IMG/VR virus record: IMGVR_UViG_3300046804_001013
Coordinates: 1-43,426 of that record
DNA length: 43,426 nucleotides
Strand: one strand, 5' to 3'
From: a virus
Below the pieces are notes generated by a model. It ran no database searches. It was not told where the DNA came from and saw nothing but the letters and a program-made list of their open reading frames with translations. Positions 1 through 43,426 of the stretch are shown piece by piece (within the stretch, counting starts at the first letter, position 1; every line of letters begins with the position of its first letter). The position numbers and the translations under genes are program-made.

Positions 1-1
1 A

Positions 2-550
2 CTTTATACAGCTATCAAGAATCACTTTACTACAGAATCATACGACTTCTACAAATACAATGGTAAAGTGAGAGCATCTGAACATACATTTGAAACTCGT
101 AAAGACAAATATATGTTCTATAAGTTATCTAAACACGAAGACCCTCTTACATTCTTAGTTGCTAATTTATCCGAGAATCAAAAACTCTGGGTAGGTGATA
201 TGTTTGGTCTAGATCAGCAGATGAAGTACAACGAGTTTTTAAGACGGAAACAAACTCTAACATATATGTTTCAGAGTGAGATAGATAATATGTTAGAAAA
301 CTTCGATGCTAATTTTGAGGTAAAGCCTGGTGACTATCCTTTCCTTCTCACTCTACTCACACGCAAAAAAATCTCGAAAGAGACATTCATCATTATCCAA
401 GACTGTGTTCGTTTCTTTAAAAAATGGAATAAAGAAATTACAGACCCTGTCTTGTGGCCACAAATAGCTTTGAATTGTAAAAAGCTACACCCATTCCTTG
501 AGTATGACAAGGATAAATACTGTAGTATCTTGAGGAATAAATTCTCTTGA
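2..550 (+). CDS. 59: gp59-like loader of replicative helicase (5' partial)
   Basis: The frame is open from base 2, so the true start lies upstream of the window; the GTG at 68 is only an internal candidate. Residues upstream of it (YDFYKYNGKV, then the RKDKYMFYKLS motif) match the N-terminal part of T4 gp59, which reads similarly around its RRDKYFFQKLS segment. T4 gp59 is about 217 residues; about 182 codons are visible here, so only a short N-terminal piece is missing. In T4 the protein binds forked DNA and gp32-coated single strands and loads the gp41 helicase. It sits directly upstream of gp32, as in T4-type genomes where 59 and 32 are close neighbours. The family call is by recall of motifs and context, without alignment. 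Confidence 0.85.
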   Translation, partial: LYTAIKNHFTTESYDFYKYNGKVRASEHTFETRKDKYMFYKLSKHEDPLTFLVANLSENQKLWVGDMFGLDQQMKYNEFLRRKQTLTYMFQSEIDNMLENFDANFEVKPGDYPFLLTLLTRKKISKETFIIIQDCVRFFKKWNKEITDPVLWPQIALNCKKLHPFLEYDKDKYCSILRNKFS

Positions 551-604
551 TATTATTATACATCGTTCATACAATCAATATATCGTAACACAACGGAGAA
601 TACT

Positions 605-1516
605 ATGACTATTAATTTCGAATCACTTAAACAAAATCGTAAGTCTAACTTTGACAAACTCACATCCGAGCTCAACAAGCTCAATTCTACAGTTCCCCAA
701 GACAGCACAAACGACGACCGTTACTGGAAACCAGATGTTGACAAAGCCGGAAACGGTTATGCGATCATTCGTTTTCTTCCCGCACCAGCTGGGGAAGACA
801 TGCCTTTCGTACGCATTTGGGATCATGGGTTCCAGGGTCCTGGCGGTTGGTATATCGAAAAGAGTCTAACTACTTTTCAAAAGCCTGATCCAGTATCAGA
901 GATGAATACTAAACTTTGGAATTCTGGTATTGAATCTAACAAAGAAATCGTTCGTAAGCAGAAGCGTCGTCTCTCTTACTTCTCAAACATTCTGGTCGTG
1001 AATGATCCTACCCGTCCTGAAAACAACGGTAAGGTATTCTTGTTCAAGTATGGTAAGAAGATCTTTGATAAGCTTAATGAAGCAATGCATCCTCAGTTTG
1101 CTGATGAGAAGGCAGTCAATCCATTTGACTTCTGGGATGGTGCTAACTTTAAGTTGAAGATTCGTCAGGTAGAAGGCTATCGTAACTACGATAAGTCAGA
1201 GTTTGAAGCACCATCACCTGTATCTCAAGACGATGATGAGATTAAGGCAGTGTGGCAGAAACAACATTCACTTCAAGAGCTTCTTGATCCTAAGCACTTT
1301 AAGTCATACGAAGAACTTAAGATGCGTTTAGAGAAGGCTCTTGGTACAGCCAATGATTCAGCTCAACGCATGGCGCCTGCTATCGATGAAGATGAAGCAT
1401 TTCCTACACCTTACAAGGCAGCTCCTGCACCATCAATTGCTAAGCAGGAATCAGCACCTTGGAATGATGATGACGATGAAGATTTGAGTTTCTTCAAGAA
1501 GCTTGCTTCTGATTAA
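605..1516 (+). CDS. 32: gp32-like single-stranded DNA binding protein
   Basis: The 303-residue protein is the T4-family SSB that coats single strands during replication, recombination and repair. Visible parts are a basic N-terminal segment (KQNRKSNF, for cooperativity), the OB-core motifs AGNGYAIIRFLP, GGWYIEKS, SYFSNILVV, GKVFLFKYGKKI and NFKLKIRQVEGYRNYD, and an acidic C-terminal tail (NDDDDEDLSFF) of the kind that recruits replication partners such as gp59. A GGAG ribosome site lies at 595-598. The protein has no cysteine at all, so the zinc ligands of T4 gp32 (one His and three Cys) are not present as such. Its TAA stop at 1514-1516 interlocks with the stop of the opposing tape measure gene. 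No terminator is visible between them. Confidence 0.95.
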   Translation: MTINFESLKQNRKSNFDKLTSELNKLNSTVPQDSTNDDRYWKPDVDKAGNGYAIIRFLPAPAGEDMPFVRIWDHGFQGPGGWYIEKSLTTFQKPDPVSEMNTKLWNSGIESNKEIVRKQKRRLSYFSNILVVNDPTRPENNGKVFLFKYGKKIFDKLNEAMHPQFADEKAVNPFDFWDGANFKLKIRQVEGYRNYDKSEFEAPSPVSQDDDEIKAVWQKQHSLQELLDPKHFKSYEELKMRLEKALGTANDSAQRMAPAIDEDEAFPTPYKAAPAPSIAKQESAPWNDDDDEDLSFFKKLASD

Positions 1517-3636
1517 GGGTGACCCATACCATAATATGCACGAGAGTTTATCGTGCGGTCTAGAAGTGATGGAGCAGGGGCTGTGGAAACGGCCCCTGAA
1601 CTTCTAGGATTAGATGGTGGTGGTAATGTAGGTGATCTAAACATTCCTTGACCACCTGCTCCTAAATTAACTGGAGGGGGGTTAGAAGCTGCAACTGCAT
1701 TAGTTGCTGATTGTGTTGCAACTGCGATTGCATTTTTGTTTATTACTGGTGTAAAGGTAGTTTCAGTTAAACCAGAAGAAGCGCCCATTGCATCAGTTGA
1801 AGTTATATCAGTAGCAGCAACTGGCATAGCAGGGCCAGCTTCAGCCATCCCACCCCAAGTAGTTGACTGTAATGCTTTCTGGGCAGTCTGTTCTTTGGTA
1901 TCTTCTATTCCAAAGAACTTTCTAACTGAATCAGGTAACATACCTATTATTTTACTAGGTAAGCTTTTAAACATTTTAGCTATTTCATCTATTAATAATG
2001 ATAGAGGATCAAATACAGCATCAACTAATTTTTTAAATATATCAGTAAATGAGAATGAATCTAATATTTTAGAAGCATTATCAAATCCCATTTTCTTTAA
2101 TAGCCAAGAAGAAATATCTTTCAATAGATTTAATGGTTCACCGACAATAGAATTAAACAAACCAGTTATAGCACCTTTAACAGCACCTACAAAACCTTCT
2201 TGCTTGTAACCTTCAATAGCACCAGATACAGAATCCCAAACACCCATAATTACCATTAACGGCCATGCGAGTCTTTCAACTGCAGTAGATACAAATTTAA
2301 ATAGACCGGAAAATCTACCTACACTTTCTAATAGTGTACCTATAACACCTTTAGCATCTTCTAGAAGTGTAATAACCGGGTTAAAAAATTCTCTTATTGA
2401 CTTAAATATACCTGAGAATTTAGATGCAACACCATCTGCAGAAGCCATTTGTCCTATAAATGCTGCAGCTTCTTCAAACGGTCTGATAAGAGGTCCTAAT
2501 GCTTCTTTAAAAAAGTTTAAAGTAGCAGTAAATTTTTCACCTATACCTAGATTTTTAAATCCACCTTTGATAGCTTCTATTGCTTCTTCTATAGCAGTAG
2601 CAACTCTAGATGTTATTTCACCTGCTTTAGATTTAACTATTTCAAAAGCTGCAATTACTTCATCTACCGCTTTACTAGCCGCACCTCTGATAGAGGATGC
2701 AATACCACCAAAAAATTCGCCAATTGGTACTAATACTTTTTCGTTAAATAGTGCTGCTAATTTATCAAGTCGAAATAGTTCAGCAAATGTTTCTAGAGTT
2801 CTAATCCATGCTTTAAACAAACCACTGATAGTTCCAAGTGCAACTGCAAGACCAGCAATTATAGCTCCTATACCTCCTAAAGAAGTGTCTCTCTGCCCAG
2901 CTCCTGCACCAGCGGTACCACCTTCTTGAACTCTAGCTGCTTCTCTAGCCGCTTCTATTCTTTCACGAGCATTGGCTTGCCATGACTCAGCAAGATCAGT
3001 AAGAATAATATTATTGATTTTAGTAAATTCAAGTATGCTCTTTAGAGTATCTTCTATACTCTCAAATATAGATAATTGCTTGGTATCATTCTTCTGTTGT
3101 TGATTGCTAACACGGGTAGCACTGCTTCTACCTCCACCACCTCCAATAACAGCTGGTACTATCTGTTCTAAACCAGCAGATTGTAATGCAGCACCCATAA
3201 ATGCACGGGGATTTAACATATTACCAATAGTAGATTGTCTAATACTACCACCTATTAGACCACCGATATTTTTAACTGTACCGGTTGCTACACCATCATT
3301 ACGAGATAATTTCTTAACAACTTCGGTTAAACGGGTAGTATCTTTAGATTGCTGAGCAGCTCTTTTTTGATTATCTTTTGTAGCTGCAGAAGATTGACGA
3401 GCTGCTTTAGTTGTTTCTGCTGTACTTTTTTTAATTTCTTTAGCTGCTTGTGTTATCTGCAAAGCAGCTTCTTTTTCAGCTCTTATTTTATCTAATTCTG
3501 CTTGAGCTTGTGCAGCCCTTCCTGCAGCCTTTTCACTAGGCTGTCTACCTTCTGCTCTAGCTTTTTCAGCTATTTTTTTAAATTCATCTACAATTTGTTG
3601 TAGAATTTCTTCAGTAGACTGCGGTCTTTTAGCCAT
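1513..3636 (-). CDS. tape measure protein (gp29-like, tail length)
   Basis: This 707-residue protein has tape-measure architecture. Residues 1-115 are rich in Ala, Lys, Gln and Glu and look like a long coiled coil. Gly-rich stretches follow (GGLIGGSI about 124, VIGGGGGRSS about 163), then a hydrophobic segment around 253-274 (GGIGAIIAGLAVALGTISG), alternating amphipathic helices, and a Pro/Ser-rich C-terminal tail. T4 gp29, which sets tail length, is 590 residues. The gene follows gp26 and the 58-codon frameshift partner, the usual place of a tape measure after its assembly chaperones. It starts 8 bp inside that small gene. The call rests on composition and context; no strong sequence motif was matched, so a scaffold-like hub protein remains possible. 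Confidence 0.75.
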   Translation of the reverse strand: MAKRPQSTEEILQQIVDEFKKIAEKARAEGRQPSEKAAGRAAQAQAELDKIRAEKEAALQITQAAKEIKKSTAETTKAARQSSAATKDNQKRAAQQSKDTTRLTEVVKKLSRNDGVATGTVKNIGGLIGGSIRQSTIGNMLNPRAFMGAALQSAGLEQIVPAVIGGGGGRSSATRVSNQQQKNDTKQLSIFESIEDTLKSILEFTKINNIILTDLAESWQANARERIEAAREAARVQEGGTAGAGAGQRDTSLGGIGAIIAGLAVALGTISGLFKAWIRTLETFAELFRLDKLAALFNEKVLVPIGEFFGGIASSIRGAASKAVDEVIAAFEIVKSKAGEITSRVATAIEEAIEAIKGGFKNLGIGEKFTATLNFFKEALGPLIRPFEEAAAFIGQMASADGVASKFSGIFKSIREFFNPVITLLEDAKGVIGTLLESVGRFSGLFKFVSTAVERLAWPLMVIMGVWDSVSGAIEGYKQEGFVGAVKGAITGLFNSIVGEPLNLLKDISSWLLKKMGFDNASKILDSFSFTDIFKKLVDAVFDPLSLLIDEIAKMFKSLPSKIIGMLPDSVRKFFGIEDTKEQTAQKALQSTTWGGMAEAGPAMPVAATDITSTDAMGASSGLTETTFTPVINKNAIAVATQSATNAVAASNPPPVNLGAGGQGMFRSPTLPPPSNPRSSGAVSTAPAPSLLDRTINSRAYYGMGHP

Positions 3637-3805
3637 CTCGTTTTCTATTTTCTTCTAGTTCTTTGAGATGCTGCATAAGCAATTCCACGAATAGATCTCG
3701 CTCATACGGGTACATCTCGTATACCTCTGTTAAAGTATATTTATGGTGTTGAACTAGAGCAAATAGTGTATTATAATAGACCGCAATATTAGAATACCCG
3801 GTCAT
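3629..3805 (-). CDS. small tail assembly chaperone partner, expressed by -1 frameshift
   Basis: A 58-codon ORF starts with ATG at 3805 and contains the motif TEVYEMYPYERDLFVELL. The pattern of a short helix, an aromatic/Pro-Tyr-Glu-Arg motif and a second helix resembles the downstream half of tail assembly chaperone pairs (lambda G/GT, P2 E/E'). It lies between gp26 and the tape measure, overlapping gp26 by one base (TAATG) and the tape measure by 8 bases. It is in the -1 frame of gp26, and a T TTT TTT slip site sits just before the gp26 stop, so the main product may be a gp26 fusion of about 290 residues. In position it may correspond to T4 gene 51, but no sequence match was made. Independent initiation at its ATG is also possible. 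Confidence 0.75.
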   Translation of the reverse strand: MTGYSNIAVYYNTLFALVQHHKYTLTEVYEMYPYERDLFVELLMQHLKELEENRKRDG

Positions 3806-3817
3806 TACGTAAAAAAA
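3779..3817 (-). promoter_or_regulatory. putative programmed -1 ribosomal frameshift signal (slip site plus hairpin)
   Basis: On the minus strand, the last gp26 codons read AGT TTT TTT ACG TAA, giving a T TTT TTT heptamer at 3817-3811 in the correct phase for tandem -1 slippage. After a 7-base spacer containing the gp26 stop, GACCG (3803-3799) can pair with CGGTC (3783-3779) around a 15-base loop. After slipping, the ribosome reads TAC GTA ATG ACC and continues into the 58-codon ORF. Slip site, spacer length, hairpin and downstream ORF phase all agree. The 5-bp stem is modest, and frameshift efficiency cannot be judged by eye. Confidence 0.75.
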
Positions 3818-4500
3818 CTATTGAGGCCTTTCAGAACAATATCTCTAGTCTTACCTTCTTTATTCTTAATTTTAATAGTATGTTCTACAGATGGCATAGT
3901 ATCAAAGAAATCTTTAATCTTATTAATACTATCTAGAGGCAAATTGTTAATAAAATCATATAATTCATCTTCTGTAAAATCACTATAGACATTATCATTA
4001 TCATAGATCTTGTCTATGCATTTGAATAGAATATCTAAAATTGCTTTTTCTTCATTATTTTTAGACTCTATCAATTTAATCTCATTCAACGTTGGATATC
4101 TCATAACGATACCAATATCACCTTGAATAATAAATTTGTTCTTATGCTCAGGGTTGAACTTAACTTCAACATCATCTAGATTGACTCTAAACTTAATATT
4201 CTCATCTGTTTCAGAATCTTTAAATTCTAGATCAACTATTTCACCAAGAGACTTTGCTCTTAATTTAATAAAGATATACTCTATATCAAATGTAGATAGT
4301 TTATCTGCATTGATATTTTCAATAATACAGTTAGTAATAAGCTGTTTAATAGTATTAACTGTATCCTCAGTACTATTAGATTGTTTAGCCATAAGAAGAA
4401 GCTTTTCTTCTTGTACTGTGAATGGTCTTATATTTACTTTTTGCTGAGTAGAAGGGATAGTGATAGCATATGTTGGATGCTTTATTTTAGGTAGTGCCAT
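3805..4500 (-). CDS. 26: gp26-like baseplate hub / tail assembly protein
   Basis: The 231-residue protein begins MALPKIKHPTYAITIPSTQQ and continues NIRPFTVQEEKLLLMAKQS, a typical start for the T4 gp26 baseplate hub family (T4 gp26 is 208 residues). In T4, gp26 acts in central hub assembly. Its place directly before a frameshift partner and the tape measure suggests it works like the G-type tail assembly chaperones that hold the tape measure. The minus-strand leader contains AAGGAC shortly before the ATG. The reading frame ends ...NSFFT at a run of seven T residues, where a -1 shift would replace the final Thr with a C-terminal extension. The family call is firm; the chaperone role is inferred from order and the slip site. 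Confidence 0.85.
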   Translation of the reverse strand: MALPKIKHPTYAITIPSTQQKVNIRPFTVQEEKLLLMAKQSNSTEDTVNTIKQLITNCIIENINADKLSTFDIEYIFIKLRAKSLGEIVDLEFKDSETDENIKFRVNLDDVEVKFNPEHKNKFIIQGDIGIVMRYPTLNEIKLIESKNNEEKAILDILFKCIDKIYDNDNVYSDFTEDELYDFINNLPLDSINKIKDFFDTMPSVEHTIKIKNKEGKTRDIVLKGLNSFFT

Positions 4501-4517
4501 TTCAAATAGTCCTTATA

Positions 4518-5255
4518 TTATAAGAATGATAAAACACCTGCTAGAATGTTAACTTTGTTTTGAACTATTGCAGGTGAAGTAAAGTTGAGAAGTTCCCATA
4601 TAACTTTATTCTCTGCATCAACACGAGATGCAGTTGCTTGAGTAGCATTATAAATTGCCTGTGATTTGTAGTTAATAGTACCTTGATCTAATGTTTCTGA
4701 ATTCCAATAATTATATGCAAATGTGATAGGTATTCTTACTAATTGATCTTGATTATTCCAATCAACTGCAACATCACTTATTGCAATTGGGTATGCATCT
4801 ATAAGTGTATACTTAATAACTTGTTCACTAGCATCATCAAAATGTGTAATTTCAACTATACCATGATATTCGTTTGGATAACCTAGAGTGTTAATAGCTA
4901 ACCCACTTCTAGTAGTTGCTTCTGGGTTTATAGTTGCATTAAAGTTGTAGATAGCTTGCATCCAACGATGATAGAAGTTCAATACCTTACTATTAGAATC
5001 ATTATAAAAATGTAATGTGATGTCAGTAAAGATAGGTGCATAAGGTCTCTTTTCAACATTACCGTAACCAGTCATTTTTATTTCATCAGTTTGAAAAGAT
5101 ACACCAGGTAATGCAGCTGCTTCACATAGAAAGAAAAGATTAGGATTGACAGCAAGACTTCTAGGTGGGTATACTTCAGCAAAGAATTTGGAGGTTTTAG
5201 TTAAACCACCAGAAGCATTCATTGCCCCCATCATGTCTCTGATATTAAATGCCAT
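4518..5255 (-). CDS. tail tube-like protein, probably gp54-type tube initiator
   Basis: A 245-residue protein with tail-tube-fold features: an LPGVSF segment near residue 50, then TDEIKMTGYGNVEKRP, FTDITLHFYND and FYHRWMQAIYN, followed by a segment ending in a tyrosine-rich ITFAYNYW strand. This order (Leu-Pro-Gly, a strand with E/P, a D-rich strand, then an F...W helix) is shared by T4 gp19 tail tube and gp54 tube initiator. The position in an operon with gp26 and the tape measure favours the baseplate-proximal initiator gp54. The main gp19 tube gene in T4-type phages normally sits beside the gp18 sheath, which is not in this window. An AGGA precedes the start, and the gene overlaps its upstream neighbour by 11 bases. 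Confidence 0.65.
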   Translation of the reverse strand: MAFNIRDMMGAMNASGGLTKTSKFFAEVYPPRSLAVNPNLFFLCEAAALPGVSFQTDEIKMTGYGNVEKRPYAPIFTDITLHFYNDSNSKVLNFYHRWMQAIYNFNATINPEATTRSGLAINTLGYPNEYHGIVEITHFDDASEQVIKYTLIDAYPIAISDVAVDWNNQDQLVRIPITFAYNYWNSETLDQGTINYKSQAIYNATQATASRVDAENKVIWELLNFTSPAIVQNKVNILAGVLSFL

Positions 5256-5850
5256 TTATCATAATCCTAGAATCTTTGTAAACGTTATTTTTAGTTGACT
5301 TAGCAAATCTTTCAAGTGGAAGAAATAATGCAATATCCCATTCGTTAGAAGGTATTTCTAAAAATCTACTTCTTACATGTGAGTTAAGGTATCTCTTTAC
5401 ACAAGGTTTAAAGTATTTATAGCGTGCAGCAGAATTAAGCATAGAATAGGTAGCTCTTAGCTTTGTAGTTTCATCAAACCTAGTGTTATTAGTTAAACTG
5501 TATAGTTGATCCATAAGACGGGCTCTATACAAATGAGGTATGTAATGTAAGTTCATACCTAAGAAACCATCTTCTGTTCTCTCAAATGGAAACACAAGAG
5601 GAAACCTATCATAGTAAGGTAGTTCATCTTTCATTTTTGGATCATAGTTAAACAAATACATAAATCCAGGTCTAATTAGAGTCCTAGCATACTGTGGATT
5701 TTTTCTTACAATAGATTCAACTTGAACTGATCTGATTTCACGTGCTTTATCTCTATACCAATCACGAGCATCCACAGAACCTGGTCTTAATATACCAGAT
5801 GTTCTAGTATTAGTTCTACCATTTTGTAGAATGTTAGTAAATATACCCAT
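5245..5850 (-). CDS. conserved phage protein, possibly gp2-like DNA end protector
   Basis: The 201-residue protein carries RPGFMYLFNYDPKMKDELPY, FPLVFPFERTEDGFLGMNLH and SNEWDIALFLPLERF, blocks that I associate with a conserved protein of marine T4-like phages. T4 gene 2, which encodes the virion protein protecting DNA ends from RecBCD, is the neighbour of gene 4, and this gene follows gp4 with a one-base TAATG overlap. Gene order therefore suggests a gp2 role. I could not confirm homology to T4 gp2 from memory of its sequence, so the product name is tentative. The protein is basic, with no signal peptide or membrane segment. Confidence 0.5.
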   Translation of the reverse strand: MGIFTNILQNGRTNTRTSGILRPGSVDARDWYRDKAREIRSVQVESIVRKNPQYARTLIRPGFMYLFNYDPKMKDELPYYDRFPLVFPFERTEDGFLGMNLHYIPHLYRARLMDQLYSLTNNTRFDETTKLRATYSMLNSAARYKYFKPCVKRYLNSHVRSRFLEIPSNEWDIALFLPLERFAKSTKNNVYKDSRIMINGI

Positions 5851-6293
5851 TAGATCTTATCTAATCCTAATTCTTTTTCTGTCAATACTTTAAATTGCCA
5901 GTTTCTATCTTTACAAAACTCTTGAGCTGCTTTCCATTTAGCTTGATTAACTGAATATGTTCTTGCTTCGTTAATAAACTTACGTGTGAGTTTTTCTGGT
6001 CTTTGAGGTATCTTAGTTTGTCCAGACGGTTTAATTTCTATTAATACATTATTTATTGTGCCGTCAGATGATTTCATTCTTACCCAGAAATCAGGAAAAT
6101 ATCTATGAACTCTTTTATCGACAGGACTTATATATGGTATAATAACCTCTTCAGAAGCCCAATTTATAACAGAAGGGTGCTGATCTAAGTATCTCATAAA
6201 TCTCATTTCCCAGAGACTTCTATAGATAATATTTGTAGGATCACCTTTATACTTTATCGGGTTTTTAGGGTGAAACTTACCTTTATATGCCAT
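5850..6293 (-). CDS. 4: head completion protein gp4, nuclease-fold
   Basis: From the ATG at 6293 the protein begins MAYKGKFHPKNPIKYKGDP, which parallels the T4 gp4 start (MAYSGKWVPKNISKYRGDP). It continues YRSLWEMRFMRYLDQHPSV, RYFPDFWVRM, LIEIKPSGQT and YSVNQAKWKAAQEFCKDRNW. The D...E-x-K pattern (PDFW, then IEIKP) is typical of restriction-endonuclease-like folds. T4 gp4 is about 150 residues, matching 147 here. A longer reading frame upstream (to 6377) is open but would overlap the divergent gp48 gene and adds nothing known in the family. In T4, gp4 completes packaged heads before tail joining. It is the first gene of a minus-strand operon, with a TATAAATA box upstream at 6329-6322. Confidence 0.93.
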   Translation of the reverse strand: MAYKGKFHPKNPIKYKGDPTNIIYRSLWEMRFMRYLDQHPSVINWASEEVIIPYISPVDKRVHRYFPDFWVRMKSSDGTINNVLIEIKPSGQTKIPQRPEKLTRKFINEARTYSVNQAKWKAAQEFCKDRNWQFKVLTEKELGLDKI

Positions 6294-6306
6294 TTCAAAA
6301 GAACCG

Positions 6307-6314
6307 TATAAATA
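6307..6314 (+). promoter_or_regulatory. T4-type late promoter for the gp48 operon
   Basis: An exact TATAAATA lies 25 bases before the gp48 ATG, the consensus -10 box of T4 late promoters read by the gp55 sigma-like factor with a sliding clamp activator. No -35 element is needed in that class. A start about 6-7 bases downstream would give a short leader containing AGGGG before the ATG. Confidence 0.7.
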
Positions 6315-6321
6315 ATAAGAA

Positions 6322-6329
6322 TATTTATA
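6322..6329 (-). promoter_or_regulatory. T4-type late promoter for the gp4 operon
   Basis: The plus-strand TATTTATA reads TATAAATA on the minus strand, an exact T4 late -10 box about 29 bases upstream of the gp4 start at 6293. It lies only 7 bases from the plus-strand box at 6307-6314, so the two promoters point through each other. Both calls rest on sequence match and position between divergent late operons. Confidence 0.65.
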
Positions 6330-6338
6330 GGGGTAAAA

Positions 6339-7136
6339 ATGGTCGACATATACACCTTTCCTAAGCAGGAAGCGCAATACTATACAAGATTATCATTAAA
6401 GAAATATGATAGAATGCCAGGTTCACAACCTTCTTTAACTACGGCATCTTCTATTCGTCTACCTTTACCTACTGCATTACATGATTCTTTTAATATGGAT
6501 ATAAGTAACCCATCGTTTGATTTATTAGGTAATAGTCCGATGGATGTTCTTACAGCTGGTCAGAGTAAAATAGAAGATCTACAATCTCAATTTAAACAGG
6601 GTAACTTTTCAGTAAGTCAAGCAGTACAGTTAGCTGCACAAGCTGCAGCTCAAGCACCTGGAATATCAGATACTGGAATAGGTAAGTTTGCACAATCTGT
6701 AACTGGTATGGTTCGTAACCCTCACTTAACAACTATCTTTGAAGGTGTAAGATTAAAGACATATCAATTTACTTGGAAACTTTCTCCTAAATCATCTGAT
6801 GAAGCTCAAGAATTAAATCGTTTGTTTACTCATATAAAAGGTTACATGCATCCTAAGATTGTACCAGGTGGTTTTGCTCTTGAGTATCCATACATTGCTA
6901 CTGTTTCATTTGTAGGACCACCTTCAGCAGTAATGCCTAATGTACAAGAATCATTTATAACTAGAATGGATATTAATGGTGCTGCATCTGGTGTGCCTGC
7001 ATTCTATAGAGATGGTCAACCAGTATCAGTTGAATTAGCATTAGCATTTCAAGAAATAAACATTCAAACTAGAGATAATTTTATATCTACTGGTGGTATG
7101 GATGGCGGCCCTTCTTTAGGTGGTGGAGTTAGATAA
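6339..7136 (+). CDS. 48: gp48-like baseplate tail tube cap
   Basis: The 265-residue protein has the motif VRNPHLTTIFEGVRLKTYQF followed by TWKLSPKSSDEAQELNRLF and KGYMHPKIVPGG, a signature of gp48, which caps the baseplate hub and starts the tail tube together with gp54. The middle (residues about 75-110) is a Gln/Ala-rich helix (QAVQLAAQAAAQA). T4 gp48 is longer (364 residues). AGGGG at about 6329-6333 sits in good position before the ATG. It is the first gene of the long plus-strand baseplate operon and ends with a TAATG overlap into gp53. Its T4 partners gp54 and gp29 are on the opposite strand here. Confidence 0.85.
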   Translation: MVDIYTFPKQEAQYYTRLSLKKYDRMPGSQPSLTTASSIRLPLPTALHDSFNMDISNPSFDLLGNSPMDVLTAGQSKIEDLQSQFKQGNFSVSQAVQLAAQAAAQAPGISDTGIGKFAQSVTGMVRNPHLTTIFEGVRLKTYQFTWKLSPKSSDEAQELNRLFTHIKGYMHPKIVPGGFALEYPYIATVSFVGPPSAVMPNVQESFITRMDINGAASGVPAFYRDGQPVSVELALAFQEINIQTRDNFISTGGMDGGPSLGGGVR

Positions 7137-7696
7137 TGTCAATATTTAACTATTATCCAAAGATACAATATAATAATATTAGCGGTATTAATCTTTTAGT
7201 TGAAGCAGAAGTAATACAGAACTATCTTAACGACTATACTAAATTTTTTACATACACAGTTAAAGATGGTGAGAGAGCTGATATTATTGCTCATAAAGAA
7301 TATAATGATTCAAAACTTGACTGGGTGTTGTATCTAATTAACGGTATTATTGATCCTTACAAAGATTGGGTTTTAGATTATAATCAGTTTAAAAACTATC
7401 TAGAAAGTAAATACAATATGTCAGCAGATAAATTAACATCTGTTGCTAATCCAGACACTGTTGCATATTACTACTATACAGGACTTCCTTCTGATAGTCA
7501 AGCTACCATTAAATCTTATAACTATACAATGACACCTACTACGTATACAAAACTAGGTAGTCCAGCTGGATGGACTGCTAAGTCTATTTTTGATTATGAA
7601 AATGAAATAAATGAAAAAAAACGTAATATTAAAATTCTAAGACCAGTTTATATTAGTGACTTAAAGCAGCAAGTCAAAGATCTGTTTAATGGTTAA
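7136..7696 (+). CDS. 53: gp53-like baseplate wedge subunit
   Basis: The 186-residue protein begins MSIFNYYPKIQYNN and has IAHKEYNDSKLDWVLYLING then IIDPYKDWVLDYNQF, the gp53 family signature. The C-terminal part (about 150-186: YENEINEKKRNIKILRPVYI) matches the LysM-like end of the family. In T4, gp53 joins neighbouring wedges around the hub. T4 gp53 is about 196 residues, close to this length. It overlaps gp48 by one base and the hub gene by 8 bases, which points to translational coupling. Confidence 0.92.
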   Translation: MSIFNYYPKIQYNNISGINLLVEAEVIQNYLNDYTKFFTYTVKDGERADIIAHKEYNDSKLDWVLYLINGIIDPYKDWVLDYNQFKNYLESKYNMSADKLTSVANPDTVAYYYYTGLPSDSQATIKSYNYTMTPTTYTKLGSPAGWTAKSIFDYENEINEKKRNIKILRPVYISDLKQQVKDLFNG

Positions 7697-9095
7697 TCTT
7701 AATCCGTTAGAAATAAAAATAACCGACATAACTCTTGAAAAGTTTTACGGTAAAGATAGAATGAGTATCATGCCTCAATTTGTCGAGGCTGTTTTTTATC
7801 AATCTATTTTTGAACCTTTTATCAGAGTAGATCTTTTAGTTAATGATCAGATTGGTCTATTTGTAAATTATCCATTAACAGGTGAAGAATTAGTTACTAT
7901 TACATATGAACAAGTAGATGCAACTAATACTACAGGTACACCTAAAACCGTAAAACTCATCATTAAAGAAGTGCGCGATGTGGTTGCTGGTGATCGTGCA
8001 CGTTCGTTAATGTATGTGATGGAACTTGTAAGCCCTCAGTATCTACAGAATACAAGAAAATACGTATCACATGCATACAATGCATTGATAGAAAATGCTG
8101 CAGAAGATCTATACTTAGAATATATTGGAACTGATACACAGGCTAAGTTTGATATTTACAAACCGTTTGTAAAAGAGCCATCTATAAAAATGAGATCTCT
8201 TGTTGTTCCTAATCTTAGACCTTTCCAGGCTATAATGTGGCTTGCAAAACATGCAGTTGCTAAAGATTTTAACAACCATTTTTTATATCTTTTCTACGAA
8301 GATTTTGATAACTACAATTTCGTAACTATTCAAAAATTAATAGAAGATGCAAAATTAAGAAGACAAGAACTAAGAGATAAGAAATTTGTTTACTACTCTG
8401 ATACTGAGATAGGTAAACAACTACCTACAGGTGATGTAGATAAAGAGACAAGAATTATAACTAATCTTATCTTTAATAAGAGAATGTCTTCTATAGAAAA
8501 AATTACTGGTGGTTATTATCAGAATGAATTGTTTGAAATAAGTCTTCTACAAAAGAGTTTTAACAGTACACCTACAGAAATTACAGGTGCAGCTACAACC
8601 CCTACATTAGAGAAGTATCCTCTTAATACTAAAGATTATATTGATTATGTAAAGAACGAAAAAGTAAATAATGAATACTCAAATAGAATAAGATACATTA
8701 TTAATAATTATGATGACTTTAATAATGATCAGGGATTAACCCAACCTAACTATAGATATAAGTTTGGTAACACTGCTAGATATTTACATGCATTAAACCA
8801 GATTGATTTATCTATTACGGTACCTGCTAATATGAATCTTAAACCTGGTCAGATCATCTATTGTGAGTTTCCAGAAATGCACGGATTTAATAAAGTGATA
8901 GACGATATCTATCTTTCGGGTTTCTTTATTATATCAGAAGTAAAACAGGTTCTTAGTACAGGTGATAAAGCAGCAACATCTTTAAGAATTTATAAAGATG
9001 GTTACTTAACAGATATATTAGAAAATTCAGAATATAATATTTCAACATCTCCATTAAGAGTAAGTTCTAGCGGTAGACCGGTAGGTACAGTATGA
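7689..9095 (+). CDS. 27: gp27-like baseplate hub protein
   Basis: A 468-residue protein that starts NPLEIKITDITLEKFYGKDR and has the hub pattern of a strand-rich N-terminal domain (EAVFYQSIFEPFIRVDLLVN, GEELVTITYEQ), then SLVVPNLRPFQAIMWLAKHA and a C-terminal domain with LKPGQIIYCEFPE. This organisation matches the gp27/gpD class of trimeric hub proteins that link tube and spike; T4 gp27 is 391 residues. Placement directly before the OB-fold gp5-like protein, the direct partner of gp27, supports the call. The overlap with the next gene is ATGA. Without alignment the assignment rests on order and these motifs. Confidence 0.78.
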   Translation: MVNLNPLEIKITDITLEKFYGKDRMSIMPQFVEAVFYQSIFEPFIRVDLLVNDQIGLFVNYPLTGEELVTITYEQVDATNTTGTPKTVKLIIKEVRDVVAGDRARSLMYVMELVSPQYLQNTRKYVSHAYNALIENAAEDLYLEYIGTDTQAKFDIYKPFVKEPSIKMRSLVVPNLRPFQAIMWLAKHAVAKDFNNHFLYLFYEDFDNYNFVTIQKLIEDAKLRRQELRDKKFVYYSDTEIGKQLPTGDVDKETRIITNLIFNKRMSSIEKITGGYYQNELFEISLLQKSFNSTPTEITGAATTPTLEKYPLNTKDYIDYVKNEKVNNEYSNRIRYIINNYDDFNNDQGLTQPNYRYKFGNTARYLHALNQIDLSITVPANMNLKPGQIIYCEFPEMHGFNKVIDDIYLSGFFIISEVKQVLSTGDKAATSLRIYKDGYLTDILENSEYNISTSPLRVSSSGRPVGTV

Positions 9096-10054
9096 TATTA
9101 TCAGATGACTTTTATGGTGATAAGTTTAGATGGTTTGTTGGTATCGTTCAAGATATTGCTGACGACCGTTCACGTGTAAGAGTTAGAATATTTGGTATTC
9201 ATCGTATGGAAGACTATGAGAGAGTTCCTAATGATTCTCTTCCTTGGGCATTAGTTGCGTATCCTACAACTGGTGGACAAACATCTAGTGGTAATGCGAG
9301 TCATGGTTTAAAAGAAGGAACTTGGGTAATAGGTTTCTTTGTTGACGGTGAAGATAGCCAACAACCTATAGTATTAGGTGTTATTAATGGTGGTCAAGGA
9401 TCAGTTAATAACTCACCTGGTGGTACTAGTGGTACTGGTGTTGGTGCAATGTCACCTTCTAGACCATCAGATCTAGCTAATGTACCTACAGATACTGCTA
9501 CTGGACCTTCTACCACACAATTAACTGGTGGAGATAATCCTAAAAAGGTATATAATTATTTCTGGGAAAGAATATCTAAAGAAGGTACTGCATCTGGTGA
9601 CTTAAAAGTCATTTGTGCTGCACTCGTAGGTAATTTTCAAATAGAGTCTGGTGATAGTATTAACCCACAAGCATATAATCCTAATGACAGAGGTGAAGCT
9701 TCTATGGGTATTGCACAATGGAGAGGTGGTAAATATGACAGATTAACACCACTGTTAAAGTTCTGTGGTATATCTGGACAAGTTAGACCTCCTAATCTCC
9801 CACCTTTAGAAAAGCAATTAGACTTTGTATGGCATGAATTTCATACATCAGAAAAATCAGCTTATAGTAAACTACTAGTTGCAACTACTATACAGGATGC
9901 AACAGCTGCAATGATCTATTATGAAAGAGATGCATCTTATGTTAAAATGGGTAATAGTTGGACTGTGGATAGAAACTCACCGTTTTATCAAAAGAAGTTA
10001 AATAAAGCAAGAGCTGCTCTTTCATCACTATCATATACAGGAGGTGCAGTATGA
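9092..10054 (+). CDS. gp5-like hub OB-fold protein with tail lysozyme domain
   Basis: Residues 1-105 form a gp5/VgrG-type OB-fold (FVGIVQDIADDRSRVRVRIF, SLPWALVAYPT, GLKEGTWVIGFFVDGEDSQQ, PIVLGVINGG). A Gly/Ser/Thr linker spans about 105-145. Residues 150-312 look like the phage tail lysozyme domain (PF18013 type): KKVYNYFWERI, CAALVGNFQIESG with Glu185 as candidate catalytic acid, ASMGIAQWRGGKYDRL, LEKQLDFVWHEF and AAMIYYERDASY. T4 gp5 carries a T4-lysozyme-type domain between its OB-fold and needle; here a different lysozyme fold is used and the needle is on a separate gene. Its job is probably to cut peptidoglycan during tail penetration. It overlaps the next gene by ATGA. Confidence 0.85.
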   Translation: MILSDDFYGDKFRWFVGIVQDIADDRSRVRVRIFGIHRMEDYERVPNDSLPWALVAYPTTGGQTSSGNASHGLKEGTWVIGFFVDGEDSQQPIVLGVINGGQGSVNNSPGGTSGTGVGAMSPSRPSDLANVPTDTATGPSTTQLTGGDNPKKVYNYFWERISKEGTASGDLKVICAALVGNFQIESGDSINPQAYNPNDRGEASMGIAQWRGGKYDRLTPLLKFCGISGQVRPPNLPPLEKQLDFVWHEFHTSEKSAYSKLLVATTIQDATAAMIYYERDASYVKMGNSWTVDRNSPFYQKKLNKARAALSSLSYTGGAV

Positions 10055-10431
10055 ATAAAGTAGCACCTACTGCTATCTCATATAGTAAGAATCTTAATTT
10101 TACTTTCTCTAATACTTTAAGAGGAGAGAAAATTAACTTGAATAATTATAGTACCTATAATTTTATTATAGATGTAGATGGTACTGTTTATCAAGGTTCT
10201 AATGCTAATGAAGATAATGCAAATGTATGTATTATAGGTGGCTTAAATAAATTTGTAAATAGTAAAGCTAATACGATTTATAATAATTATTTTATTACTG
10301 AACAACAAAAAGTAACATTGTATAAAGTTATTAAAGATCTTTCTAACTTTACTGATAGTGCGACAATTACTGCGAGTAGCGATAAACTAGAACAAGCATT
10401 AACTGCTTTATATTCTAATTACTGTGGATAA
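10051..10431 (+). CDS. degenerate amidase-fold protein of the hub operon
   Basis: The 126-residue protein resembles T7 lysozyme-type N-acetylmuramoyl-L-alanine amidases: YNFIIDVDGTVYQGSNANED corresponds to the family pattern YHFIIxRDGTVxxGR, NVCIIGGLNK to GVCLVGGxD, and ITEQQKVTLYKVIKDL to the helix after it. The zinc and catalytic residues appear lost: the first His of the HCSA segment is absent (ISYSKN), YHF is YNF, and no histidine occurs anywhere in the protein. It is therefore probably a structural or wall-binding remnant rather than an enzyme. It lies between the tail lysozyme and the needle peptidase genes with 3-4 base junctions, so a hub role is likely. The family link is by motif recall only. 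Confidence 0.65.
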   Translation: MNKVAPTAISYSKNLNFTFSNTLRGEKINLNNYSTYNFIIDVDGTVYQGSNANEDNANVCIIGGLNKFVNSKANTIYNNYFITEQQKVTLYKVIKDLSNFTDSATITASSDKLEQALTALYSNYCG

Positions 10432-10433
10432 AA

Positions 10434-12245
10434 ATGTCAATAGATAGATTTGCTTCCGATCCAGCTTTTGTAAAAGGTGTTACTAACCCAACAGGTGATG
10501 GGGTAGGTAGAAATGATGGACCTCAAAATATAGGTTCAGGCAACCCTGCACCGTACTATGAAGTAAACGTGAAAGAAAAACCAGGTGCTGGTTCTGATAC
10601 ATCTATAACTCATACCGGCCCGGGTGCAGGTGTTATGGGTGGTACAGGTGAGTCTACAGACTTGCAAGGGTTTGTTTCTGCAACCGGTAACAGAGTAGTT
10701 ATTGATAACACATTTGGTGCAGATACTATTACTTTACAACATCATTCTGGTGCTACTATTATGATTGATGCTGATGGTTCTATTCATATGATATCATCAG
10801 GTAAGAAAGGTGTTGGTATAGTTGCACCTAAAGGTGATATGACAATGTTCGCTCGTGGTCATATGATACTTAAAGGTGATGGTAAGATTACAGTAGAAAC
10901 AGAAGGTGACTTGGAGTTTAACGTTGGTGGTACTTTAAGTTTTAATGTTGGTGGTAATATGATCACTTCTGTTAGAGGTTCAGTTGATGAATCTATTGAT
11001 GGTAGTAAGTCATTCGAAATTGCAAAAGATGTAAGCAATATGATTGCAGGTGATTATAGAATTACATCTGCAGGTAAGATGAGAATTCAAACACCAAGAT
11101 CTTTAGAGATAGATGCTGCACAAGATATTGATATAAGATCAGATCAAACTGTAGAAATTAATGCACAGAAAAATGTTGGGGTTTATGCAAAAGAAGCTAT
11201 AAGCGTAAATGCAAAAACTACACTTGAAACTTTATCTGAAGGTGCTATGACAATTTCTACAAAAGATAATTTAGCAGTTAAAGCAAGTGGTACTACTAAG
11301 CTATCTTCTTCTGGAGCTGCATCAATACATTCTTCTGCTACGGTTGATGTATTAGGTTCTGGTAAAATTAATATTAAAGGTTCTGCTACTGATATTCAAA
11401 CTAGTGGTTCACCTTCGGTTGATTCTGCTTCTGATGTTAATGCAGCACAACTTGCACAATACCCAGATGCAAACACAATTATTGATAACGTAACATCTCT
11501 TAGACTCGCTCCAGATTTTCCAATTAATGCTGCTAAGATGTCTGCAGAAGAGTTTGCATTGTATAAAAATGAAGGCGGTACACCTAACCCACAAGCAGAA
11601 GCCTATGCAGCTGGTAACAAAGGTGCAGGTGCAGTATATAGTACTCAAGGGGCAGGTATTACTGCAGAAGCAATTGCAACTGGTGTATATGATAGACCTG
11701 CTGGTATTGGTAGTAATAATGGTAAAGCAGAAACACCTAACATACCATTACCTTCTTCTATCTACAATTCTAATGAAGCATTATCAAGACATGTTAAAGT
11801 TGGTCAGATACTTGGTATTCAAAATGCACCACAATCACAAATTAAGAGTATCTTAACAGAAGCTCAGATTGTTGCATGGAATATCTTAGATCCTCTATAT
11901 GAGAAGTTTGGTACTAGAATGTACATATCATCCTGGTGGAGAGATAATTCATCTAACCATGTTAAGGGTGGAGCAGTAGATATAAGATGCGCTAATAAAC
12001 CTGATTATGGTTTTACTGCTGAAATGGCTGCTTATGTAAGAGATTATCTTCCTTATAGTAAGATACTTTTAGAAAAAAATGATCAAGGTGGTATTCACTG
12101 TCATGTTGAATCTGCTAGACCTGGTCAATATGGTGGTGGTTCTGTACTAACTTGTGCTGACCCACATTGTAATTCAACTACACCAGGTCTTCAATTATCA
12201 TATGCTGTAGCAGCATTACAAGGCAAAACGGTTGGAGTAGGTTAA
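10434..12245 (+). CDS. gp5-like beta-helical needle with C-terminal M15-type peptidase domain
   Basis: In this 603-residue protein, residues about 75-115 form an OB/VgrG-like entry (GNRVVIDNTFGADTITLQHH, SGATIMIDADGSIHM). Residues about 120-320 are short repeating strands (GDLEFNVGGTLSFNVGGNM, then SLEIDAAQDIDIRSDQTVE) typical of the triple-stranded beta-helix of the gp5 C-terminal needle. After a linker, residues about 475-575 carry YISSWWRDNSSNHVKGGAVD, with His509 and Asp516 spaced as in M15 D-Ala-D-Ala peptidases (SxHxxGxAxD), and GIHCHVE with His555 and His557 as third ligand candidates. A peptide-cutting domain here would complement the lysozyme of the neighbouring gene. Overlap with the next gene is TAATG. 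Confidence 0.8.
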   Translation: MSIDRFASDPAFVKGVTNPTGDGVGRNDGPQNIGSGNPAPYYEVNVKEKPGAGSDTSITHTGPGAGVMGGTGESTDLQGFVSATGNRVVIDNTFGADTITLQHHSGATIMIDADGSIHMISSGKKGVGIVAPKGDMTMFARGHMILKGDGKITVETEGDLEFNVGGTLSFNVGGNMITSVRGSVDESIDGSKSFEIAKDVSNMIAGDYRITSAGKMRIQTPRSLEIDAAQDIDIRSDQTVEINAQKNVGVYAKEAISVNAKTTLETLSEGAMTISTKDNLAVKASGTTKLSSSGAASIHSSATVDVLGSGKINIKGSATDIQTSGSPSVDSASDVNAAQLAQYPDANTIIDNVTSLRLAPDFPINAAKMSAEEFALYKNEGGTPNPQAEAYAAGNKGAGAVYSTQGAGITAEAIATGVYDRPAGIGSNNGKAETPNIPLPSSIYNSNEALSRHVKVGQILGIQNAPQSQIKSILTEAQIVAWNILDPLYEKFGTRMYISSWWRDNSSNHVKGGAVDIRCANKPDYGFTAEMAAYVRDYLPYSKILLEKNDQGGIHCHVESARPGQYGGGSVLTCADPHCNSTTPGLQLSYAVAALQGKTVGVG

Positions 12246-13720
12246 TGTCATATTATGCTGGTCCAGAGGTTGCCTCACTTATACAAAGAGGTGTTATACA
12301 GCAACCAGGTTTTTATGGAAGCCAAGAATTAAAACAATCTAATGATCAATTTAATACTGCTATCGCAATAGGTGCAGTTGCTGCAGGAGCTGCAGCATTA
12401 ATGATGTCTTCTTCACCTGCACCAGCTAACTATGTTAGAACACAACAGAATTATATTTTAACGCAAAGAGAAAGAGATGCAATTGAAACAACATCTACTC
12501 ATTTAGCATCTTTTGGTGTCATACCTTATGACTCATTACATCTGTTCTTTTATATCTTAGCCGTTAATGAAAGTTTAAATGATCTTATCTATATTGCTGA
12601 TACTGTAGGTATACCTGAATTAGGTAGTCAAAATTATATTAGAAATATTATAGGTATAACTCAGTTACCTGACATCTATAAGATAGGTTATCTTAGTCAA
12701 GCAGTATATGCAGTAGATCACAAATATGCAAGTCAATTTGAAAGTTCACAGCAGTATGATGACCCATCACAAAATAGTATAGGTAGTACTTTATCTGCAG
12801 CTTCTTTAGGTTTATCTTTAGGAGTTCTCGGTTCATCTATTATAGGTACTGCTTATAATAATAATCAAAGTCCAGGTTCAACATACTTAAGTGGTGCGCC
12901 TGGTCTATCTACATCTTCTATTTCAAGTTCTATTAACACTTATGCTGGACTTGCAGCTGGTACATTAAGTGCTACACAACTTGCTTCTGTAACTAATCCA
13001 GCTACTGCAGTTACAGGTCTTGCAACTCTTGCAGGAGCATCTACTATTGCTAGTCTTCTCAATCAAACACCTTTAGGTGGTGCATTAGGTTCATTAGGAG
13101 CATTAGGCGGTATTGCTGCTGCCACTCTATTAAGTAAAAGTGGTGGTCAGGCTATGGGTGGTATGATGTCTGAACTTATAACAGGTAATAGAATAGCAAC
13201 ATCTACTAGAGCAAATAACCCAATGCTTACTCCGCCTTCATATGCAGGTAAAAGTTTCTTCGGTGAAGCACCTGTTGCATTACCTGCAGTTGATCAGTTA
13301 TTTTGTAGAAGAGTTGGTTCTTTCGGAACGTCACAAGGTGGTTCTGGGGTTGTAAGTTTCGGTATGCAGAACTTTGCATCTATGGGTGGTTCTGTACCTA
13401 TATCTTCTATGGTAACTAGAATGATAACTGGTTCACCAGTAGCACCTCCTTCCACAACATTTTTTGGTAGTCAGATATCAACTATGGTTACTAATGTCTG
13501 TAGCAATCTCAACGTTCCTACAACATCTAATATAGAAATGAGAAGATCTGATAACGCTATACCATTTATGATGGGATTTAGTGCTGCAATGGTAGGGGAA
13601 AACTTCTCACCATTCGGATCTAAACCAATAACTCAGGGTTGGTCATTAGCTGCTTCTGCTGCAAATGACGTTCAAAAATACAATCCTCTGTATCTACGAA
13701 CATGTCAGACATCCTTATAA
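12245..13720 (+). CDS. unknown hub-operon structural protein, Ala/Gly/Ser-rich
   Basis: I do not recognise this 491-residue protein. A hydrophobic segment is visible at about 39-56 (AIAIGAVAAGAAALMMS). A better-folded region at about 75-165 follows (QRERDAIETTSTHLASFGV, LHLFFYILAVNESLNDLIYI), then a long low-complexity Ala/Gly/Ser/Leu stretch from about 180 to 310 (SLGLSLGVLGSSIIGTAYN, ALGSLGALGGIAAATLLSK), and a C-terminal domain with EMRRSDNAIPFMMGFSAAM. It is encoded between the needle/peptidase and gp25, so a virion role in the hub is likely. The hydrophobic tracts could be membrane-active or could pack in the tube lumen. The start follows a TAATG overlap. Confidence 0.7.
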   Translation: MSYYAGPEVASLIQRGVIQQPGFYGSQELKQSNDQFNTAIAIGAVAAGAAALMMSSSPAPANYVRTQQNYILTQRERDAIETTSTHLASFGVIPYDSLHLFFYILAVNESLNDLIYIADTVGIPELGSQNYIRNIIGITQLPDIYKIGYLSQAVYAVDHKYASQFESSQQYDDPSQNSIGSTLSAASLGLSLGVLGSSIIGTAYNNNQSPGSTYLSGAPGLSTSSISSSINTYAGLAAGTLSATQLASVTNPATAVTGLATLAGASTIASLLNQTPLGGALGSLGALGGIAAATLLSKSGGQAMGGMMSELITGNRIATSTRANNPMLTPPSYAGKSFFGEAPVALPAVDQLFCRRVGSFGTSQGGSGVVSFGMQNFASMGGSVPISSMVTRMITGSPVAPPSTTFFGSQISTMVTNVCSNLNVPTTSNIEMRRSDNAIPFMMGFSAAMVGENFSPFGSKPITQGWSLAASAANDVQKYNPLYLRTCQTSL

Positions 13721-13723
13721 ATA
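13716..13723 (+). promoter_or_regulatory. possible T4-type late promoter before gp25
   Basis: An exact TATAAATA overlaps the stop codon of the preceding gene and ends 6 bases before the gp25 ATG. A start 6-7 bases downstream would place transcription on or next to the ATG, giving a leaderless message. In an AT-rich genome a chance match is possible, so confidence is moderate. Confidence 0.45.
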
Positions 13724-13729
13724 ATTCTA

Positions 13730-14116
13730 ATGACAACAACACAATATTCTGATATCCCTACTAATTTTGATGTGCATCCGGTTAAAGAAGACCTGGTGTT
13801 GATAACTAATGAGCAGGCGGTAAAGAGATCTATACGTAATCTTCTTCTCACTGATCCTTATGAAAGATTCTTTAATCTTAATCTTGGAGCAGGAATAAGA
13901 CAGAGTTTATTTGAGAATATGAGTAGAGATACTGAATATGTTCTCAAAGAAAAGATAACAGAAACAATCAATAATTATGAACCAAGAGCAAGTTTATACT
14001 CTGTAAATGTGAAAGCATTACCTGATGAAAATGCTTATTTTGCTTCTTTAGTGTTTTATATAACTAATAATACTGCACCAATTACATTAGATTTAATCCT
14101 TAGAAGAGTAAGGTAA
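13730..14116 (+). CDS. 25: gp25-like baseplate wedge protein
   Basis: The 128-residue protein has the gp25/GPW lysozyme-like-family layout: FDVHPVKEDLVLITNEQAVK, then SIRNLLLTDPYERFFNLNLG with AGIRQSLFE, the signature block of this family found in contractile tails and type VI secretion (TssE). T4 gp25 is 132 residues. It sits at the sheath-baseplate junction and starts sheath assembly. Despite the historic name the family is not a proven lysozyme. No clear Shine-Dalgarno precedes the ATG, only AT-rich sequence with TATAAATA. It overlaps gp6 by one base (TAATG). Confidence 0.95.
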   Translation: MTTTQYSDIPTNFDVHPVKEDLVLITNEQAVKRSIRNLLLTDPYERFFNLNLGAGIRQSLFENMSRDTEYVLKEKITETINNYEPRASLYSVNVKALPDENAYFASLVFYITNNTAPITLDLILRRVR

Positions 14117-15906
14117 TGGCCAATACAGGGTTTTTAAGTGTATCAGAATTAAGTTTTGATGGTATTAAACAGAACCTCAAAACCTATATGAAGAATAAAA
14201 CAGAGTTTCAAGATTATGATTTTGAAGGATCTAATCTTAGCGCTCTGTTAGACATCTTAACATATAACACATATATGAATGCTTACTATCTTAATATGAT
14301 AGGAAGCGAGATGTATCTTGACTCTTCTCAGTTAAGAAATTCTGTAGTCTCACATGCTAAAGAATTAAATTATCTCCCTCGCTCTAGAACATCTTCTCGT
14401 GCATTAGTTACATTTACTGTTAACACTGGTGGTGATACACCTACGTTTGTAGTTATACCTGAAAACTATACTGTTAGATCAGTTGTAGATAATGTCAATC
14501 TAGATTTTTCAACTAATGAAGCTCTTGTTCTTACATATGACGGAGTATCATATACAAGTGATCCGGTCTATGTTTATGAAGGTAAGATTGTTAATGAGTT
14601 CTTTACAGTAGCTGATGGTATGAGATATACCTTAAGTTCAGAAAATGTAGATACAAATAGTATTAAGGTAACAGTTATAAAATCTGCTTCAGATTCAACC
14701 AACACAGTATACTCTAAAGCTGAAAATCTATACGGGTTAAATTCTAACTCTGAAATTTATTTTGTACAAGGTTATAATAATAACCAATATGAAGTGGTAT
14801 TTGGAGACGGTGTTGCTGGTAAAAAACTTACTAATGGTAATATAGTAAAAGTTAAATACAGATCAACTAACGGTGAATTAGGAAATAAAGCATATGCTTT
14901 CTCCACTACTTCAAAGATTGATGGTTTATATTCAGTAACAGTTTCTACTAATACATCTGCTGCTGATGGTTCAGAAAGAGAAACTACTGAGTCTATTAAG
15001 TATAATGCTCCTCGTCATTTTGCTTCTCAAAATAGAGCAGTTACAAAAGATGATTATAAGAATTTAATTATAGAAACTTATCCGCAAATTAAGACAGTAA
15101 ATGTCTTTGGTGGTGAAGATGCTGACCCTCCCCAGTTTGGTAAAGTAATTATTAGTATGATACCTTATGGTACAAATCCTTTAGTATCATCAGAATTAAA
15201 ACAAAACATTACAACATTCTTAAAAACAAAAAGCATTACTACAGAACCAGTAATAATAGATCCTGAATATCTCTATGTAGAAGTAATTACTGATGCGAGA
15301 TATGATCCAACATTAACATCAAAGAGTACTCAGCAGCTTAAAACTGAAGTTATTGCTAAGATCCAAGAATATAGTGATGTATACTTAACAGATTTTGGTA
15401 ATGATCTTAGAAAATCAAAACTATCTTCTATGATAGATGAAGCTGATCCTGCAATTATTAGTAATCAGACTTCTTTAAGAGCAATCTATAAACTATTACC
15501 AGTTAAGGGTGTTACTCAGAGAATTAATTTCTCATTCTCTAACGCTCTTTATAGACCGTTCAAAGTAGCATATTCTGAGAATGAAGAAGAAACTGTTCGT
15601 TCAGATTACTTTACTTACGTGAAAGAAGGTATATCTTATACTGCGAGAATATCTGATGATGGTATGGGTGTTCTAAGAATATACTATCTAACCCCAGATT
15701 CAAAACAGATTATCCTTGAGACTAATATAGGTACCGTGAATTACGATACTGGTGAAGTTGTTATGGATCTTAATCCATATGACTATACTAACTATATCAA
15801 TATGTACGGTATTACTGCTAACGATGATATAGTTGTACAGGCTAGTAAATATCTTAAAATTGATTTTGATAAAGTACTCATAACAATTAATGTGTTTAGA
15901 CAGTAA
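14116..15906 (+). CDS. 6: gp6-like baseplate wedge protein
   Basis: The 596-residue protein starts with VSELSFDGIKQNLKTYMKNK and has DYDFEGSNLSALLDILTYNT, YMNAYYLNMIGSEMYLDSSQ and SVVSHAKELNYLPRSRTSSR, the N-terminal signature of T4 gp6 and the baseplate_J-like family. Later blocks NEIYFVQGYNNNQYEVVFG-like and APRHFASQNRAVTKDDYKNL are also typical. gp6 forms the ring dimers that hold the wedges together around the hub; T4 gp6 is 660 residues. It lies between gp25 and the gp7-like gene with one-base overlaps on both sides, as in the T4 wedge order 6-7-8. Confidence 0.93.
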   Translation: MANTGFLSVSELSFDGIKQNLKTYMKNKTEFQDYDFEGSNLSALLDILTYNTYMNAYYLNMIGSEMYLDSSQLRNSVVSHAKELNYLPRSRTSSRALVTFTVNTGGDTPTFVVIPENYTVRSVVDNVNLDFSTNEALVLTYDGVSYTSDPVYVYEGKIVNEFFTVADGMRYTLSSENVDTNSIKVTVIKSASDSTNTVYSKAENLYGLNSNSEIYFVQGYNNNQYEVVFGDGVAGKKLTNGNIVKVKYRSTNGELGNKAYAFSTTSKIDGLYSVTVSTNTSAADGSERETTESIKYNAPRHFASQNRAVTKDDYKNLIIETYPQIKTVNVFGGEDADPPQFGKVIISMIPYGTNPLVSSELKQNITTFLKTKSITTEPVIIDPEYLYVEVITDARYDPTLTSKSTQQLKTEVIAKIQEYSDVYLTDFGNDLRKSKLSSMIDEADPAIISNQTSLRAIYKLLPVKGVTQRINFSFSNALYRPFKVAYSENEEETVRSDYFTYVKEGISYTARISDDGMGVLRIYYLTPDSKQIILETNIGTVNYDTGEVVMDLNPYDYTNYINMYGITANDDIVVQASKYLKIDFDKVLITINVFRQ

Positions 15907-17498
15907 TGCAGGTCGATCTTAAAAAAATATCATCCTTAATAAGCGATCAATTTCCTGCCTTCTATCAAGAAGAAGGTGAGAATTTTATTCAATTTGTTAA
16001 AGCTTATTATGAATGGATGGAAGAACAAGGACCCATATTTAAGTCTAGAAGTCTTCTAGAATATGCAGATATCGATGAAGTTAGTGATGAGTATATCGAT
16101 CACTTTCTAGCAAAATATATGTATGGTGTTCCTAAAAAGCTTTTAATGGATAAAGCTCTTTTAGAAAAGCATATCCTTGATGTTTATAGATCAAAAGGTT
16201 CTGTTGAAGGTTTAAAACTTCTCTTTAGATTGCTTTACGATCTAGAAGTTAAACTTTTTGTACCACAAGAAGATATGTTGAGAGCGTCTGATGGTTCTTG
16301 GCAGAGAAAACAGTATATAGAAATAGAAGAAAGAGATATTAACTATCTCTATAATAAAAAATATATCACTGGTTCTACATCAGGTGCAACTGCATTTGTA
16401 ACATCTTCTGTACAAGTATACACAGGTAATCAAGTTGCCCATCTTCTCTATATTATTGATTTAATTCCTGGTCCTACCGGTTCATCTTTTGTTTTAGGTG
16501 AATATTTAGTTTGTGATGGTGTTGATATCAATCAAGCATCTCAAATTAAAGGTTCTGCAAGTGGTGCATCAGTAACATTATCATCAGAAAATCATACTGC
16601 TGGTGACGTATTAGAAGCAAATAGCACATCAGGTGAAGGTATAATCTTTAATGTTAGCACTATTAAAGATAAAGCATTAACTGAAGGTTATATTACTTTT
16701 AAAATTAAAAATGGTGGATACGGTTACGCCGTAAACTCTAACATTAATATAAGTTACGGTACTGCATCTAAAGGTGCTGGTGCTAGCTTTTTAATTAAAG
16801 AGCTTTCAAACACTATAATATTTAATTACAATACAAACGGTATTGCTTCTGAAGCTAATACACTTATTAGTGCAACATCATATGGTGCTAATTTAAAATC
16901 TGCCAACGCTAGTTCAACAGTAAATAATGCATTATCATTTGCAAATCTTACAATTGGTTCTATTAAATCATTAACAGCTGTAACATCAGGAGATCATAAC
17001 TATAATGGTTCTCTAGATGTTAGAGTAACTGAACCAAGAGTTTTAGGTTACAATTTCGTTGATGAGAATGGTAACTTATGGGGTAATAATGCAGTAATAT
17101 CAGGAACACTTACTGCTGGTAACGGTATTATCGATACAGTTGAATTGGAAGCATCCGGTTATGGGTTTAACACAGAAGGTGAAAAAGTAGTATTCTATAA
17201 TACTTCTAATACAACGCTATCAGCAGAACTTACACTCACAGTAGGTGCTATAGGTAAAGAATCTGGTGAATGGGTTGATACTAGTAGTTTCCTTAATGCA
17301 GACAAGTATATACAAGATAGTGACTATTATCAAGAATATTCTTATGAGATTCAACTAGAAAAATCTCTCGATAAATACATTAGTGTTTTAAAACAAATCT
17401 TCCACCCAGTAGGAAACAGAGTATTTGGTAAGCCCACTATTATAGATAGTAAAAAACTAAATCATGATATTCTAATAGAGACATTAACGGTCACATAA
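15906..17498 (+). CDS. gp7-like baseplate wedge protein
   Basis: The 530-residue protein has an N-terminal domain similar to the gpI/gp7 class (LISDQFPAFYQEEGENFIQF, VKAYYEWMEEQG, HILDVYRSKGSVEGLKLLFR, LLYDLEVKLFVPQEDMLRAS). The middle, about 145-440, is made of Gly/Ser-rich beta repeats (SGATAFVTSSVQVY, KNGGYGYAVNSNINISYG), and the C-terminus (YYQEYSYEIQLEKSLDKYIS with VLKQIFHPVGNRVFG) is a motif common in marine T4-like wedge proteins. T4 gp7 is about 1032 residues, so this is a compact form. Position between gp6 and gp8 supports the role. Sequence identity with T4 gp7 outside the N-terminal domain is not evident. Confidence 0.75.
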   Translation: MQVDLKKISSLISDQFPAFYQEEGENFIQFVKAYYEWMEEQGPIFKSRSLLEYADIDEVSDEYIDHFLAKYMYGVPKKLLMDKALLEKHILDVYRSKGSVEGLKLLFRLLYDLEVKLFVPQEDMLRASDGSWQRKQYIEIEERDINYLYNKKYITGSTSGATAFVTSSVQVYTGNQVAHLLYIIDLIPGPTGSSFVLGEYLVCDGVDINQASQIKGSASGASVTLSSENHTAGDVLEANSTSGEGIIFNVSTIKDKALTEGYITFKIKNGGYGYAVNSNINISYGTASKGAGASFLIKELSNTIIFNYNTNGIASEANTLISATSYGANLKSANASSTVNNALSFANLTIGSIKSLTAVTSGDHNYNGSLDVRVTEPRVLGYNFVDENGNLWGNNAVISGTLTAGNGIIDTVELEASGYGFNTEGEKVVFYNTSNTTLSAELTLTVGAIGKESGEWVDTSSFLNADKYIQDSDYYQEYSYEIQLEKSLDKYISVLKQIFHPVGNRVFGKPTIIDSKKLNHDILIETLTVT

Positions 17499-18994
17499 TG
17501 ACAGGCATTTTTAATCAAAATCTTAAAAATAAGTTCGTTGAAAATTTTAAGGAGAGTGTTGGTAACACTGCTTCTAATTATTATATTGCATTTGGTAAAT
17601 TTTTCAACTGGGATGATGATGCAATTCCACCTACACCAAATTCATCAGTGCAAACATCTCATTACGATGTAAATAAAGAGATTATTTTTGGTAAGAGATT
17701 ATACCCTGAAGATATTGCTTATATTGTCAAAAAGATAACATGGACTTCTGGTACAGTTTATGATGAATATACCCATACTGATCCTAATCTTTTCAGTAAG
17801 CAATTCTATGTTATAAACAGTTTAGGTCGTGTTTATAAATGCCTCTCAAATAATTATGGTGCTGAATCCACAGTAGAACCTAACTTAACTATATCAAGAG
17901 GTGATTTTAATACTGCTGATGGTTATAAATGGAAGTATCTTTATACTGTTAATAGTATTAATAATAAACTGTTTACTACTGATGATTATATTCCTGTAGT
18001 ACCTGATCAAACAGTTGTTGCATCTGCTGAAGACGGTGCAATTCACGTTGTTACAGTAGATACTGTTGGTAATAATTATATTTCAAGTAACGGATCTATT
18101 GATAGTACTATCAGTACCACTCTATTTAAAATATCTAACACAGGCGCATCTTCTATAAGCGGTGCACATACTGCATCGTATTTCTACATATATGCAGGGA
18201 GCGGTTCAGGTGCGTTAACAACAATTTCAGATTATGTTGTCAACAATACAGGTAAGTATGTATACACTACATCAGCTATTTTTGATACAGATAGTACATC
18301 ACTCTATAAAATAGGACCTCAGATACTATTTGATGGAGATGGGTTTGGTGCCTCTGCTATTTCTAATGTAGATGCTAATGGTAGTATTGATACTATTACA
18401 GTGATTAGTAGAGGAAGAAACTACACATACGCTAATGTGTCAGTTGTTTCTAATTCTTATTTTGGTTCTAATGCTACTGCTCATACTATCATATCACCAA
18501 AAGGTGGTCATGGATCTGATCCAGCTGCAGAATTAGGATGTGATATACTTGGTATGTCAGTAAGTACCAATTTATTAGATAACTTTCCTGAATGGGCATA
18601 TTATAGACAGATTTCACTCATATACAATCCGATTGCATCTGCTAATTTAACAAATTACCAAGACACAACATTTAATCAAATGTTAAACTTTGGTGTATTA
18701 TCTGCACCTACTCTTCTCAACGAAGGTGAGATAGTACAAGGGTTTAATAGTCAGGCTACCGCTACTGTAGCATATATGAATACAACAAGCATTTACGTTC
18801 TCGGTGACGTAGGACAATTCCAACCATATGAAACATTAACATCACTTTCATCTGGTAAAACTGTTGTAATTTCCACAATAAATAATAAAGATCTTAAACC
18901 ATATTCTTCTGAAGTGTTCTATTTTAGAAATATTGAACCAATTAGTAGAGAAGGTGTGAGATCAGAAGATGTAAAGTTATATTTTAATTTTTAA
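17498..18994 (+). CDS. 8: gp8-like baseplate wedge protein
   Basis: The 498-residue protein starts with FNQNLKNKFVENFKESVGN and shows NYYIAFGKFFNWDDDAIPP, YDVNKEIIFGKRLYPEDIAY and RVYKCLSNNYGAESTVEPNL followed by GYKWKYLYTVN, the T4 gp8 family signature. T4 gp8 is 334 residues and forms wedge dimers; the extra length lies in the C-terminal half, which is rich in Gly/Asn beta repeats. It is the last member of the 25-6-7-8 block and overlaps its upstream neighbour by TAATG. A 9-base gap with AGGGA precedes the next gene. Confidence 0.92.
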   Translation: MTGIFNQNLKNKFVENFKESVGNTASNYYIAFGKFFNWDDDAIPPTPNSSVQTSHYDVNKEIIFGKRLYPEDIAYIVKKITWTSGTVYDEYTHTDPNLFSKQFYVINSLGRVYKCLSNNYGAESTVEPNLTISRGDFNTADGYKWKYLYTVNSINNKLFTTDDYIPVVPDQTVVASAEDGAIHVVTVDTVGNNYISSNGSIDSTISTTLFKISNTGASSISGAHTASYFYIYAGSGSGALTTISDYVVNNTGKYVYTTSAIFDTDSTSLYKIGPQILFDGDGFGASAISNVDANGSIDTITVISRGRNYTYANVSVVSNSYFGSNATAHTIISPKGGHGSDPAAELGCDILGMSVSTNLLDNFPEWAYYRQISLIYNPIASANLTNYQDTTFNQMLNFGVLSAPTLLNEGEIVQGFNSQATATVAYMNTTSIYVLGDVGQFQPYETLTSLSSGKTVVISTINNKDLKPYSSEVFYFRNIEPISREGVRSEDVKLYFNF

Positions 18995-19003
18995 GGGATA
19001 AAG

Positions 19004-22000
19004 ATGGCTGAGTTACAGACCAATTTTAACGTTGCTCCATTTTATGATGATTATGATGAAGACAAAATGTATTACCGCATTTTGTTCCGACCATCTACTG
19101 CGGTTCAAGCACGCGAATTAACTCAGCTCCAGACTATGATGCAGAAGCAAATCTCACGATTTGGTGCTAGCATCTATAAAGACGGTTCAGTTGTTGAAGG
19201 TTGTAATTTTACTCAGTATCCAGGACTTGCGCAAGTTAAATTTAAAGATAGTAACACATCAACTATAGATTTTACAGTTCTTACTAGAGATATTACTGAC
19301 GTAGCAAATACATCTTCTCATCTTTCTCAATCTCATCTCTTAGTTTCTAATACTTACGGTACAAGAGCAGCTATCTTCGAAGCATTTACTGGTGCTGAAT
19401 CAGCAGTAAATCGTGGAAGTAAAGATACTAATAGAGCATACGTAATATACCTCTATTCTGGTAATAATGCTGGTGTTCAAGTAGACAACTTTGTATCAGG
19501 TGAACAAATAGACGTTTATTTACCAACTCAAGATAAACTTGACACTCTAGATCCTAATAAAAAAATAGGTGTATCATACGTATTAACATCAAATAGTACA
19601 GTTAATGCTTTAGGTACAGGTTTTGGTTTACATGTTGGTCAAGGTATTATATACCAAAAAGGTTTCTTCTTAAAAGCAAATGCTGGTAACTTTGTTATTA
19701 AAGAACACACATCAAATGCAGTTGGTATTAAAGTAGGCTATAATACTCAGGAATATATTGTAAAACCTTCAGAAGATCCTTCTCTTTATGATAACTCTAT
19801 TGGATCACCAAACTACAATGCACCTGGTGCATATAGATTAAAACTAGTACCTACATTAGTAGCATATGATTCAACAAATACTGATATTACTATACCTAAA
19901 GATTTCTTACCTGTAGTTGATTTTAGTGGTGGTTTAGGTACTGCAGTAACAGTTCAAGAAGATCCATTCTACAGTACAATTGGTGACATTATTGCTAAGA
20001 GAACAAAAGAAGAGTCAGGTGATTATATCGTTAAGCCTTTTCAAATTAACGTAGAACCATCTTCTAACTCGCAAACAATGTATTATTCTATATCACCTGG
20101 TATTGCATATGTTGATGGTTATAGAGTAGAATTTAAATCACCTAGACGAATTGAAATTAATAGAGGTATTACTTCTAGTTATATTGCAAGTGAAAGACTA
20201 ACAGTTAACTATGGTAACTATGTAAAAATTAGAGATACAGCAGGTATTTTTGATATAGGTGGTTTACAATCAGTTTCTATCTATAATGCTAACCAGTATG
20301 CTATTTCTAGAAACATTGCTATTTCAGCTCCAGTTGGCACTCTTGTAGGTAATGCTACTGTTAGAGCAATTAAATATAATTCAGGTTCTAAAGGTACCCC
20401 TAACGCTGAGTATCTTCTATATCTTACTAATATTAATATGGCACCAGGATATAGTTTTGCATCAAATGCAAAAAGTATCTATGTGAACGGTACTTACGGT
20501 AAAGTGTTTGCTGATATTGCAACAGATCCATTCTCTGGATATTCTATGCTTTACGGTACAGATACAACATCTAAGTCACTTATATTCTATACAGGTTTAG
20601 ATGGTGTAAAGAGACTTACAAGTAATACAGGTGTAAACAATACAAGTTATATCTACAGAACAACAACTGATCCTGTAAACGTAGTTCGTTCAGGTGGTAA
20701 ATTTACTGCTTCATTTACAGCAGCAGGTGATGAATACAACTTTGGTGCATGTACCGGTATTTCAGATTCACTTTCTAGTACTATTCAATTATATTTTAAT
20801 ACAGATATGACAGCCAACATTTATACAGCTGCTTATTCTGCAGGATCTACTGCAGGTGTTGCTAACCTCACTCACAGTAATATAACATGTACTGCAGTTA
20901 CCGGTGGTACAGGTAGTTTTATCACAAACTATGGTGTATCAGGACAAACATTAAGAGTGGGTGATAGTGTTAAAGCATCTTATACTATTGGTGCTACTCC
21001 TACTGTTTCCTATCATACAATCACTTCAATATTCTCTGCAAACGGTATTACAGTTACACCTACACTAGGTGGTTCAGTAACTGCAGGTTCTATCTTCTTG
21101 AATAGATTCTTTAAAACAGGTGAGGCAATTGACTTTGATGGTGGTGGTAATACTATTGCATTTACTACATCAGCTGGTCTAGTTACAGGTATGACAGCTA
21201 CTGTATCTGTAGATCCAGAAGCAACCGGTACGTTTACTGTTCGTGCACAAATACCACAAGTTAAGAAAACTGCACAACCTATACAAAAAGTAGTATCAAA
21301 AGACAGATATATTGCTATTAACGTTGAAAGCCATCCTACAGGTACTGCAGGTCCTTGGTCATTAGGTATACCAGATGTTTATAAAGTTGAAGCAATATAT
21401 TTGGGTGCAGGTTTTGCAAATACAAATCCTGATAGAAAAGATTGGTTTACTTTTGATAATGGACAGAAAGACAATTATTACGGGTTAGCATCTATTTCAA
21501 TTAACCCGCAATATAAATCTGCTATCACAACTTCTACTAGATTATTAGCTAGAGTAAGTCACTTTACTCCAAATATTTCTTCTTCAAAAGCAACATTCTT
21601 CTCAGTAGATTCTTATTCTATTGATGATGCAAATACTGCAAACACAAATGCAATAGTTACTGCGCAAATTCCAGTCTATAAAGATATATCAGGTAACATT
21701 TATGATTTAAGAAATCATATAGATTTTAGACCGGTTATGAGTAATACAGCTGTAAGTACAACTTCAGCAGCATGGCCTAACTACTCAGTTAATCCTGCTA
21801 ACTCATCATTGAGATTCTATTCAGCAACAGGTGCTAACTATGCAATAGAACCTGATAGTAACTTTACGTATAATATTGAATACTACTTACCAAGAGTCGA
21901 CTCTCTTATAATTAATAAAGATAGCAGGTTAGATGTTAAATCTAGTGTGCCTTCATTTAATCCTAAAGCACCTATAATAAATAATACAGGTTTAAAGATA

Positions 22001-22054
22001 GCTGACATTTACGTAACACCCTATCCATCATTAACATTTTCAGAAGCAGAATAA
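19004..22054 (+). CDS. DUF4815-type structural protein, N-terminal part
   Basis: The 1016-residue protein begins LQTNFNVAPFYDDYDEDKMY then YRILFRPSTAVQARELTQLQ, the N-terminal signature of DUF4815 phage structural proteins. It is rich in beta strands. Later blocks SISPGIAYVDGYRVEF and DISGNIYDLRNHIDFRPVMS, and the end region YNIEYYLPRVDSLIINKD, are also typical. In homologs I recall, the chain continues without a break into a segment like the one at the start of the next ORF. Here it stops at a single TAA (22052-22054) and the next ATG is in the same frame two codons later. It probably forms peripheral baseplate or fibre-attachment structure, in place of T4 gp9-gp12. AGGGAT gives a good ribosome site. 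Confidence 0.85.
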   Translation: MAELQTNFNVAPFYDDYDEDKMYYRILFRPSTAVQARELTQLQTMMQKQISRFGASIYKDGSVVEGCNFTQYPGLAQVKFKDSNTSTIDFTVLTRDITDVANTSSHLSQSHLLVSNTYGTRAAIFEAFTGAESAVNRGSKDTNRAYVIYLYSGNNAGVQVDNFVSGEQIDVYLPTQDKLDTLDPNKKIGVSYVLTSNSTVNALGTGFGLHVGQGIIYQKGFFLKANAGNFVIKEHTSNAVGIKVGYNTQEYIVKPSEDPSLYDNSIGSPNYNAPGAYRLKLVPTLVAYDSTNTDITIPKDFLPVVDFSGGLGTAVTVQEDPFYSTIGDIIAKRTKEESGDYIVKPFQINVEPSSNSQTMYYSISPGIAYVDGYRVEFKSPRRIEINRGITSSYIASERLTVNYGNYVKIRDTAGIFDIGGLQSVSIYNANQYAISRNIAISAPVGTLVGNATVRAIKYNSGSKGTPNAEYLLYLTNINMAPGYSFASNAKSIYVNGTYGKVFADIATDPFSGYSMLYGTDTTSKSLIFYTGLDGVKRLTSNTGVNNTSYIYRTTTDPVNVVRSGGKFTASFTAAGDEYNFGACTGISDSLSSTIQLYFNTDMTANIYTAAYSAGSTAGVANLTHSNITCTAVTGGTGSFITNYGVSGQTLRVGDSVKASYTIGATPTVSYHTITSIFSANGITVTPTLGGSVTAGSIFLNRFFKTGEAIDFDGGGNTIAFTTSAGLVTGMTATVSVDPEATGTFTVRAQIPQVKKTAQPIQKVVSKDRYIAINVESHPTGTAGPWSLGIPDVYKVEAIYLGAGFANTNPDRKDWFTFDNGQKDNYYGLASISINPQYKSAITTSTRLLARVSHFTPNISSSKATFFSVDSYSIDDANTANTNAIVTAQIPVYKDISGNIYDLRNHIDFRPVMSNTAVSTTSAAWPNYSVNPANSSLRFYSATGANYAIEPDSNFTYNIEYYLPRVDSLIINKDSRLDVKSSVPSFNPKAPIINNTGLKIADIYVTPYPSLTFSEAE

Positions 22055-22057
22055 AAT

Positions 22058-23863
22058 ATGGGTTATAAAAGACAAGATCTCGCAGTAAGAGTAGATATTC
22101 AAACTGCTAAAGGCTATACAATGAAAGAAATCTCTGCTCTTGAGCAGAGAATTAAAAATCTTGAATACTATACAGTTCTTAATGCACTAGCATTAGATAC
22201 AAAGACCCTTTCTATTCGTGATGCAAATAATAATATTGAACGTTTTAAAAACGGTATATTTGCAGACCCATTTAATGATGATACTATTGCAAGATCTAAC
22301 GATGTAGAATTCAATATGGCAATTAGTTCTTCTAAGTCTATTGCCCGTCCTAATTATACAGAAACGTTTAATGATTTTGAAGTAGATACAACTACTAGTT
22401 CAAACTATAAAATTAATACACGCCTGGCTATGCTTAATTATGAGCATATATTACTAGGTGGTAACCCTTATGCTACTACATATAGAAATTGTGCTGAAAC
22501 TTTCTTTAGTTTTAGAGGTTCAGTTTCTATATTTCCTAGCTATGATGGTACTAATGTTAACACACAAGCTGCACCTCAGGTAATGAAAGTAGATATGGCA
22601 TCTGCTTTCCAGGATGCTGCTGCTAACGGTGCATTTAAAGATATTGACACTACATATAGTGCTCCTAAAATTACAAAAGAAGAAGGTAGAACTAATTACT
22701 GGGCAATGGATGCAAAACAAACCATTACAGATATTAAAGTTTCTGCTCAATCTTCTACACAAGATTTAGGTAATTTTATAAAAGATGTTTCTATGCTTCC
22801 TTATATGAGAGGAAGAAAATTGGGTATTATTGGAAGAAATTTAAAACCAAATACTATATTATATCCATTTTTTGATAAAAAATCTGTATCTGCATATTGT
22901 GCTCCAGGTAAAATAGATTCAAGTTTCTTAACTGTAAGTGGAGCAGTTGACACAGATAAGTTTAAAACTTATACTGGCGATCCTAGCGATGTATTTACCA
23001 ATAATGGTGCATTAAATAGTACTTTAAAAACAGATTCAAAAGGTAATATTATAGTAATTTTTTATTTACCAGAAAATACTTTTAGAGCTGGTGAAAGAAT
23101 ATTTACTTTAGCTAATGTTAGCGATCTTGCTGATACTGGTGGTATATTAACATCCGGTGAAGGTGTGTATACATCTCAAGGTCTCTCTACAACCTCGCAA
23201 AATCTTAAATTTGAAGTAATTGAACCTCAATTTACACCTAGTACAACTACTAAAGACATTGATCCTCTTACTTGGACTACTGTTGATCCTCCACCCCCAC
23301 CGTCTCCTAATCAGCCTTCTCCGGAAAGATGCTGCTTTGATCCAGAAGCTAAAGTTACTATGGCAGATGGTACATTAAAGAAAATTTGTGAAATTATACC
23401 AGGAGATAAAGTAAGAACTAATAATGATAATCTTCTTTACAATAATGTTATTGGTATAGAATCACCAGCTATTGGTAATAGATTAATGTATTCGTTTAAT
23501 GATAATTGGGCTTTCGTATCTGAAGAACATCCAATAATGACTGATCAAGGTTGGGGTGCTTTTAACCCTGATAGCTGGGCAGTAGAGGATGAATTTAAAG
23601 GTAAATTAGTCAAGATTGATATTGGTACTAGAGTTTTAAAACTAGAAGGTGGTTATGAAACTGTAGAAACTATAAACACACAAGAAAAACCAGAAGATTA
23701 TATTATTTACAATCTTATGTTAGATGGTGATAACACCTTTGTAGTAGAAGGTTATATAGTTCATAATAAGAGTGGAGATGGATGGCAACCTCCTTCAAAT
23801 CCAGGTTGTTCAGCTCCTAGCAATTACAGTCCACCAAAAGATTGTTCTGGTTTATTAGGTTAA
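22058..23863 (+). CDS. DUF4815-type structural protein, middle part, with C-terminal Hint domain
   Basis: Residues 1-410 continue the DUF4815 chain (VRVDIQTAKGYTMKEISALE, QRIKNLEYYTVLNALALDTK, GRKLGIIGRNLKPNTILYPF, IVIFYLPENTFRAGERIF). A proline-rich linker (VDPPPPPSPNQPSPER) leads to a Hint/intein-like domain: Cys426 opens CFDPEAKVTMADGTLKKI, EIIPGDKV follows, SEEHPIMTDQGWGAF carries His491, and NTFVVEGYIVHNKSG ends the domain at His569-Asn570. A 31-residue tail with two Cys follows. Residue +1 is Lys, not Cys/Ser/Thr, so cleavage or ligation is more likely than classical splicing. It shares the reading frame of the preceding ORF, separated by one TAA, and only weak AGAAG precedes its ATG. 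It ends with TAA TAA TAG. Confidence 0.85.
   Translation: MGYKRQDLAVRVDIQTAKGYTMKEISALEQRIKNLEYYTVLNALALDTKTLSIRDANNNIERFKNGIFADPFNDDTIARSNDVEFNMAISSSKSIARPNYTETFNDFEVDTTTSSNYKINTRLAMLNYEHILLGGNPYATTYRNCAETFFSFRGSVSIFPSYDGTNVNTQAAPQVMKVDMASAFQDAAANGAFKDIDTTYSAPKITKEEGRTNYWAMDAKQTITDIKVSAQSSTQDLGNFIKDVSMLPYMRGRKLGIIGRNLKPNTILYPFFDKKSVSAYCAPGKIDSSFLTVSGAVDTDKFKTYTGDPSDVFTNNGALNSTLKTDSKGNIIVIFYLPENTFRAGERIFTLANVSDLADTGGILTSGEGVYTSQGLSTTSQNLKFEVIEPQFTPSTTTKDIDPLTWTTVDPPPPPSPNQPSPERCCFDPEAKVTMADGTLKKICEIIPGDKVRTNNDNLLYNNVIGIESPAIGNRLMYSFNDNWAFVSEEHPIMTDQGWGAFNPDSWAVEDEFKGKLVKIDIGTRVLKLEGGYETVETINTQEKPEDYIIYNLMLDGDNTFVVEGYIVHNKSGDGWQPPSNPGCSAPSNYSPPKDCSGLLG
23333..23767 (+). other. Hint (bacterial intein-like) autoprocessing domain
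   Basis: Residues Cys426 to Asn570 of the middle DUF4815 protein, 145 residues, match the Hint layout: N-terminal Cys followed by Phe, a TMADG turn, the GDKV block, a His-containing EEHPIMT block, and a C-terminal FVVEGYIVHN. The first Cys (Cys425) immediately before Cys426 makes the exact scissile residue ambiguous. Size fits bacterial intein-like domains without a homing endonuclease. Confidence 0.82.
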
Positions 23864-23881
23864 TAATAGGAAATAATATAA

Positions 23882-25588
23882 ATGGCGTTAGAAAGTTCAA
23901 ACCCAATTGCTCAATCTTTTACAGTAAAGACTGCCTCTACTGAAGGGTTACCTGGCGTCTATTTAACTAAAATTGGCGTATATTTTAAAAGCAAAAGCAG
24001 TACCGCTGGTGCATATCTAGCAGTAGTTGAGTGTAACAATGGTGTTCCAAACACAGCTAGAAGAGTAGGATCTGCTTTTAAAATATCTTCAGATATTCTA
24101 ATAAGTGACGATTCATCTGCTGAAACACAATTTGAATTTGATGTACCTTTAATGCTGCAGACTGATAAAGAGTATGCATTTTATGTTTATCCTGAATTTA
24201 CTAACACTGATTATGAAATGTGGGTATCAGAAGTAGGTGGAGTAGATAAAGTTACCGGTCAGTCTATTACACAACAAGCATATTCTGGTGTTCTTTATAT
24301 CTCTTCTAATGGTACTACATGGAATGCAGTACAAACTCAAGATATGAAATTTAATCTTTATGTAGCACAATTTCCAATAAGTGATGGTACTATTGTCTTT
24401 AGAAATGCAAAAACAGATTTTATTACATTAGATTTAACATCTGCATCTGGTGGTATATACAGAAAGAGTGCAAGCAACCCTATTCAAGTAGGAGATATAG
24501 TTTATGCAGCAAATGCTACCAGCTTATCTTCTATTCTTACAACAAATAACTCAATATACCCTGTAGGTTATGTAAAGTATATAAACGAAGTAACTGGTAC
24601 ACTTTATATTGGTAGATCAAATGGTTGGTTTAGCAATACTACATATAGAAATATAAGATTCTATAGAACTCCTGATTATTCTAATACATCTTATATTACT
24701 AGTACGTATTTAATTGCAAATGCTATTATACAAACAGTTGATGATATTCCTTACAATGCTGTTGTTCCAAAATATAAAATTACTGAACCATCAGGAACTT
24801 ACATTGAAACTAGCTATTATGGTACTAGTAATACAACATATACTAGTCCATCTACAAAAGATACACTTGCAACCAACCCACATGTAGAAGATCTCTATGA
24901 ATTTAGAGATTATGAGCGTGTGATTCGTAGCTATTCTAATGAAAGAGCAGCAGGTAGTTACGGAACTAAAGGAACTTCAACATATCAGGTACGCCTACTC
25001 ACTAATAGTAGATTCTTATCACCTGTAATTGATTTGTACACTAAGTCGTTTGATTATATTAAGAACGTTATTAATAATGACGATACAAATGAGTATACCA
25101 GATATGGTAGTGGCAAATCTAAATATATTTCTAAGACTGTTGTTTTAGATACTGTAGCAGAAGATATTAGAATATATGTAACTGGTTACCGTCCTGTTGG
25201 TACTAATATTAAAGTATATGTTAAAGCACTCAATTCACAAGTAGACGCTACTTTATTTGATAGCAGACCATGGACTGAATTAGAATATCTTAATAACGGG
25301 TCTGCTCTATACAGTTCACCTAGAGATTATGAAGATTATAAAGAATATGTTTTTGGTGTATCACAATCAACTGCAAGACCAACATCACCAGTAAACACTA
25401 TTGCTTATCAAGATCCTATTGGTGATTCTCCTAACGGTATTCCACCTGGTATTTTAACATACTATAGTGAAGATGGTGTTCAGTATAGAGGTTTTGATAT
25501 GTTCTCTATCAAGATTCTTCTTATGTCATCTGACGGTGTAAACTATCCATCTATGAGAGACGTAAGAGCTGTGGCTCTGCAGATGTGA
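23882..25588 (+). CDS. DUF4815-associated structural protein, C-terminal part
   Basis: The 568-residue protein begins ESSNPIAQSFTVKTASTEGL then PGVYLTKIGVYFKSKSSTAG. This resembles the part of large marine phage structural proteins that follows a PLAQTF motif, with FEFDVPLMLQTDKEYAFYVY, YEMWVSEVGG and TWNAVQTQDMKFNLYVAQF in the same order. The C-terminal half includes RVIRSYSNERAAGSYG and VNYPSMRDVRAVALQM. It is in the same frame as the two preceding ORFs, but four stop codons stand between 23861 and 23881, and AGGA at about 23867-23871 gives its own ribosome site. It is best seen as the third piece of a protein that is one chain in related phages. Confidence 0.75.
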   Translation: MALESSNPIAQSFTVKTASTEGLPGVYLTKIGVYFKSKSSTAGAYLAVVECNNGVPNTARRVGSAFKISSDILISDDSSAETQFEFDVPLMLQTDKEYAFYVYPEFTNTDYEMWVSEVGGVDKVTGQSITQQAYSGVLYISSNGTTWNAVQTQDMKFNLYVAQFPISDGTIVFRNAKTDFITLDLTSASGGIYRKSASNPIQVGDIVYAANATSLSSILTTNNSIYPVGYVKYINEVTGTLYIGRSNGWFSNTTYRNIRFYRTPDYSNTSYITSTYLIANAIIQTVDDIPYNAVVPKYKITEPSGTYIETSYYGTSNTTYTSPSTKDTLATNPHVEDLYEFRDYERVIRSYSNERAAGSYGTKGTSTYQVRLLTNSRFLSPVIDLYTKSFDYIKNVINNDDTNEYTRYGSGKSKYISKTVVLDTVAEDIRIYVTGYRPVGTNIKVYVKALNSQVDATLFDSRPWTELEYLNNGSALYSSPRDYEDYKEYVFGVSQSTARPTSPVNTIAYQDPIGDSPNGIPPGILTYYSEDGVQYRGFDMFSIKILLMSSDGVNYPSMRDVRAVALQM

Positions 25589-25596
25589 GTTAATTT

Positions 25597-25830
25597 ATGG
25601 ATAAGAGAAAAGCAGTTGATGATCAATTTGTTGTTCAAAGAGGTAATCCAGGTGCTATAATCAATAGAGATATGAATGCACTTATTGCTTATAAAGAAGC
25701 AAGAATGAAATTTCTTAAAGAACAACATGCTGCAGACGAAATAAATAATATCAAAGAAGAAGTTAATAGTATTAAAAGTGATATCTCACAGATTAAAGAT
25801 TTGCTAATAAAGGTATTAGAAAATAAATGA
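25597..25830 (+). CDS. small coiled-coil structural protein
   Basis: The 77-residue protein has an N-terminal stretch with FVVQRGNPGAIINRDMNALI and a charged C-terminal heptad region (INNIKEEVNSIKSDISQIKD) that looks like a coiled coil. Similar small proteins follow the large structural gene in marine T4-like phages, but I cannot name a function. It overlaps the fibre gene by ATGA. It could be a trimerisation or adaptor peptide between the DUF4815 assembly and a fibre. Confidence 0.7.
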   Translation: MDKRKAVDDQFVVQRGNPGAIINRDMNALIAYKEARMKFLKEQHAADEINNIKEEVNSIKSDISQIKDLLIKVLENK

Positions 25831-27476
25831 CAATTTATATTGCAAACGTTGTACAGGGAACAGATTCATTTGGCCAGTGGTTAGCAAAAACTAATCTAGC
25901 AATTGGTGCAATATCAAATTCTGCAGTTACAACTAATTCTAATACCGCTGTAGGTAATGCTGCTATTACAGGTGTATTCACTGCAGACACTTATGTAACT
26001 TCTAATTCTGGTTCTGTTTATGTAAGTTTTGATACAGCTAATACTATTATTAATGCTACTGCAACTGTTATTAAATCATCATCCACTTCAAATAATATAA
26101 TTACAGCATCAGGTATGCTTATAGATGGATCAACAGCGTATACAAAGACGCTGATCTCTATGGGTAATACTATTGTTAGAACTGCAAACGTTACTACTGA
26201 TAATGGCTACTTTACAAACAATATTGTGGTTGGTACTAATACATTCTTCTATGATGGTAGTATAGTAGTTGATCAAGCAAATATTATGTATGGTTTGTTT
26301 GGTAATAATATAGTTGTAGGTGATTCGGATGCTAACACATATATTGATCGTAACGGTATCTTTATAACATATAATGATAGCCCTACATCGGATTCTAACA
26401 CTTATCTTACAGCATTTGAACTTAAAGTTAAAAAAGTTACTACAGAGCAGCTTGATTTAGGTTCAAACTCATTATTTACTGGTAATGTATTTTTTCTAGG
26501 TTCTAACAATTACTTTAGTAATGGATTAGGCTCTGCAGGTGATATTGACATAGTAGGTGCAGGTAGACATTTCTCACACGGTTTCTACTCTAATGCTGTA
26601 ACTGCTAATATAGCATTTATGTTTAATGGTAATGATGGTAGTGCTAATTTTAGCAGAAATCTTTATCAGAACTCAAGCAACAATATTATATTCAATAATA
26701 CTAGAGCAGAGATAATTAATTTAGCTAATGGTTCACTTACTGTTGCTTCTTTCCCTAATGCTACACCTGGTACTAGCGTAAGTAGTGGTAATGCTATTAT
26801 ATTAAGTGCTAATACAAATAAAGCATACTTTGCAAACAATCTAGGTGTTGGTGGTATAACTAACCCGCTTGATGCTCTACATGTTGAAGGTGCTATAAGA
26901 TTAGAAAGCCCTAGTGGTAACGGGCATGTTAGATTATTAGCTCCTAATACTAATGTTAATTTTGATATTATTTTACCAGATAAAAAAGGTAAATTAAAGC
27001 AAGTGTTAGTGCTTGTAGATGAAGATAATGGAACTATAGGTTTTGATGATAACCCAGGTTCAGATAAAGATAATGTTGATGGTGAATTTAGAAGTATAGG
27101 TGTGGGTGTAAATGCACCTGGTGGTGGTTCTAGTGAAGGTGAAATAAGAGCAAAAGGTAACGTTATTGCTTACTACTCAGATGAGAGATTAAAAGACGTC
27201 CTAGGTCCAATCAATAATGCATTAGATAAAGTTTCACAACTAGAAGGCTTCTATTATAAACCAAACGAAATTGCTCGCAATATCGGCTACAAAGATGCAA
27301 GAACACATGTCGGTGTATCTGCTCAAAAAACTCAAGAAGTGCTTCCTGAAGTTGTATACCCAGCTCCAATCGGTGGTGGATATTTAACAGTTCAATACGA
27401 TAAGATTGTTCCTCTTCTAATTGAGGCTATCAAAGAACTCAAAGCAGAAGTAGATAGATTAAAAAATGGCAATTAA
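25827..27476 (+). CDS. tail fibre with C-terminal S74 intramolecular chaperone
   Basis: The 549-residue protein has a short N-terminal attachment-like segment (YIANVVQGTDSFGQWLAKTN, found in many marine phage fibres), a long Asn/Thr/Gly-rich beta region (about 45-440), and a C-terminal peptidase_S74 chaperone. Ser451 in YYSDERLKD with Lys456 five residues later matches the Ser-Lys dyad spacing of this family. It continues with LEGFYYKPNEIA, HVGVSAQKTQEVLPEVV and YDKIVPLLIEAIKELKAEVD, the typical helix. In this family the last ~100 residues fold the trimer and are then cut off in front of the Ser. The gene overlaps both neighbours. Confidence 0.9.
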   Translation: MTIYIANVVQGTDSFGQWLAKTNLAIGAISNSAVTTNSNTAVGNAAITGVFTADTYVTSNSGSVYVSFDTANTIINATATVIKSSSTSNNIITASGMLIDGSTAYTKTLISMGNTIVRTANVTTDNGYFTNNIVVGTNTFFYDGSIVVDQANIMYGLFGNNIVVGDSDANTYIDRNGIFITYNDSPTSDSNTYLTAFELKVKKVTTEQLDLGSNSLFTGNVFFLGSNNYFSNGLGSAGDIDIVGAGRHFSHGFYSNAVTANIAFMFNGNDGSANFSRNLYQNSSNNIIFNNTRAEIINLANGSLTVASFPNATPGTSVSSGNAIILSANTNKAYFANNLGVGGITNPLDALHVEGAIRLESPSGNGHVRLLAPNTNVNFDIILPDKKGKLKQVLVLVDEDNGTIGFDDNPGSDKDNVDGEFRSIGVGVNAPGGGSSEGEIRAKGNVIAYYSDERLKDVLGPINNALDKVSQLEGFYYKPNEIARNIGYKDARTHVGVSAQKTQEVLPEVVYPAPIGGGYLTVQYDKIVPLLIEAIKELKAEVDRLKNGN

Positions 27477-27792
27477 AACTAATCTTATCGTAGATCAAGG
27501 TGCTGATTTTGTTTATAATGTTTATTTAATTGACTCAAATGGAGATCCATTTGATATTACCGATTATACTGCTAATGCACAGATAAGAAAAACATATTCT
27601 TCTACTACCTATAATACAATTAATGTATCTACTGGTGGTAATACTGGATTAGTTTCTTTATCTATGAATGCTGCTGTAACTGCTAATCTTACCAATAACC
27701 GTTATGTTTATGATCTTCAATTACATGCAAACAATGTCACTTCTAGAATTCTAGAAGGTATTGTTACAGTAAATCCTGAAGTAACCCGCTAA
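27466..27792 (+). CDS. small beta-sandwich virion protein
   Basis: The 108-residue protein begins MAIKTNLIVDQGADFVYNVY and has FDITDYTANAQIRKTYSST, then VSLSMNAAVTANL and RYVYDLQLHANN. This matches a common small phage protein with a BppU/fibre-N-terminal-like beta sandwich, where D..G..F and the ITDYTA motif recur. A role as a fibre adaptor or decoration is likely but not proven. It overlaps the S74 fibre by 11 bases and the next ORF by TAATG. Confidence 0.7.
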   Translation: MAIKTNLIVDQGADFVYNVYLIDSNGDPFDITDYTANAQIRKTYSSTTYNTINVSTGGNTGLVSLSMNAAVTANLTNNRYVYDLQLHANNVTSRILEGIVTVNPEVTR

Positions 27793-27995
27793 TGCGTGAT
27801 GCTAAGATAGTAGTACAAAGACATGGTGATATATTAGTAACAGTTGCAAGATCTGCACCTATTGAAACTACTATTATTGTTAGACAAATTAATCAGACAA
27901 TAGAAACGCTTTCTGTATTGAAACAGAAAGCGTCAGATGTACTAGGAACAACACCTTCTGTTCCTAATCAAGCTCCACCTGTGAGCTTTTTTTAA
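27792..27995 (+). CDS. small protein of unknown function
   Basis: A 67-residue ORF begins MRDAKIVVQRHGDILVTVAR and continues APIETTIIVRQINQTIETLS. The N-terminal half alternates as beta strands and the C-terminus is Pro-rich. It is coupled to the preceding gene by TAATG. A perfect 11-bp inverted repeat (27906-27933) and a terminator hairpin lie within its 3' part, and its TAA interlocks with the glycosyltransferase stop. I do not recognise a family. Confidence 0.6.
   Translation: MRDAKIVVQRHGDILVTVARSAPIETTIIVRQINQTIETLSVLKQKASDVLGTTPSVPNQAPPVSFF
27906..27933 (+). repeat. perfect 11-bp inverted repeat inside coding sequence
   Basis: ACGCTTTCTGT (27906-27916) and ACAGAAAGCGT (27923-27933) are exact reverse complements around a 6-base loop ATTGAA. 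The RNA hairpin would be strong for AT-rich DNA. No T-run follows, so it is not a typical intrinsic terminator; it could block exonucleases or aid the terminator about 35 bases downstream. Confidence 0.75.
27970..27993 (+). terminator. rho-independent terminator at the end of the plus operon
   Basis: AAGCTC (27970-27975) can pair with GAGCTT (27983-27988) around CACCTGT, and the T-run 27987-27993 follows directly. It overlaps the last codons of the 67-residue ORF and the convergent glycosyltransferase stop. On the minus strand no T-run follows the stem, so it acts in the plus direction. The stem is short. Confidence 0.6.
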
Positions 27996-30760
27996 GATAC
28001 TCTAAACGTATACGATCCAATGTGATCACAGAGTATGCTTGTATCAGCATAAAATTTATAACCTTTTTCAGATGCTTTCTTTGCAAAGAAGAGATCTTCT
28101 GAGAACGTATGGTTATGATCTAAAGCAGACTTATATGCAAATTGTGGATAACCGATATCTACCATAACTTGTTTTTTAATTAGTACACAACCAAAACCAC
28201 ATGCACCTATTTCAACTAGACCTTTACCTTTAATCTTTTCCCAATCAATATGAGTATAACCACCATTATTATTTGATTCAAAGATTTCTAGAGTCTGTCT
28301 TTCAGGTACTCTTTGTCTATAGATACCTGTTACAATATCTTTATCATGTGATAAGAGTCTTGAAAGCGTATCTGATGGGAAAGCAATATCAGAATCTACT
28401 GCAAACAGATAATCATAACCTTTAACAACCCAATCTGCAATCAGATTACGAACCTGATCTACCTGATATCCATAGAAATATTGAAAGTTGAGATTATACT
28501 CATCAGATACAACCTGATCATAGATTGATTTAAAAGTTTGTGCTTCAATATTTCTTGCTGTCGGTATTGCAATTAAGATATTTTTCTTAGGAATATTTTT
28601 CACAATTATATCCTTTGTTTCTACCATTTCATATTTTGGATCAAGCGTTTTTGGTTGATCAGGGCTTATATCTATTCTTTCCATTTTTATAGGAACAGAT
28701 TTAGTAATTTTAGATGCATTTTGATTTTGTAGTTCTGCATGAACTTTATAATCATTTAATGGATTTAAATCATTATAGTTATAAAAGACCTCTTGAACTG
28801 CAGTTACTTTATCAGGGTTAGCTTGTTCAATAATATTATAGAATGTAGCATTGTCACCACCAGCTTTAAACCAGTTACCTACTTCATCTTTAAATACTTC
28901 TTCGTCAATCTTATCTACTAATCTCTTAACAAATACACGAAGATGTGGGTAAGGCATTCCCCAGTTAAATTTATACTGTCTATATGCTTTTGCATCCTTA
29001 ATTGCTTTTGGATATGGTTGTGCAATTAATGGTATGTTATCTGCAAGTGACCAGCAGCTTCCATATGCATATTCAGTTTTATTATCTGCAAATAGATTAT
29101 TATAGAAATTAAAGATATTGTTATCTGCTCTCAGCGTATCATCACCATCGAGAAGCATAATTAAACTCTCATCTTCAATAGGGTAGTTTTTAATAGTTTT
29201 AATCTGATTATAAACCGCACCTCTATTTTCTTTATTATTAAGAATAATAAATTTCTCTTGAAGATCAATAGAAAGACTATTGATAAAGTCTTTAACTACA
29301 TTAAGACTATTATCTGTACTACAATCGTTAATTAAGTACATATGGTAGTTATTATAGTCTTGACTAATAACAGACATAATACAATTAATAATGTATTTTT
29401 CAGCATTATAAAATGGTGTTATAATGCTAATATGTCTCTCTCTGTTTAATCTAGTGATATTCCATTCTTCTTTATTACTAAAACGACGCCCATAAACTCT
29501 ATGAACTTTATCGTTAATATATGTTACTTTACGATATTCTTCTACTGGAAAGTATATATCAAAATGTCTGCAAAAGAGCTGCTTCCATTGTAATGCAACA
29601 GTGTCCCATGTATTAATATCTTTAACTATATTACAATAATATTGCTTTTGTTGATGTAGATATGGGTCATTGTATGCTCTGATAACCTTCTCAACAAATT
29701 TGTTAACTTGATCATCGATATTAATATCTGGAAACAAGCTATTAGGTTCAATAGCATAATCAATAAAGTATGATGCTTGATCAATAGCAGTCTCTTCTAG
29801 TGCACCAAAACGGGTTGCAACTAGAGGTGTATTATATGTTAATGATTCAAGAGTAGAGATACCAAATGTTTCCGGGAAAGCACCCGGAAAGAGAAACATA
29901 TTTGATTTTGCAAGTAGTTCGGCAATTTGTTTCTGTGTAATGATACCTGTAAACTCAATATCCATTGCTGCATATTTTGGATCTCTCATGAGCTTCATGA
30001 GAGTCTCACCCTGTGCATCCAAAGGTGCATCAGAACGAAAACGGTAGTAACCACCTACTACTTTTAATTTTGCATCTGGAATATATTGTTTAATTTTAGG
30101 CCAAATTCTATCAACAAGAGGTAGAAGACCTTTAGTTACAGAAGCATTATAAACAAAGAGATTTTTATCTTTTGCTTTGATATCAACTTCATCGATATAA
30201 TTAACCACTGCATTTCGAGTTTGAAATACTTTATTTTTAAGCACTTCAAAATTGCGTCTCTTACCGTGATGACAGTTAGTTACATATGCAGTATGAAAAT
30301 CTGAGAGAGTAAAGATCTTATCGATATAACCATTGACTGCAAGATCTTCTAGATTAATATCACCGTTTGCAAAAGTATCATGCATCCACATGATCTTTAA
30401 TTTTGCATTATCTCTTAAAGATTTAAATTTTGCAGGATTATGTCTAGTAGCAGTTTTATATGCTTCAAAGTAGTGATCTGGGATAAAAGGAACTACAGTT
30501 CTAGATGAGATAACAATATCATATTTTTCAGAATCTAAGTTACCGTCAATAGACTTATAATTAACACCGTCATAAATACCTGGACGGCTGTCATCATCTT
30601 GACATGCATTAAAAACTGTTACCGGAAACCCTAATTTTGCAAGTTCGCGGGAGATTAGAATGACAGCGGATTCAGATCCACCAAGTCCACGACTATTGAG
30701 TGTATTTCCGTCATATACAAGACCAATCAGGTCAAGAATTGCAATCGATGGCAGTTTCAT
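27992..30760 (-). CDS. three-domain glycosyltransferase (GT4 + GT2 + GT-A-like)
   Basis: From the ATG at 30760 the protein is 922 residues. Domain 1 (about 1-400) is GT4-like GT-B: GLGGSESAVILISRELAKLG, IMWMHDTFANGD, LKVVGGYYRF and FPETFGISTLESLTYNTPLV with the E-x7-E-type motif. Domain 2 (about 440-690) is GT2-like GT-A: HISIITPFYNAEKYIINCIM, YLINDCSTDNSL and LLDGDDTL. Domain 3 (about 730-922) is another GT-A-like module: ILIAIPTARNIEAQTFKSI, YLFAVDSDIAFPSDTLSRLL, GACGFGCVLIKK. It has no membrane segment. It is the only minus-strand gene in the fibre region, standing beside the collagen-like fibre gene, so it may glycosylate virion proteins or host/phage polysaccharide; this is inference. 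Its stop interlocks with the preceding plus gene. Confidence 0.87.
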   Translation of the reverse strand: MKLPSIAILDLIGLVYDGNTLNSRGLGGSESAVILISRELAKLGFPVTVFNACQDDDSRPGIYDGVNYKSIDGNLDSEKYDIVISSRTVVPFIPDHYFEAYKTATRHNPAKFKSLRDNAKLKIMWMHDTFANGDINLEDLAVNGYIDKIFTLSDFHTAYVTNCHHGKRRNFEVLKNKVFQTRNAVVNYIDEVDIKAKDKNLFVYNASVTKGLLPLVDRIWPKIKQYIPDAKLKVVGGYYRFRSDAPLDAQGETLMKLMRDPKYAAMDIEFTGIITQKQIAELLAKSNMFLFPGAFPETFGISTLESLTYNTPLVATRFGALEETAIDQASYFIDYAIEPNSLFPDINIDDQVNKFVEKVIRAYNDPYLHQQKQYYCNIVKDINTWDTVALQWKQLFCRHFDIYFPVEEYRKVTYINDKVHRVYGRRFSNKEEWNITRLNRERHISIITPFYNAEKYIINCIMSVISQDYNNYHMYLINDCSTDNSLNVVKDFINSLSIDLQEKFIILNNKENRGAVYNQIKTIKNYPIEDESLIMLLDGDDTLRADNNIFNFYNNLFADNKTEYAYGSCWSLADNIPLIAQPYPKAIKDAKAYRQYKFNWGMPYPHLRVFVKRLVDKIDEEVFKDEVGNWFKAGGDNATFYNIIEQANPDKVTAVQEVFYNYNDLNPLNDYKVHAELQNQNASKITKSVPIKMERIDISPDQPKTLDPKYEMVETKDIIVKNIPKKNILIAIPTARNIEAQTFKSIYDQVVSDEYNLNFQYFYGYQVDQVRNLIADWVVKGYDYLFAVDSDIAFPSDTLSRLLSHDKDIVTGIYRQRVPERQTLEIFESNNNGGYTHIDWEKIKGKGLVEIGACGFGCVLIKKQVMVDIGYPQFAYKSALDHNHTFSEDLFFAKKASEKGYKFYADTSILCDHIGSYTFRVS

Positions 30761-30764
30761 TGTT

Positions 30765-30769
30765 ACCTC
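30765..30769 (-). promoter_or_regulatory. ribosome binding site fixing the glycosyltransferase start
   Basis: The minus strand reads ATGAGGTAACA followed by the ATG at 30760, so GAGGT lies 4 bases before the codon. The alternative upstream ATG at 30781 adds seven residues and has only AT-rich sequence before it. The GT4 domain starts directly after the chosen ATG (MKLPSIAILDL). Confidence 0.7.
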
Positions 30770-30778
30770 ATAACAAAA

Positions 30779-30786
30779 CATAAATA
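30779..30786 (+). promoter_or_regulatory. candidate late promoter for the collagen-C1q gene
   Basis: CATAAATA matches the T4 late box TATAAATA at 7 of 8 positions and lies 50 bases before the ATG at 30837 in the only non-coding gap between divergent genes. Supporting sequence is otherwise AT-rich, so chance similarity cannot be excluded. Confidence 0.4.
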
Positions 30787-30810
30787 ATATTGAATCATAC
30801 TGTAATTATA

Positions 30811-30818
30811 TATTTATT
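30811..30818 (-). promoter_or_regulatory. candidate late promoter for the glycosyltransferase gene
   Basis: The plus-strand TATTTATT reads AATAAATA on the minus strand, 7 of 8 positions of the T4 late box, about 50 bases upstream of the start at 30760. With the plus box at 30779-30786 it repeats the facing arrangement seen at 6307-6329. Confidence 0.35.
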
Positions 30819-30836
30819 CACGAATTAAGGCAATAA

Positions 30837-33800
30837 ATGGCGCTGATTTTTAATAGTCAACAGATATCTGCGAACGGTACTGCAAATTCTTTCTCACTTA
30901 CACAGACTGTTAATCTAGCTAATAACATTCTTGTTATTGTAAATGGTCTTGTACAGATACCTGGTGTTGACTATGTTATTGTTAACAGCAATACAGTTAA
31001 TCTTGCCTCAACTCCTTTTATAAATTCTGATATTGAAATCCGTTATATTGAAAATGACGGTGTTGGATATACTGGTTCTGAAGGTGATACTGGTTATTCC
31101 GGTTCATTGGGTGGTACCGGATATTTCGGTTCTACTGGTTACAAAGGATCCACTGGTGATAAAGGTGCTACTGGTGACCCCGGTGGTTCTCAAGGTTATT
31201 CTGGTTCTGCTGGTTTTACTGGTTCACGAGGTGCTGGTTATGATGGTTCAATAGGACCTGTAGGTAAACCTTCTAAAACATCTCGTTATACAGGTAATGG
31301 AAGTAATACACATTTCACATTACTTGAAGATACTGCTAACTCAAATCACATTTTCGTATTTACTAACGGTATATTAGAATCACCTGATGTTGATTATTCA
31401 GTATCAGGTACTATATTAACTTATTCTGTTGCACCACCTCTTAATGCAGAAATCGAAGTAAGATATTTTGATATCACTATAGGTTCACCTGGATATCAAG
31501 GTTCAACTGGTTTTCAAGGATCACTAGGTAGTACAGGTTATAAAGGCTCTTTAGGTGATACTGGTTTCAAGGGTTCTGTAGGTGCTACCGGACCACAAGG
31601 ACCATCTGGTGGTCAAGATGGTTATACTGGTTCTACTGGTGACTTAGGTTATTCCGGTTCTATTGGTTATACTGGTTCACAAGGTGTAGGACGTCCATCT
31701 GCTTCTTCAAGATATATTGCAAACGGAAGTAATACTCAATTTACATTACTTGATCAAACATCAGATCCTAATCATATCTTTGTCTTTGTTAATGGTATCC
31801 TTGAAACTCCTGATATAGATTATACTGTATCTGGAACAACATTGCAACTAAATTCTGCACCTCAAAATGGTGCAGAAATAGAAGTAAGATATTTTAATAC
31901 TACCCAAGGAGATGTTGGGTACAGAGGTTCTGAAGGTTATAGAGGTTCAGCTGGTTATACTGGTTCTACAGGTATAACTGGTTATATTGGTTCAGAAGGT
32001 TTTGTAGGATCTCAAGGTGATCAAGGTGTTCCGGGTTACGTAGGTTCACAAGGTAGTAAGGGTGATCAAGGTTTACCTGGTGGTTTCGGTGGTGCATCGT
32101 TTAACTATAAATTTAGCACTAATACTGTTAATTCTGATCCAGGTCCCGGTCATTTTAGATTAAGTAACACAACATTTACACAAGTTACTGATTTTTATAT
32201 TAACGAGAATGATGTTTATTACGACTCAACTTATTCATTCTTACAAACTATTGACGACTCAACATCTGCTATTAAAGGTCACTTCTCAGTAACAGAAGTA
32301 GCAAACGTTGATAATTTTGCTCTCTTTAGTATTGTTGGATATCATACATACACTCCTAATTACTTTGATGTTCCAGTAGTATTCTTATCTGGCACTGCAA
32401 CATCTTTTGCTAATGATGCAGACGTTATTGTTACATTTGCTAGAACTGGTGACCGAGGTGACACTGGCTATACAGGGTCAAAAGGTGATATTGGATATAC
32501 AGGGTCTAGAGGTGATGCTGGTTATCTAGGATCATTTGGTTTTACTGGATCAAAAGGTGATTTAGGTTATACAGGTTCTATCGGATATACAGGATCTACT
32601 GGTTTTGTAGGATCATTTGGTTATACCGGTTCGACAGGATTTACAGGCAGTTTAGGTTCTACAGGTTACGTTGGTTCTATAGGTTATACTGGATCAATTG
32701 GTTACACCGGTTCTAAAGGTGATATCGGTTTTGTAGGCTCTACTGGTTATCTTGGTTCTTTTGGTTACACAGGTTCTACTGGATTTACAGGTTCAAGAGG
32801 TGATGCAGGTTATCTAGGATCATTTGGTTATACTGGTTCAACTGGGTTTACAGGGTCACGTGGTGTAGACGGTTATACAGGCAGTATAGGTTATACAGGA
32901 TCTATTGGTTTTACTGGATCACAAGGATTTGCAGGATCACAAGGTGACCAAGGTATTCAAGGTAATATTGGTCCTCTTGGTTACACTGGTTCGCTAGGTT
33001 ACTTTGGATCATTTGGTTATACAGGTTCACAAGGTGAACAAGGTATTTCAGGTTATGCTGGTTCTACTGGTGCTGGGTATACTGGTTCAGATGGTTATGT
33101 TGGTTCTCAAGGTGATTTAGGTTTCACTGGATCACAAGGTCCAATAGGATATTCTGGGTCTTATGGTGATTTAGGATACACTGGATCACAAGGTGATGTA
33201 GGCCCATCAGGACCACAAGGTGAAATAGGTTTTTCTGGTTCTGTAGGTGATTTAGGTTATACAGGTTCAGTAGGTGCCGGTTATACAGGTTCAGAAGGTT
33301 ATACTGGTTCTTATGGTGATTTAGGTTATACAGGTTCAGTAGGCGATCTTGGATATACTGGATCATATGGGTTTACCGGTTCAAGAGGTGCTGAAGGTAC
33401 ACCAGGTAATTTTTCTGGTACTACTTACTTAGTTTACTTTAGTTCTAATACAGTTTATGCTGACCCAGGCACCGGTTCTGCAAGGTTATCCAATACTTAC
33501 TTTAGTAATGCTACTCAATTATACATTAGTAAACAATCTCTAGATCTTCAATATCTGTATAATGCTCTATTGATAGTAGAAACTTCTACATCAAGTATTA
33601 AAGGTCATTTTAAACTTACCAATACTACAAATACAAATAATTATGCAGTATTTGCTATTATTGATGATATTATAGACAACAATACCTATGCTACTGTACC
33701 AGTTAGTTTCCTTTCTGGTGATCAAAACATACCAGATACTACTATTTCTACTATCACTATAGCACGTATAGGTGATAAAGGTGATGTAGGGTATTCAGGT

Positions 33801-34919
33801 TCTACAGGTTCTACTGGTGGCTACGGTTACACTGGTTCCAGAGGTTATTCAGGTTCTGCTGGTAATACAGGTTATGCTGGTTCGAAAGGTGAACTCGGAT
33901 ATGCTGGTTCTACTGGGGCTGGTTACGTAGGTTCAGAAGGTTATACAGGGTCAACTGGTAGTTTAGGATACACAGGTTCTATTGGTGCTGGTTACACAGG
34001 GTCACAGGGTGATGTTGGTTATGTTGGATCGGAAGGTATTGCTAACGTTATAGTTAGTGATACCACACCAGTCATCCAATGGGATGGTTTATTATGGTTA
34101 GATTCAAATACTGGTATATTAAGTATCTACTATCAACCTGAAGAAGTTTGGTTAGGTATTACAGCAGGCGGTCCTCCAGGATCAACAGGTTACACCGGAT
34201 CAATAGGTGATATAGGCTATACTGGTTCTATCGGAATAGGATATACAGGTTCAACAGGTGCAGGTTATACAGGATCAATCGGACCTGCTGGTGGTTATAC
34301 TGGTTCTAAAGGTGATATAGGTTATGTTGGATCACAGGGTGATGTTGGTTTTACAGGATCACAAGGTGTAGGTTATACTGGTTCTAACGGTGAAAATGGT
34401 TATGTAGGTTCAGACGGTTATGTCGGTTCTGCAGGTTTTGCTGGTTCACAAGGTATTATAGGTTATACTGGTTCACAAGCAATAGTTGTAGGTTCTAATT
34501 TTGGACTTAGAAAATCTACACAGCAATCAATTGCTAATAACAATTGGTCAAAAGTGACATTCAATAATACCGATTACGATCAAAATTCTGAAACTGCAAG
34601 TAGTACCTTTACACCATTACAATCTGGTTACTATCATTTTGAAGGTCAAGTATCGTTCTCCGGTCTTACAAATAGTAACACCGGAACGGTAAGTATTGCA
34701 ATTTATAAAAATGGTTTAGCACATAGAAATGGTATGAGAATACCAGCATATGGTACTTCGGTTGCAGTCTCAATATCAGAGATTGTTTATGCAAATACAG
34801 CTACTAACGATTACTTTGAACTCTTTGTATATCAAAATGCATCATCTGGATCACAATTAACTGACAGTTCTCCAACAGCTTCACAGCCAAGATTTACTGG
34901 CCGTTTCATACGTAGTTAA
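30837..34919 (+). CDS. giant collagen-like fibre protein with C-terminal C1q-like head
   Basis: The 1360-residue protein alternates Gly-X-Y collagen tracts (GYTGSKGDIGYTGSRGDAGY style; longest about 538-854) with globular modules. Residues 1-75, 148-212 and 288-354 are three related beta modules (e.g. HIFVFTNGILESPDVDYSV). Residues about 422-536 and 856-978 are two copies of a ~115-residue module (SSIKGHF near its middle). A small WDGLLWLDSNTGILSIYY module lies near 1070-1110. The last 141 residues (1220-1360) have TPLQSGYYHFEGQVSFSG, VSIAIYKNG, ISEIVYANTATNDYFELFVY and RFTGRFI, the C1q/TNF-like jelly-roll pattern. It is probably a trimeric fibre. Related modules recur in the 1543-residue fibre downstream. 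Confidence 0.87.
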   Translation: MALIFNSQQISANGTANSFSLTQTVNLANNILVIVNGLVQIPGVDYVIVNSNTVNLASTPFINSDIEIRYIENDGVGYTGSEGDTGYSGSLGGTGYFGSTGYKGSTGDKGATGDPGGSQGYSGSAGFTGSRGAGYDGSIGPVGKPSKTSRYTGNGSNTHFTLLEDTANSNHIFVFTNGILESPDVDYSVSGTILTYSVAPPLNAEIEVRYFDITIGSPGYQGSTGFQGSLGSTGYKGSLGDTGFKGSVGATGPQGPSGGQDGYTGSTGDLGYSGSIGYTGSQGVGRPSASSRYIANGSNTQFTLLDQTSDPNHIFVFVNGILETPDIDYTVSGTTLQLNSAPQNGAEIEVRYFNTTQGDVGYRGSEGYRGSAGYTGSTGITGYIGSEGFVGSQGDQGVPGYVGSQGSKGDQGLPGGFGGASFNYKFSTNTVNSDPGPGHFRLSNTTFTQVTDFYINENDVYYDSTYSFLQTIDDSTSAIKGHFSVTEVANVDNFALFSIVGYHTYTPNYFDVPVVFLSGTATSFANDADVIVTFARTGDRGDTGYTGSKGDIGYTGSRGDAGYLGSFGFTGSKGDLGYTGSIGYTGSTGFVGSFGYTGSTGFTGSLGSTGYVGSIGYTGSIGYTGSKGDIGFVGSTGYLGSFGYTGSTGFTGSRGDAGYLGSFGYTGSTGFTGSRGVDGYTGSIGYTGSIGFTGSQGFAGSQGDQGIQGNIGPLGYTGSLGYFGSFGYTGSQGEQGISGYAGSTGAGYTGSDGYVGSQGDLGFTGSQGPIGYSGSYGDLGYTGSQGDVGPSGPQGEIGFSGSVGDLGYTGSVGAGYTGSEGYTGSYGDLGYTGSVGDLGYTGSYGFTGSRGAEGTPGNFSGTTYLVYFSSNTVYADPGTGSARLSNTYFSNATQLYISKQSLDLQYLYNALLIVETSTSSIKGHFKLTNTTNTNNYAVFAIIDDIIDNNTYATVPVSFLSGDQNIPDTTISTITIARIGDKGDVGYSGSTGSTGGYGYTGSRGYSGSAGNTGYAGSKGELGYAGSTGAGYVGSEGYTGSTGSLGYTGSIGAGYTGSQGDVGYVGSEGIANVIVSDTTPVIQWDGLLWLDSNTGILSIYYQPEEVWLGITAGGPPGSTGYTGSIGDIGYTGSIGIGYTGSTGAGYTGSIGPAGGYTGSKGDIGYVGSQGDVGFTGSQGVGYTGSNGENGYVGSDGYVGSAGFAGSQGIIGYTGSQAIVVGSNFGLRKSTQQSIANNNWSKVTFNNTDYDQNSETASSTFTPLQSGYYHFEGQVSFSGLTNSNTGTVSIAIYKNGLAHRNGMRIPAYGTSVAVSISEIVYANTATNDYFELFVYQNASSGSQLTDSSPTASQPRFTGRFIRS
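34494..34916 (+). other. C1q/TNF-like trimerising head domain
   Basis: The 141-residue C-terminus has the C1q order: an opening strand (WSKVTF), SGYYHFEGQVSF, a strand ending in AIYKNG, EIVYANTATNDYFELFVYQN and a closing RFTGRFIRS. Collagen stalk followed by such a head is the architecture of C1q and of Bacillus BclA. Assignment is by pattern, without a profile search. Confidence 0.75.
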
Positions 34920-34934
34920 TAGGTTTATATAAGG

Positions 34935-34942
34935 AATAAATA
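34935..34942 (+). promoter_or_regulatory. weak late-promoter-like box
   Basis: AATAAATA (7 of 8 positions of TATAAATA) lies in the 45-base gap between the collagen-C1q gene and the next ORF, 23 bases before the ATG at 34965. The gap is AT-rich, and no other signal supports it. Confidence 0.35.
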
Positions 34943-34964
34943 CTTATAAAATGGTTACAAGTAA

Positions 34965-35369
34965 ATGGCATTAATATTTCCTAACAGCCCGCAGCTTGGC
35001 GATGAAGTTGTAACGGGTGGTAAAACTTGGAGATGGGATGGCTCACGTTGGCAAAACGTTGGGGTTATAGGCTATCAGGGTTCAGAAGGTTACAGAGGTT
35101 CACGAGGTGAAACTGGATATCAAGGATCTGTAGGTTACCAAGGGTCACAAGGTGAAATAGGTTATACAGGTTCTCAAGGATATACAGGATCTAAAGGTGA
35201 TATAGGTTACACTGGTTCTGTAGGTTCTACAAGACTAAGAGATTTAACTGACGTAGATATTTCGATACAATCAAATGGATATATTTTAACTTACATTTCA
35301 GATTCTGATAAATACTCAATACTACCACTTGAAATTTCAAATCAAACATTGGACGGAGGAGACTTTTAA
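34965..35369 (+). CDS. small collagen-like virion protein
   Basis: The 134-residue protein has an N-terminal module (LIFPNSPQLGDEVVTGGKTW then RWDGSRWQNVG) common in marine phage fibre proteins, a collagen tract of Gly-X-Y triplets at about 38-86 (YQGSEGYRGSRGETGYQGS), and a C-terminal segment (LRDLTDVDISIQSNGYILTY) that often caps such proteins. It ends with a TAATG overlap into the next fibre gene. A GGAGGA in its last codons can serve that gene. No clear ribosome site precedes its own ATG. Confidence 0.8.
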   Translation: MALIFPNSPQLGDEVVTGGKTWRWDGSRWQNVGVIGYQGSEGYRGSRGETGYQGSVGYQGSQGEIGYTGSQGYTGSKGDIGYTGSVGSTRLRDLTDVDISIQSNGYILTYISDSDKYSILPLEISNQTLDGGDF

Positions 35370-36943
35370 TGGCGTCCCCAAATCTTATTCAAATTAAACG
35401 TTCTCAGACAACTGGAACACCAGGGTCGCTAGCAAACGGTGAATTAGCGTTTACCGCTGCTGGTAACGTTGTTTTCATCGGTAATTATGGTACAGTTCTC
35501 CCAATTGCTGGTGAAAGAAATCCTGGTATTCTTACTGCTAATCAAGCACTTGTAGCAAATAGCACTAGTGGTATTGATAAAATTAAAGTAGCAAATGCTA
35601 CTATTACAAGTATCACTGCTAATGGTGTTGTTGGTTCAGATGGATCAGTACTTGCTATTGATAGTTCAGGTAAGATCTATTGGTCAACAACTGCTGCATC
35701 TGGTCCTTCATATGTCCAGAATACAGATTCTAGAACACTTTCTGGTAATCTATATTTCACTGGTGCAAATACAACCATTGAAAACCTTAATGTAACTACA
35801 ATCAATCGTTCACCAAAATTAACACTTACTGGTGATGTTTCTGGTAACGTAACATTTACTAATTTAGGTGATGCAACTCTTAGTGTCACAATTGACAATA
35901 ATACAGTTGCACTCGGTACAGATACTACTGGTGATTATGTACAGAGTATCTCAGCAGGTAATGGTGTTAGTGTATCAGTAACATCTGGTGAAAGTGCACA
36001 ACCAGTTATTGCTGCAGTAGTTGGTAGCAGCTTGGTTGCTAATGCAACCGGTCTACATGTTGCAGCAGATCAAACACTTGGATCTTTAGTAGTAAACGGT
36101 CAAACAACTCTTAACGGTAACGTAGTTCTTGGTGATGCGATTCAAGATAAAGTTACACTTAACGGTAGTTTAGATGGTACTATTATTCCAACAGTAAATA
36201 ATAGTTATGACGTTGGTAGCCCTGGTGCAATTTATACTACTGGTTGGTTTACCGGTTTAAGACTCGGTTCAACAAGTCAAGCAATTGTTACAGCATCTGC
36301 TAATACAATTGAAGTACACAATCTAACAGTTAACAGTAACTTTATTGCTAATACTGCGACCATCTACCACGACTTCTATATCGGTGGTGATCTTCATATT
36401 ACTGGTAATGCAGTTTACTCAAACGTTGAATCATATATCGTTAACGATCCGTTAATTCAACTTGCTGCTAATAACAACGATACAGATCTTCTTGATATTG
36501 GCTTCTTTGGTAACTACGGTATCGGTGGCGGTAATCACAGACATACTGGTCTATTCCGTGATGCGTCAGACGGTATTTACAAACTATTTACTGGTCTAGA
36601 GCCAGCTCCTTCAACATTTGTTGATACTGGTAACACTACATATACACAAGCAACATTACAGGCATATTTAAACTCTGGTGCATTAGTTTCTAACAGCACT
36701 GTATTAAATATTACTGCAACTAGCGGAATAGCAGTTGCATTAATTGCAAATAGTCTTACACTATCAACAGCACTTGCTACTACATCAGGTGGTACAGGCT
36801 ACAATACATATAGTGAAGGTGATTTGCTTGTTGGTACTTCTGGTGGTTCACTTGCAACTCTAGGTAAGGGTACAGCTGGTTATGTTCTTCAATCAGATGG
36901 AACTACATTAGTGTATGCAACACTTGATGGTGGCACATTCTAA
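35369..36943 (+). CDS. tail fibre-like structural protein
   Basis: The 524-residue protein begins NLIQIKRSQTTGTPGSLANG then ELAFTAAGNVVFIGN, a fibre N-terminal motif that recurs in the 1543-residue protein (NLIQIKRTSISGRAANT). The body consists of Asn/Thr/Gly-rich strands. A module near 340-425 (VNDPLIQLAANNNDTDLLDI, HRHTGLFRDASDGIYKLFTG) is shared in kind with the larger fibre (about 900-945). The end (GGTGYNTYSEGDLLVGTSGG, TLGKGTAGYVLQSDGTTLVY) is a repeated motif of phage fibres. GGAGGAG stands before the start inside the upstream gene. No S74 chaperone is seen at its C-terminus. Confidence 0.8.
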   Translation: MASPNLIQIKRSQTTGTPGSLANGELAFTAAGNVVFIGNYGTVLPIAGERNPGILTANQALVANSTSGIDKIKVANATITSITANGVVGSDGSVLAIDSSGKIYWSTTAASGPSYVQNTDSRTLSGNLYFTGANTTIENLNVTTINRSPKLTLTGDVSGNVTFTNLGDATLSVTIDNNTVALGTDTTGDYVQSISAGNGVSVSVTSGESAQPVIAAVVGSSLVANATGLHVAADQTLGSLVVNGQTTLNGNVVLGDAIQDKVTLNGSLDGTIIPTVNNSYDVGSPGAIYTTGWFTGLRLGSTSQAIVTASANTIEVHNLTVNSNFIANTATIYHDFYIGGDLHITGNAVYSNVESYIVNDPLIQLAANNNDTDLLDIGFFGNYGIGGGNHRHTGLFRDASDGIYKLFTGLEPAPSTFVDTGNTTYTQATLQAYLNSGALVSNSTVLNITATSGIAVALIANSLTLSTALATTSGGTGYNTYSEGDLLVGTSGGSLATLGKGTAGYVLQSDGTTLVYATLDGGTF

Positions 36944-36961
36944 TATTGAAAGTTTTTTGTT

Positions 36962-37165
36962 ATGGGTCCTGAATTATTTAATTTATATGTGGAAAAATTA
37001 ATAAATGCTGTATCTGAGCTGACTAAGAGTAATATCTTACAGTCAGCTCAGATCACTTTTTATGAAAGGCAAATTGCCGGCCTAAATAGTAAAGTTGAGG
37101 AGCTACAAAAAGCCTTAGATAAGGCCAGCTCTAAAACTAAAAAAAATGAGACTACTGATTTCTGA
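36962..37165 (+). CDS. small coiled-coil protein between fibre genes
   Basis: A 67-residue ORF has helical heptads (LYVEKLINAVSELTKSN, then ERQIAGLNSKVEELQKALDK) and a Lys-rich tail. It is reminiscent of the 77-residue coiled coil at 25597. The gap before it contains a T6 run but no clear ribosome site close to the ATG, so its translation is less sure than that of its neighbours. Function unknown; a fibre assembly or trimerisation aid is possible. Confidence 0.6.
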   Translation: MGPELFNLYVEKLINAVSELTKSNILQSAQITFYERQIAGLNSKVEELQKALDKASSKTKKNETTDF

Positions 37166-37195
37166 TACGGTATATACTGTTTGTAAGAGGGCCAT

Positions 37196-40100
37196 ATGGC
37201 TAATAATTTAATTCAAATTAAACGCACCTCCATATCTGGACGTGCAGCCAATACAACTACCCTCTCAAATCCTGGCGAATTAGCATTAAACATGGCTGAC
37301 GGAATTCTATATTCCGGTAACGGCTCAGTTGTGTTTGAAATTGGTGCTAATAATACAAACGTAAATGTATCAGGTAATTTAACAGTAAAAGGTATAATTG
37401 CTAATAGCAATATCGGAAGTCCAGGTCAAGTTCTTTATACAAATGGTTCTAATATCTACTGGGGACCTGGTGCAGCTGGATTTACTGGTTCAAAAGGTGA
37501 TCCAGGTTTTACTGGTTCTCAAGGAACAACAGGTTATACAGGTTCTAAAGGTGATCAGGGTACATCAGGGTTTACAGGGTCACAAGGTAACTTAGGTTAC
37601 TCTGGTTCAGAGGGGCCACAAGGCACTACAGGGTTTACTGGTTCGGAAGGTACACAGGGTACAACAGGCTTCACTGGATCACAGGGTGGAACTGGCTATT
37701 CAGGATCACAAGGTAATCAAGGTTATACAGGTTCATTTGGTTCTACTGGTTATACTGGTTCAAAAGGCGATCAAGGTAATCAAGGAACAACAGGTTATAC
37801 AGGTTCTACTGGTTTTGTAGGTTCACAAGGACCACAAGGTACATTTGGTGGTGCAGCTTTTGAATATTATTTCAATGCTAACACAAATAATTCTGATCCT
37901 GGTAATGGTGAGTTAAAACTTAATAATACAGATTTAACATTAGCAAGTAATCTCTACATTAGTGAGAATGCTGCTAATTTTCAATCAGTATATAATTTCC
38001 TACAAACAATAGATGATTCGACCTCTTCTATTAAAGGTCACTTTACTGTAACAGAAAAAGCAAATACAAATAATTATGCTTTATTTGCTATTATCGGTAA
38101 TCACACTCATTATTCCTATTATTTTGATGTACCAGTTTCATACGTATCTGGTTCTAATTCATTTAGTAATGCACTAGATATTATCATCACATTTGCAAGA
38201 ACTGGTGATATTGGTGACACTGGTTACACTGGATCACAAGGTCTTGTAGGGTATTCTGGTTCACTAGGTTTTACTGGATCTATAGGTTATACTGGTTCGT
38301 TAGGTAATACAGGTTATACAGGATCAACTGGACCACAAGGTGCTACTGGTTTTGTAGGATCTCAAGGTGGAACTGGTTATACTGGTTCACAAGGTATACA
38401 AGGTAATCTAGGTTATACTGGATCTATAGGTAACCAAGGTACTACAGGTTATACAGGTTCTAAGGGTGATCAAGGTAGTTTAGGTTATACAGGTTCTGTA
38501 GGTTCAACAGGATCAACAGGCTATACTGGATCTATAGGTAACCAAGGTACTACAGGTTACACAGGTTCGATTGGTTACAACGGTTCTTTAGGCTATACAG
38601 GTTCACAAGGTACTGGTTATACTGGTTCACAAGGTACTACAGGTTTTTCAGGATCACAAGGCGACCCAGGTTATATCATAGGGGTTAATTCATTTGAACA
38701 AGAAGTTACAAGTGATAGTCCATATCTATGGTATAAATTTAATGAAGTTTCAGGTAACGTAATCAACTATGGTTCTTACGCACCTGCTGGTAACCTGACT
38801 CTAAGTGGTGCATATACACAGGCATTTGCACCTGCAGTGCCAGCTAATACATCTTCTAATGCTATCTATTTCTCTGGTGCTACAGCTTCTGCTAACTCTG
38901 CGACCTTAATGGGACTTTCAGCACCTTTAAATGGTGATTGGACTTGGGAATCAGTAATAATCCCATTCGTAAATGGTACAAACCCAATTTATATTGCTAG
39001 TTTAGGTACTGCAGGTGAGACAACTGCTACAAACTATCAATTTACTATTCGAATAAACACAGCTGGTGCAATTGCTATATTCTGGGAATATGGTTCTGGC
39101 ACTGACTCACTAATAACAACTAATGCTTATGTTGTAAATGGTGTTCCTAATCATATAGTAGTAGTAAAAGATAGCACTGCAAAGACTCTAACTACATATA
39201 TTAATGGTATAAAATCTAGTTTAGATTCTTACGCTAACGAACCAACTGGTGGTACTTCCGATACATTCGGTATTGGATACGGCCCATCTACGGATAACCA
39301 ATCACCTGCAATCAGATCTCATACACTATATTATAGTGGTTCTAAACTATCTGATAGTAGAGTTCTTGCACACGCTAAAGCAGCAGGAATATTTAATACT
39401 GGTTATGTATATTCTACTCAAGTTGTCGGTTATACTGGATCAATAGGTAGTTCAGGATATACAGGTTCAGTAGGTACTACAGGTTATACAGGTTCTGTAG
39501 GTTCAACTGGATCAACAGGCTATACTGGATCGTTGGGATCTTTAGGTTACACTGGTTCTGCTGGTACTAACGGAACAAATGGTATAAACGGTACTAATGG
39601 AACAAATGGAGCAGATGGTTATACTGGTTCTCAAGGTAACTTAGGTTACACAGGTTCTGCTGGTCCAGTTGCAGGTTCTAATTCACAAGTAATATTCAAC
39701 GATGGTGGTTATGCTAACGGTTCTTCCGGTCTAACATATAATAAAACAGCACAAACACTAACTGTTGGTAAAGATCTTTATATCGGCGGTAACGTTTATA
39801 TAACTGGTAACGTTACAACATTTGCTGCTAATAATCTATCTATTACAGATAATATGATCTATCTGAATAGTAATAGTTTGTATGCAAACCCTGACTTAGG
39901 TTTTGCTGCTAACTATAATGATGGTTCGTACAAGCATGCTGGTTTCTTTAGAGATCATACATCAGGTATTTGGAAAGTATTCGACGGTTATACTCCAGAA
40001 CCAGATGCATCACAATATATTGATCAAACAAACACATCGTTTAGAGTAGCAGATTTCCAAGCTAATACACTATATGTTAGAGCGATAAATGCTAATGGTA

Positions 40101-41827
40101 GTTTAGGTTCAGCTGGACAAATACTTGCATCAAATGGTACTGCACTTTATTGGACTCAAGATCAAGTAAGTAATAATATTACTTCTTATGTAATTACTGC
40201 CAATACACTTAATTCAGATTTTATTAACGTAGGTGTAGGTTATATAACTGTAGGTAATAGTACAGTTAACTCTACTATGTCTAATACCGGGTTTAGAGCT
40301 TCTAATACAACTGCCAATGTTGTGTTGTCTCTTACTGATTTTAAAGTACCAGTAGGTAATACTTTACAGCGTCCGGCTAATACAACTACTGGTTATATTA
40401 GATTTAATACAGACACTACAGATCTTGAGTATGCTGCAAATAGTACAAAATGGTATTCAATTACTACTCAAGAAACATTAACATCTAATAATATTAACAT
40501 CTCTAGTGTTATTACTGTTGGGTCTGGTGCTACTAATACTACAATTACTAGTTCATCAGTTAAAGTTGGTGGTAATAGTATTATTTTAACTACCGATACT
40601 AATAACAAACTGCAAATGCAGAATGGTAGCGCTGGTTATGTTCAGTTTTTTGATACTAAAGATCCAGATAGCGGTATTTACAACTATACTTTAAATATGG
40701 ATGTTGCAAAGTTTCGCTTTGCAATGTCTACTACCAATTCTGCATTTGATTATGGTTCTGATGTATTCTGGATCGATAGTAGCGGTAACGTTAGAATCTA
40801 TAAAGGGTTGTATGCTAATAATAGTTTAGGTGCAGCTGGTCAAATACTTGCCTCTAACGGTAACGGTCTTTACTGGACAACAGATCAAGTATCAAATGCA
40901 ATCACAGCAAGTGTAATTACTACTAATACTTTATCTTCTGATTATATAAACATCGGTGTTGGCTTTTTAACAGTAGGCAACTCTACAGTAAATTCAGTAG
41001 TCACAAATTCTTATTTTAGAACATCTAATTCTACTTCTAATGTTATTTTATCTTTAACTGATTTTAGAGTTCCAGTTGGAAATACTTTACAGCGTCCAGC
41101 AAATGCAACTACTGGTTATTTAAGATTTAATACAGATAATACTGATCTTGAATATGCAGCTAATAGCACAAAGTGGTACTCAATCACCACACAAGAAACA
41201 TTAACATCTAACAATATTAATGTTAATAATGCTATTACAATCGGTAACTCAACTGTTAATACGTTCTTAACATCGTCATATATTAATACACCTAATCTTA
41301 GCGTTATTTCTGTTTATGCAAATAGTTCTTATGGTACTGCTGGACAAGTATTAACATCTAACGGTACTGGTGTATTTTGGTCTACTACAGTAGGGTATAC
41401 AGGATCAATTGGTTATACCGGGTCAATAGGTAGTATAGGTTATTCTGGTTCTGTAGGTTATACTGGATCCACAGGCACTGGTTATACAGGTTCTGCAGGT
41501 AGCGGGTATACAGGATCTAGTGGTTCTGGTTATGCAGGTTCTCAAGGTTTAATAGGTTATACTGGTTCAGCAGGATCAGGCGGTGGGGGTGGTGGTGCAT
41601 CCGTAACTGTATCTGCTACCGCACCTGTATCACCATCATCAGGTAATCTCTGGTGGAATACTGAAACAGGTACCATGTACATTTATTATGATGATGGAGA
41701 TACACAACAATGGGTTTCTGTTACACAACAGGGTGCTACAGGTTATACAGGTTATACAGGATCTGCAGGTACTAGTGGTGTTTCTACAGGTAAATCAATT
41801 GCAATGGCATTAGTTTTTGGAGGATAA
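37196..41827 (+). CDS. giant collagen-like fibre protein with LamG-like domain
   Basis: In this 1543-residue protein, residues 1-95 form a fibre N-terminal module. Collagen tracts lie at about 98-220, 341-493, 745-825 and 1400-1465. A ~115-residue module (222-340, SSIKGHF) is a third copy of the one in the collagen-C1q protein. Residues about 498-745 are LamG/concanavalin-like (SPYLWYKFNEVSGNVINYGS, WTWESVIIPFVNG, PNHIVVVKDSTAKTLTTYIN). Residues about 960-1110 and 1210-1360 are an internal tandem duplication. The C-terminus has SSGNLWWNTETGTMYIYYDD and ends STGKSIAMALVFGG, a frequent fibre end. AAGAGGG before the ATG is a good ribosome site. It probably forms a long host-contact fibre. Confidence 0.87.
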   Translation: MANNLIQIKRTSISGRAANTTTLSNPGELALNMADGILYSGNGSVVFEIGANNTNVNVSGNLTVKGIIANSNIGSPGQVLYTNGSNIYWGPGAAGFTGSKGDPGFTGSQGTTGYTGSKGDQGTSGFTGSQGNLGYSGSEGPQGTTGFTGSEGTQGTTGFTGSQGGTGYSGSQGNQGYTGSFGSTGYTGSKGDQGNQGTTGYTGSTGFVGSQGPQGTFGGAAFEYYFNANTNNSDPGNGELKLNNTDLTLASNLYISENAANFQSVYNFLQTIDDSTSSIKGHFTVTEKANTNNYALFAIIGNHTHYSYYFDVPVSYVSGSNSFSNALDIIITFARTGDIGDTGYTGSQGLVGYSGSLGFTGSIGYTGSLGNTGYTGSTGPQGATGFVGSQGGTGYTGSQGIQGNLGYTGSIGNQGTTGYTGSKGDQGSLGYTGSVGSTGSTGYTGSIGNQGTTGYTGSIGYNGSLGYTGSQGTGYTGSQGTTGFSGSQGDPGYIIGVNSFEQEVTSDSPYLWYKFNEVSGNVINYGSYAPAGNLTLSGAYTQAFAPAVPANTSSNAIYFSGATASANSATLMGLSAPLNGDWTWESVIIPFVNGTNPIYIASLGTAGETTATNYQFTIRINTAGAIAIFWEYGSGTDSLITTNAYVVNGVPNHIVVVKDSTAKTLTTYINGIKSSLDSYANEPTGGTSDTFGIGYGPSTDNQSPAIRSHTLYYSGSKLSDSRVLAHAKAAGIFNTGYVYSTQVVGYTGSIGSSGYTGSVGTTGYTGSVGSTGSTGYTGSLGSLGYTGSAGTNGTNGINGTNGTNGADGYTGSQGNLGYTGSAGPVAGSNSQVIFNDGGYANGSSGLTYNKTAQTLTVGKDLYIGGNVYITGNVTTFAANNLSITDNMIYLNSNSLYANPDLGFAANYNDGSYKHAGFFRDHTSGIWKVFDGYTPEPDASQYIDQTNTSFRVADFQANTLYVRAINANGSLGSAGQILASNGTALYWTQDQVSNNITSYVITANTLNSDFINVGVGYITVGNSTVNSTMSNTGFRASNTTANVVLSLTDFKVPVGNTLQRPANTTTGYIRFNTDTTDLEYAANSTKWYSITTQETLTSNNINISSVITVGSGATNTTITSSSVKVGGNSIILTTDTNNKLQMQNGSAGYVQFFDTKDPDSGIYNYTLNMDVAKFRFAMSTTNSAFDYGSDVFWIDSSGNVRIYKGLYANNSLGAAGQILASNGNGLYWTTDQVSNAITASVITTNTLSSDYINIGVGFLTVGNSTVNSVVTNSYFRTSNSTSNVILSLTDFRVPVGNTLQRPANATTGYLRFNTDNTDLEYAANSTKWYSITTQETLTSNNINVNNAITIGNSTVNTFLTSSYINTPNLSVISVYANSSYGTAGQVLTSNGTGVFWSTTVGYTGSIGYTGSIGSIGYSGSVGYTGSTGTGYTGSAGSGYTGSSGSGYAGSQGLIGYTGSAGSGGGGGGASVTVSATAPVSPSSGNLWWNTETGTMYIYYDDGDTQQWVSVTQQGATGYTGYTGSAGTSGVSTGKSIAMALVFGG
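40090..41240 (+). repeat. intragenic tandem duplication in the large fibre gene
   Basis: Two copies of about 410 bases (roughly 40095-40505 and 40820-41230) encode near-identical modules: QILASNG..LYWT.DQVSN, then VGNSTVNS, DFKVPVGNTLQRPAN versus DFRVPVGNTLQRPAN, FNTDTTDLEYAANSTKWYS versus FNTDNTDLEYAANSTKWYS, and ITTQETLTSNNIN. The DNA is diverged mostly at third codon positions, so the duplication is not recent. Confidence 0.85.
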
Positions 41828-41834
41828 TATTTAA

Positions 41835-42197
41835 ATGGCTAATCCTAACATAGTCAACGTAACAACAATATATGGAAATACAGCAACACTTGCTGTTAGC
41901 ACAACAACGACTAACGTTGTTAGTAACCCAACATCTTCTGGACAAGTTTATAAAATTAACGCATTGACAGTTGCAAATATAAACACATTATCATCAGCTG
42001 TTAATATAAACGTTGAATATAATAATGCAGGCTCAAATACATATTTGGCAAGAAACGTTGTTGTCCCTGCTAACTCATCACTTGTTGTTATTGGTAAAGA
42101 TACTGCAATGTATCTCCTAGAAAACACTTCATTACAATTAACTGCTGGTTCGAACAGTTCATTATCAGCATTAGTAACATACGAACAGATAAGCTAA
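41835..42197 (+). CDS. small beta-rich virion protein
   Basis: The 120-residue protein has NPNIVNVTTIYGNTATLAVS, then VYKINALTVANI and VPANSSLVVIGKDTAMYLLE with NTSLQLTAGSNSSLSALVTY. This matches a small protein commonly placed near fibre genes of marine myophages, with a single beta-sandwich-like domain. Function is not known; a fibre tip or decoration role is plausible. GGAGG at the end of the upstream gene serves as ribosome site. Confidence 0.72.
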   Translation: MANPNIVNVTTIYGNTATLAVSTTTTNVVSNPTSSGQVYKINALTVANINTLSSAVNINVEYNNAGSNTYLARNVVVPANSSLVVIGKDTAMYLLENTSLQLTAGSNSSLSALVTYEQIS

Positions 42198-42198
42198 T

Positions 42199-43426
42199 AT
42201 GCCTAGAGTAAGAATAGACGGCGGCCTCATAGGAGTTACTAATAATCCATCATCTGCTTCTGCAGGTGGTATGTGGTCGTTTTCTGAGCATCAAAAGTAT
42301 ACAAGAAGTTCTGGTTGGCCTGCTGCATCTCCACCTGCTAGTTCAATTAATGTTATAGCATTAGTAGTAGCAGGTGGAGGTGCTGGTGGTGGTTGGGTTA
42401 ATAATATTAATAATGGAGGAGGGGGTGGAGCTGGTGGTCTTTATTATAATAGTAGTTTACCTTTGGTTACCACTTCTAATTACACAGTTACAATAGGTGC
42501 AGGGGGTGCAGGAGCTTCTGGAACACAAGGTACTAATGGTTCTAATACTTCAATAGCAGGTACTAGTGTTAATTATACTGTTATTGGAGGTGGTGCTGGT
42601 GGATCTAGCGGTTCAGGTAACTCTGGAGGTTCAGGTGGTGGTGGAGGTGGCCCATCGGGTACTACTACTGGAGGTTCTACATTACAATTTTCTACATTCG
42701 GTTACGGGGTTGGTAATACGGGAGGTAGCGGGGTTGGTACTTACTCTAGCGGTGGTGGTGGGGGCGCTGCAGCTGCAGGTTCTTCTTATAATGGAGGAAA
42801 TGGATTAGCTTATAATTTTGCTAACGGAACATCAGTATATTATGCTGGTGGAGGAGCAGGATGGAATTCAGCTGGTGTTGCAGGTACAGCAGGTTCAGGA
42901 GGAGGCGGTGTAAACTCATCGCCTAACGGAGCTAATAACACAGGAGGAGGTGGTGGAGGTGTTAACAACACATCTACTGGAGGTAACGGAGGTTCTGGGG
43001 TAACTATTATCTCATATCCTCTTCCTCAACAATGGACTGGTGGTATTGTAACTAATAATAATGGTACTAATGTTGTTCACACATTTAAAACGTCAGACAC
43101 ACTTACTGCATTAGCAACACCAATAGACACGTATTTCAATTATAATACACTATTATTACATGGTGATGCAATTTTAGGTTCTAATAATAGTGTATTCTTA
43201 GATAGTAGTTCCAATACATATATTCCTTTTAATGGAACTTATAGTAATTACTTCAACGGATCAACCACATACCTATCTACAACTCTTACAGGTAATGTAC
43301 CAGGAACCGGTTCTGTAACATATGAATGTTGGTTCCATACTATATCAGCTGCCGCAACTCAAATACTTATGAATAGTAGATCAGGTAATACAACCGATGG
43401 TGTAGATATACAAATAAGATCCGGCA
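42199..43426 (+). CDS. glycine-rich fibre protein with LamG-like segment (3' partial)
   Basis: An ORF starts ATGCCTAGAGTAAGAATAGA one base after the preceding stop and stays open for 409 codons to the window end. After MPRVRIDGGLIGVTN it has a long Gly-rich domain (GGGGGAGGLYYNSS, VVAGGGAGGG, GGGGGGPSGTTTGG, about residues 55-275) that resembles glycine-rich adhesin-like fibre tips. From about residue 310 it becomes beta-rich and LamG-like (YSNYFNGSTTYLSTTL, SVTYECWFHTISAATQILMN). The true end is beyond the window. It is likely a host-contact fibre. Confidence 0.85.
   Translation, partial: MPRVRIDGGLIGVTNNPSSASAGGMWSFSEHQKYTRSSGWPAASPPASSINVIALVVAGGGAGGGWVNNINNGGGGGAGGLYYNSSLPLVTTSNYTVTIGAGGAGASGTQGTNGSNTSIAGTSVNYTVIGGGAGGSSGSGNSGGSGGGGGGPSGTTTGGSTLQFSTFGYGVGNTGGSGVGTYSSGGGGGAAAAGSSYNGGNGLAYNFANGTSVYYAGGGAGWNSAGVAGTAGSGGGGVNSSPNGANNTGGGGGGVNNTSTGGNGGSGVTIISYPLPQQWTGGIVTNNNGTNVVHTFKTSDTLTALATPIDTYFNYNTLLLHGDAILGSNNSVFLDSSSNTYIPFNGTYSNYFNGSTTYLSTTLTGNVPGTGSVTYECWFHTISAAATQILMNSRSGNTTDGVDIQIRSG

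Follow-up and report, generated by a model that had tools for sequence, protein, structure and literature searches.

Comparative evidence for a programmed −1 ribosomal frameshift in a predicted two-form tail assembly chaperone gene of T4-like phages

Results

Gene layout and junction

We have little doubt that a T4-like phage sequence in IMG/VR carries, on its minus strand, a two-form tail assembly chaperone gene that would be expressed through a programmed −1 ribosomal frameshift. Comparison with relatives makes such a frameshift very likely at the end of the gp26-type gene, where the −1 frame leads into a 58-codon open reading frame (ORF58) lying just before a putative tape measure gene. The stretch of DNA analyzed here, referred to as the window, is the whole 43.4-kb virus record IMGVR_UViG_3300046804_001013. 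The features of the locus, in order of transcription and with the evidence for each, are as follows:

4518..5255, minus strand: tail tube-type gene directly upstream of gp26 (PF23849, 8.1e-15; phrog_45 tail tube, 5.2e-32)
3805..4500, minus strand: gp26-type gene, 231 aa, the putative short form or TAC-N (PF12322 T4_baseplate, 8.3e-62; phrog_150, 8.2e-67; AlphaFold pLDDT 86.8)
3811..3817, minus strand: slippery heptamer T_TTT_TTT in gp26 phase (read from the sequence; conservation)
3804..3810, minus strand: 7-nt spacer ACGTAAT containing the gp26 stop TAA at 3807-3805 (equal length across a gapless 34-sequence alignment)
3779..3803, minus strand: covarying stem-loop, candidate frameshift stimulator (covariation and RNAalifold)
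3629..3811, minus strand: −1 frame extension, the predicted TAC-C or gp51-type C-terminal domain, YVMTGYS...KRDG, 60 codons plus stop (phrog_634)
3805-3629, minus strand: ORF58, 58 aa, as annotators would call it from the ATG at 3805-3803, inside the −1 extension
1513..3636, minus strand: putative tape measure gene, 707 aa, its start overlapping the end of the extension (position and length; the Cr30 equivalent is annotated as tape measure)

The gene order in the window is tail tube, gp26, ORF58, tape measure. Searches of the 707-aa ORF against Pfam and phrog profiles gave no strong family match of its own, and its putative identity as the tape measure comes from its position, its length, and the Cr30 annotation. 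In Cr30, DLP6, phiN3, phiM9, and AF3 (L068, L069, L070, L075, and L080), the extension and the tape measure gene are separated by a further ORF of about 80-150 aa, which the window does not have.

What does the junction look like? Read directly, the 3′ end of gp26 is CTC AAT AGT TTT TTT ACG TAA, and the gp26 stop overlaps the ORF58 ATG as TAATG. The T_TTT_TTT run has, in gp26 phase, the X_XXY_YYZ form in the zero frame that is sought in programmed ribosomal frameshifting. The original prediction had put a T TTT TTT heptamer in this phase, a stop inside a 7-base spacer, and entry of the −1 frame into ORF58 at TAC GTA ATG ACC. The direct reading bears out all of this: the heptamer lies at 3817-3811, the TAA at 3807-3805, and the frame after a −1 slip is exactly TAC GTA ATG ACC, running on into ORF58. 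A GACCG/CGGTC hairpin had also been proposed; it is indeed present after the site, but the stem is larger than was noted, at 10 bp.

Conservation of the slip site

How widely is the slip site kept among relatives of this phage? A scan of viral contigs yielded 65 gp26 relatives, 62 of which extend to the end of the gene. T_TTT_TT(T/C) is in phase in all IMG/VR relatives carrying the site (62/62), and ORF58 is in the −1 frame in every IMG/VR relative where it is alignable or detectable. Among the 59 distinct sequences with the Phe-Phe (FF) pair, the heptamer is TTTTTTT in 51 and TTTTTTC in 8, always in phase (59/59). The clade appears to be a freshwater one, judging from the IMG/VR sample set.

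The pattern extends to named phages, 11/14 of which keep T_TTT_TT(T/C/G) together with a −1 ORF of roughly 57-67 aa. These are the cyanophages P-RSM6 and P-SSM7, Pseudomonas pf16, Caulobacter Cr30, Stenotrophomonas DLP6, Sinorhizobium phiN3 and phiM9, Rhizobium AF3, Nitratidesulfovibrio SRB7757, Aeromonas phiWae14, and the KVP40-like PVA8. A slip site in the same phase, which the original prediction had called for among relatives, is thus found in every close relative carrying the site; within the clade, no relative retains both ORFs without a slippery run, and only the Ackermannviridae and one Vibrio phage have something weaker.

Those weaker poly-T sites are A_ATT_TTC in the Ackermannviridae LIMEstone and Maynard (L077 and L078) and G_CTT_TTT in Vibrio K364 (L073), which suggests a weaker, single-tRNA slip. 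In all three phages the −1 frame nonetheless opens just upstream of the site. The Maynard −1 ORF is absent from the annotation.

The downstream stem-loop

The stem-loop pairs GACCG-GGTAT with ATATT-G-CGGTC, making 10 bp with one bulged G and a TCTA loop. It begins 7 nt after the heptamer, within the 5-9 nt looked for between a slip site and a stimulatory structure. We tested it for covariation in a gapless alignment of 34 distinct clade sequences: 94.7% of the stem-loop cells are paired, both sides have changed at four pairs, and one stem pair is seen as C-G, G-C, A-U, and U-A. None of the shuffles reached the observed covariation score (0/500), a count that should not be read as a probability because the alignment rows are related. 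When the stem is slid to other registers, pairing falls to 28-56%, and RNAalifold predicted the identical helix unaided. The clade median of the folding z-score is −3.06; the window sequence alone folds modestly, with an unexceptional z of −0.93 over 60 nt, and the stem-loop is weak in two relatives (L025 and L056). An extended stem pairing columns 10-14 with 41-45, taken from the window-only fold, had less support, with one pair broken in 12/34 sequences, and was set aside.

Outside the clade, a strong hairpin lies at roughly this position in both Cr30 and DLP6, and folding found no such hairpin in the cyanophages and Ackermannviridae tested or in many distant relatives.

Homology to T4 gp26 and gp51

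T4 gp26 is a full-length homologue of the window gp26 (hhalign 99.7%, E 3.2e-25). ORF58 matches phrog_634, the family of the T4 gp51 "hub assembly catalyst," at 5.3e-17, and its weak match (0.016) to the C-terminal end of phrog_150, the gp26 family profile, hints that the family includes some fused members. In T4 gp51, residues 1-201 match PF12322 (3.9e-52) and residues 207-243 carry the motif of the small ORF; compared directly, ORF58 and T4 gp51 match more weakly (E 3.3e-4), with an hhalign probability of 38% for the C terminus alone. On homology, the 58-aa product is a member of the gp51 family, and T4 gp51 consists of a gp26-like domain plus a TAC-C; given these two parts, the fused product exists as a T4 gene. 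The locus has the features used to recognize tail assembly chaperones of T4-like phages—a TAC-N resembling T4 gp26 and a TAC-C resembling the gp51 C terminus (the direct match being the weaker), placed directly upstream of the putative tape measure gene.

Alternative explanations

Could ORF58 instead be an independent gene, translated by coupling at the TAATG stop-start once gp26 has terminated? The TAATG overlap occurs in the window and in many relatives, and many members retain an ATG, GTG, or TTG near the junction, so some independent initiation may occur there. A usable start is missing, however, in about a dozen relatives, while the window phage keeps its ATG. The first 18 codons of the −1 ORF contain no ATG, GTG, or TTG in L001, L014, L022, L027, L033, L057, L061-L063, P-SSM7, and phiWae14, and the SRB7757 −1 ORF has none anywhere; several of the relatives that lost the start are close ones keeping the rest of the ORF, and others have no nearby initiator. 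Nor does ORF58 have a Shine-Dalgarno sequence, as judged by anti-Shine-Dalgarno pairing across relatives, with a median of +1.0 kcal/mol at the ORF58 start vs. −6.0 at gp26 starts. A −1 ORF reached by frameshifting is expected to do without initiation signals of its own, and both the absent Shine-Dalgarno and the lost starts fit. Coupling would moreover leave the invariant heptamer and the covarying hairpin unexplained, and T4 carries the fused form. We consider an independent or coupled start very unlikely and rejected it on the lost starts and missing Shine-Dalgarno.

The T-run itself invites two further explanations. A homopolymer of seven T could promote transcriptional slippage, adding a base to some mRNAs and giving the same fusion. 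Polymerases slip poorly on runs as short as 6-7, however, and in several relatives the run ends after six T, with C or G next (T TTT TTC, T TTT TTG), and the phase is kept; because of this, and with a conserved stem-loop 7 nt downstream as is typical of ribosomal frameshifting, we regard transcriptional slippage as extremely unlikely. Alternatively, the run might be a mere by-product of a conserved C-terminal Phe-Phe and AT-rich codon choice. The Phe pair is conserved, the window prefers TTT (51/62 Phe codons), and T7 runs are neither rarer nor commoner in this AT-rich window than chance allows (12 found vs. 21.5 expected). The run is therefore unremarkable alone; the evidence is its conserved phase, the reading frame, and the hairpin across relatives. 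Lineages that prefer TTC (L060, DLP6, phiM9, AF3, and pf16) still have NNT TTT at the site, and the codon-usage probabilities of NNT plus a P-site TTT multiply to about 1e-13 over 17 representatives, a figure that is only rough because the representatives are treated as independent. Such a by-product would also leave the hairpin and the missing starts unaccounted for. Conservation and codon usage together rule out a chance T-run as the sole explanation, and we give the by-product reading next to no probability.

Other features of the window

Elsewhere in the window, on the plus strand, the coding sequence of a DUF4815 protein is divided between two ORFs in the same frame (19004-22054 and 22058-23863, joined by TAA AAT ATG). 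The split is kept in close relatives, often with a shift of frame; in L106 and L108, which are distant relatives, one long ORF encodes the protein. The C-terminal part of the second ORF, at 23320-23800 on the plus strand (CCFDPEAKV...VHNKSG), contains a Hint/intein-like domain that is kept in several relatives; its Pfam match of 5.7e-4 is below the curated cut-off. Also on the plus strand are collagen-like proteins with GYTGS repeats, two of them very long (30837-34919, 34965-35369, and 37196-41827), which are probably tail fibers. A 929-aa protein with glycosyltransferase group 1 and family 2 domains is encoded on the minus strand at 27992-30781, reversed between tail genes.

Discussion

How would a frameshift at this site work? 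That ribosomes slip here, how often they do so, and that the products act as chaperones are inferences from the sequence features described above. Under programmed ribosomal frameshifting, most ribosomes would terminate at the gp26 TAA and release the 231-aa short form, TAC-N. A minority, held up by the stem-loop that begins 7 nt further on, would move back by one base on U_UUU_UUU and continue in the −1 frame; their product would be the long form, TAC-NC, with about 290 aa and the junction ...NSFF-YVMTGYS.... If lambda G/GT is a guide, the tape measure protein made from the next gene may be coated by the short form, and the extra domain of the rare long form may recruit tail tube subunits. 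Beyond this, we lean toward a scheme in which the clade's own covarying stem-loop tunes the short:long ratio on a poly-T site that works elsewhere with little or no hairpin, and in which T4 gene 51 is a hard-wired copy of the frameshifted long form.

The gp26 and gp51 proteins have long figured among baseplate hub factors whose role is unclear. In favor of the chaperone reading, the T4 proteins are listed as hub assembly chaperones (PMC3004832). If the scheme holds, T4's puzzling "hub assembly catalyst" would be recast as a tape-measure chaperone. The gp51 piece is routinely overlooked by annotations or given a wrong start; in P-SSM7, for example, the gp51 annotation sets in about 33 codons too late.

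Is such a frameshift new? According to papers that cite it (PMC12846349 and PMC10885494), the study of Vladimirov, Gautam, and Davidson 2022 (Virology 566:9-15) established which proteins of T4-like phages are the tail assembly chaperones. Poly-T −1 signals in the TAC-N genes of T4-like phages are credited to that work in one of these (PMC12846349), and the other, on PRFect, cites it for the statement that in some T4-like phages the short form and the long form each have a gene of their own (PMC10885494). As these papers relate the work, the frameshift on a T4-type gp26 is therefore already known, and the novelty implied by the original prediction does not hold. The abstract of Vladimirov et al. 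2022 reportedly names T4 genes 26 and 51. What is apparently new is that the hairpin covaries and that internal start codons were lost repeatedly; we found neither described in the literature searched. Our results lend independent support to the view that, in most of the T4-like phages examined, frameshifting yields T4-type gp26/gp51 at two lengths from one gene. In the clade, a bacterial −1 frameshift stimulator can be followed through compensatory changes in a clean, naturally occurring alignment.

How does the locus compare with known systems? Going by the citing papers, the chaperones of Vladimirov et al. 2022 share with the window the phage group, the poly-T slip site, and the two-form scheme. 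Phage Adele and the Vandenendeviridae/Andersonviridae (PMC12846349) likewise have a conserved −1 poly-T frameshift (GTTTTT) ending TAC-N, with the tape measure gene downstream; they belong to other phage families, however, and their motif is shorter, resembling the site of Vibrio K364 rather than that of the window.

The layout of lambda G/GT, to which the original prediction likened the locus, fits, and the 2016 review on which the analogy draws exempts T4 from the conserved G-T frameshift (PMC5009743). The lambda slip site differs from that of the window phage, and the excess of the short form is a feature of lambda. The AlphaFold model of gp26 is confident (pLDDT 86.8). In a fold search of the PDB, the highest probabilities among the matches listed went to the HK97 TAC 2ob9 (0.23, E 1.8) and YqbN 3klu (0.20), neither significant; a sequence search of the PDB with the gp26 profile gave no relevant match, and a viral fold search returned mostly gp26/gp51-type proteins, with other baseplate or unnamed phage proteins. 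Because the HK97 fold hint is not significant, common ancestry with lambda-type chaperones is not established.

T4 and JSE differ from the window phage in another way: their genes 26 and 51 are separate and divergently oriented, with no slip site. Given the composition of its gp51, T4 therefore encodes separately what the window phage is predicted to make by slipping.
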